From NCBI GenBank assembly GCA_017550285.1, contig JAFZPP010000022.1, positions 1 through 64,000 on the forward strand: a stretch of DNA of 64,000 nt, written 5' to 3'. This DNA is from Oscillospiraceae bacterium. Lineage in GTDB: Bacteria > Bacillota > Clostridia > Oscillospirales > Ruminococcaceae. Below, piece by piece: positions 1-64,000 of the stretch. Below the pieces are notes generated by a model. The model was not told the DNA's origin, ran no database searches, and was given only the letters and a program-made list of their open reading frames with translations. The position numbers and the translations under genes were made by a program. The first letter of the stretch is position 1; each line of letters opens with the position of its first letter.

Positions 1-245
1 AGAAAGGAGAAAGGAGAAAGGAGGAAGGAGAAATTTAGAAGTGAGGAGTTGCAGAATCTGCCTGTCGGCGGATGATTTGAAAATAAGTGAACAGGAAAGA
101 GTGAACAGAAAAGAACAGCGGTGCGCGGGAGTGAGAAAATAGGAAGTATTATATAAATTCGTCCGCGAAGCGGACACAACAACTCCGCTCTCCTATCTCC
201 TCACTCCTCACTTACTTCCTCCTTCCTCCCTGCTCCTTCCTCCAT
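1..245. repeat. Heptanucleotide purine/pyrimidine repeat element with inverted arms
   Basis: The left arm (1-50) is a run of GAAAGGA-type heptamers on the + strand. The right arm (about 183-245) is a CT-rich run whose reverse complement matches the left arm (GGAGGAAGGAG followed by AAGTGAGGAGT). The arms are separated by about 130 bases that include a small hairpin, GTCCGC-GAA-GCGGAC, near 160-174. A single-arm relative lies at 19990-20064. The element is noncoding and sits upstream of the purA promoter; the window edge may cut it. The function is unknown. A mobile or slippage-prone dispersed repeat is my inference. Confidence 0.6.
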
Positions 246-285
246 AACAATTCGTCCGGACATATTTATTTCTAATTTCTTTGGC

Positions 286-314
286 TTGACAGAATATTGA
301 TTTTGTGGTATGAT
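286..314 (+). promoter_or_regulatory. Sigma-70 promoter of purA
   Basis: TTGACA at 286-291 and TATGAT at 309-314 are separated by 17 bases. The start codon of purA is 84 bases after the -10 box. I see no PurR-box pair or purine riboswitch in the leader. Confidence 0.8.
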
Positions 315-397
315 ATACAAGGAAATTTTTGCGGCAAATGTGCCGCGTTCCCATGGGAAAATCTGATGTTTTCAAACGGAAAGGAACGAGCAGCATT

Positions 398-1675
398 ATG
401 ATTACTGCAATAGTAGGCGGAAACTGGGGCGACGAGGGCAAAGGCAAGCTGACCGATGTCTTTGCTGCCGATGCGGATTATGTCATCCGTTTTCAGGGCG
501 GCGCCAATGCCGGTCATACGATTATCAATCAGTACGGCAAATATGCCCTGCATATTCTCCCGTCCGGCGTTTTTCAGGAAGGCACGGTGAATATCATCGG
601 CGCAGGCGCTGCATTCAATGCAGATGCGTTCAAGAAGGAGCTCGAAATGCTGAAAGAGCATAATGTTCCGACGCCGAATATTCGTATTTCCGACCGCGCA
701 CAGCTCGTCATGCCGTATCATATCCTCTTCGATAAGCTCGAGGAGAAGCGTCTCGGCAAGCATAGCTTCGGTTCGACGCAGTCCGGTATCGCACCGCACT
801 ACGCCGACAAGGCAATGAAGATCGGCTTCCAGCTTGCTGAGCTTTATAACGAAAATCTCGCGGAGAAGGTCGAGCGCGTCTGCATCATCAAGAATGCAAC
901 GATTGCAGGTCTTTATCCGGATGCAGAGCCGCTCAAGCCCGAGGAGATTCTGGCATATCTCAAGGACGTTGCAGCATTCATCAAGCCGTATCTCTGCAAT
1001 ATGGCAGAGCTGATGCACGAGGCTGTCAAGTCGGGCAAGAATATCCTGCTCGAAGGTCAGCTCGGCGCGCTGCGCGATATCACAAACGGCATCTATCCGA
1101 TGACCACTTCCTCCTCTACGCTCGCAGGCTACGGTGCAGTCGGCGCTTGCCTGCCGCCGCATGAAATCAAGCGTGTCATCACCGTTGTCAAGGCATATTC
1201 CTCCTGCGTCGGCGCAGGTCCGTTCACGACCGAAATCTTCGGCGACGAGGCAGATACGCTCCGCAGACGCGGCGGCAGCGACGGCGAATTCGGTGCAACA
1301 ACCGGACGTCCGCGCAGAATGGGCTGGTTCGATGCAGTTGCAACCAAGTACGGCGTTGCGGTTCAGGGTACGACCGATGTTGCGCTCTCTCTGATCGACG
1401 TTCTGGGCTATCTGGATGAGATTCCGGTCTGTGTTGCATATGAGATCGACGGCGAGCGTACCACGGAATTCCCGAGCGGCGACCGTCTCGACCGTGCAAA
1501 GCCGGTCTATGAGAAGGTGCCGGGCTGGAAGTGCGATATTTACGGCGTCACCGAATGGGATCAGCTCCCGCAGGCTGCGAAGGACTATGTCAGCTATATC
1601 GAGAAGCTGATCGACTGCCCGATCACCATGATCTCGACCGGTCCGGACCGCAAGCACATGATCTACCGGAAATAA
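398..1675 (+). CDS. purA: Adenylosuccinate synthase
   Basis: This cytoplasmic enzyme joins IMP and aspartate using GTP, the first committed step from IMP to AMP. The protein has 425 residues, the normal family length. The N-terminal signature GNWGDEGKGK (residues 7-16) is the P-loop-like IMP/GTP site and is followed by GGANAGHTI, with the family catalytic His. Near the C terminus are the GFDAVATKYG-like region and a final TGPDRK motif. An upstream in-frame ATG at 329 exists, but the start at 398 matches the family N terminus and has an AAAGGA ribosome site about 12 bases away. The gene is monocistronic, with its own promoter and terminator. Confidence 0.95.
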   Translation: MITAIVGGNWGDEGKGKLTDVFAADADYVIRFQGGANAGHTIINQYGKYALHILPSGVFQEGTVNIIGAGAAFNADAFKKELEMLKEHNVPTPNIRISDRAQLVMPYHILFDKLEEKRLGKHSFGSTQSGIAPHYADKAMKIGFQLAELYNENLAEKVERVCIIKNATIAGLYPDAEPLKPEEILAYLKDVAAFIKPYLCNMAELMHEAVKSGKNILLEGQLGALRDITNGIYPMTTSSSTLAGYGAVGACLPPHEIKRVITVVKAYSSCVGAGPFTTEIFGDEADTLRRRGGSDGEFGATTGRPRRMGWFDAVATKYGVAVQGTTDVALSLIDVLGYLDEIPVCVAYEIDGERTTEFPSGDRLDRAKPVYEKVPGWKCDIYGVTEWDQLPQAAKDYVSYIEKLIDCPITMISTGPDRKHMIYRK

Positions 1676-1756
1676 TGTATCGCGCTGCGATGATGAATCA
1701 CGGGCTGCGCCGGAGGGAAATCTCTTTGGCATCCCGTTGATAATCTGAAAGATAAA

Positions 1757-1800
1757 CCGCTCAATTCAGCACAGGAGTCTGAATTGAGCGGCTTTCTGTT
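1757..1800 (+). terminator. Rho-independent terminator of purA
   Basis: A perfect 13-bp stem, CCGCTCAATTCAG at 1757-1769 pairing with 1779-1791, has a 9-base loop and is followed by a T-rich tail (CTTTCTGTTT). The same CCGCTCAATT stem core recurs in the folD terminator about 1.07 kb downstream. Confidence 0.85.
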
Positions 1801-1833
1801 TCAGATTATCCGCGCGCCCATTCTCCTTTTACC

Positions 1834-1862
1834 TTGACAGTCTATGAAACAAGTGGTATAAT
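1834..1862 (+). promoter_or_regulatory. Sigma-70 promoter of folD
   Basis: Consensus TTGACA (1834-1839) and TATAAT (1857-1862) are separated by exactly 17 bases. The leader to the folD ATG is about 40 bases. Confidence 0.88.
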
Positions 1863-1905
1863 AGTAAAGCAATACACAATGAAAATAAATCAGGAGGATA
1901 ATACA

Positions 1906-2757
1906 ATGGCACAGATCATCGACGGCAAGCAGATTGCCGCAAACGTCAAGGCGCAGGTCCGCGCAGAGGTTGAGCAGCTCAAGGCAAAGGGTGCAAATCC
2001 CGGGCTTGCAGTGGTGCTCGTCGGCAATAATCCGGCATCGCGCGTCTATGTCTCGAATAAGGAAAAGGACTGCGCAGAATGCGGATTCCAGTCCTATGAA
2101 TATGCACTGCCCGAGGAGACGACCGAGGCAGAGCTGCTGGAGCTTGTCGCAAAGCTCAATGCGGATAAAAATGTCAACGGCATTCTCGTGCAGCTGCCGC
2201 TCCCGAAGCAGATTTGTGAGCAGACCGTTCTGCACGCGATCTCTCCGGCAAAGGATGTCGATGCGTTTCATCCGGAGAATGTCGGCAGAATTATGATCGG
2301 TGATTACAGCTTCCTGCCCTGCACACCGGCAGGCGTCATCGAGATGCTCGATGCGATGAAAATTGATATCAGCGGCAAGCACTGTGTCGTCATCGGCAGA
2401 AGCAATATCGTCGGCAAGCCGATGGCAATGCTCCTGCTGCACCGCAGCGGCACCGTCACGATCTGTCACTCCCGTACACAGAATCTCGCAGAGCAGACCA
2501 GACAGGCGGATATTCTCGTCGCTGCTGTCGGCAAGGCGGGCTTCGTCACCGCGGATATGGTCAAGGAGGGCGCTGTCGTCATTGACGTCGGCATGAACCG
2601 CAATGCAGAAGGCAAGCTCTGCGGCGATGTCTGCTATGATGAGGTCGCAGCAAAGGCTTCCGCAATTACGCCGGTTCCGGGCGGTGTCGGTCCGATGACG
2701 CGCGCGATCCTCATGCGCAATACCCTGACCGCCGCAAAGGAGCAGTTCGGAAAGTAA
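1906..2757 (+). CDS. folD: Bifunctional methylenetetrahydrofolate dehydrogenase / cyclohydrolase
   Basis: FolD interconverts 5,10-methylene-THF, methenyl-THF and 10-formyl-THF in the cytoplasm, supplying one-carbon units for purines, which fits its place beside purA. The protein has 283 residues, normal for the family. Visible signatures are YVSNKEKDCAECG with the catalytic Lys, VQLPLP, the GRSNIVGKP nucleotide-binding loop and PVPGGVGPMT near the end. The start at 1906 has AGGAGG eight bases upstream, so the longer in-frame reading from 1834 is rejected; that position is the -35 box. It is transcribed alone from its own promoter. Confidence 0.96.
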   Translation: MAQIIDGKQIAANVKAQVRAEVEQLKAKGANPGLAVVLVGNNPASRVYVSNKEKDCAECGFQSYEYALPEETTEAELLELVAKLNADKNVNGILVQLPLPKQICEQTVLHAISPAKDVDAFHPENVGRIMIGDYSFLPCTPAGVIEMLDAMKIDISGKHCVVIGRSNIVGKPMAMLLLHRSGTVTICHSRTQNLAEQTRQADILVAAVGKAGFVTADMVKEGAVVIDVGMNRNAEGKLCGDVCYDEVAAKASAITPVPGGVGPMTRAILMRNTLTAAKEQFGK

Positions 2758-2825
2758 AAGGTATCTGCAATGTGTTTGTAACGGGGGCGCTGTCTCCGGA
2801 TCCTATTGTTTATCAGTGAATAAAG

Positions 2826-2875
2826 AAAAGCCGCTCAATTTGCGTTATCGCTGAATTGAGCGGCTTTTTTCTTTT
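2826..2875. terminator. Terminator of folD, possibly bidirectional with lgt
   Basis: AAAAGCCGCTCAATT (2826-2840) pairs with AATTGAGCGGCTTTT (2854-2868) and is followed by TTCTTTT. The A-run on the left arm makes a T-tail on the other strand, so it could also end the leftward lgt operon, which stops at 2957. Confidence 0.85.
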
Positions 2876-2956
2876 ATCGTATCAAAACGGGGATTCTAAA
2901 GAACGGCAGGAGTGGGTGCGTTTGCCTGCAAATGCAAAGTGAAGTGTGCGGGCGCC

Positions 2957-4108
2957 TCATTCCGAAGCATCGCTCTGCGCTGCATCGTTCTCCGTTTCGG
3001 CAGCGGCAGCGGCTTCTTCGGATTCCTTTTCCGCCTTATTGGCAGCAATCTCATCAAGCAGGGCGTCGATTTTGGCGTCCTTTTCTTTTTTGATCTCCTC
3101 TTCGGATTTTGCATCGTCCGCAAGAATCGGCTCTGCGGCGGCTTCTTTTTTGCCGCGGCGCTCCTGCCATGCCGCTTCACGGGCATCGGCTTCGGCGAGC
3201 AGCTCCTTCGATTCCTCGGTATCGACATAGAGCTGATAATCCGAGCCGAGGCGCTTGGTACGCAGCAGACCGATAATCAGCAGGATGACGGATGCCGTCA
3301 CGGAAATCACTGCGACAACCTGCGAAATCTTGACCGTACCGGCATAGAGACTGTCCGTGCGCAGCGATTCGATGAAGAATCTGCCGCAGCCGTACCAGAT
3401 AATATACATCAGAAAGAGCTGACCGTCGAACTTGCGCCATTTCTTCGAGACAAAGTGCAGCAGCAGGAAGCCCAGCAGGCACCATGCGGATTCATAGAGG
3501 AAGCAGGGATGCACCGGCTTGTCGGCGGCGACGGAGCCGTCCGGATAATTCGCGGCGATCCATGACTGAATCTTGCCGCTTGTCATGCCGAAGATATTGT
3601 CCGTATTGCAGCCGAATGCCTCGTGGTTCATGAAATTGCCCCAGCGTCCGATGCACTGTCCGATCAGAAAACCGGGCGCGATGACATCATACATCGGGAG
3701 CAGGCGGACCTTGCGCAGCTTACAGACGACAGAGCCGATGAGCAGTGCGCCGATGATGCCGCCGTAAATGCCGAGACCGCCGTTGCGGATATTGAAGACT
3801 GCCTTCCAGTCTCCGGCGTAGTGATCCCAGTGGAACAGCACATAATAGATACGTGCACCGATGATGCCGCCGATGATGCCGCCGATGATGCCGTCGATTG
3901 CACGGTCGGAATCCAGACCGAATTTGCGCATCCGCGAGAATACATAGATCATCGCAAGCATCATGCCGACGGTGATGAGAATGCCGTACCATGTGACGGT
4001 AAAGCCGAAGACGGTGAATGCATTGCTGTTGACGGTCATTTCCAGACCGAGCTTCGGGAATCGGATGCGGTTCGGATCAACCGCAGCGAGCATAGCCGAA
4101 TAGATCAT
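2957..4108 (-). CDS. lgt: Prolipoprotein diacylglyceryl transferase with acidic C-terminal extension
   Basis: Lgt moves the diacylglyceryl group of phosphatidylglycerol onto the lipobox cysteine of prelipoproteins at the membrane. Several membrane segments are seen, with the family signature GRWGNFMNHEAFG and the HPCFLYES motif. The protein has 383 residues against the usual 260-290. The extra roughly 100 residues after the last membrane segment are rich in Glu, Ala and Lys, look like a cytoplasmic coiled coil, and have no recognisable domain. Its start overlaps the stop of the M16 peptidase gene by ATGA, so the two are translationally coupled. The window encodes several lipoprotein substrates (LRR lipoprotein, ZnuA, DUF3048). 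Confidence 0.93.
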   Translation of the reverse strand: MIYSAMLAAVDPNRIRFPKLGLEMTVNSNAFTVFGFTVTWYGILITVGMMLAMIYVFSRMRKFGLDSDRAIDGIIGGIIGGIIGARIYYVLFHWDHYAGDWKAVFNIRNGGLGIYGGIIGALLIGSVVCKLRKVRLLPMYDVIAPGFLIGQCIGRWGNFMNHEAFGCNTDNIFGMTSGKIQSWIAANYPDGSVAADKPVHPCFLYESAWCLLGFLLLHFVSKKWRKFDGQLFLMYIIWYGCGRFFIESLRTDSLYAGTVKISQVVAVISVTASVILLIIGLLRTKRLGSDYQLYVDTEESKELLAEADAREAAWQERRGKKEAAAEPILADDAKSEEEIKKEKDAKIDALLDEIAANKAEKESEEAAAAAETENDAAQSDASE

Positions 4109-5415
4109 AATTCAGATTCTTCCTTTCCGGGTGATTCAGGTTCAATGACGGAGAGACAGACAGCGTCGCTGCAAAAGCGTTCGCGCAGACAGTGCTGCAC
4201 ATCCGCAGCTGTCAGCTCTGCAAGCAGTGCCGTGCGGTCAAAGGGGGAGTCACAGCCCCAGATATACGCATCGAGCATTGCCGTGCAGGCAGATTCGGGA
4301 TTGTTCATACCGATGATGCTGTCGCCGTATGCTGCACGTTTCAGCACGGCAAACAGTGCTTCGTCGATGCCGTCGGTCTGTATCCGGCGAATCTCATCGC
4401 AGAGTGCCTGCAAAACGGCTTCCGGCTGATCGGATTCGCCCTCAAACAGGACGGTGAACCAGCCGTCACCGGTAAAGCAGTCGGTATCGAAGGTATCGTT
4501 GAGCAGACCGGCATGCAGCAGCGTCTGATAAAGCGGCGCCGCGGAGCCGATCAGCAGATCGGCAGTCAGTGAGGCGAGCAGCGAATCGCGCAGACGCGCA
4601 AGTCCCGTAACCGGACGGCTCTTGAAGCCGATTGAAAACTGCGTCTTGCCGACCGGCATGCTGCATATCCGGCGGCTTGTAACAGGATACGCGGGCTCCT
4701 GCGGGAAAACCGCTTCCGCCTGCATCACCGGAGCCGGCATCAGGCATCTGTCCGCGACCGCGAGAATCTCCTGTACGCGGACATTTCCGGCGCAGCAGAG
4801 CACCATATTATGCAGATTATAAAATGCTTTGTGGCTTTGCAGCAGCGTATCCGCCGTGATCTGCCGGATGCTCTCCGCCGTCCCGAGAATATGCGGATGC
4901 AGCGGATAGGCGTGATACATGCCTTCGAGCAGCTGCTCAAAATTCCGGTCGGCGGGATCGTCGATCGCTTCCATGAGCTCCTGCAAAATGATATTGCGCT
5001 CGCGCTCGACGCTTTTCTCCGTGAAATACGGCGTCTGCACGAATTCCAGCAGCAGCGCAAGTGCTTCATAGTAATTCTGCTGTGTGCGGAAATAGTAGAC
5101 TGTGCGGTCAAAATCAGTGAAGGCATTATCCGAGGCGCCGAGCAGTGCAAATTTTTTTGCAACGTCGCCGTCCTCTTTTTCAAAGAGCTTATGCTCAAGA
5201 TAATGTGCCGTACCGGCGGGCAGTTCGATCATCTGACCGCTTTCCCTGCTACGGAATCTGCGGTATGCGGCACCGAATTTTGTGCCGAACTGTGCATATG
5301 CAGTGCTGAAATCCGGCATCTCCATGACACGGATTTCCAGTCCGGCGGGATGCAGGATCCGGTAACAGATATCGCCGGTTCCGGCATCTCTGCAAGCAAT
5401 GATCTCAGATGTCAT
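4105..5415 (-). CDS. M16 family zinc peptidase, catalytic subunit (YmfH-like)
   Basis: This is a 436-residue pitrilysin/processing-peptidase-family protein. The zinc motif HxxEH is present as HYLEH (His71, Glu74, His75), and a downstream NIILQE supplies the third Glu ligand. It pairs with the upstream M16 gene that lacks the motif, as in the Bacillus subtilis ymfF-ymfH pair, where active and inactive subunits are encoded together. The start at 5415 overlaps the upstream stop by 11 bases; the longer open frame to 5625 lies inside the upstream gene. The substrate is unknown, and processing of small peptides is an inference from the family. Confidence 0.88.
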   Translation of the reverse strand: MTSEIIACRDAGTGDICYRILHPAGLEIRVMEMPDFSTAYAQFGTKFGAAYRRFRSRESGQMIELPAGTAHYLEHKLFEKEDGDVAKKFALLGASDNAFTDFDRTVYYFRTQQNYYEALALLLEFVQTPYFTEKSVERERNIILQELMEAIDDPADRNFEQLLEGMYHAYPLHPHILGTAESIRQITADTLLQSHKAFYNLHNMVLCCAGNVRVQEILAVADRCLMPAPVMQAEAVFPQEPAYPVTSRRICSMPVGKTQFSIGFKSRPVTGLARLRDSLLASLTADLLIGSAAPLYQTLLHAGLLNDTFDTDCFTGDGWFTVLFEGESDQPEAVLQALCDEIRRIQTDGIDEALFAVLKRAAYGDSIIGMNNPESACTAMLDAYIWGCDSPFDRTALLAELTAADVQHCLRERFCSDAVCLSVIEPESPGKEESEL

Positions 5416-6679
5416 CCGCTTCCGCCTCCTCCTGCTCTGCCCGCAGCACAAAGACCGTATCAGGCTGCAACTGCTTTGCGGCTTCTGCGATATCGGCGCG
5501 CGTGACCTTCTGCATTGCATCCGTGATTTCCTGCGGACTGCGCGGATCGCCGCGGCGCAGCCTGAGCATCTGCTGCATTGCAAGATCGCTGATCGTATCC
5601 GAGGCGGCTGCCGCCTGAAATGCATAGCGCAGGATCGCCTTCTGCATCATGTCGTCGGTGAAATCACCGGCTTGCAGTGCATGAATCTGCGCCGCGACCG
5701 CTTTTCTGACCGCATCCGTATTCGCAGCATCAATGCCGATATCAATGAACAGCGTATGCTTGAATGCGGCGTGCGAGAGCAGGCAGTAATAGCAGAGCCC
5801 GCAGCGCTCGCGCAGATTCGTAAACAGCAGCGAATCTGCAATCCAGCCGAGAATGCTGCAAAGCATCAGCATTACCTCGCGGCGGATATTTTCATATTTA
5901 TAGGTCAGGACGAGCTTTGTCTGCCCGACCGGCATGATCTCCGATTCGATGCGGATTTCCGGCTGTATCGGGCTCGGCGCTTCAAACCGTACCTGCACCG
6001 GCTGACGGTTCAGACTGCCGAAACGCACTTGCAGGAGTGCGGCAATCTGCGGCTTCGGTGCGGGCGTGACGGCAGCGATCTCAATAAACGCTGTCCGCAG
6101 GATATTCTGCCAGACCGCATATGCCTGTGCTGCCGTGATCTGTTCTGCTTCGGGACGGAAGCCGTGCGCCGGAATCGCAGCCGGCTCGCCGGAAAATGTC
6201 AGCGCGGCAGCCTGTCTGAGCGCATAGCTGCGTTTGTCGTTCTGCTCACAGTCAATATCGTCGAGCAGATTCTGCTTGCAGATGCGGAATACCGGATCGC
6301 AGAATGCACCGTTTTCCGCATTCGGATGCAGCAGTGCACCGGTGACAAGCTGCAATACAGATTCTGTAATCTGCTCGCCGTTCAGCGTATAGGCATCGTC
6401 GAGCCATGACGCCGTAAAGTCTATGACGGCTGCATCGCCGCAGAGCGAGAGCTTTGCAATGAAATCCGCGGCATAGAGCGATTCCAGCTGCAAGGTCATC
6501 GCATTGACGGACGGGAATTCTGCCGAGGATGCCGTCAGAATATCCGGCAGCAGCGCATGAACCGGCGCCGAAATCCGGTCGCGCGGGATATGAAACTGGA
6601 GCGTCAGCAGGCAGCTCCGGAATTTCGGATCATGTATTTCGGTATATCGGATGCCGTTTCCGAGCATGGTTTCCGGCAT
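5405..6679 (-). CDS. M16 family peptidase-like subunit lacking the zinc motif (YmfF-like)
   Basis: The 424-residue protein has the M16 fold outline and a C-half RERCGLCYY segment, the Arg/Tyr motif of the inactive half in M16 pairs. No HxxEH is found in the N-terminal domain, so it is probably the non-catalytic partner of the next gene. The start at 6679 is chosen because AAAGGAG lies eight bases upstream; an in-frame ATG 45 bases earlier has no ribosome site. It is the first gene of the leftward three-gene operon with lgt last. Confidence 0.85.
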   Translation of the reverse strand: MPETMLGNGIRYTEIHDPKFRSCLLTLQFHIPRDRISAPVHALLPDILTASSAEFPSVNAMTLQLESLYAADFIAKLSLCGDAAVIDFTASWLDDAYTLNGEQITESVLQLVTGALLHPNAENGAFCDPVFRICKQNLLDDIDCEQNDKRSYALRQAAALTFSGEPAAIPAHGFRPEAEQITAAQAYAVWQNILRTAFIEIAAVTPAPKPQIAALLQVRFGSLNRQPVQVRFEAPSPIQPEIRIESEIMPVGQTKLVLTYKYENIRREVMLMLCSILGWIADSLLFTNLRERCGLCYYCLLSHAAFKHTLFIDIGIDAANTDAVRKAVAAQIHALQAGDFTDDMMQKAILRYAFQAAAASDTISDLAMQQMLRLRRGDPRSPQEITDAMQKVTRADIAEAAKQLQPDTVFVLRAEQEEAEADDI

Positions 6680-6732
6680 GATGCGCGCTCCTTTCTGTTC
6701 AAGATCGTCCCCCCATGCGGGCATACCTAATT

Positions 6733-6761
6733 ATTATACCATATTATTACGAAAAATGCAA
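6733..6761 (-). promoter_or_regulatory. Promoter of the M16-M16-lgt operon
   Basis: On the minus strand TTGCAT (6761-6756), a 17-base spacer and a perfect TATAAT (6738-6733) precede the first M16 start codon by about 55 bases. Confidence 0.75.
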
Positions 6762-6874
6762 GTTGAGAGCAGTCACTTTTTCGCTGACGGTTTGTTTTCT
6801 GAGAACTTTAGATCAATGCCTGCGGGCGCTGCCTTTTTATTACGGAAAAGCAAGACGAAAAACGGGTGAGGAAT

Positions 6875-6909
6875 AGAAAAATGCCGCAGAATCACGGTGA
6901 TTCTGCGGC
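6875..6909 (-). terminator. Terminator of the isochorismatase-family gene
   Basis: A 13-bp perfect stem (6883-6895 with 6897-6909, GCCGCAGAATCAC) lies just past the stop codon. On the minus strand it is followed by ATTTTTC. It sits 11 bases from the CDS end. Confidence 0.8.
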
Positions 6910-6919
6910 GCTTTTGTGA

Positions 6920-7447
6920 TTATACGATTTCCATTTGGCAGACTGCCATGGCAGACAGCGCATTTGCGTGGCTTTCCGGCGAGACACCGGCACAGCATTC
7001 CGAAATAATCTTGATCGGGACCTCCGGAAAGGCTGCTTTCAGAATCATTGCATTGCTGATGACGCAGATGTCCGTGCAGATGCCGATAACCTGAAATTCC
7101 TCAATCTTGCGGCGCTTTCCGATCACCTTCGGCAGATCGGCAGCACCGAATGTCACCTTCTCAAGCAGGATTGCATCCTCGCCGAGCGCGGTCTGAACGG
7201 TCTTTTCGAGCGCCCAGCCCTTGGTGCCCTTGATGCAGTGCGGAACCGGCAGCTTTCTGCCCTCCTGCGTGTTGGGGTAATCCTCAGTGTGTGTATCAAG
7301 CGTTGCGACGATCAGTCCGTCCGGATTCTCCTTGCGCCATGCCTTGATGTACTTGGCGACCGGCTTGACCACGGCAGCCGTTTCCGGATTGCCGAGTGCG
7401 CCCGTGGTAAAATCCTTCTGCATGTCAATGACGATCAGTGCTTTCAT
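6920..7447 (-). CDS. Isochorismatase-family cysteine hydrolase (nicotinamidase-like)
   Basis: The 175-residue protein carries the family catalytic triad: Asp8 in VIDMQKDF, Lys97 in LLEKVTFGA and Cys128 in ICTDICVISNAM. A metal-type DTHTEDYP motif (residues 51-58) is typical of nicotinamidases (PncA), which hydrolyse nicotinamide to nicotinate and ammonia in NAD salvage. The length is a little short for PncA, so the precise substrate is unproven. Two adjacent ATGs exist; the second (7447) has better spacing from AAAGGAG. It stands alone between a terminator and a divergently spaced small gene. Confidence 0.85.
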   Translation of the reverse strand: MKALIVIDMQKDFTTGALGNPETAAVVKPVAKYIKAWRKENPDGLIVATLDTHTEDYPNTQEGRKLPVPHCIKGTKGWALEKTVQTALGEDAILLEKVTFGAADLPKVIGKRRKIEEFQVIGICTDICVISNAMILKAAFPEVPIKIISECCAGVSPESHANALSAMAVCQMEIV

Positions 7448-7548
7448 CATGAAGCTCCTTTCAAGATTTCATATCGGGGTCTGTTACGCATTCAAATGTT
7501 CCGGAAGTGCAGTACAGTATCGTTTCATACGGTGCACCTTCCGTCTGC

Positions 7549-7725
7549 TCAGATGATTCTGCGGATCAGCTTACCGGCAGTGTGTCTGCGAAGTACGCGG
7601 CTGCCTTGCCTGAAGATAGTGTCAACGCCCTTTTCCACGATGCGCTCCGTGACTTCCTCGGTCACTCTGCGCACGACCTTTCTGCCGACCTTTCGTACAA
7701 TTTTCTTTGCAATTTTTCGTCCCAT
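7549..7725 (-). CDS. Small very basic protein of unknown function
   Basis: The 58-residue protein begins MGRKIAKKIVRKVG and alternates Lys/Arg with Val/Ile through its first half, then reads TEEVTERIVEKG before a second basic stretch ending LIRRII. It has no Cys and no clear signal peptide or membrane helix, and could form a long amphipathic cationic helix. The start at 7725 has AAAGGA nine bases upstream, and a strong promoter lies about 60 bases further up, which argues that it is a real gene. A nucleic-acid-binding or membrane-active role is only speculation. Confidence 0.55.
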   Translation of the reverse strand: MGRKIAKKIVRKVGRKVVRRVTEEVTERIVEKGVDTIFRQGSRVLRRHTAGKLIRRII

Positions 7726-7784
7726 ATGTTTCCGTCCTTTCTGTCTCAAAGCCCTGCGGCAGCTTCGCCGCTCTGCTTAATGCT

Positions 7785-7813
7785 ATGATAGCACATTCCG
7801 CCCTGTTTGTCAA
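7785..7813 (-). promoter_or_regulatory. Promoter of the small basic protein gene
   Basis: On the minus strand TTGACA (7813-7808), a 17-base spacer and TATCAT (7790-7785) lie about 60 bases before the start at 7725. Confidence 0.75.
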
Positions 7814-8010
7814 GAGATTTCCGCGGCGGCATGGGCTTTTTATGATGTAAAACAGATTCCGTCCGATCCTGCCGCCCGTCTCCGTTTTCACAATGCCCTG
7901 TCTGCGCTTCCTCCTGCGAACCGACATTTTTCGCACGAGTTCTGCGGTATAATAAAACAGATAATCTGCATATGCTTATACAATGTGCAAAATGAGGAAG
8001 GATGATTCTG

Positions 8011-10248
8011 ATGATTGAATGGAAAGAACTGCGTGAGAATGCATATGTCCGGCGGACGGGAACGCTGCTGCTCTGCATGCTGACGGCTTGTCTGCTCTCA
8101 CTGGCGAGGTTTTTCGGGATGCCGCTGCCGCTGAATGCGGCGTTTGCTGCGGCAGTCTCACCGGCAGGCGGTGTTGCGGTACTGGCGGGCGGTGCGGCAG
8201 CGGACCTGCTGACCGGTACCCTGCAAAAGCAGCCGATTCTGCTCTGTGCATCGGCGCTTGTGACGATCATTCGCTGGCTGCTCAATGTGAAGCAGTCGCC
8301 CCGTGCGGCTGCGCTGCTTGCCGGATGCAGTACATGTGCCTCGGCAGTGATCTTTGCAATCGCGCGGCTGACGGGCGGCAGGGAGTGGATCCTCTGGGGG
8401 ATATTCAGTCTTCTGAATGCAGGGCTTGCATATTGCATCCGGCAGGTTCTGCTGCGGTTTGAGACGGATTTTCCCGTGCGGCTGCATGAGGGCGATACGA
8501 CAGCGTTTTCGGTCTGTGCGGTGATCGGGCTGACGGCGCTCTGCTCGCTGCGGCTGATGCAGCTCAGCTTCGGAATCATGCTTGCAGCGGCTGTGATTCT
8601 GACCGCAGGCAAGCGGTACCGCGTGACAGGCGGCGTCATCTGCGGAACGCTCTCCGCACTGGCGATTGTGCTCGCAGACGGCAAAACAGCATCCTATGCC
8701 GTGATGCTGCCTGCTGCCGGATTTGCCGCCGGACTGCTCTCCGGCAGACCTGCCGCGGTCAGCTATATGGTATTTCAGATTTGCGGTGCAGCGGGGCTGC
8801 TGTCTGCACATTTGGATGCATCTGCGGCAAATGCGGCGGTCAGCGGGATGATCGGCGGACTCGTCTTTCTGATGCTGCCGACCGTACAGGCTGCGGACAG
8901 GCTCGTGCAGTGGAGCGATTCCGAAGCCGATCTTGCGGCACTGACAGAGGCAAGGCTCGAATTTCTGTCGCATTCGATTGCGGGTGTGCGCGGCAATGCG
9001 GAGCGGATTGCGAATGTGATGTCCGGCGGCGATCCTGCCGCAGATCAGTTCAAGACCGTTTGTGAAACGGTATGCAGCCGGTGCCGGAGCCGTTCGCTCT
9101 GCTGGGATCATGATGACCGCGAGGCGCGGACATGCTTCCGGCAGCTTTCCGAGGCGGATTTATCAGAGAAGCTCAAGGCACCGTTCGGGTGCGTGCAGCC
9201 GGATCGGGTGACGGCTGCTTTTTCGCGTACCAAGCGGCAGAATGCGGTGACACGGGCGCTTGCGGCAAGGCTGCATGATTCGCAGAAGCTGCTGTTTACG
9301 CAGATGCGCATTACCGAGGAGCTGCTGCACGGTGCCGGAAAGCAGTCGCGGCGCACGTATCACCGCGAGCTGACACGCTATGTCTCGGATGTGCTCGCAA
9401 AATATGACGTGCCGGTTCTGGCGGCGGCGGTCTCGACGGGCGAACATCACCGGATGCTGATTGAGCTCTATGCACCGGCGGATGAAAAGCTCGATGCTGC
9501 ATTGATTTCCGAATGCCTGTGCGATGCGCTGCAAAGACCTGTTGCATGCTGCGGCACGGAGAAGGCGGGCAGCGAGCAGCGCATGATCCTGCAGACCGCA
9601 GGCGGCTACGGCGTCCGGACGGCAGCCGCACAGTGCGCTGTCCATGAGGATGAGCCCTGCGGCGACTGCTGGGATACCTTCTCTGACGGTGAGGGCGCAT
9701 TCTATCTGGTTGTATCGGACGGCATGGGCTCCGGCAGACATGCTGCCGTCGATGCGCGGATTGTCCTGTCAAATTTCCGGCAGCTTGTACAGTCCGGCAT
9801 GGACTGCAAAGCTGCCGCGCGTATGATCAATGCGATCATGCTGACGAAATCCGGCGAGGAGCGCTTTGCAACACTGGATGTTGCAAAAATCTGTACGGAC
9901 ACTGCTGCCGTCACGCTCTACAAATACGGCGCGGGACCGACGTTTGTCCGGCACGGCAGTCAGATTACGCTCTGTCAGGCGGCGACGAATCCGATCGGGA
10001 TTCTGCCGAATGCCGAGCCCTATACAACTGTTTTGAAGCTGGAGCGCGGCGATATGCTCTTCCTTCTGACGGACGGTCTGGACGATGCACTGTTCCCGTA
10101 TGTGCGGCAGAAGCTGCGGCAGGGCGGCGATCTGCAAACACTTGCGCATACAGTCTGCGCAAAGGCACAGCGCGAATCCAAGGGCGCGCCGCGCGATGAT
10201 GTCACGGTGCTTGCGGCAGCGATCACGGCTGCCGAAATTGATGAATAA
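8011..10248 (+). CDS. spoIIE: Stage II sporulation protein E (membrane serine phosphatase)
   Basis: SpoIIE dephosphorylates the anti-anti-sigma factor SpoIIAA in the forespore, releasing sigma-F, and also acts at the polar septum. The 745-residue protein has about ten hydrophobic segments in the first 300 residues, a linker region, and a C-terminal PP2C-type phosphatase domain. Metal-site motifs are visible: VVSDGMGSG (near residue 570), FLLTDGLDD and RDDVTVLAAA. The start at 8011 has AGGAAGG nine bases upstream; the ATG at 8002 touches that site and is rejected. The length is slightly below that of Bacillus SpoIIE (827). A TATAAT box lies at about 7948, but no convincing -35. Confidence 0.92.
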   Translation: MIEWKELRENAYVRRTGTLLLCMLTACLLSLARFFGMPLPLNAAFAAAVSPAGGVAVLAGGAAADLLTGTLQKQPILLCASALVTIIRWLLNVKQSPRAAALLAGCSTCASAVIFAIARLTGGREWILWGIFSLLNAGLAYCIRQVLLRFETDFPVRLHEGDTTAFSVCAVIGLTALCSLRLMQLSFGIMLAAAVILTAGKRYRVTGGVICGTLSALAIVLADGKTASYAVMLPAAGFAAGLLSGRPAAVSYMVFQICGAAGLLSAHLDASAANAAVSGMIGGLVFLMLPTVQAADRLVQWSDSEADLAALTEARLEFLSHSIAGVRGNAERIANVMSGGDPAADQFKTVCETVCSRCRSRSLCWDHDDREARTCFRQLSEADLSEKLKAPFGCVQPDRVTAAFSRTKRQNAVTRALAARLHDSQKLLFTQMRITEELLHGAGKQSRRTYHRELTRYVSDVLAKYDVPVLAAAVSTGEHHRMLIELYAPADEKLDAALISECLCDALQRPVACCGTEKAGSEQRMILQTAGGYGVRTAAAQCAVHEDEPCGDCWDTFSDGEGAFYLVVSDGMGSGRHAAVDARIVLSNFRQLVQSGMDCKAAARMINAIMLTKSGEERFATLDVAKICTDTAAVTLYKYGAGPTFVRHGSQITLCQAATNPIGILPNAEPYTTVLKLERGDMLFLLTDGLDDALFPYVRQKLRQGGDLQTLAHTVCAKAQRESKGAPRDDVTVLAAAITAAEIDE

Positions 10249-10406
10249 TGGGGGATATTGCAGGGAAACTGTAACTATATGAAACGCTGTTCGGTGATTA
10301 TTCGCATAATCTTTACCAAAAATCGCAAGGACTATTGTCAGGATGCACAAAATGCAGATGCGAAATTGTCTGAAACTCCGAAATTTTTGTAAAATTGCAA
10401 AAAGGC

Positions 10407-10435
10407 TTGAAGTTTGCGGCATTATATGGTAAAAT
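10407..10435 (+). promoter_or_regulatory. Promoter and structured leader of the glycogen operon
   Basis: TTGAAG (10407-10412), a 17-base spacer and TAAAAT (10430-10435) precede a leader of about 145 bases. The leader contains a short inverted repeat, GGTTGT (around 10454) with ACAACC (around 10472). The rest of the 337-base gap after spoIIE is AT-rich and holds no gene I can see. I recognise no known riboswitch class. Confidence 0.6.
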
Positions 10436-10585
10436 GTATATACGGCATATTGGAGGTTGTATAGATTTTGCACAACCTGCACCAGTGCCGTCATTTTGTT
10501 CTGAAACGCAGAATATATACAGAAATAATCTGCCGGAATACATATAAAACCGCATAATCCGTCAGAATGGCTATGGGAGGAATCT

Positions 10586-12853
10586 ATGAGAAACGAACAG
10601 ACAAACCGGAATCCGAATGCGTTTCCGCTTCACCTTTTCTATCAGGGCAAAAACTTTGATGCGCAGCGCTTTTTCGGCGCACATACCGAGGAACGGGACG
10701 GCGTGAAAAAGACCGTGTTCCGCGTCTGGGCACCGAATGCGATTGATGTTTCCGTCGTCGGCGATTTCAACAGCTGGGACCGCCACGCGAACACCATGCT
10801 GCCGGTCGCGGACGGCATCTGGGAGGCGGCAGTCGATCAGCTCCCGATGTATTCGGTATACAAATACAGCATTCTGACAAAATCCGGTGAAGTAAAGCTC
10901 AAGAACGATCCCTACGGCACACATTTTGAAACCGCGCCGCAAAATGCGACGAAGCTCTATGAATCCGCCTACAAATGGAAGGATGCAAAGTGGCTTGAAA
11001 AGAAAGCCAAAACCAATATCTATAAATCTCCGATGAATATATACGAGGTGCATTTTGATTCGTGGCGCACCTATGAGGACGGCAATCCGCTGAACTATGT
11101 CGAATTTGCAAAGCAGATTGTCCCCTATATGAAGGAGCTTTCGTATACGCATATCGAATTCATGCCGCTGACGGAGTATCCGTATGACGGCTCATGGGGC
11201 TATCAGGTGACGGGCTATTTTGCACCGACCTCGCGCTTCGGTACGCCGGATGATTTCCGGCAGATGATCGACATGTTCCATGAGGCGGGCATCGGTGTTA
11301 TCCTTGACTGGGTCCCCGCACATTTCCCGAAGGACGAGCAGGGCCTTTATGAATTCGACGGCGCGTGCCTCTATGAATATACCGATCCGCTTAAGCGTGA
11401 GCACAAGGGCTGGGGCACCAGAGTCTTCGATTACGGCAGACCGGAGGTTGTCTCGTTCCTGATCTCCTCGGCATGCTGGTGGCTCGATGAATTTCATATC
11501 GACGGACTGCGCGTGGATGCAGTCGCCTCGATGCTCTATCTGGACTATGACCGCCGCGACGGCGAATGGCGCCCCAATGCAAACGGCGGCAGAGAAAATC
11601 TCGAAGCAGTCGCATTTCTGCGGCAGCTCAATGAAACCGTATTCGCGCGGCATCCCGATGTGCTGATGATCGCGGAGGAATCGACGGCGTGGCCGCTGGT
11701 CACAAAGCCGACCGATATCGGCGGTTTGGGCTTCAATTTCAAGTGGAATATGGGCTGGATGAACGACATGCTCACCTATATGTCCATGGACCCGCTTTAC
11801 CGTGCATTCAATCATGACAAGCTGACATTCTCGTTCTTCTACTGCTTCTCCGAGAACTATGTCCTGCCGATCTCGCATGATGAGATCGTGCACGGCAAGT
11901 GCTCGATGATCGAGAAGATGCCGGGTCTGGAGGGCGACAAGTTTGCTTCCTACCGCGCATTCCTCTGCTATATGTTTGCGCATCCGGGCAAGAAGCTGCT
12001 CTTTATGGGACAGGAATTCGGACAGCGCAGAGAATGGAACTACAAGGAGCAGCTTGAGTGGTTCATGCTCGATTATCCGAACCACAAAACACTGCTGGAA
12101 TTTTCCAAGGCGCTCAATAAGTTCTATCTGAATACGGCGGCGCTTTGGGAGAATGATGATTCATGGAAGGGCTTCAGCTGGATCTCCAATGATGATTACC
12201 GGCAGAGTGTGATTGCGTTCCGCCGTATCGACGACAGCGGCAATGAGATCATTGCTGTCTGCAATTTCGTACCGGTCGGCAGAGAAAATTATAAGATCGG
12301 CGTGCCGTATGAGGGCACGTATACGCTGGTGTTTGATTCTGATGCGGCTGCATTCGGCGGCAGCGGCACCGCGCCCAAAAAGGTGAAATCCGATGAATAC
12401 AGCATGCACGGCTTCGATCAGTCCCTTGAGCTGACGATTCCGCCGCTGTCTGTACAGTATTATAAGCTGGTGCCGAAGAAGACACGTACCGCAAAGGCAG
12501 AGAAACCTGCGGAAAAGCCGAAGCGCACCCGTACAAAGAAGGCGGAGGCGCCGGCAGAGACCGTGACGGCAGAAAAGCCGAAGCGTACCCGTGCAAAGAA
12601 GGCGGAGGCACCGGCAGAGAACGTGACGGCAGAAAAGCCGAAGCGCACCCGTACAAAGAAGGCGGAGGCGCCGGCAGAGACCGTGACGGCAGAAAAGCCG
12701 AAGCGTACCCGTGCAAAGAAGGCGGAGGCACCGGCAGAGAACGTGACGGCAGAAAAGCCGAAGCGTACCCGCGCAAAGAAGGCGGAGGCGCCGGCGGCAG
12801 AGGAAAAACCGAAACAGACACGGAAACCGGCAGCGAAAAAGAATAAGGCATAA
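10586..12853 (+). CDS. glgB: 1,4-alpha-glucan branching enzyme with repetitive Lys/Ala/Pro-rich tail
   Basis: GlgB makes the alpha-1,6 branches of glycogen. The 755-residue protein has an N-terminal CBM48-type domain ([21 protein letters not shown]), a GH13 barrel with the nucleophile Asp in GLRVDAVAS (near residue 312), the acid Glu in IAEEST (near 364) and [10 protein letters not shown] (near 430), then an all-beta C domain. From about residue 631 to the end it gains a tail of 20-residue repeats ([15 protein letters not shown] type) that resembles eukaryotic or bacterial histone-H1-like tails; family members normally end before this point. GGGAGG lies upstream of the start. It is the first gene of glgB-C-D-A. 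Confidence 0.94.
12512..12800 (+). repeat. 60-bp in-frame tandem repeat in the glgB tail
   Basis: Just under five copies of a 60-bp unit encode the 20-residue period of the GlgB tail. Units alternate between two variants, so 12541-12660 and 12661-12780 form a 120-bp higher-order duplication that differs at only three positions. This near-identity points to recent unit duplication and possible length variation between strains. Confidence 0.9.
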
Positions 12854-12874
12854 ATTGAAGGAGGCGTTTGACCC

Positions 12875-14083
12875 ATGAATACAAAAAAAGAAGTCGTAGC
12901 AATGCTGCTTGCAGGCGGACAGGGCAGCCGTCTGTATGCGCTGACAAAGGATATGGCAAAGCCTGCCGTTCCGTTCGGCGGAAAATACAGACTGATTGAC
13001 TTTCCGCTTTCCAACTGCACAAACTCCGGCATTGATACAGTCGGCGTGCTGACGCAGTATCAGCCGCTCGTGTTGAATGATTATATCGGCAACGGACAGC
13101 CGTGGGACCTCGATAAGATGAACGGCGGCGTGCATGTTCTGCCGCCCTATGAGAGCAACTCCGGCGCTTCGTGGTATGAGGGTACCGCGAATGCGATCTA
13201 TCAGAATATCAGCTTCATTGAGCGCTATGATCCGGAATATGTTGTCGTCCTCGGCGGCGACCATATCTACAAAATGGATTATTCCAAAATGGTCGATTTC
13301 CACAAGGCACAGAAGGCGGACCTGACGATTGCCGTTCTCGATGTGCCGCGCTCGGAGGCGACGCGCATGGGCATCATGATCTGTGACGATCAGATGCGCG
13401 TGACCGATTTCGAGGAGAAACCGGCGGAGCCGAAATCGACACTTGCATCCATGGGCATCTATGTGTTCACATGGTCGAAGCTCAAAAAGTATCTGATCGA
13501 GAATGAAAACGCGAACACCGGCTCCAAGGATTTCGGCAAGGATATCATTCCGGCGATGCTGAAAAACAGTGAGCGGCTCTATGCCTATACCTTCGAGGGC
13601 TACTGGAAGGATGTCGGTACGCTGGATTCGCTCTGGGATGCAAATATGGATCTGCTTGCGCCGGCGGAGCAGCTCAATCTCTATGACAAATCGTGGCGTA
13701 TCTATTCGCGGCACAGCAACTTCCCGCCGCAGTATATCGGCGCGAGTGCGGAGATCGAAAACGCGATGATCACAGAAGGCTCCGTCATCAACGGCAAGGT
13801 TGATTTCTCCGTCATTTTCGGCGGCGTGACCATTGAAGCCGGTGCAAAGGTGCAGTACAGCGTCGTGATGCCGGGCACGGTCATCAAGGCGGGTGCGGTC
13901 GTGGAATATGCGATCGTCGGCGAGGACTGCGTCATTGAGGAGAATGCACATGTCGGCAGAAGTCCGGAGGAATATGAAGGCGACGCGCGCGAAAACTGGG
14001 GCATTGCCGTAACGGGACACAGGATCACAGTCGGCGAGGGGATGCAGGTCGCGCCTAAGCAGATTCTTTCTGAGTCGATCTGA
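12875..14083 (+). CDS. glgC: Glucose-1-phosphate adenylyltransferase, catalytic subunit
   Basis: GlgC makes ADP-glucose from ATP and glucose-1-phosphate, the committed step of glycogen synthesis. The 402-residue protein has the nucleotide loop [28 protein letters not shown], the [10 protein letters not shown] catalytic loop and FEEKPAEP, followed by a left-handed beta-helix domain. All the catalytic motifs absent from GlgD are present. It lies 21 bases after glgB with a GGAGG site. In Bacillota GlgC often needs GlgD for full activity, and the adjacent glgD fits this. Confidence 0.95.
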
Positions 14084-14109
14084 GCGCGGCTGGAAACGGA
14101 GGATAATCA

Positions 14110-15234
14110 ATGGGAATCAATCAGAATGTACTGGGTCTGGTCTTTGCCAGTATCCATGATGAAGTAATTTTCGATCTCACGAAGAACCGTACAATGGGCT
14201 CGGTGCCGTTCGGCGGCAGATACCGGCTGATCGACTTTCCGCTCTCGAATTTTGTCAATTCCGGCATCTCGCAGGTCGGCGTCATCACGAAGAATAATTA
14301 CGGCTCTCTGCTCGATCATATCGGCTCCGGCAGAGAATGGGATCTCGCACGCAAAAAGGGCGGTCTGCATCTGCTGCCGCCGTATGCGCACACCAGCTCG
14401 ACGCTCTATCACGGCAAGCTCGATGCGCTCGGCAATATCTGGAGCTTTGTCGAGCATTCCAGCGCGGAATATGTCGTCCTGACCGACTGCAATATCGTCA
14501 CGAATATCGACTACCGTCCGGCTGTGGAGGCGCATATCGCATCCGGCGCGGATATCACCGCGGTCTATGCAAAGGGCTTCTTCGATCAGTCCGCGGATTC
14601 TTCTGCGACAATCTTCGGCATCGGCGGCGACGGCTTTGTCAATGATGTCATGATCAATCCGCCGATGACCGGCAACTGCAATCTCGGTCTCGATATGTAT
14701 ATCATGAGCAAGGATTTCCTGCGCCGCATCGTCAAGGAATCCATGAGCCGCAACCGCAACAGCTTCCGCCGCGATATCCTGCTCGACCGCAGCGCAAAGT
14801 ATAAGATTCTTGCCTATGAGCATGAGAATTATTATTCCAAGATTGACTCGCTTGCAAGCTATTTTGCGGCGAATCTGGCACTGCTCGAAACAGCGAACCG
14901 CGATGCGCTCTTTGCAAAGAATGCACCGATCCTGACCAAGACCAAGGATGAGGCGCCGGTTCATTTCGGACTTGCATCGCACATCAAGAATTCGATGATC
15001 GCAGACGGCTGCATCATCGAGGGCAAGGTTGAAAACTGCGTGCTGTTCCGCGGCGTGAAGATCGGCAAGGGCTCCGTGATCCGCGACAGCATCATTACGC
15101 AGGATACCGTGATCGGCGAACGCTGCGCAATCCGCAATGTGATTACGGACAAGAATGTTGTGATTGCCGATGAACGGCAGCTGACCGGTTCCGTGGGCTA
15201 TCCGCTGTTTATCGGCAAGGGCGCAGTGATTTAA
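14110..15234 (+). CDS. glgD: ADP-glucose pyrophosphorylase regulatory subunit
   Basis: The 374-residue GlgC paralogue retains [20 protein letters not shown] but lacks the AGGQGSRL nucleotide loop and has DCNIVTNIDY in place of GGDHIY, as expected for the non-catalytic GlgD subunit of Gram-positive bacteria. The C-terminal beta-helix hexapeptides (for example SVIRDSIITQDTVIGERC) are intact. It lies 26 bases downstream of glgC and 26 upstream of glgA, in the same operon. Confidence 0.92.
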   Translation: MGINQNVLGLVFASIHDEVIFDLTKNRTMGSVPFGGRYRLIDFPLSNFVNSGISQVGVITKNNYGSLLDHIGSGREWDLARKKGGLHLLPPYAHTSSTLYHGKLDALGNIWSFVEHSSAEYVVLTDCNIVTNIDYRPAVEAHIASGADITAVYAKGFFDQSADSSATIFGIGGDGFVNDVMINPPMTGNCNLGLDMYIMSKDFLRRIVKESMSRNRNSFRRDILLDRSAKYKILAYEHENYYSKIDSLASYFAANLALLETANRDALFAKNAPILTKTKDEAPVHFGLASHIKNSMIADGCIIEGKVENCVLFRGVKIGKGSVIRDSIITQDTVIGERCAIRNVITDKNVVIADERQLTGSVGYPLFIGKGAVI

Positions 15235-15260
15235 GACGACTTCCGGGGAGGAGGCAAGAT

Positions 15261-16694
15261 ATGAATATTTTATATGCAGCAAGTGAAGCAAGACCCTATG
15301 TCGCATCCGGCGGCCTCGCAGATGTTGCAGGCGCACTGCCGCTTGCACTGAACAAGAAAGGCCATGACTGCCGCGTTGTCATTCCGCTTTACAAGGCGAT
15401 CGGTGACGATCTGCGCAAGGATATGACCTTTATCACCTCGATTACGGTCGATGTCGCCTGGAGAAAGCAGTATTGCGGTATTTTCTCTGCGGTGAAGCAG
15501 GGCGTCACCTATTATTTCATCGACAATGAGTATTATTTCAAGCGCGACGGCATTTACGGCTTCTATGACGACTGCGAACGCTTCGTCTTTTTCAGCCGCG
15601 CGATACTTGAGATGCTCCGCGTGATCGACTTCAAGCCGACTGTCATTAACTGCAATGACTGGCAGACGGCGCTGACACCGGTCTATTATCAGATCTTCTA
15701 TAAGTATCAGGAGGGCTTTGATAATATCCATACCGTGTTCACGATCCATAATATCGCCTATCAGGGCAAGTACGGCAAGGAAGTCCTCAATGAGGTCATG
15801 GGCATTCCGATGTATCATGCAAATCTGCTGGAATATGACGGCAATGTCAATATGATGAAGGGCGCAATCGAAACCGCCGACAAGATCACGACGGTCTCTC
15901 CGAGCTATGCATGGGAGATTCTCGACCCGTGGTATTCGCACGGACTCGACCGCGCACTGACAAACAAGCAGTATAAGCTGACCGGCTTCCTCAACGGCAT
16001 CGACGTGGACAGCTATAATCCGGAAACGGATGATGCCCTTGCACCGCCCTATGCGCATTACAGCGTGAAGGATCCGTCCGGCAAGCTGACCTGCAAGCGT
16101 GCATTGCAGGCGGAGCTCGGGCTGCCGCAGGACGATCAGCCGCTGATCGGCATCTGCACGCGCTTTGTCGCGCACAAGGGCATCGACCTGATCCGCTATG
16201 TCTTTGAGGAAATGGTGCATGACGGCTTCCGCTTTGCGATTTTAGGCAGCGGCGAGCGCGTCTATGAGGATTTCTTCAAGGAAATGGCATGGCGTTATCC
16301 GCAGTCTGTCAGCGTGACGCTCGGATTCTATCCGCAGCTTTCGCGCCGCATCTATGCGGGCTGTGATATGTTCCTGATGCCGTCGCAGAGCGAGCCCTGC
16401 GGTCTGGCACAGATGTATGCAATGCGTTACGGCACCATGCCGATTGTCCGCGAGACAGGCGGTCTGCGCGATTCCGTCCGCGATGCAGGCGGCGAAAACG
16501 GCACCGGCTTCACCTTCAAGACCTATAATGCGCATGATATGCTCGGAGCGTGCCTGCGTGCAAAGGGCGCTTACGAGAACAAGCCGTTCTGGGCAGGCAT
16601 TCAGAAGCAGGCGATGTCGGCTGATTTCAGCTGGGCATCCTCTGCGGAACTGTATCTCGGGCTCTATAAGGAGCTGGAGAGCTGGAATCAATAA
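15261..16694 (+). CDS. glgA: Glycogen synthase (GT5)
   Basis: GlgA extends alpha-1,4-glucan from ADP-glucose. The 477-residue protein has normal length. The N-terminal ADP-glucose loop reads ASGGLADVAGALP; most homologues start it KxGGLADV, and Ser replaces the common Thr/Val here. The C-terminal GT-B signature PSQSEPCGLAQMYAMRYG followed by TGGLRDSV is intact. GGGGAGG precedes the start. It is the last gene of the glycogen operon and is followed by a strong terminator. Confidence 0.95.
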   Translation: MNILYAASEARPYVASGGLADVAGALPLALNKKGHDCRVVIPLYKAIGDDLRKDMTFITSITVDVAWRKQYCGIFSAVKQGVTYYFIDNEYYFKRDGIYGFYDDCERFVFFSRAILEMLRVIDFKPTVINCNDWQTALTPVYYQIFYKYQEGFDNIHTVFTIHNIAYQGKYGKEVLNEVMGIPMYHANLLEYDGNVNMMKGAIETADKITTVSPSYAWEILDPWYSHGLDRALTNKQYKLTGFLNGIDVDSYNPETDDALAPPYAHYSVKDPSGKLTCKRALQAELGLPQDDQPLIGICTRFVAHKGIDLIRYVFEEMVHDGFRFAILGSGERVYEDFFKEMAWRYPQSVSVTLGFYPQLSRRIYAGCDMFLMPSQSEPCGLAQMYAMRYGTMPIVRETGGLRDSVRDAGGENGTGFTFKTYNAHDMLGACLRAKGAYENKPFWAGIQKQAMSADFSWASSAELYLGLYKELESWNQ

Positions 16695-16712
16695 ACGTGA
16701 TAACTGGGGGGA

Positions 16713-16753
16713 GCGCACCGGCTGGGAGCATCAGCCGGTGCGCTGATTTTATC
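16713..16753 (+). terminator. Terminator of the glgBCDA operon
   Basis: A 12-bp GC-rich stem (GCGCACCGGCTG at 16713-16724 with 16732-16743) is followed by TGATTTTAT, 18 bases after the glgA stop codon. Confidence 0.82.
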
Positions 16754-16868
16754 GGGGGTATCCTGCGACTTCTCTTTTCTTGCGGCGAACAGAATGCAAA
16801 CTCTCATTTTTTGCGCTCCTATTGGATTTTCCTATACAGGGCATACAAAAACTCTATGCCCTTTTCTA

Positions 16869-16898
16869 TTGCTTTCCGGCAGGCAGATATGCTATAAT
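16869..16898 (+). promoter_or_regulatory. Promoter of the GH10 xylanase gene
   Basis: TTGCTT (16869-16874) and a perfect TATAAT (16893-16898) are separated by 18 bases. The GTG start is 46 bases downstream. Confidence 0.6.
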
Positions 16899-16943
16899 AG
16901 AATTGACCGCGCATGCGGAAAAATCAAAGGAGGGGGAAATACT

Positions 16944-18884
16944 GTGAAGTATTCCAGAAAAGCAACTGCTGCTCTGCTGAGCGGCGTGCTGGCGCTTGCA
17001 GGGATGCCGGTCCTTGAGCCGAGCGCCGCAGAGGGTGATCTGCTTGTGACAGATTTTGAGGACGGTGACGTCAAGGCGTTCTCAAAGCGCGGAGATGACG
17101 ATACATCCGTCATTGCTTCCTGTACCGAGGATGCACACGGCGGAACAAGCTGCATGTCCGTGACCGAACGCTCGCAGGGCTGGAACGGTCCGTCCGTTTC
17201 GCTCGAGAGCCTCGGATGCAAGCCGGGCGTCCAGTATCTCGCAACGGCATGGGTCAAGATGAAGTGGTACAATACGGTCCGCCTGAGCATGCAGTATACC
17301 GATGAAGACGGCGAGCAGCATTATGATAACCTCGCCCAGATCAAGAGCGACGGCAAATGGGTGCAGATTCCCGAGACAAAATTCAGCTTCACCACAGGCA
17401 TGAAGGATGTCTCCATTTACATTGAGGGCGACGACAAGGCAGATATGTGGGTGGATGACTTCTCGCTGACTGCCGCGCCGGTTTATCCGATTCAGGAGGA
17501 TATCCCCGGACTGAAGGACGTCTATGCCGATTATTTCAAGATCGGCGGTGCGGTGACGGCAAAGGAGCTTTCGCCGAAATCCACGCAGGACCTGATCCTC
17601 AAGCATTATAACTCCATTACGCTCGGCAATGAGCTCAAGCCGGAGAATATGCTCGATATGAAGGCGACGCTTGCCTACTACGAGGAAACCGGCGACAATA
17701 CCGTTCCGAAGGTCAAGCTCAACGGCGCTGCAAAGATTATTCTGGATTTCTGCCGCGAACATAATATTCCGGTGCGCGGACATGTCCTTGTCTGGTACAG
17801 CCAGACGCCTTACTGGTTCTTCACCGACGATTACACCAAGGAAGGCAAGCTCGTCGATGAGAAAACGATGCTCAAGCGCATGGAGAACTATATCAAGGGC
17901 GTATTTGAAGCGCTGGAAGCGGAATATTCCGATGTCGATTTCTATGCATGGGACGTTGTCAATGAGGCATGGGAGGACGGCGGTACACCGCGTCTGAAGG
18001 GCAAATATGAGGACAGCAACGGTTCCTCGGCATGGGTTGCGATCTTCGGCGATAATTCCTTCATCGAGCCTGCATTTGAATATGCAAGAAAATATGCGCC
18101 GAAGGGCACGAAGCTCTATTACAACGATTACAATGAGTACATGCAGGGCAAGCAGGAAGCCATTATCAAAATGGCGACCGATCTGAAGGCAAAGGGTCTG
18201 ATTGACGGCATCGGCTTGCAGTCGCACCTGAACTGCACCAACAACGCGACGACCGATCCGTTCCCGTATGCACAGCAGTATGAATCCGCACTGAAAAAAT
18301 ACACCGAGCTCGGTCTTGATCTCCAGATCACGGAGCTGGATGTGACCTATGACAAGTCGGTCGCAAACGGCGAGAAGCTGCAAGCAAAGTATTACAGTGA
18401 TATCATGGATGCGATTGTCAAGTATAAGGATTATATTTCCGCAGTCGTATTCTGGGGCACGACGGACGATCAGAGCTGGCGTGCAAGTCAGAATCCGCTG
18501 CTGTTCGATGAGAAGTATCAGGCAAAGCCCTGCTTCGATTCGATCATCGACGGCATCAGCTATACGACAACCGCTTCGACTGCAACCACGAAGAAAACCA
18601 CGGAATCCACTTCCGAGACAACTGAGACAACGACAAAATCCACGGAGACAACGGTTTCCTCTGAAAAGAGCAGCGTATCAGAGCCGACACTGCGCGGCGA
18701 TGTCAACTGCGACAAGACGGTCGATGTGTCCGATGCAGTTCTGCTGGCACGCTTTGTTGCGGAGGATGCAGGCGCGGATATTACCGAGACCGGCAAACTG
18801 AATGCCGATGCAGACGGCAAAAACGGCTTGACCGGCGACGATGTGGTGACAATCCTGCGCATTATCGCAAAGCTCGAAACCTGA
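16944..18884 (+). CDS. Dockerin-bearing GH10 endo-beta-1,4-xylanase with CBM22
   Basis: This secreted enzyme cleaves the xylan backbone and is likely a cellulosome component. The 646-residue protein has a signal peptide (1-30), a CBM22-type module (32-178), a GH10 barrel (about 185-540) with acid/base Glu341 in WDVVNEAW and nucleophile Glu464 in QITELDV, a Thr-rich linker (541-575) and a type I dockerin (583-646). The first dockerin calcium loop is GDVNCDKTVDVSD and the second NADADGKNGLTGDD. The start is a GTG at 16944 behind AAAGGAGGGGG; an upstream in-frame ATG would add a non-signal-like 50 residues and is rejected. It is monocistronic. Confidence 0.94.
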   Translation: MKYSRKATAALLSGVLALAGMPVLEPSAAEGDLLVTDFEDGDVKAFSKRGDDDTSVIASCTEDAHGGTSCMSVTERSQGWNGPSVSLESLGCKPGVQYLATAWVKMKWYNTVRLSMQYTDEDGEQHYDNLAQIKSDGKWVQIPETKFSFTTGMKDVSIYIEGDDKADMWVDDFSLTAAPVYPIQEDIPGLKDVYADYFKIGGAVTAKELSPKSTQDLILKHYNSITLGNELKPENMLDMKATLAYYEETGDNTVPKVKLNGAAKIILDFCREHNIPVRGHVLVWYSQTPYWFFTDDYTKEGKLVDEKTMLKRMENYIKGVFEALEAEYSDVDFYAWDVVNEAWEDGGTPRLKGKYEDSNGSSAWVAIFGDNSFIEPAFEYARKYAPKGTKLYYNDYNEYMQGKQEAIIKMATDLKAKGLIDGIGLQSHLNCTNNATTDPFPYAQQYESALKKYTELGLDLQITELDVTYDKSVANGEKLQAKYYSDIMDAIVKYKDYISAVVFWGTTDDQSWRASQNPLLFDEKYQAKPCFDSIIDGISYTTTASTATTKKTTESTSETTETTTKSTETTVSSEKSSVSEPTLRGDVNCDKTVDVSDAVLLARFVAEDAGADITETGKLNADADGKNGLTGDDVVTILRIIAKLET

Positions 18885-18900
18885 CCGGCATAACAACATG

Positions 18901-18946
18901 AAAAAGTCCCGAAGGCAGTGCATTTGAACTGCTTTCGGGATTTTTA
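18901..18946. terminator. Bidirectional terminator between the xylanase gene and tatD
   Basis: TCCCGAA-G-GCAGT (18907-18919) pairs with ACTGC-TTTCGGGA (18928-18940). An A-run precedes it and a T-run follows, so it can serve both converging genes. Confidence 0.85.
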
Positions 18947-18952
18947 TTTGAT

Positions 18953-19744
18953 TCAGATATGCAGGCGATCACCGGTTCGGAAAAGCCGCGCAGCATTTTC
19001 TGCGGTAATGCGGCACATTTCTTCGACGGTGAAGCCTTTTTCGCGTGCCATAACGGCGGCGGTTTCGGTCAGCATGGTGCTGTCGCAGCGCTGTCCGCGG
19101 TAGGGGACGGGCGCCATATAGGGGCAATCGGTCTCGATGAGCAGACGCTCCGGCGGGATGCTGCGCAGTGCTTCGAGTGGTTTGCGCGCGTTCTTGAAGG
19201 TGATGACGCCGGTAAAGCCGATGTACAGCCCCATTTGCAGAACCTCACGCGCGGTTTCCGCAGAGCCTGGGAAACAGTGCATGACGCCCTCAAGCGGCGC
19301 AAATTCGCGCAGAATCGCAAGCATGTCGCCGGTTGCGTCGCGGCAGTGCAGAATGACCGGCAGATCAAGTGCCTTTGCAAGCGTCAGCTGCTCGCGCAGA
19401 ATGCGTTCCTGCGCGGCTTTGTCATAGCCATCGAAGTGATAGTCGAGCCCGATCTCACCGATTGCTTTCACAGAGGGATGCGCTGCAAGCTGCCGCAGCG
19501 AATCGAGATAATCCGCAGGCGGCAGGGGACATTCCGGATGTATGCCGACGGCGGTGACAATCAGCGAAGGATACTGCTCCGCCAGTGCGACTGCCGCGGC
19601 GGAATCGCTGAGCTGCGTGCCGCAGACCATGCAGCCGGCAATGCCCTTGTCCGGAAAACTGCCGAGCAGCGCGGCACGGTCTGAATCAAATGCCGGATCG
19701 GTATAATGTGCGTGGCTGTCGAATATGACCAGATTTTTAATCAT
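18953..19744 (-). CDS. tatD: TatD family metal-dependent deoxyribonuclease
   Basis: The 263-residue TIM-barrel hydrolase belongs to the TatD family; members have 3'-5' DNase activity and are linked to DNA repair or turnover. Metal ligands visible are HxH in FDSHAHYTD, Glu in IGEIGLDYH, His in VILHCRDA, His in GVMHCFPGS and Asp in ETDCPYMAP. The start at 19744 is behind AAAGGAG with nine-base spacing; a longer frame to 19804 is rejected. It converges on the xylanase gene. Confidence 0.93.
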   Translation of the reverse strand: MIKNLVIFDSHAHYTDPAFDSDRAALLGSFPDKGIAGCMVCGTQLSDSAAAVALAEQYPSLIVTAVGIHPECPLPPADYLDSLRQLAAHPSVKAIGEIGLDYHFDGYDKAAQERILREQLTLAKALDLPVILHCRDATGDMLAILREFAPLEGVMHCFPGSAETAREVLQMGLYIGFTGVITFKNARKPLEALRSIPPERLLIETDCPYMAPVPYRGQRCDSTMLTETAAVMAREKGFTVEEMCRITAENAARLFRTGDRLHI

Positions 19745-19803
19745 TTCTATATGCTCCTTTGACAGGTTCACAGCTTGTTCACGGAAAATTGAAAAAAAGT
19801 GCA

Positions 19804-19907
19804 TTCACTTTTTCGGGCGCTGTGCTATACTATAGTTGTAAACATGATAAATAATACCTCTCTACTTCTTCCCGAAAGGCGGCTGACTGATCATCAGCCG
19901 CTTTTTT
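19804..19907 (+). ncRNA. Candidate short transcript: promoter followed by terminator
   Basis: TTCACT (19804-19809), a 16-base spacer and TATACT (19826-19831) are followed about 48 bases later by a clean terminator: GCGGCTGA (19879-19886), a 7-base loop, TCAGCCGC (19894-19901) and six Ts. The predicted RNA is about 70 bases, starting near 19838. An AAAAAGTG-CATT-CACTTTTT palindrome (19794-19813) overlaps the -35 and could be an operator. A short reading frame from ATG 19843 lacks a ribosome site. It could equally be an attenuator or a relic. The rest of the 19745-20161 gap holds a repeat and the next promoter. Confidence 0.35.
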
Positions 19908-19989
19908 CATACCCGCGGACAACGCCCGCTTGAAATGATCTAAAGCCCGCCGGCAGTTTACTGCTTGATAAGGCGAGTGCTTTCTTTTC

Positions 19990-20064
19990 AACTTCCTGCT
20001 ATAACTCCTCACTTCTTTCTCCTAACTTCTAACTTTCTCCTTTCTCCTTCCTCCCTCCTCCTTA
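19990..20064. repeat. Heptanucleotide pyrimidine repeat, related to 183-245
   Basis: A CT-rich tract in heptamer register (on the minus strand GGAAGGA, GAAAGGA, GAAAGTT, AGAAGTT, AGGAGAA, AGAAGTG, AGGAGTT). It matches the right arm of the element at 1-245 in sequence and orientation, and both copies end near an ATAACAA/ATCACAA plus CGTCC motif a short way upstream of a sigma-70 promoter. Confidence 0.6.
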
Positions 20065-20078
20065 TCACAACGTCCTTC

Positions 20079-20107
20079 TTGCTTTTTCGGAGATACTGTG
20101 TTATAAT
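20079..20107 (+). promoter_or_regulatory. Promoter of the LRR lipoprotein / GH36 / phosphoesterase operon
   Basis: TTGCTT (20079-20084), 17 bases, TATAAT (20102-20107). The start codon is 55 bases downstream. Confidence 0.72.
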
Positions 20108-20161
20108 TATAGCATAGCAAAGCGATAAAAACAAGTGCGTCGAACGTGAAAGGAGGACGGC

Positions 20162-21295
20162 ATGCATCGGACGAAACAACCTATCCTGACCGCGGCGCTG
20201 GTATGTGCACTGTCGCTGACGGGCTGCTCGCTGGAGCCGTTTCTCCGGCTGGCGGAGGATTATCCGGAGGAGGAGACCGCCCAGACCGAAGAATCGGGCA
20301 CGGAAACCGCTGCGGCAGAAACACGCAGCGCCGAGGAGGTCAGTTCGCTGGCAGATGATATCCTCAGCAGATTCCGCGACCGTTTCCTCGGTGATCCGGA
20401 CGGTGCGGATGCATCGCAGCAGGCGGATTCTCTGCAGGAGGGCTATGTGACAGAGCCCGCAGAATCCGGCGGTCTGGCGGTCTGCGGCTATGAGCCGGAG
20501 CCCAATCCGTTCAGCGATGAAATGCTGATTGTGCCGGAGGAGATCGGCGGGCAGAAGGTGACTGCCGTCGGCGAATACGGCTTTTCCGGTGCGGATTATG
20601 CGCATCTTGTGCTGCTGCCGGAGTCTGTTACATATTTCGGCGAATATGCCTTCAAGGGCTCATCGGTGACGGAGTTTTATCACTGCGCCGAGAAAACCGT
20701 GATGGCGGATTACTGCTTCATGGACTGTCCGCAGCTCAGCCATATTATTTTCGGAGAGGAGCCGGTGACGCTCGGCGAATACTGCTTCGACAACAGCGGC
20801 GCAGAAGATATCTCCGGTACGCAGTGCAGTCTCGAAGCCGACAGCTACTGCTTTCAGGATATGCCGAAGCTCGAGCATGTTGCACTGGACGGCGATGTGA
20901 AGCTCGGAGAATACTGCTTCGAGAACTGTCCGCTGCTCAGCGAGGTGATTCTGGGCGAGGGGACAATCACGCTCGGAGATTATTCGTTTATGCAATCCGC
21001 GCTGAATGCTCTCGTCATACAGGAAAACGAGGGCGGCAGCATCGGCGAATACTGCTTTATGGAATGCTGGCGGCTGGAGGATGTCATCATGGAGGAGGGC
21101 ATTACGGAGATCGGCGATTATGCATTCAGCGGCTGCCGGAATCTCAGCCTTGTGATGCTGCCGGCAAGCATCGAAAAGATCGGCAGCCATGCGTTTTCGG
21201 ACTGCGGCTTGGATATCATGTTTGAAGTGCCTGCGGATTCCGCTGCGGAAGCATTCTGCAAGGAACAGGGCTTTGATTATACTGTCAGGAACTGA
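20162..21295 (+). CDS. BspA-like leucine-rich repeat lipoprotein
   Basis: The 377-residue surface lipoprotein has a signal peptide ending in the lipobox LTGC, then a Glu/Thr/Ala-rich low-complexity linker (about 30-90) and at least eight BspA-type (LRR_5) repeats from about residue 120 to 360. The repeats carry an unusual recurring core, GEYCF / DSYCF, where most BspA repeats have AFxxC. Proteins of this kind mediate binding to surfaces or host and plant material, but the ligand is unknown. AAAGGAGG precedes the start. It heads an operon with the alpha-galactosidase gene 14 bases downstream. Confidence 0.82.
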   Translation: MHRTKQPILTAALVCALSLTGCSLEPFLRLAEDYPEEETAQTEESGTETAAAETRSAEEVSSLADDILSRFRDRFLGDPDGADASQQADSLQEGYVTEPAESGGLAVCGYEPEPNPFSDEMLIVPEEIGGQKVTAVGEYGFSGADYAHLVLLPESVTYFGEYAFKGSSVTEFYHCAEKTVMADYCFMDCPQLSHIIFGEEPVTLGEYCFDNSGAEDISGTQCSLEADSYCFQDMPKLEHVALDGDVKLGEYCFENCPLLSEVILGEGTITLGDYSFMQSALNALVIQENEGGSIGEYCFMECWRLEDVIMEEGITEIGDYAFSGCRNLSLVMLPASIEKIGSHAFSDCGLDIMFEVPADSAAEAFCKEQGFDYTVRN

Positions 21296-21309
21296 GAAGG
21301 GAGGCTCCT

Positions 21310-22944
21310 ATGAACGAACTCAAGCAAATTACACTGAAATACACACAGAACGGCAGCAGCTTCTGCCTGATGACGGACGGCAGCGCGGCACAGACCGGCT
21401 CGGTATGCTTTTCCGCGGACTGGGACGGCGGCAGACTCAGCGTACAGGTCTCGGCATCGGCGGAGATTGTGCTGGAGGAGCTTTCGGCGGTCTTTGCCTA
21501 TGCATTTGACGAGGAGGAACGCATCTTCCTCAACGGCTGGCAGTCGTGGACGGACAGTGTGGAGCACGGCATCCGCGGCAAGATGCGCGGGCTGGATCAT
21601 CTGCCGCGCAATATTCTCGAGAAATATGCCCTGACGCAGTACGGCGATTATAATTTCACAGCTTATCCGAATCAGGCAGGGCGTCTGCACGGCTGGACCT
21701 ACGGCTATCTTCGCCGCGGCGAGCAGTTTGTGCTGATCGGCTCACTGAATGAGCAGGACGGCTTCATGCGCATCGAAACCGATACCGAAGCAGGGACGGT
21801 CTCTCTGTTCAAGGACTGCGAAGGGCTGCATCTGCAAGGCGATTACGGCATGCAGGCGGTCATTCTTTCCGGCAGTGAGCAGGCGGTCTTCGACGGCTAT
21901 TTTGCAGCGCTCGGGCTGCCGCCGGTGAAGGCAGAGCCGATCTTCGGATATACAAGCTGGTACCGGCATTATGCGAATATCAGCGAGCAGAAGATCATTG
22001 ACGATCTGCTCGGACTGCATTCGCTTGATTACAGAGCAGATGTCTTTCAGGTCGATGACGGCTGGGCGACCGCTGTCGGCGACTGGTTCTCGGTCGATAA
22101 GGAAAAATTCCCGAACGGGATGGATAATATTGCCGATGATATCCGGAAGGCGAAGCAGCGTCCGGGACTCTGGCTTGCGCCGTTTGTCTGCGAGGAGAAA
22201 TCCGAAATTTTCCGTGAGCACAAGGACTGGATCGTGACCGACCGGCAGGGCGAATTTGTCAGGGGCGGCTCGAACTGGAGCGGCTTCTATGCGCTGGATA
22301 TTTATCATCCGGAGGTGCGCGCTTATTTGCGGCAGGTCTTTGATACGGTCATTCACGCATGGGGCTATGCGCTGCTCAAGCTCGATTTCCTCTATGCGGC
22401 ATGCATCGAACCGCGTCCGGATAAAACGCGCGGCATGATTATGGCGGATGCAATGGATTTCCTGCGCAGCGTCACGAAGGATGCGCAGATTCTCGGTTGC
22501 GGCGTACCGCTCGGCAGTGCATTCGGCAAGGTCGATTACTGCCGCATCGGCTGCGATGTTTCACTTGACTGGGATGATAAGCCCTACATGCGCGTGATGC
22601 ACCGCGAGCGCATCAGCACGAAGAATTCGCTGCTGAATTCGGTCTTCCGGCGGCAGCTCGACGGCAGAGCCTTCGGCAATGATCCGGATGTATTCTTCCT
22701 GCGCAGAGGCATCGGGATGCCCGCGGCGCAGAAGCAGTGCCTTGCGGAGATCAATGCGCTGACGGGAAGCGTCCTGTTTACATCGGATGACTGTGCGGAA
22801 TATAACGACAATCAGCAGATGATGCTGCGGCAGCTCATGCGTCTGCGCGATGCGGAGGTCCTTTCCGCAGAGGTGCAGGACGGTCAGCTGACGATCCGCT
22901 TCCGCAGGGGCGGCAAAGAATATACAAAGCAGTATCCGCTTTGA
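21310..22944 (+). CDS. GH36-family alpha-galactosidase (cytoplasmic)
   Basis: The 544-residue protein has the GH36/clan GH-D layout: an N-terminal beta-domain with NGWQSWTDS, a barrel opening with FGYTSWYRHY, FQVDDGW, then nucleophile Asp359 in LKLDFLYA and acid/base Asp416 in CRIGCDVSLDWDD. There is no signal peptide, so it acts on imported alpha-galactosides such as raffinose-type sugars or galactomannan fragments. The length is shorter than classic GH36 (about 720), as in a compact subgroup, so the exact substrate is uncertain. It is cotranscribed with the LRR lipoprotein and a phosphoesterase. Confidence 0.87.
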   Translation: MNELKQITLKYTQNGSSFCLMTDGSAAQTGSVCFSADWDGGRLSVQVSASAEIVLEELSAVFAYAFDEEERIFLNGWQSWTDSVEHGIRGKMRGLDHLPRNILEKYALTQYGDYNFTAYPNQAGRLHGWTYGYLRRGEQFVLIGSLNEQDGFMRIETDTEAGTVSLFKDCEGLHLQGDYGMQAVILSGSEQAVFDGYFAALGLPPVKAEPIFGYTSWYRHYANISEQKIIDDLLGLHSLDYRADVFQVDDGWATAVGDWFSVDKEKFPNGMDNIADDIRKAKQRPGLWLAPFVCEEKSEIFREHKDWIVTDRQGEFVRGGSNWSGFYALDIYHPEVRAYLRQVFDTVIHAWGYALLKLDFLYAACIEPRPDKTRGMIMADAMDFLRSVTKDAQILGCGVPLGSAFGKVDYCRIGCDVSLDWDDKPYMRVMHRERISTKNSLLNSVFRRQLDGRAFGNDPDVFFLRRGIGMPAAQKQCLAEINALTGSVLFTSDDCAEYNDNQQMMLRQLMRLRDAEVLSAEVQDGQLTIRFRRGGKEYTKQYPL

Positions 22945-22976
22945 TGCGGCAGCGGGAAGCAAAGGGGTTATAAGGC

Positions 22977-24071
22977 ATGTGGCTTGCCATTTTTGCGGTC
23001 GTCGGGCTGCTCGGTATCATCAGCGTGATCTTTCTGATCCGCGGCTTTCACAGATTTCACTGTCTGGAGCAGCTTGCGCAGAAGCACAGACTGCTTTCGT
23101 GGCTTGCGGCGATGCTGCCGGTCGCGCTGCTGATGTGTACATATTTTATCAATGTGTATTCGATGTTCATTGTGCTGATTCATCTCATGGTGATCTGGCT
23201 GATCTGCGATATCACAGGCATCATCATCCGGAAGCTCCGGCACAAGGAACGCACGCGCAATTATACAGGCGGAGCGGCGCTGCTTCTGACCGCTGCGGTG
23301 CTCTGTGCAGGCTGGTATTTTGCGCATCATGTCTATGAGAAGGATTACCGTCTGGAAACGGAAAAATCGCTCGGCGGCGAGCCGCTGCGGATTGCGATGC
23401 TTGCAGATTCGCATCTGGGCGTGACGCTGAGCGGTCAGGATTTTGCCGCACAGCTGAAACGGATTGAAGCGGCAGAGCCGGATGCGCTGTTCATCTGCGG
23501 TGATTTTGTCGATGACGATTCCCGAAAAGCGGATATGCTGACCGCCTGTGAAGCGCTCGGCGATCTGCATCTGAAATACGGCGTGTTTTATGTCTACGGC
23601 AATCATGACAACGGTTATTACAATCGCCGCGATTTTTCGCCGGATGATCTCCGAAACGCACTGACGGAGAATCATGTGCAGATTCTCGAGGATGAGGTTA
23701 TGACATTCGATGACAGGTTTGCCGTGATCGGACGCAAGGATTTCTATGCAGATGCGCGCCTTTCTGCGGATGCACTTGCAAAGCTGCCGGATGACAGCCT
23801 CTATCAGATCGTGCTCGATCATCAGCCGACGGATTATGATGCAGAAGCGGCTGCCGGCTTTGATCTGGTGCTCTGCGGTCATACGCACGGCGGGCATCTG
23901 TTTCCGGCAGGACTGATCGGACTGGTCATCAGCGAGAACGATGCGGTCTACGGGCTCGAACGGCGCGGCAATACTTCGTTTATCGTGACCTCGGGGATTT
24001 CCGGCTGGGCAATCCCGTTCAAAACCGGCGCGACCTCGGAGTATTGTATCATAGATGTGTCTCCGGTATAA
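22977..24071 (+). CDS. Membrane-anchored metallophosphoesterase (YkuE/YaeI type)
   Basis: The 364-residue protein has about four membrane helices (residues 1-120) followed by a calcineurin-like phosphoesterase domain. The metal-site motifs are complete: LADSHLG, CGDFVDDD, YGNHDN, DHQP and GHTHGGH. Relatives hydrolyse phospholipid head groups or UDP-linked lipids at the membrane face, but the substrate here is not known. It is the last gene of the operon. The ribosome site AAAGGGG is 10-12 bases upstream, somewhat far. Confidence 0.85.
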   Translation: MWLAIFAVVGLLGIISVIFLIRGFHRFHCLEQLAQKHRLLSWLAAMLPVALLMCTYFINVYSMFIVLIHLMVIWLICDITGIIIRKLRHKERTRNYTGGAALLLTAAVLCAGWYFAHHVYEKDYRLETEKSLGGEPLRIAMLADSHLGVTLSGQDFAAQLKRIEAAEPDALFICGDFVDDDSRKADMLTACEALGDLHLKYGVFYVYGNHDNGYYNRRDFSPDDLRNALTENHVQILEDEVMTFDDRFAVIGRKDFYADARLSADALAKLPDDSLYQIVLDHQPTDYDAEAAAGFDLVLCGHTHGGHLFPAGLIGLVISENDAVYGLERRGNTSFIVTSGISGWAIPFKTGATSEYCIIDVSPV

Positions 24072-24159
24072 GCTGTCTCCAAAGGATTTATCATGGGGGC
24101 TCTGAGAATTCCTCCTCGATCAATGATTGAAGAAGTCATTTATGCAGTATAACAAAATA

Positions 24160-24197
24160 AACCGCGCAGCTTTGTTTGCAGCCGCGCGGTTCTGTTT
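24160..24197 (+). terminator. Terminator after the phosphoesterase operon
   Basis: AACCGCGC (24160-24167) pairs with GCGCGGTT (24184-24191) and is followed by CTGTTT, about 90 bases after the stop codon. Confidence 0.6.
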
Positions 24198-24204
24198 ATA
24201 TAAA

Positions 24205-24258
24205 AACGGGATTCCAAAGGGACAGGTCCCTTTGGCGGGGGTTGGAGCAGCGCTCCAT
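24205..24258. repeat. Hairpin-type dispersed intergenic element
   Basis: A 10-bp perfect stem, CCAAAGGGAC (24214-24223) with GTCCCTTTGG (24226-24235), is followed by GGCGGGGGTTG and a second small hairpin, GGAGC-AGC-GCTCC (24244-24256). A degenerate match to its left flank (ACGGGGATTCTAAAG) lies near 2886-2900. Double hairpins of this shape recur in many Ruminococcaceae genomes from memory; I cannot verify copy number here. Confidence 0.45.
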
Positions 24259-24286
24259 TCTAAATCATCGTGCAGCAATACCTTCA

Positions 24287-25039
24287 TCACTTCTTGCTGA
24301 TAATGTACTCCCATGAGTAGTTCCGTCCGGCAAGGATGTTTTCGGCATAATACCGGAGAATATGCTGTGCATCGGCAACATCGACGCTGCCGCTGCTGTC
24401 AACGTCTGCGCATCTGATCTGCGCCTGCGACAGACCGTGCGCCTGACCGGCAATCGCCCTGACATATGCAACGAGAACAATCTGTGCATCCTCGGCGGAA
24501 ATACCGGAATCGCCGTTGAGGTCGCCTCTAGTCTGCGGCTGCGGCGTTGTCTGCTGCTGCGTCTCCGGATAGCGCGTCATTGCATAGACGGTTGCACTGC
24601 TTTGGATTGTGGACATCGGGATTTCGCGGCGCCAGTGGACCTTGCCGTTGAAGTTGCCCTCGGCGACCGTGACGCTGTTTGCGTTGACATAGAGCACAAT
24701 GACGGAATGCGTATCATTGTTGATGCGCAGGATATCGCCGACGCGAATCTGGGAATAATCGTAGTATTTCCTTGCAGGCAGCGAGCCGAATGCCGCATCG
24801 CTCAGCATGAAGGCAAAGCCTGCGCAGCCGTAGCCGCCGCTGAATATGCCGCCGTGCCATGCATAAAAGCTGCTGTTGTCAAAGGGTGTGCCTTCGGGAT
24901 ATCTTGCTTCCAGCGCGAGCATTGCCGCGCGGACGCTGTCTTCGGAATAATCGGCTGCTGCGGCGCTCTGCTGCGGCAGTACGGGCAGCAGAATCAGAAT
25001 CATCAGCAGCGAGAGACAAATGGATGCAAGCCGTTTCAT
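24287..25039 (-). CDS. Secreted dockerin protein with CHAP/NlpC-like cysteine peptidase domain
   Basis: The 250-residue secreted protein has a signal peptide (1-28) and a papain-like domain (about 35-155) with catalytic Cys72 in GGYGCAGFAFML, His111 in NDTHSVIVLY and a polar residue in AEGNFNGKVHW. A Gln/Thr/Pro linker and a dockerin (172-238) follow, with loops GDLNGDSGISAED and ADVDSSGSVDVAD. It is probably a cell-wall amidase/endopeptidase or protein hydrolase carried on a cellulosome-type scaffold. The start at 25039 has GGAGGAGGGG upstream; the 12 extra residues of the longer frame are rejected. Its C-terminal extension NYSWEYIISKK follows the dockerin. Confidence 0.82.
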   Translation of the reverse strand: MKRLASICLSLLMILILLPVLPQQSAAAADYSEDSVRAAMLALEARYPEGTPFDNSSFYAWHGGIFSGGYGCAGFAFMLSDAAFGSLPARKYYDYSQIRVGDILRINNDTHSVIVLYVNANSVTVAEGNFNGKVHWRREIPMSTIQSSATVYAMTRYPETQQQTTPQPQTRGDLNGDSGISAEDAQIVLVAYVRAIAGQAHGLSQAQIRCADVDSSGSVDVADAQHILRYYAENILAGRNYSWEYIISKK

Positions 25040-25084
25040 CGCGTACCCCTCCTCCGGACAGAAATCGTGCAGCATTCTATTGTC

Positions 25085-25113
25085 ATTCTACACTTTTTTG
25101 ACTGAGAAGTCAA
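25085..25113 (-). promoter_or_regulatory. Promoter of the dockerin peptidase gene
   Basis: On the minus strand TTGACT (25113-25108), 17 bases, TAGAAT (25090-25085). The -35 box lies inside a perfect TTGACT-GAGA-AGTCAA palindrome (25098-25113), a possible repressor site. Confidence 0.65.
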
Positions 25114-25191
25114 TGGAATTTGTTGCCTTCTCGATTCTGCACAGAACAATGAGTAAATTATTGTATAATATGCCAAATTATCGGAAACTGC

Positions 25192-25222
25192 TTGACTCTG
25201 ACGCTGCGTCATAGTATATACT
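25192..25222 (+). promoter_or_regulatory. MerR-type promoter/operator with 19-bp spacer
   Basis: TTGACT (25192-25197) and TATACT (25217-25222) are separated by 19 bases instead of 17. A dyad, ACTCTGACG-CTG-CGTCATAGT (25195-25215), is centred in the spacer. This over-long spacer with a centred palindrome is the classic MerR-family operator, where the regulator twists the DNA to activate. It precedes the merR-type gene directly, so autoregulation is expected. Confidence 0.85.
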
Positions 25223-25247
25223 GTAATCACGCGAAGGAGGAATCAGC

Positions 25248-25991
25248 ATGAAAACTGTAAAGGAAGTCAGCAAGCTGACCGGCATCAGCGTGCGCACGCT
25301 GCAATATTATGACAGGATCGGGCTGCTGCCGCCTGCTGTCCGGACGCAGGCAGGCTACCGGCTGTATGACGATACGGCTCTGGAGCGCTTGCAGCAGATT
25401 CTGCTCTTTCGGGAGCTTGCATTTTCGCTCAGTGAGATTAAGGAGATTCTCGGATCGCCGGATTTTGACCGGAATAAGGCGCTCCGGCAGCAGATCGAAC
25501 TGCTGGAGCTGAAAAAAGAGCATCTGGAGAATCTGATCCTCTTTGCGCGCGGAATTGAATCATTGGGAGTGAATCATATGGATTTTACGGCATTTGACAA
25601 ATCAAAGCTCGAAGCCTATGCCAAAGAGGCGAAGAAGGCATGGGGACATACGCCGGAGTATGCGGAATCGCAGGAGAAGGCGGCGCAGCGGACACCTGCC
25701 GCGCAGGAAAAGCTCGCTGCCGATATGATGCGGCTATTCACGGAGTTCGGCAGTATGCGCGGCATGCAGCCGGATGCACCGCAGGTTCAGCGGCAGGTGA
25801 AGCGGCTTCAGGATTTCATCACGGAAAACTGCTATACCTGCTCGAAGCAGGTGCTCGCGGGACTGGGAAAATGGTATGCAGGCGGCGGTGAGGTCACAGA
25901 GAACATCGACCGCGCAGGCGGTGTGGGAACAGCACAGCTTGCGGCGGCAGCGATTGCACTGTACTGCGCCGATGCGGATACAGACAACTGA
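25248..25991 (+). CDS. MerR family regulator with TipAS ligand-binding domain
   Basis: The 247-residue protein has an N-terminal MerR winged helix (VSKLTGISVRTLQYYDRIGLL, residues 7-27), a dimerising helix (about 75-105), and a C-terminal TipAS domain (about 125-245). TipA-like regulators (Mta, SkgA, TipAL) sense peptides or multidrug compounds and activate their own and resistance genes. The catalytic-free TipAS core WYAGGGEVTENIDRAGGVGTA is visible. AAGGAGG precedes the start. No efflux gene is adjacent, so the target beyond its own promoter is unknown. Confidence 0.9.
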   Translation: MKTVKEVSKLTGISVRTLQYYDRIGLLPPAVRTQAGYRLYDDTALERLQQILLFRELAFSLSEIKEILGSPDFDRNKALRQQIELLELKKEHLENLILFARGIESLGVNHMDFTAFDKSKLEAYAKEAKKAWGHTPEYAESQEKAAQRTPAAQEKLAADMMRLFTEFGSMRGMQPDAPQVQRQVKRLQDFITENCYTCSKQVLAGLGKWYAGGGEVTENIDRAGGVGTAQLAAAAIALYCADADTDN

Positions 25992-26002
25992 ACAGAACGG
26001 AT

Positions 26003-26046
26003 GCGGCGCTGTGTGACGGCTTGTCAGACAGTGCCGCTTCTCTTTT
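26003..26046 (+). terminator. Terminator of the MerR/TipAS gene
   Basis: GCGGC-CTGT-GAC arms (26003-26016) pair with GTC-ACAG-GCCGC (26023-26037), with small bulges, followed by TTCTCTTTT. Confidence 0.65.
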
Positions 26047-26206
26047 GACAGATTCAACGTGGAAACTTTGTTGATAATGCGTGCAGGAAAGGATGATTGC
26101 ACAGTTAGGATATAATTGCACAGTTGTTTACAGAATACGAAGAGTATAAAATAGAGTTCTTATCACGAGATACAAAAAAAGCCGAGCAAATTGGTGGTTT
26201 TGCTAC

Positions 26207-26235
26207 TTGACATTCTCAAATGAAAAGGGTATAAT
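26207..26235 (+). promoter_or_regulatory. Promoter of the pilus operon
   Basis: Consensus TTGACA (26207-26212), 17 bases, TATAAT (26230-26235). An AGCAAA-TTGGTGGT-TTTGCT inverted repeat lies immediately upstream (about 26185-26204) and may be a regulator site. The rest of the 314-base gap before the signal peptidase gene is AT-rich with no gene seen. Confidence 0.85.
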
Positions 26236-26305
26236 ATCACTATTAAATACTATTATTTTGCCATTTTGAACCATTTTCAGAAATAAATAGTATTCCGGAA
26301 CGGAT

Positions 26306-26965
26306 GTGAAGTCGTTGGATCAAAAAGAATTTCGGCATCTCAGCAAAGGTGAGCTGATCAGCATCATCCGGGAACTGATGAAGGAGCAGGCAGCCGAACC
26401 GCTCGGGGGTCTGACGCTCTCCGATGTGGAAGCCGTGCAAAATGAACTTGCTGCCGGCGCAAAGCGAAAGAAGTTCATCCTCCGGATTGTGTCTGTGCTG
26501 ACTGTTATTGCGGCAGTCGCAATTCTGATCTCGACATTGTATCTGCCGGTGATTCAGGTGACCGGTGCAAGCATGGAGCCGTCGCTCTATGAGGACGATA
26601 TCCTGCTGCTGGTGCAGTCGAAGAAGCTCGGCCGCGGCGATATCTGCTGTTTCTCATGGCAGAATAAGCTGCTGCTCAAGCGCGTGATCGGTCTGCCGGG
26701 CGATGTGGTCCGCATGGACAAGGACGGCAATGTATTTGTCAATGACCAGATGCTGGATGAACCGTATCTTACAGCAAAAAATCTCGGAGAATGTGATATC
26801 AAGTTCCCGTATTATGTGCCGGAGGGGATGTACTTCGTCCTCGGTGACAATCGGGAATCATCAGTGGACAGCCGAAGCTCCGTCATCGGCTGTGTGGAGT
26901 ACGATCAGATGATCGGGCGCGAGGTGTTCAGACTCTGGCCGCATCGGATCAGGAAGGCGGAATAA
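26306..26965 (+). CDS. lepB: Signal peptidase I of the pilus operon
   Basis: The type I signal peptidase removes Sec signal peptides; in pilus operons a dedicated copy helps pilin assembly. The 219-residue protein has an unusual 55-residue cytoplasmic N terminus, one membrane helix (about 58-80), catalytic Ser89 in GASMEPSL, general-base Lys125 in LLKRVIGLPGD, and the C-terminal GDNRESSVDSR box. The start is GTG at 26306, with only a weak ribosome site (CCGGAACGG region). It is the first gene of the sortase pilus operon. Confidence 0.9.
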   Translation: MKSLDQKEFRHLSKGELISIIRELMKEQAAEPLGGLTLSDVEAVQNELAAGAKRKKFILRIVSVLTVIAAVAILISTLYLPVIQVTGASMEPSLYEDDILLLVQSKKLGRGDICCFSWQNKLLLKRVIGLPGDVVRMDKDGNVFVNDQMLDEPYLTAKNLGECDIKFPYYVPEGMYFVLGDNRESSVDSRSSVIGCVEYDQMIGREVFRLWPHRIRKAE

Positions 26966-26992
26966 GGAACAAGACTGGAAAAGAGGACGCAA

Positions 26993-29983
26993 ATGGAAAA
27001 ACGAGTCGAAGGACTGGTTCGGCAGTTCAGAGATGCGCGCAGACACCGCCTGCGGTTTGAAGCGCTGGTCACTGCATTGTCCGTTCTGGTGACGGGAGGC
27101 GTTTTCTGGCAGCTCCGGCAGTACGGAACGGCGCTCGGTGAGAGCGGTTCGGAGACGGAACAGCCGGGGGCGGGACGCACCGTCGTGGAAACAGACGCGG
27201 ATCCGCCGGAGGAAACGACACGATCCGGCATTGCAGAATCACCGGAGGACTGGGAAACCGGACTTCCGGAATTTACGGATGAGACAACGCAGCAGCGGAT
27301 TGCAGCGATTGCAGTCTCGCAGCTCGGCTATTCCGAGGGCGGGGAGATAAAGCTCTCCGATGTCGGTACGAGCCGCACCGGATATACTCGATACGGTGCA
27401 TGGTACGGCAATCCCTACGGCGAATGGAATACCATGTTTACCTATTTCTGCATGTATTATGCAGGCGTCGAAAAAACGGAGATTCCGTATGGCTCCGGCT
27501 GCTGGGCATGGTATGAGACACTCTCCGAAAAGGATATGATCGCACCCTGCGGCAATGAGCAGATCGGAGATATCCTCTTCTTTGATACGGATTCCGACGG
27601 CGAACCGGATCGGACCGGTATTGTCAGCGGAACCGGAGAGACAGAGGACGGCGTACTGCTCAGCGTGATTGAGGGCAACTGTGAGGGAGCTGTTGCAGAA
27701 GTACAGTATCTGCAAGGCGGCTCCGATATCGTCGGCGTACTCTCCGCGGATGCATATGCCGTAGCAGAAGCGTCACTTCCGCCGGAGGTCGTGCTCATTG
27801 ACTACAGCGCCGATTCGGAATCCGGCATTCATGTGGATGCGCAGGCTGCCGAGGGCGTTTTCCCCGAGGGCACGGTGATGCGGGCGGCTGACGTCGCGGA
27901 GGATGAAGCGATACAGGCGGCACAGGATACGCTCGGCGAAAATGCAGCAATCCGCGATGCCGTTGCGGTCGATATTTCGTTCTATACCGCGGACGGCGAG
28001 GAGATTGAGCCCGCGGACGGCAATGCCGTTTCCGTCCGGATTTCGCTCCCTGCGGAAAAGCAGCTCTCCGGCGATGTCTATACGCTTGTGCATGTGGACG
28101 ATGAAGGCGAAGGTGAGCTTGTTGCCGATGCACAGGTCACTTCCGACGGCGCCGCGTTTATCGCGGAGAGCTTTTCGGTGTATGTCCTGACATCCAACGG
28201 ATATACAGATAAAGATCAGGCGATTACAGTCAATGGACAAGCTGTACCGAACAGTCAGACGAATCCTTATGTGATTACCGTCGGTCAGGAACTTGAGGTT
28301 CGCTATTCCGGAGATTATGTCAATCGAGTCGATCAGGGCAATAATAATAATGGCTTTACAGTTTACAACAATGGTTCTAATGTGGTCGGCAGAACAGCAG
28401 GCAAAAGCGAAACTGCAGCAGATGGCTACCGGACAGCGTATTTCACCGGATTGAACCCCGGCATCTGCCGTATCGTAAAAATAACCGGCTCCGGAAACTG
28501 GGGCTCTGAGCAGTATGTTGCCGATGATCTGTGGGTGAAAGTAGTAGCACCTGATATCTATGTAAAGTCTTCGTTTGAATATAAGCAGATCGACAGAGTG
28601 AAGGAGTGGCTGGACCGAAGCGATGCGCCGAACGCAGACGGATATGTCCGGAATACTGCCGGAAATCTTATGAACGGTCCGAATCTCGGCAGACCCTACG
28701 CTGTCTGTGTCGGTGATACATTCGAAATCTATGCCGACGGAGTCGGAGAGTATACGTTAACCCATTACAACCTGAATATTAGCAGCAGTACAGGCTATAA
28801 ATATGAGCTGACGAATTCCAATCAGGAAAAGATCAGACCGCTTGCAGGTGCAGAATCACACGGACCCGGAACAACATCTGCTAAATTTGAAGCGCTTGCA
28901 CCGGGCGAAGTGGAGATCAGGTTCACGACCGCGCAAGGGGCAACAAGATCCATGTGGGTGCGTGTCATGCCGTTGTATGATGTATTCAATCATGCAGATA
29001 TGGAAATCGCTGACGGCGGAAAGTATACTTTTTCATACACGACCTATTCAGGCGGACAGAAAATCACAACGCTGAAGGTCTACGATGCGTTTGTCAGCCG
29101 CGTGAATTATGCCAAATTACTGGATGCATCGGGTGAACCGCTCGCTCTGAGGGCACAGGATAACGGCAAAATTGAGTATAATTTCAGTTCAGATACAAAC
29201 GATTATCAAAAGATCGGTGAAAGCGGACAGACACAGTATGAGTTAACCTCAGCATTCGGCCGCCCGAAGATCTACAACATCAATGATGTGAAAAGTGTTG
29301 AGTTTGATGTCAATATCACACTGCTTCCGAATCAGCAGTGTACGATCACAGACGGCGTTCCCGGCAGCTGGAGCCCGATTAGCGGTGCGGATGAAGAACT
29401 TGAGCATACGATCTGGTCATTTGATAAGCAGGCAATCACTGATGCAATGAACAAATGTCCTATGACAAACGGTCTGGACTTCACGATCCGATCAGACTGT
29501 GCGATTGTCAATCTGCAGGCGGAAAAGGAACTGAACGGCGGTACACTGCAAGCTGGTGAGTTTACATTTGAACTGGTAGACCAGAACAATCATGTGATCG
29601 ATACCGCGGTCAATGATGCGGACGGGAAAATTCTTTTCCTGAATCAGATGTATTCAGAGCCCGGAACCTATACGTATACAGTTCGTGAGGTAATACCGGC
29701 GGAACGGGATGCACGAATACTCTATGACGAGACCGCAAAGACGATCACAGTGGACGTTACCCGGACCAACATGCTCATAAACGGCACAACAGAGACTGTC
29801 AGCGTCCTAAGGGCGGAAATGACTGACAGCCCGCCGAAGTTTGTCAACTGTATCAGCTATCGTCTCCCCGATACCGGCGGCACCGGAACCCTGCCGTATC
29901 TGGCAGGCGGCATAACCCTGATTTCTGCGGCATTTCTTTTGCCGCTGATCCGCAGACGAAAGGAGGACGAATGCGACTCCTGA
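26993..29983 (+). CDS. LPXTG-anchored large pilus protein with degenerate CHAP domain
   Basis: This 996-residue surface protein has a basic N terminus with one hydrophobic helix (24-42), a CHAP-like domain (about 100-250), an Asp/Glu-rich segment (260-400), beta-rich repeats of unknown type (about 400-840), an FctA/isopeptide pilin-type domain (about 845-950) and a sorting signal, LPDTG (958-962), hydrophobic stretch, RRRK tail. In the CHAP domain the positions where the family carries its catalytic Cys and His read EWNTMF (Asn146) and DRTGIV (Arg207), so it is probably non-enzymatic. It is likely the pilus tip or ancillary subunit. Confidence 0.8.
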   Translation: MEKRVEGLVRQFRDARRHRLRFEALVTALSVLVTGGVFWQLRQYGTALGESGSETEQPGAGRTVVETDADPPEETTRSGIAESPEDWETGLPEFTDETTQQRIAAIAVSQLGYSEGGEIKLSDVGTSRTGYTRYGAWYGNPYGEWNTMFTYFCMYYAGVEKTEIPYGSGCWAWYETLSEKDMIAPCGNEQIGDILFFDTDSDGEPDRTGIVSGTGETEDGVLLSVIEGNCEGAVAEVQYLQGGSDIVGVLSADAYAVAEASLPPEVVLIDYSADSESGIHVDAQAAEGVFPEGTVMRAADVAEDEAIQAAQDTLGENAAIRDAVAVDISFYTADGEEIEPADGNAVSVRISLPAEKQLSGDVYTLVHVDDEGEGELVADAQVTSDGAAFIAESFSVYVLTSNGYTDKDQAITVNGQAVPNSQTNPYVITVGQELEVRYSGDYVNRVDQGNNNNGFTVYNNGSNVVGRTAGKSETAADGYRTAYFTGLNPGICRIVKITGSGNWGSEQYVADDLWVKVVAPDIYVKSSFEYKQIDRVKEWLDRSDAPNADGYVRNTAGNLMNGPNLGRPYAVCVGDTFEIYADGVGEYTLTHYNLNISSSTGYKYELTNSNQEKIRPLAGAESHGPGTTSAKFEALAPGEVEIRFTTAQGATRSMWVRVMPLYDVFNHADMEIADGGKYTFSYTTYSGGQKITTLKVYDAFVSRVNYAKLLDASGEPLALRAQDNGKIEYNFSSDTNDYQKIGESGQTQYELTSAFGRPKIYNINDVKSVEFDVNITLLPNQQCTITDGVPGSWSPISGADEELEHTIWSFDKQAITDAMNKCPMTNGLDFTIRSDCAIVNLQAEKELNGGTLQAGEFTFELVDQNNHVIDTAVNDADGKILFLNQMYSEPGTYTYTVREVIPAERDARILYDETAKTITVDVTRTNMLINGTTETVSVLRAEMTDSPPKFVNCISYRLPDTGGTGTLPYLAGGITLISAAFLLPLIRRRKEDECDS

Positions 29984-30054
29984 CGAAAGCAAACATGCAG
30001 CAATAGTACACCCCTGAGGAAACAAAATGAAAAAACAGAAAGGAAAATGTAAAA

Positions 30055-31896
30055 ATGAAAAAATCGAGATTATTTTCATTCATGGCTTCTGCGGCACTCG
30101 CAGTGACATCGCTGGGCGCTGCGGGCTTCGGTGCCTCGGCAGCAGCGGGAGACGTTCAACCGAAGGAAGGCACCGGTTCGCTTCATTCCGTGACAATTAC
30201 ACCGGCTGACGAAAAGACACATACCTATGAGGCATATCAGCTTTTCAAGGGCGAGTTGACTGAGCAGGCTGACGAGACCAAGGTCATGACCAAGATCGAA
30301 TGGGGCGCGAGTATTCCTGCTGAAAAGGTAACGAAGCTGCAAACAGTCATTGCGGGCAAAGAGACCAACGTTGTAAAAACGGCACTGACTGCTTATACTC
30401 CTGCACTTGCAACACCTTATGAGGCTTCTGCATTTGCGGACTTTATTACCGCAAACAAGGCAACAAGCGGCTTTGCCGAAGCGTTAGCAGACATCTTTAA
30501 TGAGGTGCTTACAGCTGCCCCTGCTTCTGCGGCTTATCAAACGACTACATCGAATGTATTTGACAAGGAAGGTACGACCGGTCTTTCCACCGGCTATTAT
30601 CTCATTAAGGATAAGGACGGCACACAGAACGGTGAGAACGCTGCGTATACTGATTTCATCCTGAAAGTTGTGGATGATGTCACTGTCGCTTCCAAGTCTG
30701 AGGTCCCGACCATTGATAAGAAGATTAAGGTCGGTGATGATCTGAAAACCGGCGATACCGCTTCGATCGGCGATACGATTACGTATCAGCTCAATTCCAA
30801 GGTTCCGGCAATGACCGGTTATGATCCCGCTAACGGCGACAAGTATTTCTTTATCGTCAGCGATACAATGTGCCAGGGTCTGACCTTTAAGAACGATGTT
30901 ACCATCACGATTGACGGCACTCCTTATACCGGTTTTTATGTCAAGACAAAGGGCGATGACGATCATCCGCTCCCGGCTGATTCCACCAAGACCTTTGAGA
31001 TCGTGTTCGAGAATTTCATTGCGCAGAAGAGCAAGGCTGGCAAGGATATTGTTATTACCTATACCGCAGAGCTGAATGATCAGTGTGACCGTACGACCAC
31101 GGGTAACCCGAACTCTGTCAATCTGACCTATTCCAACAACCCGAACCAGAAGTATCAGGGTACAACCGGTACACCGGATGAGCCGAACTCTGCTGAGAAG
31201 GATGTCATGGGTATTACGCCGAATCAGATCACCAAGGTTTATACAACTGGTATCCGTATTAAGAAGGTTGACGAGAAGGGTGCCCCGCTGCCAGGTGCAA
31301 AGTTTATTCTTAAGGGTAATTCCGCAAATAAAGTGTTTACATCTGCAACTACCTTCACTGAGGCAGCTGACGGTGCTTACTATCTGCTGAATAACGGCAG
31401 CTATACGCAGACTCCGCCGGAAGACTCCACAAAGAGTCAGTATGCTGTTGACGGTGATAATAATTATAAGAGATTCAATATGACCACTACTGATACTGCG
31501 GAAACCTCAACAGTGGTTCCAGCATCTGGTCTTGAAGCAACTGTCGATTCCAACGGCTATTTGGTTTTCAGCGGTCTGGGCGACGGCAGCTATACGATTC
31601 AGGAAACAGAGGCTCCTGCTGGCTACAATCTCGATCCAACCGAGTATACATTCGTGATTGGCAGCAATCCGACAAAGGATGCTCCGAACTGGACGGTTGA
31701 CGGGGCTGCTGCTACGCCTTCCGAGACAAACGGCTGGACTGTCATCACGAAGGAAGTCACCAACAAGAAGGGTATCATCCTTCCGGCAACCGGCGGCATC
31801 GGCACCGTGATCTTCTATGTTGTCGGTTCTCTGCTGATCGGTGCAGCAGGTGTGCTGTTCGTCACGAAGAGAAAGAAGACCGCAAAGGAAAAGTAA
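30055..31896 (+). CDS. Major pilin (SpaA/isopeptide fimbrial backbone)
   Basis: The 613-residue protein has a Sec signal peptide (1-30), an N-terminal pilin domain, an isopeptide D2-type domain (from PTIDKKIKVGDD, about 222-385), a CnaB/SpaA domain (ITKVYTTGIRIKKVDEKG onward, about 395-560) with the E-box YTIQETEAPAGY, and an LPATGG sorting signal followed by a hydrophobic stretch and KRKK. The Lys residues of PTIDKKIKV are candidates for the inter-subunit isopeptide bond made by the downstream class C sortase. AAAGGA lies 11 bases before ATG 30055. Codon use is more AT-tolerant than in the flanking housekeeping genes. Confidence 0.9.
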   Translation: MKKSRLFSFMASAALAVTSLGAAGFGASAAAGDVQPKEGTGSLHSVTITPADEKTHTYEAYQLFKGELTEQADETKVMTKIEWGASIPAEKVTKLQTVIAGKETNVVKTALTAYTPALATPYEASAFADFITANKATSGFAEALADIFNEVLTAAPASAAYQTTTSNVFDKEGTTGLSTGYYLIKDKDGTQNGENAAYTDFILKVVDDVTVASKSEVPTIDKKIKVGDDLKTGDTASIGDTITYQLNSKVPAMTGYDPANGDKYFFIVSDTMCQGLTFKNDVTITIDGTPYTGFYVKTKGDDDHPLPADSTKTFEIVFENFIAQKSKAGKDIVITYTAELNDQCDRTTTGNPNSVNLTYSNNPNQKYQGTTGTPDEPNSAEKDVMGITPNQITKVYTTGIRIKKVDEKGAPLPGAKFILKGNSANKVFTSATTFTEAADGAYYLLNNGSYTQTPPEDSTKSQYAVDGDNNYKRFNMTTTDTAETSTVVPASGLEATVDSNGYLVFSGLGDGSYTIQETEAPAGYNLDPTEYTFVIGSNPTKDAPNWTVDGAAATPSETNGWTVITKEVTNKKGIILPATGGIGTVIFYVVGSLLIGAAGVLFVTKRKKTAKEK

Positions 31897-31968
31897 AAAG
31901 CATATCACACGCGAGGGTGCAGCGGAAGCACAGTGCTTCCGCTGCTTCATCGCAGCAGGGAGAGTCCG

Positions 31969-32835
31969 ATGATAAAACTGATTCGCAAGCATTGGCTTGA
32001 TATTGTCATCGTTTTGATGTTCCTCATCGGACTGTCCGTGCTGCTATACCCGTCTGTCAGCAGCTATATCAACGCAAAGCATGCCTCCAGGGCAATCACG
32101 CTTTACAGCTACTCGATCGACAATGCCTCCGATGAAGCAATCGCCGGTATGATGCGCATTGCCAATGACTATAACAAAAGCCTTGCCGGAGACCGCAGCG
32201 CATTCTATCTGCCGGATTCGGTCAACGGCTATGAAACGGCACTCGATGTCACCGGAACCGGCATCATGGGCTATATTGATATCGGAAAAATCGGGGTTCA
32301 GCTCCCGATCTATCACGGCGTCGATCCCGCAGTCCTACAGGTCGGCGTCGGACATCTCGAAGGAACCAGCCTGCCCGTCGGCGGAAAAAATACGCACTGT
32401 GTCCTCTCCGGACACCGCGGTCTGCCGAGTGCAAGACTCTTCACCGATCTCGATAAAATGGAGGTCGGCGACACCTTTACCATTACGGTTCTGCGGCAGA
32501 CGCTGATCTATCAGGTCGATCAGATCAAGATTGTGCTGCCCTCGGAATCGCAGGATCTGCAAATTGAAAATGATAAGGATTACTGTACGCTGCTGACCTG
32601 CACGCCCTATGGCATCAATACGCACCGGCTGCTTGTGCGCGGCGTCAGAATCCGCGGAAATACGGACAGTCCGCGTATCTTTATTCCGAATGAAGCATTC
32701 CGGATTGATCCGCTGATTGTCATGCCGGTCGTTGCGGCACCGATGCTCGTGATCTGGATGATCGTCTGGCTTACGCAGCGCAGCCGGTGGCGCAGAAACC
32801 GCAAACAGAGAAAGGAGAATAACGCAAAAGCATGA
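31969..32835 (+). CDS. srtC: Class C (pilus-polymerising) sortase
   Basis: The 288-residue transpeptidase cuts the LPXTG motif of pilins and links them through isopeptide bonds. It has an N-terminal membrane helix (12-30), the sortase barrel with His149 (SGHRGLP), Cys211 (LLTCTPYG) and Arg220 (NTHRLLVRG), and a second C-terminal membrane helix (248-270) that marks class C. The start at 31969 has GGGAG seven bases upstream; an earlier ATG at 31933 is rejected. The stop overlaps the minor pilin start by ATGA. Confidence 0.92.
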   Translation: MIKLIRKHWLDIVIVLMFLIGLSVLLYPSVSSYINAKHASRAITLYSYSIDNASDEAIAGMMRIANDYNKSLAGDRSAFYLPDSVNGYETALDVTGTGIMGYIDIGKIGVQLPIYHGVDPAVLQVGVGHLEGTSLPVGGKNTHCVLSGHRGLPSARLFTDLDKMEVGDTFTITVLRQTLIYQVDQIKIVLPSESQDLQIENDKDYCTLLTCTPYGINTHRLLVRGVRIRGNTDSPRIFIPNEAFRIDPLIVMPVVAAPMLVIWMIVWLTQRSRWRRNRKQRKENNAKA

Positions 32836-33731
32836 AACATTTGAAAGCGATTATATTCTGCATGATTCTGCTGCTTGCTGCGGCGGTTGCCGTTCCGGCT
32901 TTTGCGGAGGGTGTTTCGGATTTTGATCCGGAGAAGCCCTGTTCGCTGAATGTCACGCTGACAACCGATGACGGGCAGAAGGCTGCGGGTGCAGAGGTGA
33001 TGATCTATCAGATCGCGGATGCGACGGTTGCGGAGGACGGCTTCCGGTATGTTTATACGGAGGCATTTCAGGGCTGCGGGCTTGTGCTGCGGGATCTGGA
33101 TTCTGCGAAGCTCGCCGCAGATCTCTATGCCTATGCGCAGCAGAAGAAGATTCAGGGTACTGCGCTGTTTACCAATGCCAACGGCGTTGCGCGCTTTGAG
33201 AATCTGCATGCCGGTCTGTATCTTGCGACGGAGATCGGCGATACCGGCGAATTTGCAGCGATCAAGCCGTTTCTTGTCACGCTTCCGCGCGTCAGCGAGG
33301 ACAATGAGATTATCTATCATACGAATGCAATGCCGAAGGTCACCCCGGATCGCTCGACTGCTTTGAAGGTGCGCAAGGTCTGGAATGATGACGGCAAAAA
33401 GCGGCCTGCGGATGTGCAGGTGCAGATTCTGCGCGGCAGCAAGGTCTATGACACCGTCACGCTTTCCGAGCAGAATAACTGGTCTGCGCGCTGGGACTGT
33501 GTTGTCTATGCAGATGACTGGAGCGTGAAGGAGGTCAGCGTGCCGCAGGGATATACCGTCACTTATCAGAAGGACGGCATGGTCTTTACGGTGACAAATA
33601 CCGAAACACTGATTCAGACCGGTCAGACAAACCGTCCGGTTCCGTTCCTGGCGGGCGGCGGTCTGGTGCTGATGCTGCTCGGCGCATTCCTGATTTCATC
33701 GGGGAGGAAGCAGTCCGATGAGAAAGGCTAA
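32832..33731 (+). CDS. Minor (basal) pilin with CnaB domain and variant sorting signal
   Basis: The 299-residue protein has a signal peptide (1-25), an N-terminal prealbumin-like domain (about 30-170) and a CnaB domain (about 178-258, starting LKVRKVWNDDGKKRP). It ends in a cell-wall sorting region in which the usual LPXTG reads IQTGQ, followed by a PVPFLAGGGLVLMLLGAFL helix and GRK. Short pilins with this motif are usually the base subunit, and the second sortase downstream may be the enzyme that recognises it (inference). It overlaps both neighbouring sortase genes. Confidence 0.82.
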   Translation: MKHLKAIIFCMILLLAAAVAVPAFAEGVSDFDPEKPCSLNVTLTTDDGQKAAGAEVMIYQIADATVAEDGFRYVYTEAFQGCGLVLRDLDSAKLAADLYAYAQQKKIQGTALFTNANGVARFENLHAGLYLATEIGDTGEFAAIKPFLVTLPRVSEDNEIIYHTNAMPKVTPDRSTALKVRKVWNDDGKKRPADVQVQILRGSKVYDTVTLSEQNNWSARWDCVVYADDWSVKEVSVPQGYTVTYQKDGMVFTVTNTETLIQTGQTNRPVPFLAGGGLVLMLLGAFLISSGRKQSDEKG

Positions 33732-34386
33732 GCTCGGCGCCGGCGTTCTCCTGCTGCTGACAGGCTTTGCCATGATCTGCGCCTGCGGGCTCCTGCTCTG
33801 GCACAATGAACGGGAAAATCAGGCGGCGGCGGATGCGGCACTCTGCGATCTGCCGAAGCTCAAGGAAAAGATTGAGGCGGAGAAGGGCAATCCCGATAAT
33901 ATGCTTTATCAGCGGTATCTGCTCGGCGATGCCTATATAGCGCCGGATGCCGATACGGCTGCGGAGGAGTTTGTAATTCCGCTGGACGGTTACAGCTACA
34001 TCGGTTATCTGACCTTCCCGACGCTCGGACTGGAGCTGCCGGTCATGGACGGCTGGGATGCGGAGCGTCTGCGGAGGGCGCCCTGCCGCTATTACGGCTC
34101 GGCGGAAACGCAGGATCTGGTCATTGCGGCGCATAATTACCGCAGCAGCTTCGGACAGCTTGACCGCCTGCAGATCGGCGATGCGGTTTATTTCACGGAT
34201 GCGGCAGGCATCGTACATCGCTATCTGGTCGGTGAGACCGAGATTGTGGAGCCGACGGCTGTCGGGTACATGATCTCAAGCAGCTGGGACCTTTCGCTTT
34301 ATACCTGCACATATGACGGACGGCACCGCGTAACCGTGCGCTGTACAGAGCAGGAGCTGCCGGCGGAACGCTCCGATGCAGCATAA
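33718..34386 (+). CDS. Second sortase (probable housekeeping/anchoring type)
   Basis: The 222-residue protein has a single N-terminal membrane helix (7-28) and a sortase barrel with His139 (IAAHNYRSSF), Cys197 (SLYTCTYDG) and an Arg at 204 or 208 (HRVTVRC). It lacks the C-terminal membrane helix of class C, so it is likelier to attach the pilus base to the wall than to polymerise pilins. It starts 14 bases inside the minor pilin gene and is the last gene before the terminator. Confidence 0.87.
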   Translation: MRKAKLGAGVLLLLTGFAMICACGLLLWHNERENQAAADAALCDLPKLKEKIEAEKGNPDNMLYQRYLLGDAYIAPDADTAAEEFVIPLDGYSYIGYLTFPTLGLELPVMDGWDAERLRRAPCRYYGSAETQDLVIAAHNYRSSFGQLDRLQIGDAVYFTDAAGIVHRYLVGETEIVEPTAVGYMISSSWDLSLYTCTYDGRHRVTVRCTEQELPAERSDAA

Positions 34387-34433
34387 ACAGAAAGAATGCG
34401 GATTCGCCTGAACGGCACCCGTATAAAAGATTT

Positions 34434-34475
34434 GCCCCTGCGTGTTTCAAAGCACGCAGGGGCATTGTGTTTTAG
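34434..34475. terminator. Terminator of the pilus operon and of the converging DUF3048 gene
   Basis: An 11-bp stem, GCCCCTGCGTG (34434-34444) with CACGCAGGGGC (34453-34463), is followed by ATTGTGTTTT. The converging gene stops at 34472, so it may act in both directions. Confidence 0.8.
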
Positions 34476-35605
34476 TAGCGGATGAGCTGATCGGTTCCGA
34501 TGATGCCGATATAGCTTTTGCCGGGGCTGACGGTCAGCTCGGCGCCGGATGCATCATACAGCCGGATCGGATCGGTCTCGGCATTTTTTGTCCATGTAAT
34601 CGGCTGAATGCCGCCGTTTGCTGCATAGAAGCCGGAGCCGCCGCTGAGCGCGACGTCCATGAGGTATTCATCCTCGCGCGTATGGATATCGGTTTGCAGG
34701 ATGATCACATTTTCAAAGGCAAGCTGCGTGCCGGTATGTGCATCGAGATGCGGCGAGCCGGAATGCAGCTTTTTATAGCAGCCTGCGGCTTCGTCATACC
34801 GGAATGTGCTGTAATATGCGCCGGAGAAATTGAGCTGAATCTCGCGCGTCGGCATCTGGGCATCATTCAGCGGAATCTCCTCGTCTGCGAACTGAAAGAG
34901 CGGGCGGCGGTATTCCGGCATAAGATCGGTGCGGACGCCGCGCTTTGTCATGAACTCAGGCAGCAGTGCGCCGCGCAGATAGCCCGTATGCTCAATCGCA
35001 TAGGTTTGCCGGCGCTGCTCATCGCGGAAGAACAGTGCGCCCTCGAGCACGGAACCGTCGAAGCGGTCGATGCCGGTGCGCGTCAGTGTTTCCTTGGCAA
35101 TGGTCTGATCCATGCCCCAGTGACAGTAGACTGCGTCCATGCCGAGGCAGAGGATCGGATAGTAATAGCGGCAGCTCCGGACGGAACAGATATCGGGGAC
35201 TGCCGTATAATCCGCGTAGACCGCCATGAGCCGCGTGATGCCTGCCTCGACGGGCAGCTCGAAAATGACATCTGCATCGGCGATGCCGTATTGCGGCAGT
35301 GCGGCGCGGACATTGTTGACCATGACTGCAACGGGACGCTTGCCGACGGCAGCCGCAGAAAATCCTGCCTGACCGGTCAGCGGATTGCGGTCTGCGGAGA
35401 CAGGCTTTGTCGCTTCGGTTGTTTCCGGTGCAGCGGTAACGGGCGCCGTTGTTTTGGAGGTGACAGGCTTTGTCTGTGCGGCGGCAGATGTTGCAGACGT
35501 AACAGGGGAGGCGACGCTGCCTTCCGGCTCCGTATGCCTGCTGCAACAGCACAGCACCAGCGCCGCTGCAATCAGCAGCGGAATCGGATTTTTACGTTTT
35601 GACAT
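34472..35605 (-). CDS. DUF3048 lipoprotein (YerB-like)
   Basis: The 377-residue protein (counting from the Met at 35605) has a short signal with lipobox-like LCCCS, a long Thr/Ala/Pro linker (about 25-75), then a DUF3048 domain from NPLTGQAGF to the C terminus. B. subtilis YerB is the named relative; its biochemical role is not settled. Other in-frame Met codons at 35614 and upstream are possible, since no strong ribosome site distinguishes them; the chosen start gives the best signal peptide. It converges with the pilus operon. Confidence 0.78.
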   Translation of the reverse strand: MSKRKNPIPLLIAAALVLCCCSRHTEPEGSVASPVTSATSAAAQTKPVTSKTTAPVTAAPETTEATKPVSADRNPLTGQAGFSAAAVGKRPVAVMVNNVRAALPQYGIADADVIFELPVEAGITRLMAVYADYTAVPDICSVRSCRYYYPILCLGMDAVYCHWGMDQTIAKETLTRTGIDRFDGSVLEGALFFRDEQRRQTYAIEHTGYLRGALLPEFMTKRGVRTDLMPEYRRPLFQFADEEIPLNDAQMPTREIQLNFSGAYYSTFRYDEAAGCYKKLHSGSPHLDAHTGTQLAFENVIILQTDIHTREDEYLMDVALSGGSGFYAANGGIQPITWTKNAETDPIRLYDASGAELTVSPGKSYIGIIGTDQLIRY

Positions 35606-35793
35606 GTTTCTCATTCTTTCTTTTGTTCGCGGCGGAATCTCTTTTTTCATATTATAGCACAAACACGCCGGAAATGCAAGCCGTTTTTTGTTTCTGCACC
35701 GTGAAACACTGCATACAATCTTAGTTTTTATTAAGGATGCGTGAAGCCGGATTTCAGGCGCAGCCGTTATAATAATATTATACTTCCGGCGGA

Positions 35794-35822
35794 TTGCGTT
35801 TTGCGCGGAAGTATGCTATAAT
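35794..35822 (+). promoter_or_regulatory. Promoter of the two-component system, flanked by a dyad
   Basis: TTGCGT (35794-35799), 17 bases, TATAAT (35817-35822). A 9-bp inverted repeat, ATACTTCCG (35780-35788) and CGGAAGTAT (35806-35814), brackets the -35 box and could bind the response regulator itself. Confidence 0.65.
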
Positions 35823-35854
35823 AATACAGAATCATAACAAAAGGATGTGAGGTT

Positions 35855-36550
35855 GTGTCGGAAACAATACTGATCGCGGAGGATGACGCCGATATTCAGG
35901 AGATTCTGAAGCTCTATCTTGAAAATGCAGGCTTTCATGTCATCCGCGCCGCCGACGGCAATCAGGCGTTCGAGAAAATCTGCTCAGAGCATCCCGATCT
36001 GGCGCTCGTCGATATCATGATGCCCGGCATGAACGGCTACGAGCTGACAAAGCGCGTCCGTGCCAAAAGCAATATCCCGATCATCATTATCTCTGCCATG
36101 AATGCGGACAGCGATAAAATCCTCGGGCTGGATATCGGTGCCGATGACTACATCACCAAGCCGTTCAATCCGCTGGAGGTCGTCGCGCGCGTCAAATCCA
36201 ATCTCCGCCGCTTTTATCAGCTCGATAACGGTCAGCAGAACGGCGGCGATCTGCTGCGCGTCGGTGCGCTGGCGCTCGATCCGAAGAAGTTTTCCGTCAC
36301 GAAAAACGGCACGGAGATTGCCCTGACGCCGACGGAATTCAAAATCCTGATGATGCTTATGGAGCATCCGGGGCGCGTCTTCACGAAAATGCAGATTTAT
36401 GAGCGCATCAACGGTGAATACTTCGAGAGCGATGATAACACCATGATGGTGCATATTTCAAAGCTGCGCGACAAGATCGGCGATGACAGCAAGAATCCCG
36501 TCTATCTGAAAACCATTCGCGGATTGGGGTATAAAATTGAAGATATTTAA
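35855..36550 (+). CDS. OmpR/PhoB-family response regulator
   Basis: The 231-residue protein has a receiver domain with acidic pocket Asp10/Asp11, phospho-acceptor Asp53 (LALVDIMMPG) and Lys102 (YITKPF), then a winged-helix DNA-binding domain ending VYLKTIRGLGYKIEDI. The start is GTG at 35855 behind AAGGA. The downstream kinase gene overlaps it by 14 bases, so the two form one signalling pair. The signal is unknown. The neighbouring secreted and surface genes make a cell-envelope regulon plausible. Confidence 0.93.
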   Translation: MSETILIAEDDADIQEILKLYLENAGFHVIRAADGNQAFEKICSEHPDLALVDIMMPGMNGYELTKRVRAKSNIPIIIISAMNADSDKILGLDIGADDYITKPFNPLEVVARVKSNLRRFYQLDNGQQNGGDLLRVGALALDPKKFSVTKNGTEIALTPTEFKILMMLMEHPGRVFTKMQIYERINGEYFESDDNTMMVHISKLRDKIGDDSKNPVYLKTIRGLGYKIEDI

Positions 36551-37748
36551 GAAAAGACGCATGAGCAGCCTCAACCGCTATATTATTCTCAATATGCTGG
36601 CTGCTTTTATCCTGAGCGGCTGTATGCTGGTTTTCAGTCTGGTATACGGCGTGACCAAGGCGGAAAAGCCGCTTTACGATGCGTTTTATGCAAGGTATCC
36701 GGAATATGAATATCTGACGGAGGAAGAGTACGAGGAGTTTACAAAAGCATGGAGCACATTTCAGGAGGATATGTCGCCCGGATGGGAAAAGAAAGCAACG
36801 GTGACACTGATTGCTTATTTGCTGATCGGCGGCTTCGGCGGTACATTGCTGATCATGTGGGCATTTGTGTTCAAGATTCGCCGCAGGATCGTCCGTGAGC
36901 TGAACAGCTTTGATGCCGCACTCGGCACGATCCCTGAGATTTCCGGCGGCAATCCGGATGCAATCTCGGAGATTCATTCCGGCATCCGCGAATTCGATCA
37001 GATCTGCCTGCGGTTCAATCAGATTTCCAACCGCCTCAAGCAGAGTGAGACGGAGCGGCAGAAGCTCGAAGTGCAGCAGCGCAAAATGATCGCCGATATT
37101 TCGCATGACCTGAAAACGCCGATTACGGTGATTCAGGGCTATTCCAAGGCGGTGCGCGACAATGTTGCGGACGATGAGACCAAGGAGAAATATCTCGATG
37201 CGATCTGCCGCAAATCCGAAATGGTGACGGAGCTGATCAATACCTTCCATGAATACAGCAAGCTGAATCATCCGGATTACAGCCTGCATCCGGCAGAAGG
37301 CGACCTCTGCGAATTCCTGCGGGAGCATCTCGCACTCCGGTATCATGATCTGGAGCTTGCGGGATTCAGCATAGACGTTGACATTCCCGATCAGCCGATC
37401 TTATACAGCTTTGACAGGCAGCAGTTTATCCGCGTGCTCGAAAATCTGATGAGCAACTGCTTCCGCTATAATGAACCCGGTACAGTACTGTTTGCGCAGC
37501 TCTTTGAAACAGAGGATAAAATTGTCATCCGGCTCGGTGACAACGGTACAGGGATTCCGGAAGCGATGCGCGACAGAATTTTTGAGCCGTTTGTCGTCGG
37601 ATCGGAATCGCGCACGAACAGCCGCGGCTCCGGTCTGGGACTTGCAATCTGCAAGCGGATTGTCGAGGCGCATCAGGGTACCATTGAGCTGATCCGCGAT
37701 CCGGAGGGGATTCACAATACACTCTATGAAATCAGTTTCCCAAAATAA
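36537..37748 (+). CDS. Membrane sensor histidine kinase
   Basis: The 403-residue protein has two membrane helices (about 16-38 and 90-112) bracketing a short, acidic extracytoplasmic loop of about 50 residues (EYEYLTEEEYEEF). A HAMP-like region, a dimerisation helix with phospho-accepting His190 (IADISHDLKTPITVI) and a HATPase domain with GDNGTGIP and RGSGLGLAICKRIV follow. The start shown is a TTG at 36537; an ATG at 36561 (MSSLNRY) is an equally plausible start. It is cotranscribed with the response regulator. Confidence 0.92.
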   Translation: MKIFKKRRMSSLNRYIILNMLAAFILSGCMLVFSLVYGVTKAEKPLYDAFYARYPEYEYLTEEEYEEFTKAWSTFQEDMSPGWEKKATVTLIAYLLIGGFGGTLLIMWAFVFKIRRRIVRELNSFDAALGTIPEISGGNPDAISEIHSGIREFDQICLRFNQISNRLKQSETERQKLEVQQRKMIADISHDLKTPITVIQGYSKAVRDNVADDETKEKYLDAICRKSEMVTELINTFHEYSKLNHPDYSLHPAEGDLCEFLREHLALRYHDLELAGFSIDVDIPDQPILYSFDRQQFIRVLENLMSNCFRYNEPGTVLFAQLFETEDKIVIRLGDNGTGIPEAMRDRIFEPFVVGSESRTNSRGSGLGLAICKRIVEAHQGTIELIRDPEGIHNTLYEISFPK

Positions 37749-37764
37749 CAACCGCATAAATTGT

Positions 37765-37803
37765 GCAGCGCGCTGAGAAAATCTCTCGGGGCGCTGCTTT
37801 TTT
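37765..37803 (+). terminator. Terminator of the two-component operon
   Basis: GCAGCGC (37765-37771) pairs with GCGCTGC (37791-37797), with an internal TGAGA/TCTC stem, followed by TTTTTT. Confidence 0.8.
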
Positions 37804-37810
37804 CAGATAA

Positions 37811-37854
37811 GGAAAAATCCCTCCCCGTCGTGCGAACCGGCACATCGGGGAGGG
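37811..37854 (-). terminator. Terminator of the Pro/Glu-rich secreted protein gene
   Basis: CCCTCCCCG (37819-37827) pairs with CGGGGAGGG (37846-37854), with an inner GTGC/GCAC stem. On the minus strand it is followed by ATTTTTCC, about 95 bases past the stop codon. Confidence 0.72.
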
Positions 37855-37950
37855 CGCAAAATCATTCAACAGCCAATAAAGGGAAATTAATCGTGGGGGT
37901 GAGAACGGATTGCTCTGCCGGTGTGGGAGACCGGCGAAGCATCAAATTCA

Positions 37951-38769
37951 TTACTGAGCGTCAGATGCCTCAGCAACGGTGGTGGTAGCGGTCTCAGCTT
38001 CTGCCTCAGCAGGAGCCTCGGTCTTCTCAGCCTTCGGAGCCTCGTGGAGATGCGGCTTCGGCGGCTCGACTTCCGGCTTCTCCGGAGCGACAGGCGGCTG
38101 CGGCTTTTCAGCCTCATCCTTCTCAATCGGCTTCGGCGGCTCAATTTCCGGCTTCTCCGGTGCAACAGGCGGCTGCGGCTTTTCAGCGTCGTCCTTTTCA
38201 ACCGGCTTCGGCGGCTCGGGCTTCTCGATCTCAGCGTCATCCTTCTCAACAGGCTTCGGCGGCTCAACTTCCGGCTTTGCCGGCTTCTCGAGGTCCTTCT
38301 TCAGACCGCCCTTGCAGAACTCAAACCAGCTTGCCTTTGCATCTGCATCCTTGAAATCATCCTTCTCGAAATCGAAGGACTTGCCGATCATATCAACGAT
38401 CTCGTGCTTGCCGACCGGCTTTTCCGGCTTAGCAGGCTTCTCAGCCTCTTCTGCCTCAGCCTCTTCAGCCTCGGCTGCCTCTGCCTCTTCTTCCGGCTTC
38501 GGCGGCTCAACTTCCGGCTTCTCCGGCTTAGCAGGCTTCTCAGCCTCTTCTGCCGTTGCCTCTTCCTCAGCCTTCTCCTCTGCTTCAGCAGCAGGAGCCT
38601 CAGCTTCTTCCTCCTTGGTCTCGTCAGCTTCCTGAGAGATCACGGTCTCAGTTGCCGGTGCCTGATCATTCTTCTCAGCAAGATTTGCTGCGAATGCGGT
38701 TACGCCGGTTGCTGCGGACAGCACGGAAAGCGCTGCGATTGCAGAAATGATACGCTTGTTTGCTTTCAT
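37951..38769 (-). CDS. Secreted Pro/Glu/Lys-rich repeat protein of unknown function
   Basis: The 272-residue protein has a Sec signal peptide (1-28) followed by a very acidic Glu/Ala segment, several copies of EKPEVEPPKP-type repeats, a short folded-looking island in the middle (GKHEIVDMIGKSFDFEKDDF, about 121-140, then a WFEFCKGG stretch), more PPKPVEKDDAEKP repeats and an Ala/Thr tail. There is no sorting signal, dockerin or lipobox. The Pro-Lys spacing is typical of wall-spanning or rod-like linkers. AAAAGGAG precedes ATG 38769. No family is recognised. Confidence 0.7.
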   Translation of the reverse strand: MKANKRIISAIAALSVLSAATGVTAFAANLAEKNDQAPATETVISQEADETKEEEAEAPAAEAEEKAEEEATAEEAEKPAKPEKPEVEPPKPEEEAEAAEAEEAEAEEAEKPAKPEKPVGKHEIVDMIGKSFDFEKDDFKDADAKASWFEFCKGGLKKDLEKPAKPEVEPPKPVEKDDAEIEKPEPPKPVEKDDAEKPQPPVAPEKPEIEPPKPIEKDEAEKPQPPVAPEKPEVEPPKPHLHEAPKAEKTEAPAEAEAETATTTVAEASDAQ

Positions 38770-39145
38770 GGTTTGATACTCCTTTTTTCATTTGATTGCT
38801 TCGGATGATACCGGAGCGAAAAGCGTTTTTTGCTTTCTGTCTACAGGATACGAAACGGGGATCGGAAAAAAGGGGTCATTTCAAAAATTTTTTTGAAAAT
38901 TTTTCTGCGGATTGTATTTTCCGCCTGATTCCTGCATAATCGGCGCATAAAATTATTTGCGCCGCATGCTGATTCTCAAAATACGGTGTTTTCGCAATCC
39001 CGCAGAGCGCGAAATCCCCCATGCGTGCAAAACGCCTGCGGGCTTGGGCGTTTGTAAGAGAAGCGCCCATTCCGTAACAGCATCCGTGCAGCGGATTCTT
39101 TTTTATAAAATCCCCGATTATCCGCTCCCCATTTTGTGCGCTGCC
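38770..39145. other. Noncoding gap with several stem-loops
   Basis: This gap between the secreted repeat protein and dus has no convincing gene. It holds an AT palindrome (TTTCAAAAA with TTTTTGAAA, 38879-38898), a CGGCGCA/TGCGCCG hairpin (38941-38947 with 38958-38964), AAACGCC/GGCGTTT arms (about 39029-39053) and an ATCCG/CGGAT hairpin before TTCTTTTTT (about 39083-39104). The last could be a weak terminator. The segment resembles a dispersed structured element more than a promoter region. Reading frames through it on the minus strand have no ribosome site. Confidence 0.4.
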
Positions 39146-39174
39146 TTGACAATTCCACTGAATCATGCTATACT
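39146..39174 (+). promoter_or_regulatory. Promoter of the dus-LRR-aldo/keto reductase operon
   Basis: TTGACA (39146-39151), 17 bases, TATACT (39169-39174). The dus ATG is 85 bases downstream. Confidence 0.82.
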
Positions 39175-39259
39175 GAAACTGCCTGAAAAATACGCAGATG
39201 AAACAAAAAAATGCTGCTGTGCTGCTTGTGCCGGTGCCGCAGACGGATGAGGACGGAAT

Positions 39260-40255
39260 ATGGGAAAATTCAGCGAATGCTATCTGAAAAAGCTCCGGAT
39301 CGGAAGTATCCTGACAGATTCCAATGTGTTTATGGCGCCGCTTGCGGGATACACCTGCTATCCGTTCCGGCTGATGTGCAGAAAGCTCGGCGCCGGTCTT
39401 GCATTTACGGAAATGGTCAGCGCGAACGGACTGAAATACAATGACAAGGCGACCGCAAAGCTGCTCTATACAACCGAAGCGGAAACCCCGAAGGCGGTGC
39501 AGCTGCTCGGAAATGTCCCTTCCGCATTTGAAGCTGCCGCAAGAGGCGCATATACGGCAGATTATGATATCATTGACATCAATATGGGATGTCCCGTGCC
39601 GAATATCATCAAGAACGGGGAGGGCTGCGCGCTGACCGGAAATCTGCCGCTGGCATCCCGCATCATAGAGGCGTGTAAGCGCAGCGGCAAGATCGTGACG
39701 GTCAAATTCCGTCCCGGTATGCATCCCAAGCAGATTGTTGTATCAGAATTTGCGAAAATGTGTGAGGATTCCGGCGCGGACCTGATTACCGTGCACGGCA
39801 GAACCAGAAATATGATGTATGACGGCGAGCCGGTCTATGGATATATTGCGGCTGCAAAGCAGGCGGTTCGTATTCCGGTCATTGCAAACGGCGGCATTGC
39901 GTCCGAGGCGGATGCGGTCAGGATGATCGAGAAAACCGGTGCGGACGGCGTGATGATTGCGCGGTACGGCATGGAGAATCCGCTGATTTTTGCGCAGCTG
40001 ACCGGCAGACAGACGGCGGAAACAAAGCTGTCTCTGATTCTGGAGCAGACCGATCTTGCGGCGTCCTGCTTTGATGAGCTTGCCGCAATGGACTATATCA
40101 AAAAGCTGGCTTCCTATTTCATGAAGAAGCTGCCGGGAACGAAAGCCTACAGACCGGCGCTTCACGGCTGCGGAAATATACAGCAGCTGCGGGATATACT
40201 CAGCAGGATTTTCGGAGAAACGGAGAATGAACATGCCGGAAGAATATCAAATTGA
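39260..40255 (+). CDS. dus: tRNA-dihydrouridine synthase
   Basis: Dus reduces specific uridines of tRNA to dihydrouridine using FMN and NADPH. The 331-residue TIM-barrel protein has FMAPLAGYTCYPFR, catalytic Cys111 in INMGCPVPNIIKNGEG, VTVKFRPGM with a base-binding Lys, TVHGRTRNMMYDG, and IPVIANGG. The length is normal. The gene ends 29 bases inside the LRR protein gene, so translation is coupled. Which tRNA position it modifies cannot be told from the sequence. Confidence 0.92.
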   Translation: MGKFSECYLKKLRIGSILTDSNVFMAPLAGYTCYPFRLMCRKLGAGLAFTEMVSANGLKYNDKATAKLLYTTEAETPKAVQLLGNVPSAFEAAARGAYTADYDIIDINMGCPVPNIIKNGEGCALTGNLPLASRIIEACKRSGKIVTVKFRPGMHPKQIVVSEFAKMCEDSGADLITVHGRTRNMMYDGEPVYGYIAAAKQAVRIPVIANGGIASEADAVRMIEKTGADGVMIARYGMENPLIFAQLTGRQTAETKLSLILEQTDLAASCFDELAAMDYIKKLASYFMKKLPGTKAYRPALHGCGNIQQLRDILSRIFGETENEHAGRISN

Positions 40256-43200
40256 AAACGGCATCCTGACCGGATACAGCGGCGATGCACACAGTCTTGT
40301 GATCCCCGAAGGCGTCCGCGTGATCGGCAGCGCGGTATTCAAGGGCATGGCGTGGATTACGGATGTGACACTGCCGGAGGGATTGACGGAGATCGGCGAC
40401 AATGCATTCAAGGGATGCAGGCAGCTTGCACAGATCAATTTTCCGGCGGGGCTGAAACGCATCGGCAATTTTGCATTTCACAGATGTCATGCGCTTACGT
40501 CCGCACTGCTGCCGGATTCGGTCACGGCGCTCGGGACGGGTGTATTTCTCTATTGCGACAACCTGAAAACGGTTCGTGCGTGCAGCGTCAGACGCATCGA
40601 AAAGCAGACCTTTGCAAATAATACGCAGCTCTGCGCCCTGATGCTCAGCAGTGAACTGGACTGCTCGAATCTGAAGGATGATATTTTTACCGGCTGCATC
40701 CGGATCAAAGAGATCAGCCTCTCTGACGGGACGCAGTTCCATGCAGATAATCTGATAGATGTATTCGGTTCGGAGCAGCATGTGCATCCGGTTGTCCGCG
40801 CGATTGCCGAAAGTGTTTATCAGTCGCTGGAGATTGAAAACGGCGTACTGTATAAGCTGCATGTCGATCTCAAGGCATTTGAACTGCCGGAGGGGATTAC
40901 CTGTATTGAAAAGGGCTGCTTTTTTGATAAACGGGGCATCGTGTCGATTCGCTTTCCGGAAAGCCTTTCGCGGATTCGGACCAATGCATTCGGCAACTGC
41001 ATCAATTTGCAGCAGATCACTCTGCGGCATGAGAATGTCGTGATCGACGACGGTGCGTTCAGAGGATGCAGCAGCCTGAAAACGGTCATCATCGGCAGCA
41101 CGGAATACCGGCTCGGCGGCATCAATTATGCGGAGGATACGCCGTATCTCATCCGCAGAATCAACGAGCAGGTCATGTCCGATTTTTATATCAGCGGCAA
41201 AATCCTGATGTCCTACAGCGGAAAGGAAAACCGCGTGACGGTGCCGGAGGGCGTGGAGATCATCGGCGAAGGCTGCTTTGCGGGGAATGACAGGATTGAC
41301 CGTGTCATCCTGCCGGATACGGTGCGCGAGATTCATGAAAACGCATTCCGGAACTGTACCTCGATGCAGTCGGCAGTGCTGTCGGAATGTCTGCGGCGGA
41401 TATGCAGCGGCGCATTTGAAAACTGCAAAAAGCTGATTCGCTTCAATGTTCCGGAAAGTCTGGCGGAGGTCGGATTTGCTGCATTCCGCGGCTGCAAATG
41501 TCTGGAGCTGACGCAGTTTGAAACGGGCACGCCTGCGGCTGTGCGTGAGCCGGAGCGTTCTTACGGCGCGGATGATATTGCGGCATACAGCTTCTGCGAT
41601 GATGAAACCGTGACGGAACTGGTGCTGGAAAAGCCTGCTGTCATCGGCAAATATGCTTTTTCAGGCTGTCCTTCTCTGCAATCGGTTGTGATCTGCAATC
41701 CGGACTGTACGGTCGAACAGTATGCCTTTGAAAAATGCCCCTCGCTTCGGCGCATCCGCGTGCTTGCCGGAACAATCGAAAGGGGCGCATTCTCCTTCTG
41801 CCGGAATCTGGAATATGCAGAGATCAGCGGCATATCCGCGCTCGGGGATGAGGTGTTCGCGGGCTGCGCGTCCCTGAAAACAGTGCAGATTTCGGAGACG
41901 GTTTCGGCGCTCGGCAGACGCTGCTTTGATGAATGCACGGCGCTGGAGGCGTTTGATTTCTCGTCCGTGCGGCGCATCGGGGCGCGGGCATTTGAACGCT
42001 GCGACAGCCTGACCGAAGTGACGCTGACAGGCGCTGCCGTCGGCTGGCATGCATTTGCGGACTGTGCATCCCTGCGGAGAATCATTCTCGATTCGGAAAC
42101 GGATTTGCAGAGCGGTGCATTTTCCGGCTGTACCTGCGCGGAGACTGTTGTGCTGGACGGAACAGAATACCCGTTCTCCCGCTTTGCGCAGAGCAGAAAT
42201 ACGGCGGATAATCCGTATCCTGTCCGCGTGCAGGAGGTCATCGGCAGCGTGTATGCCTGCTTTGCGGTCAATATGCAGAACGGCATCGAAGCATACAGAG
42301 GCGATGCTGTCTGCGTGCGCATTCCGGATGATATTGTATCGGCGGAGGATGAAGCGTTCCGCGATCATCTGCGCGTGACGGAGATTCGCTTCCCCGCCTG
42401 CTTCCGATACAGCGGAAAGCTGACCTTTGCAGGCACAGGCTGGCTGGAAAAACGGCGGAAGGAAGTGCCTTATAATATTGTCAACGGTCTGCTGATCGAC
42501 GCTTATGCCTGCGGCGAAACAGCCGAAATACCGGAAGAAACAGTCCGCATTTGCAGCTGGGCGTTTGCCGGAAATACGGCGCTCAGAAAGCTGATTCTGA
42601 AAAAGGAACGTGTTGCGATTGATGCGTTTGCGTTCCGGAACTGTATCAATCTGAAAACAATTCAGTCTCCGGACGGCAATATTTATACGCTCGAACGGTT
42701 CAGCGATGTGACCGAAAAGGCATATCCGGAGCTTGTCCGGCGCATCTTTGCCGAGTGCATCAACTGCTTCAAGCTGAATGCAGACGGTGTACTGGAGGAG
42801 AGCACCGGCAATATCAGAGAGCTGGTGTTTCCGGACGGCATCAAGGCAATCGGCGCGCAGGTATATATGGACTGCAATCTGCTGGAATGCATTGTTCTTG
42901 CGCCGGAAACCGGACGCATCGGAAAATCCGCCTTCAAAAACAGCAAGTGGCTGCGCAGCGTACAGCATGCAGGCGGTGTAGCGGAAATCGAAGCGCAGGC
43001 ATTCAGCGGATGCAGGAGCCTTGCGTCCATTGATCTCTCCGATGCGCTGGTATCGCTTGGCAAACGGGCGTTTGAGCATTGCTGCGCGCTGCAAGAGATT
43101 CATATTTCGGAGCATCTGACCGTGATTCCGGAGCGCGCGTTTTTCCGCTGCAAAAGTCTGCGGAAGGTTGTGATACCGGCTTCGGTCGAGCGGATCGAAT

Positions 43201-43301
43201 CGCAGGCATTTGCATTTTGCAGCGGACTGTCGGAGGTTGTGCTCTGCAATCCGGAGACACAGATTGCGGATGATGCGTTTGCGTGGTGTGAAAGCCTATG
43301 A
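40227..43301 (+). CDS. Large cytoplasmic BspA-like leucine-rich repeat protein
   Basis: The 1024-residue protein is built almost entirely of BspA/LRR_5 repeats (core I-xx-xAFxxC-xx-L), about 35 copies in several blocks. The blocks are separated by short non-repeat linkers that share a YPVRVQEVIGSVYACF / YPELVRRIFAECINCF pattern, so the protein looks like a repeated super-module of repeats plus linker. There is no signal peptide, lipobox or membrane segment, which is unusual because BspA-like proteins are normally surface exposed. Start codons at 40227 or 40233 are both possible. It overlaps dus (29 bases) and the aldo/keto reductase gene (ATGA). Confidence 0.82.
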   Translation: MNMPEEYQIENGILTGYSGDAHSLVIPEGVRVIGSAVFKGMAWITDVTLPEGLTEIGDNAFKGCRQLAQINFPAGLKRIGNFAFHRCHALTSALLPDSVTALGTGVFLYCDNLKTVRACSVRRIEKQTFANNTQLCALMLSSELDCSNLKDDIFTGCIRIKEISLSDGTQFHADNLIDVFGSEQHVHPVVRAIAESVYQSLEIENGVLYKLHVDLKAFELPEGITCIEKGCFFDKRGIVSIRFPESLSRIRTNAFGNCINLQQITLRHENVVIDDGAFRGCSSLKTVIIGSTEYRLGGINYAEDTPYLIRRINEQVMSDFYISGKILMSYSGKENRVTVPEGVEIIGEGCFAGNDRIDRVILPDTVREIHENAFRNCTSMQSAVLSECLRRICSGAFENCKKLIRFNVPESLAEVGFAAFRGCKCLELTQFETGTPAAVREPERSYGADDIAAYSFCDDETVTELVLEKPAVIGKYAFSGCPSLQSVVICNPDCTVEQYAFEKCPSLRRIRVLAGTIERGAFSFCRNLEYAEISGISALGDEVFAGCASLKTVQISETVSALGRRCFDECTALEAFDFSSVRRIGARAFERCDSLTEVTLTGAAVGWHAFADCASLRRIILDSETDLQSGAFSGCTCAETVVLDGTEYPFSRFAQSRNTADNPYPVRVQEVIGSVYACFAVNMQNGIEAYRGDAVCVRIPDDIVSAEDEAFRDHLRVTEIRFPACFRYSGKLTFAGTGWLEKRRKEVPYNIVNGLLIDAYACGETAEIPEETVRICSWAFAGNTALRKLILKKERVAIDAFAFRNCINLKTIQSPDGNIYTLERFSDVTEKAYPELVRRIFAECINCFKLNADGVLEESTGNIRELVFPDGIKAIGAQVYMDCNLLECIVLAPETGRIGKSAFKNSKWLRSVQHAGGVAEIEAQAFSGCRSLASIDLSDALVSLGKRAFEHCCALQEIHISEHLTVIPERAFFRCKSLRKVVIPASVERIESQAFAFCSGLSEVVLCNPETQIADDAFAWCESL

Positions 43302-44347
43302 GATACAGAAAACTCGGAAACACCGGTCTGACGGTCTCGGAGATCGGCTTCGGCACTATTCCGATTCTGAGCGGAAATGTGCCTGTTCTGCCGGATTATT
43401 ACAGTCCGGAGCTGCCGGAAGCCGTCGATATCATGATGCATGCATACAAAATGGGCTGCAATCTGTATGACACGGCGATTCCGGAGGAATACGGCGATGC
43501 GGAATACAAGCTCGGCGTATTTGCGGAAAAGGTCGGCAGAGAGCATATCATCATATCGGACAAGGCACGGTTCATGGACGGGAATGACATGTTCCGCGAG
43601 GTGCAGCGCTCGGCGGAGAACCTCGGAACGCATCCGGATATTTATTTTGTGCATCAGGTCGATGAGAAAAATCAGGATGAGACATTCAGCCGGTACGGCG
43701 CGCTGGATGCGCTCTGTGATCTGAAGAAAGCCGGTATGATCCGATATACGGGCATTGCGACGCATTATTACAGTGTCGCTGCGCGTGCTGCCGCGGACAG
43801 CAGAGTGGATGTCATCCAGACCAGCGGCAATATTCTGGAACGCGGCATTCTGGATCGGATTGCAGAAAATGCGCAGTTTCAGGGCAAGGGGCTGATTCTG
43901 AACAAGGTCTATGCGGCGGGCTGCTTGATTCCTGCATTTACGCCTGCGGAGCTGATCGGCGGCATGCTGCATTATCCCTTCTCCTGCGCGCTGATCGGCA
44001 TCGGAACAGCAGAACAGGCGGATGCCGCGATGCAGACGGAATATGTGCCGGTATCCTTTTCCTTTGATGCGGTCACGCTGCGGCTTGCGCAGCATTTTGC
44101 ACCGGTGCCCTGCACAAGATGTCAGCGGTGCAGATGTCCGCACGGTTATGAAGTCCATATTCTGCTCCGGCAGTATAATTATTATCATCTCGGGAAGAAT
44201 TACTGGGCAATGAAAAAGCTGCGGATGAATATTGATGAGGTATATGAGCAATGCCGGAAATGCACGGAGAGACAATGCATGCAGGACTGCCCGCAGAAGC
44301 TGCGGATACCGGAGCTGATCGGGCGCATATACGAAATGACGCGCTGA
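43298..44347 (+). CDS. Aldo/keto reductase with C-terminal Fe-S cluster region
   Basis: The 349-residue protein has an AKR barrel with the tetrad Asp58, Tyr65, Lys89 and His119 (NLYDTA, PEEYGD, ISDKAR, YFVHQV). A C-terminal Cys-rich region follows, with CTRCQRCRCPHG (about 269-280) and CRKCTERQCMQDCP (about 320-333), typical of the ferredoxin-like AKR subgroup that binds 4Fe-4S. It is a likely NAD(P)H-dependent oxidoreductase of unknown substrate. It is the last gene of the operon, coupled to the LRR gene by ATGA. Confidence 0.87.
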   Translation: MRYRKLGNTGLTVSEIGFGTIPILSGNVPVLPDYYSPELPEAVDIMMHAYKMGCNLYDTAIPEEYGDAEYKLGVFAEKVGREHIIISDKARFMDGNDMFREVQRSAENLGTHPDIYFVHQVDEKNQDETFSRYGALDALCDLKKAGMIRYTGIATHYYSVAARAAADSRVDVIQTSGNILERGILDRIAENAQFQGKGLILNKVYAAGCLIPAFTPAELIGGMLHYPFSCALIGIGTAEQADAAMQTEYVPVSFSFDAVTLRLAQHFAPVPCTRCQRCRCPHGYEVHILLRQYNYYHLGKNYWAMKKLRMNIDEVYEQCRKCTERQCMQDCPQKLRIPELIGRIYEMTR

Positions 44348-44397
44348 GCACCGGATACCGCATGCCGGAAATAAGACGTATTTGCTGAAAAGATAAC

Positions 44398-44431
44398 GGA
44401 ACCGCCGTCTGCGTATGCAGGCGGCGGTTCC
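44398..44431 (+). terminator. Strong hairpin after the dus operon
   Basis: GGAACCGCCG (44398-44407) pairs with CGGCGGTTCC (44422-44431), with an inner CTGC-GTAT-GCAG stem. There is no U-rich tail, so termination by this hairpin alone is uncertain. Confidence 0.5.
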
Positions 44432-44520
44432 TGACTGCTGCCGAAAAACGATATTTGACAGCCCTCTGCTTTTGTGCAGATGAGATGAAACAGAATGGTG
44501 ATTGTTGTACAAAACGTCGA

Positions 44521-44549
44521 TTGACATTCACTGTTTATTATGCGATGAT
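44521..44549 (+). promoter_or_regulatory. Possible promoter of the CRISPR-Cas remnant
   Basis: TTGACA (44521-44526), 17 bases, GATGAT (44544-44549). The -10 box is weak. A further TTGACA at about 44581 lacks a matching -10. The rest of the gap from 44432 to 44610 shows no gene. Confidence 0.4.
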
Positions 44550-44610
44550 GATAAAAACGAGCAATAATCTCCAAAAATGTTTTGACAACCCAAGACGAAA
44601 AGGAGGGCGA

Positions 44611-44928
44611 ATGGAACAGTATTATGCGCATTTGGAAAACAAATACGGTCAAAAAGAGCCGCTGGAAGTGCATCTGCAAAAAACATCGGAGCTTTCCGGA
44701 CGGTACGCAGCCGCATTCGGTGAAGCATCCGCCGGAAAATGGCTCGGCTGGTTTCATGATGCCGGAAAAGCATCGGCGCTGTTTCAGGGCGTTTTGCAGG
44801 GGACGGAGCATAGGGTCAATCACGCGGCAGCAGGTGCGTATCTGCTGATGATAAACAGGTGTATGCCGCTGGCGCGTGTGATTTATGCGCATCATGACGG
44901 CTTCCCTGAAAGATATTTGCTTGCCTGA
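44611..44928 (+). pseudogene. cas3: Truncated cas3: HD nuclease start only
   Basis: A good ribosome site (AAAGGAGG) leads to a 105-codon frame that matches only the first part of a Cas3 HD nuclease. The metal ligands in order are His21 (LEVHLQKTSELS), His49-Asp50 (WFHDAGK), His71 (NHAAAGAYL) and His94-His95 (YAHHDGFP). A full type I Cas3 has 700-900 residues, with the helicase downstream. Here the reading frame leaves Cas3 near residue 98-100 and ends after RYLLA. The last codons are the tail of cas4 read in another frame. So a deletion removed the rest of cas3 and what followed. Confidence 0.8.
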
Positions 44929-44992
44929 CGTCAAGGATTCTGTCGCAGATTATATGGATTTGATTCAGAAAGATTTTCGGGAGGTGACTTAA
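44903..44992 (+). pseudogene. cas4: 3' end of cas4
   Basis: In the frame one base off from the cas3 fragment, the DNA encodes SLKDICLPDVKDSVADYMD, then LIQKDFREVT and a TAA at 44990-44992. SLKDICLP matches the C-terminal CxxCSLxDxCLP region of type I-C Cas4, whose last Fe-S cysteine is here Cys at 44918-44920. The stop is one base from the cas1 start, the normal cas4-cas1 spacing. The upstream part of cas4, and probably cas5, cas8c and cas7, is missing. Confidence 0.7.
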
Positions 44993-44993
44993 A

Positions 44994-45641
44994 ATGAAAA
45001 AGCTCTGCAATACACTTTATATTTTAACGGAGAACAGCTATCTGCATTGCGAAAACGGTACAATCTGCGTGAAGATCGGCGGGACAGAAAAAACAAGAAT
45101 TCCGGCGCATACGGTTGATTCGATCATATGCTTATGCAATACGACTGTATCTTCTCCGTTTATCGGGTTCTGCGGTGAACAGGGGATATCTTTGTCTTTC
45201 CATTCGGATCACGGCAGGTTTTACGGCAGAATAACCGGTCCCGTCAGCGGAAATGTATTGCTGCGCACGAAACAGTATCAATGGATCGGTTCGCCGGAAT
45301 CCGCGGAAATCGTGCGGAATATCCTCAGCGGAAAGCTGCTGAACAGCCGGAATCTTCTTTTGAAATCCGCACGAAATACAACAGAGGATAAAGCGGATAT
45401 TCTCAGAAACGCGGCACAGATGCTTTCAGAACAGCAAACTGCTCTGGAAACTGCGGACAGCATTGACCGTATGCTTGTTGATCCGGCACAATTCGCACAA
45501 ATCAAAGCGGAGCTTTCAAAAATCATTGATTCGCAGACGGATTCCATTCGGTTTTACCGTCTCGGCAGCAAATGGGAGACCAAAATCGAAACAATGGGGC
45601 TGGAAAAGGGAATCAGGCAGGATGAACCGCTGCTTCTGTAA
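44994..45641 (+). pseudogene. cas1-cas2: In-frame fusion of the cas1 start to the cas2 end
   Basis: The 215-codon frame begins as type I-C Cas1 (MKKLCNTLYILTENSYLHCE, IPAHTVDSIICL, GRITGPVSGNVLLR, LLNSRNLLLKSARN) up to about residue 159 (TADSIDR). It then reads VDPAQFAQIKAELSKIID, SLRFY-like SIRFYRLGSKWETKIETMG and ends EPLLL, the C-terminal half of type I-C Cas2. Full Cas1 has about 340 residues and Cas2 about 96, so the catalytic half of Cas1 (Glu/His/Asp site) and the Asp-bearing N terminus of Cas2 are gone. The junction is at about 45468-45480. GGGAGGTG precedes the start, so the fusion could still be translated, but it cannot be an integrase. Confidence 0.78.
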
Positions 45642-45746
45642 AAGCGATGAGCATAATCCCTGCCTGCGGCAGATCATACCGGTCGGCGCACTGCATAAAA
45701 AAATACTGCTTATTCCGTAAAAAATGCTGTTTATTCCGTGATTGCA

Positions 45747-45775
45747 TTGACAAAAATAGACGAATATGCTATATT
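45747..45775 (+). promoter_or_regulatory. Promoter of the GH141-like gene
   Basis: TTGACA (45747-45752), 17 bases, TATATT (45770-45775). The 5' leader is about 155 bases. Upstream, 45642-45746 contains two imperfect copies of CTGYTTATTCCGT 21 bases apart and no gene. Confidence 0.72.
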
Positions 45776-45937
45776 TATGGTGTATAATCCGGCGCGGTTG
45801 TGAATAATTAACAATATTAAAGAAAAATAATGGGTGAGACGGTACAATCACACGGATTCTGTCATCTCACGCACCGGACAGCGCAGTCGGGAAATACTGC
45901 TGCACCGGTTATATTTATTTGGAACGGGGGTATATTT

Positions 45938-48820
45938 ATGAAACACAGAACACACAGACAAACTGCACTCTTTTGCAGTCTGCTGCTGACGGCTGGGGCA
46001 GTGCAGCTTCCGGCGGTACCGGTCAGTGCCGCGGAAGTCTATGCCGAGCTCTATGTCTCGCCGGACGGTGACGACAGCAATGCAGGTACAAAAGCCGCAC
46101 CGCTGAAAACGCTTGCCGGTGCGCGGGATGCCGTGCGCAAGTGTAGAGACGGTATGACCGGTGATATTATCGTCAATTTCCGCGGCGGTGTGTACCGTAT
46201 GACGGAGGCGGTCGCATTTGATACGCGCGATTCCGCACCGGATGGCTGCCGCATCATCTATCAGGCATATGAGGATGAAACACCGGTTTTCTCCGGTGCA
46301 GTGCAGGTCACGGGCTGGGAGAAATACAATGACAAGCTCTATGCTGCGCCGCTGGACCGTGACGCGAAGCTGCGCAATCTCTATGTCAACGATCACCGTG
46401 CGAACATGGGCAGTGTCCGTGTCGAAGCGCAGGGCGGATACGGAGAATACGGCATTACCGCAGGACAGGCAGACTGGGCGTGGGTCTCCGGCGTGAAATC
46501 CGACGGCGTCAAATACCGCGCAGGCGATGTGCCGAAGATTGAATCCAATTTCGATGATCTGGAAATCGTCAACGGCACGACATGGAATGAAAATATCGTC
46601 TGCACGCGCGATGTGAAATATGAAAACGGTACGCTTGTCCTGCTTTTGCAGCAGCCGTACGGTGCGATTGCGCAGACGCCCGGCTGGAACTGCGCCTTCA
46701 ACTGCGGCGGGCAGCATACGATTTACAACGCATTCAGCTTTGTTGATTCGCCCGGCGAATTCTATTTTGATAAAACCGCGAAGATGCTTTATTATTATCC
46801 TTATGAGGGCGAGGATATGTCAAAGGCGGATGTCGAAGCGCCGGTTGCCGATCAGCTCATTACAATCGCAGGCAAATCCACGACAGACCGCGTGCAGAAT
46901 CTGACATTCCGCGGCATCACCTTCGCACATACCGATTATCAGCTCACGGATGTGGACGGCTCGCACGGCAAAACGACCTGTCAGGCGGCACAGACCTATA
47001 CCGCCTTTGCCGATTCCAACTGGCACCAGTATAAATATGAAATGGTTGATACGCTGCCGGGTGTCATCAATGTGACCAATGCAGATTCTGTCAACTTCAC
47101 CGGCAATGTCATCAAACACACCGGTGCGGACGGTCTCTCGATGCCGAATGACGTTGTCAACTGCACGGTCTCCGGCAATTACATCACCGATATCACTTCA
47201 TCGGGCATTACAATCGGACATCCGCAGCATGTGTACATCGGCGACGGTGACGGCTCGAACAAAGAGAAGTATCCGCGCGGCATTGAAGGCATCTGCAAGA
47301 ATGATACGGTCAGCGACAATCTGCTCTATGATATCAGCGTGGTGCACGGCTTCGGCGGCTGCGCGGCTGTTACGGCGTATTTCGTCGATTCTGTGAAGAT
47401 TCTGCGCAATCAGGTGCAGAAAACCGCGTATAACGGCATTCATCTCGGCTGGGGCTGGAATATGTTTCTTGATTCCGAGACCTGCCGTGACAATCAGATT
47501 TGCTATAACCGCGTAATCGACGCCGTGAACCGTCTGCATGACAGCGGCGCAATCTATACAATCGGGCAGATGCCGGGCACGGTCATCAATGAGAACTATG
47601 TAGACGGCATTCCGGCGGGCGGCTTCGGCGCGCCGACCTACGGTCTCCATAACGATGACGGTACGGCATGGATTGAGGAATTTGACAATGTGCTCGACAT
47701 TGATAAAAATGTGACCTATACGATCAACTGTGAGGATTTCGGCATCAAGCATCATCTGAATATCAAGCGCACCTATGCGACCGTCAACAAAATGGGCAAG
47801 AATCCGCCCGACTGCGATATTGATGCACCGATTGTGGTTGCGGATGCGGTATGGAATCAGCCGCAGTATGAAATCTGCGTTAATTCCGGCTTGCAGGATG
47901 CATTCAAAAGCATCATGCCGGAAAATATGATGACCGATGCGGATTATGTATTCCCCGCAAGCTGTGCAACAACCGGCGATACGATTATCCCGATCCGCAG
48001 TGCAGGCAGCGGCAAAACGGTCTGGTTTGCACCGGACGGCACAACGGCATTCAAAGCCGGCAGCAATATGACAAAGGTCACCGGTACTGCCGCAAAGATC
48101 AAAACACCGGCGGAATCCGGCGAATACTACATCTATGTGACCGATACTTCCGGCAAGGTGCTGAGCAAGTCGAAGCATCTGCTGCGTGTCGGCGGCGGCA
48201 GTGCGGCAATGAGCGGCGATGCGGTCGAGGCAGCATCCTATGATGTGCAGTCCGGCGTCGATATCGAGAATTTGCAGGAAGGCGGCAGGGATGTCGGCTA
48301 TATCGAAAACGGTGACTGGATCGGCTTTCAGAATGTCGATTTCAAGGACGGCGCAGATGCAATCGAGTTTTGCTATGCGTCACCGTCTGGCGGTTCTTCG
48401 ATTGAGGTCCGGCTCGATGCACCGGACAGTACGCTGATCGGCACTTGTGCGGTGAAAAATACCGGCGGCTGGCATGATTTTGCGACCAATACCGCAGCGC
48501 TTGAGAAGACAACCGGCAAACATGATCTCTATTTTGTTTTCAAGGGCGGCGAAAGCTATCTGTTCAATCTGATGTCGTGGAAGCTGAAATTCCCGAATGA
48601 GCCGGAAATGATTGAAGACTGGATTTACGGTGATCTCAACGGCGATGAGATCATTGACGGGCGCGATCTGACGCTGCTGAAACGTGCTGTTCTGACGGGC
48701 ACTGTGGCAGGTCTGAAAGCGGGCGATCTCAACGGCGATCTGGATGTCGATGCGGAGGACGTCAGACTGCACATAGATTATCTGCTCGGAAAAATCAAGC
48801 AATTTCCGGTTGAAGAATAA
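45938..48820 (+). CDS. Secreted beta-helix glycoside hydrolase (GH141-like) with CBM6 and dockerin
   Basis: The 960-residue protein has a signal peptide (1-31), a right-handed parallel beta-helix catalytic region (about 33-640) starting AELYVSPDGDDSNAGTKAAP and containing NRLHDSGAIYTIG, then an Ig-like segment, a CBM6 (about 763-885) and a C-terminal dockerin (about 896-955; GDLNGDEIIDGRD and GDLNGDLDVDAED). The domain order matches cellulosomal GH141 enzymes, which include xylanases and fucosidases; family assignment from the fold outline is probable, and specificity is unknown. The start at 45938 has GGGGG eight bases upstream; 36 extra upstream codons are rejected because they are not signal-like. 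Confidence 0.82.
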   Translation: MKHRTHRQTALFCSLLLTAGAVQLPAVPVSAAEVYAELYVSPDGDDSNAGTKAAPLKTLAGARDAVRKCRDGMTGDIIVNFRGGVYRMTEAVAFDTRDSAPDGCRIIYQAYEDETPVFSGAVQVTGWEKYNDKLYAAPLDRDAKLRNLYVNDHRANMGSVRVEAQGGYGEYGITAGQADWAWVSGVKSDGVKYRAGDVPKIESNFDDLEIVNGTTWNENIVCTRDVKYENGTLVLLLQQPYGAIAQTPGWNCAFNCGGQHTIYNAFSFVDSPGEFYFDKTAKMLYYYPYEGEDMSKADVEAPVADQLITIAGKSTTDRVQNLTFRGITFAHTDYQLTDVDGSHGKTTCQAAQTYTAFADSNWHQYKYEMVDTLPGVINVTNADSVNFTGNVIKHTGADGLSMPNDVVNCTVSGNYITDITSSGITIGHPQHVYIGDGDGSNKEKYPRGIEGICKNDTVSDNLLYDISVVHGFGGCAAVTAYFVDSVKILRNQVQKTAYNGIHLGWGWNMFLDSETCRDNQICYNRVIDAVNRLHDSGAIYTIGQMPGTVINENYVDGIPAGGFGAPTYGLHNDDGTAWIEEFDNVLDIDKNVTYTINCEDFGIKHHLNIKRTYATVNKMGKNPPDCDIDAPIVVADAVWNQPQYEICVNSGLQDAFKSIMPENMMTDADYVFPASCATTGDTIIPIRSAGSGKTVWFAPDGTTAFKAGSNMTKVTGTAAKIKTPAESGEYYIYVTDTSGKVLSKSKHLLRVGGGSAAMSGDAVEAASYDVQSGVDIENLQEGGRDVGYIENGDWIGFQNVDFKDGADAIEFCYASPSGGSSIEVRLDAPDSTLIGTCAVKNTGGWHDFATNTAALEKTTGKHDLYFVFKGGESYLFNLMSWKLKFPNEPEMIEDWIYGDLNGDEIIDGRDLTLLKRAVLTGTVAGLKAGDLNGDLDVDAEDVRLHIDYLLGKIKQFPVEE

Positions 48821-48830
48821 AACTGTATGA

Positions 48831-48867
48831 AACAGAGACCTGACCTTGCCGTCAGGTCTCTGTTTTC
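48831..48867 (+). terminator. Terminator of the GH141-like gene
   Basis: A perfect 14-bp stem, AACAGAGACCTGAC (48831-48844) with GTCAGGTCTCTGTT (48851-48864), is followed by TTC. It lies ten bases past the stop codon. Confidence 0.8.
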
Positions 48868-48974
48868 GGCATGGAAATACAGAAAATCATATGTGAAAAT
48901 GCACATTATATATACCGGAGCAGATGCTGTTTTGTCTGCAATCTGGATTTTTGATCGGACATCGGTTTTCCCTC

Positions 48975-49064
48975 TTGACAAATCAGAAGGTTGGTGATAA
49001 AATCTCATTGTTAGCATATGCTTACTGCTGATTTGCTGCGGTTAGATGCCGCTAACAATATGAG
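48975..49064 (+). promoter_or_regulatory. Promoter and inverted-repeat leader of the ABC exporter operon
   Basis: TTGACA (48975-48980), 17 bases, TAAAAT (48998-49003). Directly after it, CTCATTGTTAGC (49004-49015) pairs with GCTAACAA and TGAG (49051-49064), a long-loop stem covering the transcription start and leader. It could be a repressor operator or an RNA switch. The region 48868-48974 holds no gene. Confidence 0.65.
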
Positions 49065-49115
49065 GAGAACAATTATTTTTGCTCTCTGGGGACACAGCGA
49101 CATAAGGAGGTCATA

Positions 49116-49832
49116 ATGAGCGAAGCAGAAAGAAAATTCTTAGAGGTACACGGGCTGAAAAAGAGCTTCGGCAGCGGCGACACGAAACAGGATGTTCTGA
49201 AAGGGCTGGACTTCACGGTCAGCAAAGGGGAATTTTGTGTGCTGCTCGGACCGTCCGGTTCCGGAAAATCTACCCTGCTGAATATTCTCGGCGGCATTGA
49301 CAGCGCCGACGAGGGCGAAATCCTGATCAACGGCGACAAGCTCGAAGACATGAACGAAAAGAGCCTGACGCGCTACCGCCGCAAGCATCTGGGGTATGTG
49401 TTTCAATCGTATAATCTCATTCCGAATCTCAATGTCAAGGAAAACATCGAAACCGGCGCCTATCTCTCGGATCAGCCGCTGGACATTGACGAGCTGCTGA
49501 AAATCCTCGGCCTGTTTGAGCACCGCTATAAGCTGCCGAATCAGCTTTCCGGCGGTCAGCAGCAGCGCGTGTCAATCGGTCGGGCAATCGTCAAAAATCC
49601 GGATATTCTGCTCTGCGACGAGCCGACCGGCGCACTCGATTATACGACATCCAAGGAGATTTTGCAGCTCATTGAAGAGGTGAATCAAAAATACGGTAAT
49701 ACGGTCATTATGGTGACGCACAACGAGGCGATCAAGCGCATGGCAGACCATGTCATCAAGCTGCGTGACGGCAAAATCCGGCACGATGACCGCATCACGG
49801 ATAAAATCACTGCGGCTGAGCTGGAATGGTAA
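49116..49832 (+). CDS. ABC transporter ATP-binding protein (MacB/LolD type)
   Basis: The 238-residue ATPase has Walker A GPSGSGKST, Q-loop FQSYNLIPNL, signature LSGGQQQRVSIG, Walker B ILLCDEPTGALD and the H-loop VTHN. GALD after Walker B is typical of the MacB/LolD/FtsE class, which powers FtsX-type permeases to export peptides or move lipoproteins and antibiotics. AAGGAGGTC precedes the start. It is cotranscribed with the permease 12 bases downstream. Confidence 0.92.
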   Translation: MSEAERKFLEVHGLKKSFGSGDTKQDVLKGLDFTVSKGEFCVLLGPSGSGKSTLLNILGGIDSADEGEILINGDKLEDMNEKSLTRYRRKHLGYVFQSYNLIPNLNVKENIETGAYLSDQPLDIDELLKILGLFEHRYKLPNQLSGGQQQRVSIGRAIVKNPDILLCDEPTGALDYTTSKEILQLIEEVNQKYGNTVIMVTHNEAIKRMADHVIKLRDGKIRHDDRITDKITAAELEW

Positions 49833-49844
49833 GGGGGCAGCAGT

Positions 49845-52589
49845 ATGGAGAACATTCAGTTCGGAAAACGCCCCAAAAACCCGCTGCGCAAGCGTGTCCG
49901 GCGCGATTTGCTGCGCGACTGGAAACGCTATCTGATGATCTTTGCGATGCTGGTCGTGATCATCGGCTTTGTATCGGGCATGTATGTCGCAAACAACAGT
50001 ATGATGACATCGCTGGACGGCAATGCGGCAAAATTCAGACGCGAGGACGGCCATTTTGAGCTCTCCCGCATCGCGGAGCCGGAAATGATCGAAGCGAATG
50101 CATCCGGCAAAAAAGCGGATATGGTAAAGATTTTCCGTGCGCGTGCTTATACGGAAGCCGAGCCGGAGATTCAGCAGGCAGTGCAGGAAGCCGTCGAAGA
50201 ACAGGTGCGGGAACAGGTCAGGGCTGCAATCACAGAGCAGGTCACGGCGGCTGTTGATGCACAGATCGAGGCTGCCGGACAGAAGATGCCCGAAGAAATG
50301 CGGCAGGAAATGCTGGACACGTCGCTGCAAACCGCAATGGATGAAAACTATGAAAAAGCGGTGAAGGATGCACTGAAAGAGGCATGGGATTCCGCCGAAT
50401 ACAAGGATGCCCTTGCCGAAGCGACAGACAAAGCACATGCGGAAATTGACAAAGAAATCGACAAGGAATATACAAAGCTGGCAGAGCGCTTTGAGCTCGA
50501 TCAGACATTTGACGCTGTGCCGGTCAATGTATATGAGCTGTTCTATAAAAATGCGGATGAGCATATTTCCGGTGATGCAGAATTTGCGGGGAGTATTCGT
50601 GTCTACAATCAACGGAATGAGATCAATCTGTATGATCTGCTTTCCGGCAGAGCACCGGAAAATGACCGTGAAATCATCATTGACCGGATGCACGCGGACA
50701 ATGCCGGCGTCAGAATCGGCGATACGGTCCGAGCGGACGGCGCGGAATTTGAAGTGGTCGGACTTGCATCATTCACCGATTACATCACGCTGTTCGAGAG
50801 CAACACCGATACCATGTTTGATGCACTGACCTTTGATGTCGGTATGGTGACAGAGGAGGGCTTCGAGCGGATCAGTACGTCGGTGCATGCAAATTATGCT
50901 TTTTCTTATGTGCATCCGCCGGCTGATCTGTACGAAGAAAAAACATCTTCCGATCATTTCCTGAAAGCGCTGATTACACAGACTGCCGTATCCGAAAAAG
51001 AAATGGAAATCAAGGATTATGTGCCGGCTTATGCAAACCATGCAATCACCTTTGCAGAAGAAGATCTTGGTTCGGATCTGGCAATGAGCGGCGTGATTCT
51101 CTATGTTATGATTGCGGTGCTTGCGTTCATTTTTGCGGTGAATATCAGCAGCACGCTGGAGAAAGAGGCTTCTTTCATCGGTACGCTGCGTGCGTCCGGC
51201 TTTACGAAAGGGGAGCTGCTGCGCTATTACATGAGCGCGCCGCTGCTGATTGTGACGATTGCATCCATTGTCGGCAATGTGCTCGGCTATACCGTATTCA
51301 AAAACATCGCAGTCGGGATGTACTATCAGAGCTACAGCCTGCCGACCTATGAAACACTCTGGACGCCGGAGGCATTTCTCCGCACGACAATCGTGCCGTT
51401 TTTGCTGATGCTGCTGATCAATTTTGTTGTGATTCTGCGGATGCTGCGGCTCTCTCCGCTGAAATTCCTGCGGCATGACCTCAAAAAAACGCGCCGCAAA
51501 AAAGCAGTTCGCCTGCCGCGCTGGAGCTTTTTCCGCCGGTTCCGTCTGCGTGTCTTCTTGCAGAATATCCCGAATTATCTGATGCTGTTTGTCGGCATCA
51601 GCTTTGTGATGCTGCTGCTTTCGCTGGTTGTCGGTCTGCCCTCGACGCTTTCCTATTATCAGGAGACCATGCCGGGGATGATGTTCGCAAAGGAACAGGT
51701 GATCCTGACGGATTACAAGGATGCAGATGACGCGGTCATCCGCACAGAAACAGACGGCGCAGAACCGTTTTCCATGGGCGCACTGGAATACCGCACCGAA
51801 AAATTCAGCGAGGAGATTTCTGTGTACGGCGTTGCAGAAAACAGCCGCTATATCAGTCTCAGTCCGCAGAATCAGCCGGACGATATGTGGATATCAACTG
51901 CCTTTTCAAATAAGTATCATCTGCACACGGGCGACAGCTTTGTTCTGCATGAAAAATATGAAAACAAGCAGTATACATGGAATGTCGCAGGCGTGTATGA
52001 CTATGATGCGGCGCTGTCTGTGTTCATGTCGAATGAACGCTTCAATGCAGTGTTTGAACGCGATGCGGATGCCTTCAGCGGGTATCTTTCAGACGAAACG
52101 ATTACCGATATTCCTGAAAAGCAGATTGTCAAGCGCATCACATCGGATGACATGATGAAAATTGCAAAGCAGCTTGACCATTCATTCGGCAGCTATATCG
52201 TGTATTTCCAGTATGTCTGCGTGATTATTGCAGCGATTATTCTGTATCTGCTGACGAAAATCATCATTGAGAAGAATGAGCGCCCGATTTCAATGATCAA
52301 GATTCTGGGTTATGAGGACGGCGAGATTGCGCGGCTGTATCTTCTGACAACGGCGGTTGTTGTGATCGTCACAGAGCTGATTGCAATGGCACTGGGCTTT
52401 TATGCGATGAAGCTGATGTGGGAGATTATGCTGCAAACGCTCGGCGGCTATTTCGCATTCATCATGAAGCCGGACGGCTTTGTGAAGGAGTTTGCGCTTG
52501 TCACGGCGGCATATCTCGTGATTACGGTATTTGATTTTATCCGCATCCGGCGAATCCCGAAGGTTCTCGCGCTGAAAAATACAGAATAA
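49845..52589 (+). CDS. FtsX-family ABC permease with coiled-coil ectodomain
   Basis: The 914-residue permease has an N-terminal membrane helix (about 30-50) and a long extracytoplasmic region (about 55-400) that includes an Ala/Glu/Lys-rich coiled coil (about 100-220, EAVEEQVREQVRAAITEQ). Three helices follow in a first FtsX domain (about 420-545), then a second helix (about 585-610), a second ectodomain and three final FtsX helices (about 780-905). Two FtsX domains in one chain suggest one permease protein per ATPase pair. Relatives export peptides or give bacteriocin or bacitracin-type resistance; the cargo here is unknown. Confidence 0.87.
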   Translation: MENIQFGKRPKNPLRKRVRRDLLRDWKRYLMIFAMLVVIIGFVSGMYVANNSMMTSLDGNAAKFRREDGHFELSRIAEPEMIEANASGKKADMVKIFRARAYTEAEPEIQQAVQEAVEEQVREQVRAAITEQVTAAVDAQIEAAGQKMPEEMRQEMLDTSLQTAMDENYEKAVKDALKEAWDSAEYKDALAEATDKAHAEIDKEIDKEYTKLAERFELDQTFDAVPVNVYELFYKNADEHISGDAEFAGSIRVYNQRNEINLYDLLSGRAPENDREIIIDRMHADNAGVRIGDTVRADGAEFEVVGLASFTDYITLFESNTDTMFDALTFDVGMVTEEGFERISTSVHANYAFSYVHPPADLYEEKTSSDHFLKALITQTAVSEKEMEIKDYVPAYANHAITFAEEDLGSDLAMSGVILYVMIAVLAFIFAVNISSTLEKEASFIGTLRASGFTKGELLRYYMSAPLLIVTIASIVGNVLGYTVFKNIAVGMYYQSYSLPTYETLWTPEAFLRTTIVPFLLMLLINFVVILRMLRLSPLKFLRHDLKKTRRKKAVRLPRWSFFRRFRLRVFLQNIPNYLMLFVGISFVMLLLSLVVGLPSTLSYYQETMPGMMFAKEQVILTDYKDADDAVIRTETDGAEPFSMGALEYRTEKFSEEISVYGVAENSRYISLSPQNQPDDMWISTAFSNKYHLHTGDSFVLHEKYENKQYTWNVAGVYDYDAALSVFMSNERFNAVFERDADAFSGYLSDETITDIPEKQIVKRITSDDMMKIAKQLDHSFGSYIVYFQYVCVIIAAIILYLLTKIIIEKNERPISMIKILGYEDGEIARLYLLTTAVVVIVTELIAMALGFYAMKLMWEIMLQTLGGYFAFIMKPDGFVKEFALVTAAYLVITVFDFIRIRRIPKVLALKNTE

Positions 52590-52642
52590 AAGATCAGACG
52601 GACAATGCGCTTTCGGGCGGGAGCGCGCTTGCCGAACGCCTC

Positions 52643-52705
52643 TTGACAAAATCACAAGAATCTGTTATAATACATTCTGGCAAAAATGATACTGATTATC
52701 ATTTT
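52643..52705 (+). promoter_or_regulatory. Zinc operon promoter with Fur-family box
   Basis: TTGACA (52643-52648), 17 bases, TATAAT (52666-52671). A 9-bp dyad, AAAATGATA (52683-52691) with TATCATTTT (52697-52705), covers the start of transcription. Its core TGATACTGATTATCA matches the 7-1-7 Fur-family box TGATAATNATTATCA at all but one position. With a zinc importer downstream, the regulator is most likely Zur, repressing when zinc is plentiful. Confidence 0.82.
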
Positions 52706-52733
52706 GATTTTACGCGGAAAGGGGATGCTGAAT

Positions 52734-53024
52734 ATGAAATCCAGATTCACGACGATTCTGATGGCTGTCTTGCTTTGCCTGTCCGTATTCGGCTCCGTTT
52801 TCTGCCTTGCTGAACATACAAATCACGAATGCACCGGCGAGAACTGTGCGGTCTGCGCAATCCTCGAACAGTGTACCCAGCGGCTCCGCACGGTCGCAGC
52901 GGCTGCTGCTGTGCTGATCCGGCAGCTTGTGCTGTGCATGGCTGCGGCTGTGATATTTGTGCCTCTGTTCAGCAGGATTGCCGCCGCAACTCCCATACAG
53001 TTAAAAGTGAAACTTCTGAATTAA
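52734..53024 (+). CDS. Small Cys/His membrane protein of the zinc operon
   Basis: The 96-residue protein has an N-terminal signal-like helix (5-25), a short loop HTNHECTGENCAVCAILEQC (28-47) with two His and four Cys that could bind zinc, and a second membrane helix (about 52-78). Its place as the first gene after the Fur box suggests an accessory zinc-handling role. I recall similar small genes ahead of zinc ABC transporters in Clostridia but know of no tested function. The start at 52734 has AAAGGGG nine bases upstream; ATG 52725 abuts the ribosome site and is rejected. Confidence 0.7.
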   Translation: MKSRFTTILMAVLLCLSVFGSVFCLAEHTNHECTGENCAVCAILEQCTQRLRTVAAAAAVLIRQLVLCMAAAVIFVPLFSRIAAATPIQLKVKLLN

Positions 53025-53121
53025 ATATTGATGCGAATTGCGAAAATGGAAGGGCACCGGCAAAACAGCCGGATGCCCTGTCTTTGCTGTGCTTCAATAT
53101 TTTATTCGGAGGTTATTTTTT

Positions 53122-54156
53122 ATGAAACACAATCGTTTTACGGCGCTTTTACTTTGTGCGCCGATGCTTTCCGCCATGACCGCATGCAGTGCCGGCAATA
53201 TTGCAACAGCGGATAATTCTGCAAAAAAAATGAAGATCGTTTGCACAATTTTTCCGGAATATGACTGGGTGAAGCAGATTCTCGGCAATCATGCGGAGCA
53301 GGCAGAGCTGACCTATCTGCTGGATTCCGGCATGGATTTGCACAGTTATCAGCCGACCGCCATGGACATGGCAAAAATCGCGGACTGCGACCTCTTTGTC
53401 TATGTCGGCGGCGAATCGGACGAGTGGGCGGAGGATGCGCTGGCTGAGGCAGTCAATCAGAATATGCAGGTCATCAATCTGCTGGAGGTCATGGGTGATG
53501 CCGCGAAAGCGGAGGAAGTCAAGGAAGGCATGGAGCATGATCATGACCATGAACACGACCATGACCACGCGGACGAAGATCATGATGAACACGATCATGA
53601 ACATGAAGAGGATGAAATCGAATACGATGAACATGTCTGGCTTTCGCTGAAAAATGCAAAGCTGCTCTGCACTGAGATTGCCGATAAGCTGACGGTGCTG
53701 GACAGCGCAAATGCTGCCGATTATAAAGCCAATCTCGAGACCTACAATGCACAGCTCGACAGGCTCGACAGCGATTTCCAGACGCTGGCTGACAGTGCAT
53801 CGCAGAAAACACTGGTCTTCGGCGACCGTTTCCCGTTCCGTTATCTGGTTGATGATTACGGTCTGGATTATTATGCAGCGTTTGTCGGCTGCTCTGCGGA
53901 AACCGAAGCGAGCTTTGAGACCATTGTATTCCTTGCGGAGAAAACGGATGAATTCGGCTGCGGCACGGTTTTCACAATCGAAAGCTCTGACCGTAAGATC
54001 GCACAGACGATCATTGACAATACCAAAGACAGAAATCAGACAATCGCTGAACTGAACTCCCTGCAATCTGTTACAAAAGACCAGATCGGCAGCGGGGTAA
54101 CCTATCTCTCGCTGATGCAGCAGAATTATGATGTACTGAAAAACGCATTGCAGTAA
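53122..54156 (+). CDS. znuA: Zinc-binding lipoprotein of an ABC importer
   Basis: The 344-residue cluster A-I solute-binding protein has a lipobox ending at Cys22 (SAMTAC), a His/Asp-rich flexible loop (HDHDHEHDHDHADEDHDEHD, about 135-155) that captures zinc, and metal-site residues in DLHSYQPT and DEHVWLSL. The third family His (usually HxAFxYF) is replaced: the segment reads FGDRFPFRYLVDDYG, a variant I recall in clostridial relatives. GGAGG precedes ATG 53122; an earlier in-frame ATG at 53038 is rejected. It is in an operon with the ATPase and permease genes. Confidence 0.9.
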   Translation: MKHNRFTALLLCAPMLSAMTACSAGNIATADNSAKKMKIVCTIFPEYDWVKQILGNHAEQAELTYLLDSGMDLHSYQPTAMDMAKIADCDLFVYVGGESDEWAEDALAEAVNQNMQVINLLEVMGDAAKAEEVKEGMEHDHDHEHDHDHADEDHDEHDHEHEEDEIEYDEHVWLSLKNAKLLCTEIADKLTVLDSANAADYKANLETYNAQLDRLDSDFQTLADSASQKTLVFGDRFPFRYLVDDYGLDYYAAFVGCSAETEASFETIVFLAEKTDEFGCGTVFTIESSDRKIAQTIIDNTKDRNQTIAELNSLQSVTKDQIGSGVTYLSLMQQNYDVLKNALQ

Positions 54157-54177
54157 CGGGATAAGGAGGATTCGGCG

Positions 54178-54885
54178 ATGAGCGCAGAGATCATCTGTGA
54201 ACATGTTTCGCTCGGCTATGAAACGGGGATTGTTGCGGAGGGGCTTGATTTTACGGTCAGCCGCGGCGATTATCTCTGTATTCTGGGCGAGAACGGCTCA
54301 GGCAAAAGTACACTGGTGAAAACACTGCTGGGGCTGCATGCTGCATCCGGCGGAAAAATCACAAGGAACATCTCCGGCATCGGATATCTGCCGCAGCAAA
54401 CGGTCGTGCAGCGCGATTTCCCCGCATCCGTGCGGGAGATCGTGCGCTCCGGCTGTCTCGGAAAAAGCGGCTTCCGTCCGTTTTATACGAAAACAGAACG
54501 CGAGCGCGCCGAGCAGAATATGCAGCGGCTCGGCATCAATGAACTTGCACGGCGCTGTTACCGGAATCTCTCCGGCGGACAGCAGCAGCGTGTCTTACTG
54601 GCGCGTGCGCTCTGTGCGGCAGATTCGATGCTGCTGCTCGATGAACCGGTCACGGGGCTTGATCCGAAAGCACAGATTGACCTTTATGAGCTGATCGCCG
54701 GACTGAACCGCGACGGCATTACGATTATCATGGTTTCGCATGATGTCCGTGCGGCGGTGCAGTATGCCTCCCATATTTTGCAGATCGGTGCAAAAAAGCA
54801 GCTTTTCTTCGGAACGGCAAAATCCTATCGGGAGAGCGAAATCGGTCAGACATTTCTTGCGGCAGGGGGTGCGGAACATGAATGA
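54178..54885 (+). CDS. znuC: Zinc ABC transporter ATP-binding protein
   Basis: The 235-residue ATPase powers zinc uptake. It has Walker A GENGSGKST, Q-loop LPQQTVVQRDFPASV, signature LSGGQQQRVLLARAL, Walker B MLLLDEPVTGLD and H-loop VSHD. The gene starts 21 bases after znuA with AAGGAGG, and its end overlaps the permease start by eight bases. Confidence 0.93.
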   Translation: MSAEIICEHVSLGYETGIVAEGLDFTVSRGDYLCILGENGSGKSTLVKTLLGLHAASGGKITRNISGIGYLPQQTVVQRDFPASVREIVRSGCLGKSGFRPFYTKTERERAEQNMQRLGINELARRCYRNLSGGQQQRVLLARALCAADSMLLLDEPVTGLDPKAQIDLYELIAGLNRDGITIIMVSHDVRAAVQYASHILQIGAKKQLFFGTAKSYRESEIGQTFLAAGGAEHE

Positions 54886-55726
54886 GCTGCAAACACTGGT
54901 TGATTATTTCGTCAAATATCCGTTTGTGCGCTATGCATTCGCAGTCGGATTGCTGATTGCACTCTGCTCCTCGCTGCTCGGTGTGACGCTGGTACTGAAA
55001 CGGTTTTCGTTCATCGGCGACGGGCTTTCTCATGTTGCATTTGGTGCAATGGCGGTTGCAGCAGTCACCGGACTGACGAACAAAATGATTATCATTCTGC
55101 CGGTCACGCTGCTTTCGGCTGTTCTGCTGCTCCGAACGGGACAGAATACAAAAATCAAGGGCGATGCCGCGATTGCCATGATCTCAGTCGGCGCGCTGGC
55201 AATCGGCTATATGCTGATGAATGTGTTTCCGTCGTCGGCGAATGTGACGGGCGATGTGTGCAGTACGCTGTTCGGCTCGACCTCTATTCTGACGCTGAAA
55301 AAATCGGATGTCACGCTCTGCGTCATCATGGCGGTCATCGTGATTGCCGTGTTCCTGCTGTTTTACAACAAAATCTTTGCAGTGACCTTTGACGAAAACT
55401 TCTGCAAGGCATCCGGCATCAACGCAAATGCGTATAATCTGGTGATCGCACTGATTACGGCAACAATTATCGTGCTTGCGATGAATCTGGTCGGCTCGCT
55501 GCTGATCTCCGCGCTGATAATCTTTCCGGCGCTGTCCGCCATGCGGCTGTTCCGCAGCTTTCGCGGCGTGATTCTCTGCTCTGCGGTTATTTCTGTGATT
55601 TGCGCGGCGGTCGGAATTATACTTTCCATTCTGTTTTCCACGCCGGTCGGTTCGACGATTGTCACGGCGGATATTGCTGTGTTTTTGCTGTTCTGCGGTT
55701 TGTCCGCTGTTTTGAAAAGAGGGTAA
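54878..55726 (+). CDS. znuB: Zinc ABC transporter permease
   Basis: The 282-residue ABC-3 permease has about eight membrane helices. The family segments FSFIGDGLSHVAFGAMA (about 44-60) and NLVGSLLISALIIFPALSAM (about 205-224) are intact. The start at 54878 gives the family N terminus (MNELQTLVDYF); a longer frame to 54740 runs through znuC and is rejected. Confidence 0.93.
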   Translation: MNELQTLVDYFVKYPFVRYAFAVGLLIALCSSLLGVTLVLKRFSFIGDGLSHVAFGAMAVAAVTGLTNKMIIILPVTLLSAVLLLRTGQNTKIKGDAAIAMISVGALAIGYMLMNVFPSSANVTGDVCSTLFGSTSILTLKKSDVTLCVIMAVIVIAVFLLFYNKIFAVTFDENFCKASGINANAYNLVIALITATIIVLAMNLVGSLLISALIIFPALSAMRLFRSFRGVILCSAVISVICAAVGIILSILFSTPVGSTIVTADIAVFLLFCGLSAVLKRG

Positions 55727-55730
55727 TCAT

Positions 55731-56252
55731 ATGAAACGATTTGGATGTCTTGTTATCATTTCAATGCTGCTGCTGACAGGCTGCGGCAGTACCAATACGC
55801 AAAAGATCGACGATCTGATTGCGGAACAGGAACAAACAACGACCGCAGGAACGGAGTCGTCGGTTCCGGAACCGGTCGTATCCGTGCCGGATGCATCGAA
55901 CGGGGAATACGATGTTGATCTGACCGCGCTTGACAGCAACATGGTCTATGCACAGGTCTATGATATGGTCTTCGGTGAAACGGATTACAACGGAAAACTG
56001 GTGCGGGCAAAAGGCATATTTGACTATTATCTTGACCCGAGCACCAACCATGAATATTTTGCCGTACTGATTACGGATGCCACGGCTTGCTGTGCGCAGG
56101 GCATAGAATTTGTGCTGGCGGGAGAGCATGCCTATCCGGACGATTATCCGGAAATCGGTTCTGAGATTGTCATTCACGGTGTTTTCAATACATACGAGGA
56201 TGAGACCGGTGCTTATGTGCAGCTCAGGGACGCTGTGTTTGAAACGGCGTGA
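55731..56252 (+). CDS. Small lipoprotein of the zinc operon
   Basis: The 173-residue protein has a lipobox, LLTGCGS (Cys18), a Thr/Glu/Pro linker (about 30-55) and a folded C-terminal domain (about 60-173) with YAQVYDMVFGETDYNGKLVR, two adjacent Cys (TACCAQG) and IVIHGVFNTYEDETGAYVQL. The second part resembles an OB-like beta domain. It begins four bases after znuB, ends the operon and is probably a surface accessory to zinc uptake. No named family is recognised. Confidence 0.72.
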   Translation: MKRFGCLVIISMLLLTGCGSTNTQKIDDLIAEQEQTTTAGTESSVPEPVVSVPDASNGEYDVDLTALDSNMVYAQVYDMVFGETDYNGKLVRAKGIFDYYLDPSTNHEYFAVLITDATACCAQGIEFVLAGEHAYPDDYPEIGSEIVIHGVFNTYEDETGAYVQLRDAVFETA

Positions 56253-56274
56253 GAAACTGTTGATATCAAAAGAA

Positions 56275-56311
56275 GCCCTGCATTCACGGCTGATGAATGC
56301 AGGGCTTTTCT
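56275..56311 (+). terminator. Terminator of the zinc operon
   Basis: A 12-bp perfect stem, GCCCTGCATTCA (56275-56286) with TGAATGCAGGGC (56294-56305), is flanked by an A-run and followed by TTTTCT. Confidence 0.87.
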
Positions 56312-56490
56312 CAAATTGCAGCGAACACTGTAAAAGACAGAATCAGGTTTTGAAGAAAACAGCAAGGTGTTTTTTCACAGGATAACTTCTTCTTTTCATG
56401 GAAAACTCTGTCACCTGCATATTATTCCGCAATTGGCAAACAATACCTCTATGCTTTCCAATTTATTAAAATCGAAACTAGGAGGATATC

Positions 56491-56667
56491 ATGAAAGCAA
56501 CAGGTATTGTACGCAGAATCGACGATCTCGGTCGGATCGTCATACCGAAAGAAATCCGCAGAACCATGCGACTGCGCGGCTGCGACACCTCACTGAAAAC
56601 ATTGATACGGGATTTAGTGTTTTGTATGAGGCTGGAAGCGGAGAGGGAACGGTACATCGGAAAATGA
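56491..56667 (+). CDS. Short AbrB-like transition-state regulator, probably broken
   Basis: The first 28 residues (MKATGIVRRIDDLGRIVIPK, then EIRRTMRL) match the AbrB/SpoVT swapped-hairpin DNA-binding domain almost perfectly. The expected continuation REGDPLEI is replaced by RGCDTSLKTLIRD and the frame ends after 58 codons, against 80-95 for AbrB and about 178 for SpoVT. A deletion or frameshift within the domain is likely. A strong AGGAGG is retained. It is either a pseudogene or a short decoy; the 56312-56490 gap before it shows no promoter I trust. Confidence 0.6.
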   Translation: MKATGIVRRIDDLGRIVIPKEIRRTMRLRGCDTSLKTLIRDLVFCMRLEAERERYIGK

Positions 56668-56719
56668 ATAGGTAGAAAACCGCCGCCTGCATTTTGAGCA
56701 AGCGACGGTTTTGTGTCGG

Positions 56720-59338
56720 TTATACCCATTCATGGTTGTATTTCATATAGATGCGCTTGAGAATCTGTGCAAGAACCGTGTATACGATCATCAGTCCCGC
56801 GAGCCAGAGCAGATACGACGGCACCATGACCGGCAGATCAAACAGCGTCGCAATACCGGTAAAGCCGATCAGCAAAGTTGCAATCACAACGAGCAGCGTT
56901 GAAAGACTGAGCTGCGCGGATGCGCGGTCCTGAATAAACGGGATCTTCGGCGTGCGGATGGTGTGAATGACCATCGTCTGCGAAATGACGCCGAACATGA
57001 ACCAGCCGTTCTGGAAGAATCCTGCAAGGCTCTCGTTATTGAAGCGGAACTCGAACCACAGTACGAGGAAGCACAGCACATCCAGCACGGTACTGAGCAG
57101 ACCGAAGATCACCATGAACTTTTTGATGCCGGGGATATTCCACTTCTTCGGCAGACGGATACTCTCGTCCTCCACATGGTCAAACGGCATACCGAGCTGC
57201 GCGAAATCGTTGAGGATATTCTGCACGAGAATGTGGATCGGCAGCAGCGGCAGAAACGGCAGGAAAATACTTGCGATCAGCACCGAGAACATATTGCCGA
57301 AGTTGCCGCTGACCGACATTTTCAGATATTTCGACATATTCGCAAAGGTGCGTCGTCCCTCAATGACGCCCTCATCGAGCACATTGAGGTCTTTTTCGAG
57401 CAGGATGATATCCGCGACTTCCTTTGCAATATCGACCGCCGTATCCACCGAAATACCGACATCCGCCTGCTTCAGCGGCAGGCTGTCATTGATGCCGTCG
57501 CCCATATAGCCGACCGTGTGACCGTTCGTCTGAAACGCCTTGACGACGCGCTGTTTCTGATACGGCGACAGCTTGGAATAGATATGGCATTTTTCGCAGG
57601 CGGCGAGCAGGTCTTCGTCGGTCATTGCCTCGACCTTTGCGCCGGTCAGCGTGTATTCCGTCGGGATGCCGAGCCGTCCGCAAATGTTGATTGCAACGCC
57701 CTCAGTATCGCCGGTCAGGACAACAGTGCGCACGCCGTTCTTTTGCAGCGCCTTGACCGCGGATTCCGCAGAGGGCTTCGGCGGATCGAGGAATCCGACA
57801 AAGCCGATCAGCACCATATTGTTTTCATCGTCCACGCCGAAATGCTCGATATCGTGAATCTCATTTTTCTGCGCAACGGCAATGACGCGGATGCCCTCAA
57901 GATTGTTTTCCGTGGCGATCTTCTGCGCGTTGTCGATCAATTCCTGCGAGATCGGCTTGACCTCGCCCTCAATCTCGATATAGCCGCAGATCGACAGAAT
58001 TTCCTCGACTGCACCCTTTGTCACGAGCTGCCGCTTGCCGTTTTTATCATGCAGCACCACGCTCATGCGGCGGCGGCTGAAATCAAACGGAATCTCATCC
58101 TCGCGGACATAGGTTTCTTTCAGATAGGACAGTTCTTCCTTTTCGGCGCGGTTGATGATCGCCACATCCATGAGATTTTTCAGTCCGGTCTGGAAATAGC
58201 TGTTCAGGAATGCATGGCGCAGCACGCGCTTATCCTCACGCCCGAGCACATCCATGTATTTTTCCAGCACGATCTCATCCTGCGTCAGCGTACCGGTTTT
58301 GTCGGTGCAGAGAATGTCCATCTCACCGAATGTCTGGATCGCGCCGAGACGCTTGACGATGGTCTGCTTTTTGGACATATTGACAGCGCCCTTTGCAAGC
58401 GACGAGGTCATGATGACCGGCAGCATTTCCGGCATCAGTCCGACTGCAATCGTAATGCCGAACATCAGCGAATCGAGCGGGCTGCCCTTTGTGATAAAGT
58501 TTGCGATGAAAATAATCGGCACCATGACGACCATGAATTTGATGAGCAGGCTGCTGATCGAGTTAATATTGCGCTCGAAGCTGCTCTTATCCTGATAGGT
58601 GTTGAGGCTTTTCGCCATGCTGCCAAGATATGTCTGATTTCCGGTTGTCAGGATGACCGCCTTTGCGCTGCCGGAGATGATATTGCTGCCCATGAAGCCG
58701 ATGTTGTCCAGTTCTGTGATCTCGTCGCCCTCGGGGTCAGGACCGGCAAACTTCTCGACCGGCTGGCTTTCGCCCGTGAGCTGTGACTGGTCGGTGAACA
58801 GGTCTTTCGTCTCAATGAAACGCACATCACCGGGGAGCATATCGCCTGACGCGAGCTTGACCACATCGCCGGGGACGACCTCTTCAATACTGATCTCCAT
58901 GCTGCTGCCGTTGCGGATGACATCAATTTTGTTCGTGATCATGTTTTGCAGCTTTTGTGCGGCACTGTTTGATTTTTCTTCCTGCACAAAGGAGATGATG
59001 CCGGATACCGCGACCACAAAGATCAGCATGAGAAATGTTGCCCAGCTCGGCTTTTCCGCGATGATAACATCGGTCACAAGTGTGACGGCTGCGACGATCA
59101 GCAGTACGATATTGAACGGATTGATGATCGCTTCCCGAATGCGCTTGGCAAGGCTGTTTTCATTGCCCGTGTCAATGATATTGCGCCCGTATTCTTCGAG
59201 ACGGTCGGCGGCTTCGACCTGATTCAAGCCTTCGGGGTCTGTATCCAGCTTTTTGAATAATGCTTCGTCGGAGAGCTTTGCGATCTCGGCAAGCTCTTTT
59301 TCTGCGGCGCGCTTCTTTTCGTTCTTGTTTTCTGTCAT
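56720..59338 (-). CDS. mgtA: Magnesium-translocating P-type ATPase
   Basis: MgtA imports Mg2+ at the cost of ATP. The 872-residue P3B-type ATPase has the actuator TGES loop (SQLTGESQPV), the membrane motif GLMPEMLPVI, the phosphorylation site CTDKTGTLTQDE, the hinge MGDGINDSLPLKQADVGISV and about ten membrane helices. The length is typical. GGAGG precedes the start on the minus strand. The roughly 60-base leader seems too short for a full Mg2+ riboswitch and none is recognised. Confidence 0.95.
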   Translation of the reverse strand: MTENKNEKKRAAEKELAEIAKLSDEALFKKLDTDPEGLNQVEAADRLEEYGRNIIDTGNENSLAKRIREAIINPFNIVLLIVAAVTLVTDVIIAEKPSWATFLMLIFVVAVSGIISFVQEEKSNSAAQKLQNMITNKIDVIRNGSSMEISIEEVVPGDVVKLASGDMLPGDVRFIETKDLFTDQSQLTGESQPVEKFAGPDPEGDEITELDNIGFMGSNIISGSAKAVILTTGNQTYLGSMAKSLNTYQDKSSFERNINSISSLLIKFMVVMVPIIFIANFITKGSPLDSLMFGITIAVGLMPEMLPVIMTSSLAKGAVNMSKKQTIVKRLGAIQTFGEMDILCTDKTGTLTQDEIVLEKYMDVLGREDKRVLRHAFLNSYFQTGLKNLMDVAIINRAEKEELSYLKETYVREDEIPFDFSRRRMSVVLHDKNGKRQLVTKGAVEEILSICGYIEIEGEVKPISQELIDNAQKIATENNLEGIRVIAVAQKNEIHDIEHFGVDDENNMVLIGFVGFLDPPKPSAESAVKALQKNGVRTVVLTGDTEGVAINICGRLGIPTEYTLTGAKVEAMTDEDLLAACEKCHIYSKLSPYQKQRVVKAFQTNGHTVGYMGDGINDSLPLKQADVGISVDTAVDIAKEVADIILLEKDLNVLDEGVIEGRRTFANMSKYLKMSVSGNFGNMFSVLIASIFLPFLPLLPIHILVQNILNDFAQLGMPFDHVEDESIRLPKKWNIPGIKKFMVIFGLLSTVLDVLCFLVLWFEFRFNNESLAGFFQNGWFMFGVISQTMVIHTIRTPKIPFIQDRASAQLSLSTLLVVIATLLIGFTGIATLFDLPVMVPSYLLWLAGLMIVYTVLAQILKRIYMKYNHEWV

Positions 59339-59396
59339 GGTGTGCAGCCTCCGATTTGTTGATTCTTGAATGCCTATTGGGGTAACAGACTGTTTT

Positions 59397-59425
59397 ATTA
59401 TATCATATTATAACGAAAAGCGCAA
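59397..59425 (-). promoter_or_regulatory. Promoter of mgtA
   Basis: On the minus strand TTGCGC (59425-59420), 17 bases, TATAAT (59402-59397). A perfect hairpin with almost no loop (AATGGAGGGCGGC arms, 59471-59499) lies upstream in the otherwise empty stretch to 59520. Confidence 0.65.
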
Positions 59426-59521
59426 TGGGAGCATGAGAAAAAAGTCTGAAAATGAAATAATGGGAGCAAAAATGGAGGGCGGCAGTGCCGCCCTCCATTG
59501 ATCTAAGGCAACACCGCATAA

Positions 59522-59550
59522 TTGCAAAGCGTTGCAAAAAGTGATATAAT
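59522..59550 (+). promoter_or_regulatory. Promoter of the transposase fragment
   Basis: TTGCAA (59522-59527), 17 bases, TATAAT (59545-59550), seven bases before the ATG at 59557. It lies within what is probably the left end of the element (GGCAACACCGCATAATT at 59507-59523). Confidence 0.55.
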
Positions 59551-59556
59551 AGAGAC

Positions 59557-59739
59557 ATGGAAACACAACTGACACTGGCCATGATGAACGACGAGCTGGG
59601 ACAGGCCAGAACCAGCAAAAAGGAATTTTTGAACAGAATCGAAAACATCATTCCATGGACGGAGTTTCTGAAAATGAAAAAGACACAAAAACGAATGAGG
59701 GAGCCGAAGCTCCCTCATCGTTTTATGTGGTTCATCTGA
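59557..59739 (+). pseudogene. N-terminal scrap of an IS5-type transposase
   Basis: The first 40 codons (MNDELGQARTSKKEFLNRIE and then NIIPWTEFLKM) match the N terminus of IS5-family transposases, which read roughly LSQARTKKKEFLxxMxxIIPWxEW. The frame then runs into an unrelated terminator hairpin and stops at 60 codons; a full transposase has over 400. There is no ribosome site. The right end of the element is not visible, so this is a deletion remnant of an insertion sequence. Confidence 0.65.
59690..59726. terminator. Bidirectional terminator between the IS scrap and the GH5 gene
   Basis: ATGAGGGAGC (59695-59704), tetraloop CGAA, GCTCCCTCAT (59709-59718), then CGTTTTATG. On the minus strand the tail is TCGTTTTTG, so it also ends the leftward GH5 gene, which stops at 59770. 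Confidence 0.8.
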
Positions 59740-59769
59740 CCGTCATAACCTCTGCGTTTCACCATATTC

Positions 59770-61182
59770 TTATTTCAGCCTGGCGGAGATTGCTGATATA
59801 ACCTTTGCGTCGTCGCTGTCCTTGATCGTGCAGGTGTCACGCGAATAAAAATTGTCGGTCACATCCCACAGCACCGGAACATATCCGTGCGCGGTCAGCT
59901 TATCCAGCACGATTTCGAGGCATTGAGATGAGCTTGTATATTCCGCACCGGCAGCAAAATTGCTCTTCGGATATCTCGAGGTCGTTTCGCCGACAAACAC
60001 CGGGATTCCCTTGCCTTTGAAAGCCTGATCAAGCAGTGCGATCTGGCTGTCGGTATATTCTACCCAGTTTTTCGAGCCGATCTGATTGATCCAGAACATA
60101 AAATTATCGACGTAATGAACCGAAACCATAAGTCTGTCTGAAACAGTATCCTTTGGAACAAGGAAGCGGTTTGACGTAGTATTGTCGATGTTCGTACAGT
60201 AGCCCGATATGATCAGTACACGCTCTGCATTGCTGCTGCCCGTTGCACGCACAGCGTTTACAAATATCTGATTGAGTGTGTTCGTCAAAAGGTATGCATC
60301 ATCCTGTGACGGTTCTTTCAGCTCGCCTCTTTCATTGAACTGCTTTCCGCCGAGGTACTCGTTAAAGCCTTCAAAAACGAGTGTGTCGGGATAATCATTG
60401 AAGTATTCTGCTATCTGCGTCCACAGGCTTTCAAAAATATCGCGGCAGTCCGCAAGATTGTTTCGCCTTATGATAAATTCGTCAAAATGGTGGATGTTTA
60501 CGACTGCGTACAGGTCGTCGTTCATGCAGTAATCAACGATCTCTTTCACTCTGCCGATGTACGCGGCATTGATCGTCCATGTTCCGTCGTTCTTCATCAT
60601 ATTGCCCCAGAAAACGGGTATGCGCACGGTGTTGAATCCCGCAGCTTTTACGCCGTCAATCATTTCCTGCGTCGTCACCGGAGCGCCCCAGCAGGTCTCA
60701 TAATCGGACGGCTTGTTGTTACCGATCACCGGTATCCATTCATATGTGATCTTCTCGCAGTCTGAAGCCTCATACGCTTCCATTGTGTTCCCGAGATTCC
60801 AGCCCAGCCCCATATCCGCGGCGATTTCGGTCGCTGTGCGAAAAGCATCCGCATAAATAGGCGTCGGCGGGGTAATGCCCGCTGCAACGCGCTTGAGCAG
60901 CGTGAGGTCGGCAGCATTCAGTGACTTGCTGTTGTCAAGATCGGCATCCGCCAAACGAGTGTATTCCGCTTCGCTGCTTCCGGCACTGTTACCGAGCAGA
61001 TACGATATCAGAAGCAAGACATCGGTACGGTCGATCTTCATGTCATTGTTGATATCACCGCGGTACCCGTTGATAACGGAACCATTCGAGGCAGATGCCG
61101 GAATGACAGGGAGTGAGGAGAAGGAAAGTGCAGTGATGCAGGCTGCCATGAAACCTGCTGCGGTGCGAAGGATACCTTTCAT
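59770..61182 (-). CDS. Secreted GH5 endoglucanase-type enzyme with N-terminal dockerin
   Basis: The 470-residue protein has a signal peptide (1-32), a dockerin near its N terminus (40-103; GDINNDMKIDRTD and ADADLDNSKSLNAAD) and a GH5 barrel (about 110-470). The barrel contains GLGWNLGNTMEAY, WGAPVTTQEMIDG, FNTVRIPVFWGN, acid/base Glu275 in EGFNEYLGG and nucleophile Glu399 in VFVGETTSRY. The fold class suggests endo-beta-1,4-glucanase or related activity on cellulose, xyloglucan or mannan. Dockerins are more often C-terminal in this window. It follows the chimeric remnant gene by four bases, so both may share a promoter. Confidence 0.9.
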   Translation of the reverse strand: MKGILRTAAGFMAACITALSFSSLPVIPASASNGSVINGYRGDINNDMKIDRTDVLLLISYLLGNSAGSSEAEYTRLADADLDNSKSLNAADLTLLKRVAAGITPPTPIYADAFRTATEIAADMGLGWNLGNTMEAYEASDCEKITYEWIPVIGNNKPSDYETCWGAPVTTQEMIDGVKAAGFNTVRIPVFWGNMMKNDGTWTINAAYIGRVKEIVDYCMNDDLYAVVNIHHFDEFIIRRNNLADCRDIFESLWTQIAEYFNDYPDTLVFEGFNEYLGGKQFNERGELKEPSQDDAYLLTNTLNQIFVNAVRATGSSNAERVLIISGYCTNIDNTTSNRFLVPKDTVSDRLMVSVHYVDNFMFWINQIGSKNWVEYTDSQIALLDQAFKGKGIPVFVGETTSRYPKSNFAAGAEYTSSSQCLEIVLDKLTAHGYVPVLWDVTDNFYSRDTCTIKDSDDAKVISAISARLK

Positions 61183-61186
61183 TAGC

Positions 61187-61858
<672 letters not shown>

Positions 61859-61874
61859 TCAATATCTTTCCTAC

Positions 61875-61903
61875 ATTATAATTCATTATGTGAAATGTGT
61901 AAA
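61875..61903 (-). promoter_or_regulatory. Promoter of the CBM6/GH2 remnant and GH5 gene
   Basis: On the minus strand TTTACA (61903-61898), 17 bases, TATAAT (61880-61875), about 100 bases before the remnant start codon. It is divergent from the GH43 promoter about 120 bases away. A GCCGG/CCGGC hairpin lies between the two (about 61967-61984). Confidence 0.68.
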
Positions 61904-62025
61904 CTCATAAAAACGATTTATAGTGCACAAAAACAACTTTTCACCAAATTGCATCCTTCTCAGCGGATGCCGGCGGTCAATCCGGCAACAAGTCGATTTC
62001 GTCCACCAATCGCAGATTTTGTCGG

Positions 62026-62053
62026 TTGACATTTTGAATATAAGTGTTAAACT
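62026..62053 (+). promoter_or_regulatory. Promoter of the GH43-GH127 operon
   Basis: TTGACA (62026-62031), 16 bases, TAAACT (62048-62053). The leader to the GH43 start is about 70 bases. Confidence 0.55.
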
Positions 62054-62128
62054 ATAACTATAGAATCTGTGCGTTTGGCATAATCACGCTTGGGGATACG
62101 ACCGACGTATCGGGAAGAAGGTGTATAT

Positions 62129-63694
62129 ATGAGACGAAAAATGACAGCCGTTTTCGCCGCTGCGGCATTGGCAGTCATCGCCGGAACAGCAATCTCTGTT
62201 TCGGCTGCGAATCCGATCGTGCAGCACTGCTATACTGCCGACGGCGCACCGCTTGTCTGGAATGATACATTTTATCTGTTTACGGGACACGATGAGAGCA
62301 ATTCCGTGTTCTTTTCGATGGATGACTGGCGCTGCTTTGCGACAACCGATATGCAGAACTGGACAGACCTCGGTTCACCGCTGCACTATCGTGCGTTTGC
62401 ATGGGCGCAGGGGGAAGCATGGGCGGCACAGGTCGTCGAACGCGGCGGAAAATTCTATTATTATGTCACGGTCACGGCAAAGGAGGGCGGCAGAGCGATT
62501 GGCGTTGCGGTCGCAGATGCCCCTGAAGGACCGTATACGGATGCAATCGGCAAGCCGCTGGTCGGTCCGATGGAAGGCATGAAATGTATTGATCCGACCG
62601 TGTTCATTGACGATGATGGGCAGGCATATCTGTATTTCGGAAACAGTGAACTGCGGTATGTTCTGTTGAATCCGGATATGATCTCCTGCATGGGCGAACC
62701 GGTGCGCGTAGACACCGGAAACGGCACATTCGGTATCACGTTTGACGAAGCGCCGTATCTGTATAAGCGCAATGACCTGTATTATATGATTTATGCCTCG
62801 GACTGGCTGCCGCAGAATGTCTCATATTCATACAGCGATACGCCGCTCGGACCGTGGGCATTCGGCAGGGTGCTCATGCACCATGAGGGCGGAAACTGCG
62901 GCACGAATCATCCGGGTATCGCGGATTATAAGGGACACACCTATCTGACCTATCATGACGGCAATCTGCCGGGCGGCGGCGATTTTGCACGCTCGGAATG
63001 TGTCGATGAGATCATCTGGAATGCGGACGGCAGTATGCAGGAAGTTCAGCGAACGAAAACCGGTCCGCAGCAGCTCGAACCGCTTGACCCGTATCAGAGA
63101 ACAGAGGCGGAGACCATTTGCAGCGCATCCGGTGTTGTGACGGAAGAATGTGCTGCCGGCGGGCGGAATGTCTGCGATATCCAGAACGGCGAATCACTCA
63201 TGGTTTCCGGCGTCGATTTCGGCGCAGGTGCGGCAGCATTCAAAGTCAGTGCATCGTCTGCGCTGAACGGCGGCACACTGGAGCTGCATCTGGATACATC
63301 GGACGGCAGTCTCATCGGAATGGTTCCGATTGCCGGAACAGGCGGCTGGCAGAACTGGGAATCGTTTGCATGTGAAATCACCGGCGCGGAGGGTATCCAC
63401 GATCTTTATTTTACCTTTTCCGGCGAGGGCGATGCGCCGCTTTTCAATCTGGACTGGTGGCAGTTTACATCAACTGCCGCAGAAACTGAATATCGCAAAG
63501 GTGATCTGGACAATGACGGCGTCATCAATGCCGTTGATCTGACGCTTGCCAAAATTGGTTTCATGAACAGTTTTACGGATATCGCCGCAAAGAAAGCTGC
63601 TGATACCGACGGAAACGGAAAGATTGAAACGGCTGATCTTGAATTGCTGCGGGCTTATCTGCTGACCGCAGCGCCGGACTTCAGCGGAAAGTGA
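62129..63694 (+). CDS. Secreted GH43 enzyme with CBM6 and dockerin
   Basis: The 521-residue protein has a signal peptide (1-26), a five-bladed GH43 domain (about 27-320), a CBM6 (323-448) and a dockerin (457-514; GDLDNDGVINAVD and ADTDGNGKIETAD). The GH43 triad is visible: base Asp38 (YTADGAPLVWND), pKa modulator Asp155 (CIDPTVFIDDDG) and acid Glu207 (FDEAPYLYKRN). Such enzymes are xylosidases or arabinofuranosidases acting on arabinoxylan side chains. The start at 62129 follows AAGG; the ATG 39 bases upstream is rejected. The next gene begins 25 bases downstream. Confidence 0.92.
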   Translation: MRRKMTAVFAAAALAVIAGTAISVSAANPIVQHCYTADGAPLVWNDTFYLFTGHDESNSVFFSMDDWRCFATTDMQNWTDLGSPLHYRAFAWAQGEAWAAQVVERGGKFYYYVTVTAKEGGRAIGVAVADAPEGPYTDAIGKPLVGPMEGMKCIDPTVFIDDDGQAYLYFGNSELRYVLLNPDMISCMGEPVRVDTGNGTFGITFDEAPYLYKRNDLYYMIYASDWLPQNVSYSYSDTPLGPWAFGRVLMHHEGGNCGTNHPGIADYKGHTYLTYHDGNLPGGGDFARSECVDEIIWNADGSMQEVQRTKTGPQQLEPLDPYQRTEAETICSASGVVTEECAAGGRNVCDIQNGESLMVSGVDFGAGAAAFKVSASSALNGGTLELHLDTSDGSLIGMVPIAGTGGWQNWESFACEITGAEGIHDLYFTFSGEGDAPLFNLDWWQFTSTAAETEYRKGDLDNDGVINAVDLTLAKIGFMNSFTDIAAKKAADTDGNGKIETADLELLRAYLLTAAPDFSGK

Positions 63695-63719
63695 TAGCTG
63701 AAAAGGGGAGGGATCATTT

Positions 63720-64000
63720 ATGAAACAACAGCACAGAATGCTTGCAGGGCTGCTTTCCTGCGTGATGCTTCTGACATCGGGCGCATATCTGCCCGCCGCA
63801 GTTCCGGCGTCTGCGGCGGAAGATGCAGGCATCCAGACCTTTCCGCTGTCCGATGTCACCGTAACAGATCCGTACACGGTGAATGCATATGAGAAAGAAA
63901 TCGCGTATCTGCTGTCATTTGACAGTGACCGTCTGCTTGCCGGATTTCGTGAAAATGCAGGTCTTCCCGCAAACGGCGCAGCGCGATACGGCGGATGGGA
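63720..64000 (+). CDS. Secreted GH127-like beta-L-arabinofuranosidase, partial
   Basis: Only the first 93 codons are in the window. A signal peptide (1-33) leads to FPLSDVTVTDPYTVNAYEKE, a segment IAYLLSFDSDRLLAGFREN, AGLPANGAARYGGW; this opening matches GH127 (former DUF1680) proteins, which release beta-L-arabinofuranose. GGGGAGGG precedes the start, 25 bases after the GH43 gene, so the two are cotranscribed and fit arabinose removal from plant polysaccharide. The catalytic residues lie beyond the window. Confidence 0.78.
   Translation, partial: MKQQHRMLAGLLSCVMLLTSGAYLPAAVPASAAEDAGIQTFPLSDVTVTDPYTVNAYEKEIAYLLSFDSDRLLAGFRENAGLPANGAARYGGW

Follow-up and report, generated by a model that had tools for sequence, protein, structure and literature searches.

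A type I-C CRISPR-Cas locus in this Oscillospiraceae genome has very probably collapsed through at least two internal deletions, leaving a frame that begins as Cas1 and ends as Cas2 and that is best explained as a recent pseudogene. It lies in the window, by which I mean the whole 64,000-nucleotide stretch analysed here, as a single frame of 215 codons (44994-45641, forward strand) with an ATG start and the sequence GGAGGTG directly 5' of it. Immediately upstream are remnants of Cas3 and Cas4, which were absent from the initial annotation. The features of this region are as follows; the relatives used for comparison (L021 and L110 to L115) are introduced below.

43298-44347, forward strand: aldo/keto reductase
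44611..44928, forward strand: Cas3 remnant in a 105-codon ORF, comprising the first ~97 codons (start of the HD domain) and a short out-of-frame tail to the stop
44611-44904, forward strand: Cas3-derived stretch of that ORF, from similarity to Cas3
44903..44992, forward strand: Cas4 remnant, last ~30 codons and stop, in a different frame from the Cas3 remnant (tblastn)
44994..45473, forward strand: N-terminal part of Cas1, codons 1-159/160 (TIGR03640; 62-68% identity to Cas1 of L021, L110, L111, L112 and L113)
45468..45476, forward strand: Cas1/Cas2 deletion junction, CGT ATG CTT (codons compared with those of cas1 and cas2 in seven relatives)
45471..45641, forward strand: C-terminal part of Cas2, 56 codons and stop (PADLOC Cas2c, Pfam CRISPR_Cas2)
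45830-48820, forward strand: frame of 996 codons encoding a carbohydrate-binding module and a dockerin

The fused frame and the remnants upstream

The initial annotation had read the frame as type I-C Cas1 for about 159 codons followed by the C-terminal half of Cas2, and profile searches agree with this, placing the junction at 159/160. In the 215-aa frame, Pfam PF01867 (Cas1) matches residues 8-161 above its cut-off (2.4e-34; profile 1-152 of 283), and TIGR03640 (Cas1c) matches residues 3-160 (4.3e-44; profile 1-160 of 340). The score for the latter, 151 bits, is under the cut-off of 385, as expected for a truncated Cas1, since that cut-off is set for the whole protein. For residues 160-215, where the lack of a Cas2 match had been named as a refutation, both Pfam and PADLOC give one: Pfam PF09827 (CRISPR_Cas2) matches residues 162-197 of the whole frame above its cut-off (1.3e-6; profile 38-73 of 74) and the tail alone at 2e-7, and PADLOC Cas2c matches at 4e-14 on the whole frame (residues 151-215) and at 1.7e-14 on the last 56 residues alone (profile positions 42-95 of 95). 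Against this, the match to TIGR01573 (cas2) is weak, at 0.015 for the whole frame and 0.0023 for the tail, and does not reach the cut-off. Together, the Cas1 and Cas2 profile matches are far above chance.

Neither protein is complete. The Cas1 part ends just short of the RGIEG or RGMEG motif present in all seven relatives. Cas1 has three metal ligands, the Glu in RGIEG followed by a His and an Asp; I take this Glu to be the first active-site residue, located just past the point where the frame leaves Cas1. The tail lacks the first ~40 residues of a complete Cas2 (about 96 aa), which presumably include the conserved Asp of the first strand. The frame has therefore lost the half of Cas1 that holds the catalytic residues and the beginning of Cas2 but has kept its phase and a good ribosome site, as initially described. 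The one structure model obtained for the fusion, from a 3-row alignment, has a mean pLDDT of 47.9, too low for it to weigh for or against a maintained protein.

The 105-codon ORF upstream matches TIGR01596 cas3_HD at 2.7e-11 (43.9 bits, cut-off 43.45) and PADLOC Cas3c at 4.6e-20, with a Pfam Cas3_HD match slightly below the cut-off (1.7e-4), and is 64% identical over 98 aa to the Cas3 of L110 and 54% identical over 94 aa to that of L112. The Cas4 remnant was recovered in both directions. In tblastn against the window, the end of the L110 Cas4 matches at 1.35e-5 (44% over 25 aa) and the L112 Cas4 at 3e-4; in the reverse search of six loci, the remnant peptide matches the Cas4 ends of L110, L111, L112 and L113 (8.7e-5 to 1.4e-7), and Cas4 gave no match in either L114 or L115. 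Its stop codon (44990-44992) lies immediately 5' of the Cas1 start. In sequence, in gene order and in this adjoining of Cas4 stop and Cas1 start, the remnants resemble the cas4-cas1-cas2 module of type I-C systems (Cas1c, TIGR03640), but here Cas1 is cut at 159/160, Cas2 is missing its first ~40 residues and Cas4 is reduced to its last ~30. The type I-C effector set (Cas3, Cas5, Cas8c, Cas7) is represented near the fusion by just the first ~97 residues of Cas3: searches of 43001-47000 with the L110 and L112 Cas5, Cas8c and Cas7 gave a single match, a piece of Cas8c at E 0.25.

No Rfam match above gathering scores was found over 43000-49200. Right after the Cas2 remnant, at 45698-45739, are two 21-nt tandem copies that are 90% alike; the repeat patterns of the relatives do not match them. 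Elsewhere in the window, 60-nt tandem repeats at 12500-12795 encode the Lys/Ala/Pro-rich tail of a 755-aa frame. Its alpha-amylase and CBM48 domains suggest that it is probably a glycogen branching enzyme, and GlgB_N scores slightly below its cut-off.

Related loci and the deletion junctions

Seven relatives were compared. L021, a metagenome assembly of an uncultured Ruminococcus sp., was found by contig scan and is 68% identical over residues 1-158; L110 to L115 are six of the next seven best matches of the same Cas1 clade (G432 was left out) after G358 among 396 family genomes. G358, the best family match, is probably the same genome as L021, their match coordinates agreeing. Identity over the Cas1 part is 62-68% for L021 and L110 to L113, and about 50% for L114 and L115. 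In all seven, Cas1 is 339-342 aa long and Cas2, encoded separately, 95-96 aa, with starts picked by similarity (the L112 Cas2 would be 107 aa if an upstream Met were used, and the L110 cas1 start was read as ATA). Since the relatives carry separate, full-length Cas1 and Cas2, the frame is a product of deletion between I-C genes, as had been proposed, and not a member of a small Cas1-like family, whose short length would be expected to recur.

L112 shows the order cas3-cas5-cas8c-cas7-array-cas4-cas1-cas2 (labels other than query matches were assigned by eye). L113 follows the same order in the sequence examined, which starts within cas5, and the stretches examined for L111 and L021 start in an array 5' of cas4. 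These arrays span 6318-10570 in L112, 3530-11700 in L113, 16-500 in L111 and 3-232 in L021; the array lies between cas7 and cas4 where cas7 is visible (L112, L113), and after cas2 in L114 and L115. The L110 locus (4981-8187, reversed orientation) has no array in the stretch examined, a cas4 split over two frames and a cas8c of 429 aa, against 620 in L112; it is perhaps another decaying locus, and for these reasons was counted as intact for cas1-cas2 alone. The L021 genome has a second I-C-like locus (L099, G061:C19, 1759-10851) with cas3, cas5, cas4, cas1 and 13 repeats, its genes labelled by eye except for the cas3 match.

With this order presumed ancestral, at least two deletions would account for the present sequence. 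In one, codon ~97 of cas3 would have been fused, out of frame, with cas4 about 30 codons before its end; cas5, cas8c and cas7 would have gone with it, as would the greater part of cas3 and cas4 and whatever array stood between cas7 and cas4. In the other, cas1 codon 159/160 would have been joined to cas2 codon ~40/41; against L110 this deletion measures about 0.67 kb. Between them, the two joins leave out Cas5, Cas8c and Cas7, the greater part of Cas3 and Cas4, the catalytic half of Cas1 and the start of Cas2.

At the Cas1/Cas2 junction the window reads ATT GAC CGT ATG CTT GTT GAT CCG, where the cas1 of L110 reads ATT GAC AGT ATG CGA GGA ATA GAG and the cas2 of L112 reads TTT GAA ATG CTT ATC GAC CCC. 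The word ATGC is present at the junction codon of cas1 in four of the seven relatives (L110, L112, L113, L114) and of cas2 in three (L021, L112, L113), and thus in both genes of L112 and L113. A deletion through ATGC, in phase in both genes, would keep the frame; if the break passed through this word, arranged as in these two relatives, the frame would have been preserved by chance. The shared word hints at a short-homology deletion, tentatively, being four bases long and missing in several relatives. At the cas3/cas4 join, two or three common bases at most can be seen by eye.

Distribution, genomic site and age

The genome containing the fusion is a draft assembly of 3.41 Mb in 50 contigs, 96% complete with 3.8% contamination. 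A search of it for the Cas1 family returned one match, the fusion itself, and a search for Cas7 returned none. There were also no matches to the GTCGC-type repeat, or to a wider pattern derived from the relatives, which finds 4-123 repeats in six of the seven (L021 and L111 to L115) but has no match in L110 or in the window. These genome-wide searches covered Cas1, Cas7 and the relatives' repeat types, and the checks for Cas3, Cas5 and Cas8c covered the vicinity of the fusion. Given this assembly content, spacer capture and type I-C interference both look impossible.

Among 30 genus genomes, compared as one per species like those of the family, nine have any match and one, the fusion's own, has the fusion. 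In the family, matches were found in 118 of 396 genomes. Of the matches listed, no other covers residues 1-215, and the fusion occurs in its own genome alone; those extending from residue 1 to residues 168-189 correspond to open frames of at least 344 aa. A conserved fusion family was considered and set aside, as the matches listed contain no second case and the fusion was not seen in several lineages. Two other short Cas1 frames noted among them (208 aa in G436 and 243 aa in G246) end at contig ends. In the stretch examined of G402 (L118, G402:C12, 2900-3940), the end of cas8c, cas7 and cas4 are retained, but cas1 is missing and just the last ~39 codons of cas2 remain, with a recombinase frame running across them on the opposite strand (Pfam Recombinase, 2e-22); this looks like an independent loss of cas1-cas2 within the same clade. 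A viral or plasmid origin was likewise rejected: no relative was found in the IMG/VR scan, and there were partial Cas1 matches in 3 of 50,697 phage records and matches in 31 of 72,556 plasmid records, all below 60% identity. In the 15 plasmid matches listed of these 31, Cas1 and Cas2 are annotated as separate genes wherever both match.

To the left of the remnants, a near full-length ortholog of the aldo/keto reductase (protein identity 79-87%) is found in six of the remaining 29 genomes of the genus, and one more has a piece of it at a contig end. In five of these relatives (L059 to L063), DNA similarity to the window stops at 44319-44347, and the 3 kb past the aldo/keto reductase differ both among the five and from the window. 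The region after 44347 thus appears, from this comparison, to be a variable site. No cas genes were detected 3' of the aldo/keto reductase in the 14-15 kb examined in each of the five (best E 0.004 and 0.005, for short pieces at chance level), which implies that in those genomes the locus was not ancestral at this site, or was lost from it. An intact allele at the same site was looked for, and not seen, in these five genomes whose downstream side was examined.

Signs of decay were measured by counting deviations at positions invariant among the other five close relatives, each relative being tested in turn in the same manner. The Cas1 part deviates at 4 of 65 such positions (relatives, 1-7 of 62-68) and the Cas2 part at 2 of 19 (relatives, 0-4 of 17-21). 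When L114 and L115 are included, the values are 2 of 35 for Cas1 (relatives, 0-8 of 33-41) and 1 of 12 for Cas2 (relatives, 0-1 of 11-12). The Cas3 part deviates at 3 of 27, the second highest value, the four relatives compared having 0, 1, 2 and 9 of 24-33. The Cas1 and Cas2 parts show no sign of long decay, fitting either a recent collapse or continued constraint, which this test does not separate because most of the change on these branches probably predates the deletion. Nor does dN/dS decide between them, because dS is saturated in most pairs (12 of 15 for the Cas1 part, 11 of 15 for the Cas2 part).

Alternative explanations and significance

Two fates had originally been offered for the frame, a fresh pseudogene or an expressed, dead adaptation-like protein. 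The evidence favours the first: Cas3 and Cas4 lie broken in the same stretch, the effector genes were not found there, and searches of the genome gave no other Cas1, no Cas7 and none of the relatives' repeats. The fusion does retain a clean frame, a start codon and a ribosome site; beyond these and the conserved sites, which show no excess of changes, the second has little in its favour. There is a sigma-70-like site at 44521-44549, 5' of the Cas3 remnant, although the region holds 5 promoter-like sites against 2.5 +/- 1.8 in shuffles. Such a protein might be maintained, for example, as a dimer of the catalytically dead Cas1 N-domain with a DNA-binding or integrase-interfering Cas2 tail. I consider this quite unlikely: among the matches listed the fusion is confined to one genome, the out-of-frame cas3-cas4 join indicates that the operon is broken in general, and the array and partners (a second Cas1, Cas7 and the relatives' repeat types) were not found in its own genome. 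That a dead Cas1-Cas2 protein is expressed and was selected for a new role after the loss of CRISPR would be more doubtful still.

The joins could also be errors of assembly, with the real locus intact or broken otherwise. The genome is a draft of many contigs with some contamination, and the fusion is seen in a single assembly; however, errors would be needed at both joins, about 0.57 kb apart, and the assembly provides neither a second Cas1 nor any Cas7 match elsewhere. The contig (90,895 bases) extends for about 45 kb on each side of the fusion, and the order of the left neighbours is kept in relatives, making such errors improbable. Finally, the presence of both families within one frame recalls the Cas1-Cas2 fusion protein of the Thermoproteus tenax subtype I-A system, described in PMC3513311 as part of a complex in which it interacts with Cas4 and Csa1. 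As in that protein, Cas1 and Cas2 sequences share one polypeptide, but the present frame is without half of each protein and without the remaining system. With Cas1 ending before RGIEG and Cas2 lacking its beginning, a natural, complete fusion enzyme of this kind is extremely improbable.

The collapse of a type I-C locus by internal deletion, with the fusion as a recent pseudogene, thus remains the preferred reading. Degenerate CRISPR-Cas loci are mentioned in bifidobacteria in excerpts of PMC4521832, and these are likewise remnants without a working set; here, however, an in-frame deletion join links two cas genes and searches turned up no array, and those excerpts describe no such join. A truncated Cas1-Cas2 fusion like this one was not found described in the open-licence literature searched, including the excerpted texts of PMC3513311, PMC3150331 and PMC4521832. 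The frame also calls for caution in annotation: because it passes the Pfam cut-offs for both Cas1 and Cas2, it could lead to the genome being scored as carrying Cas1, or be taken for a natural Cas1-Cas2 fusion. Such a collapse is an ordinary end of a CRISPR locus, and the ends of four genes, remaining at two joins, provide a clear snapshot of a CRISPR-Cas locus in the course of disappearing.
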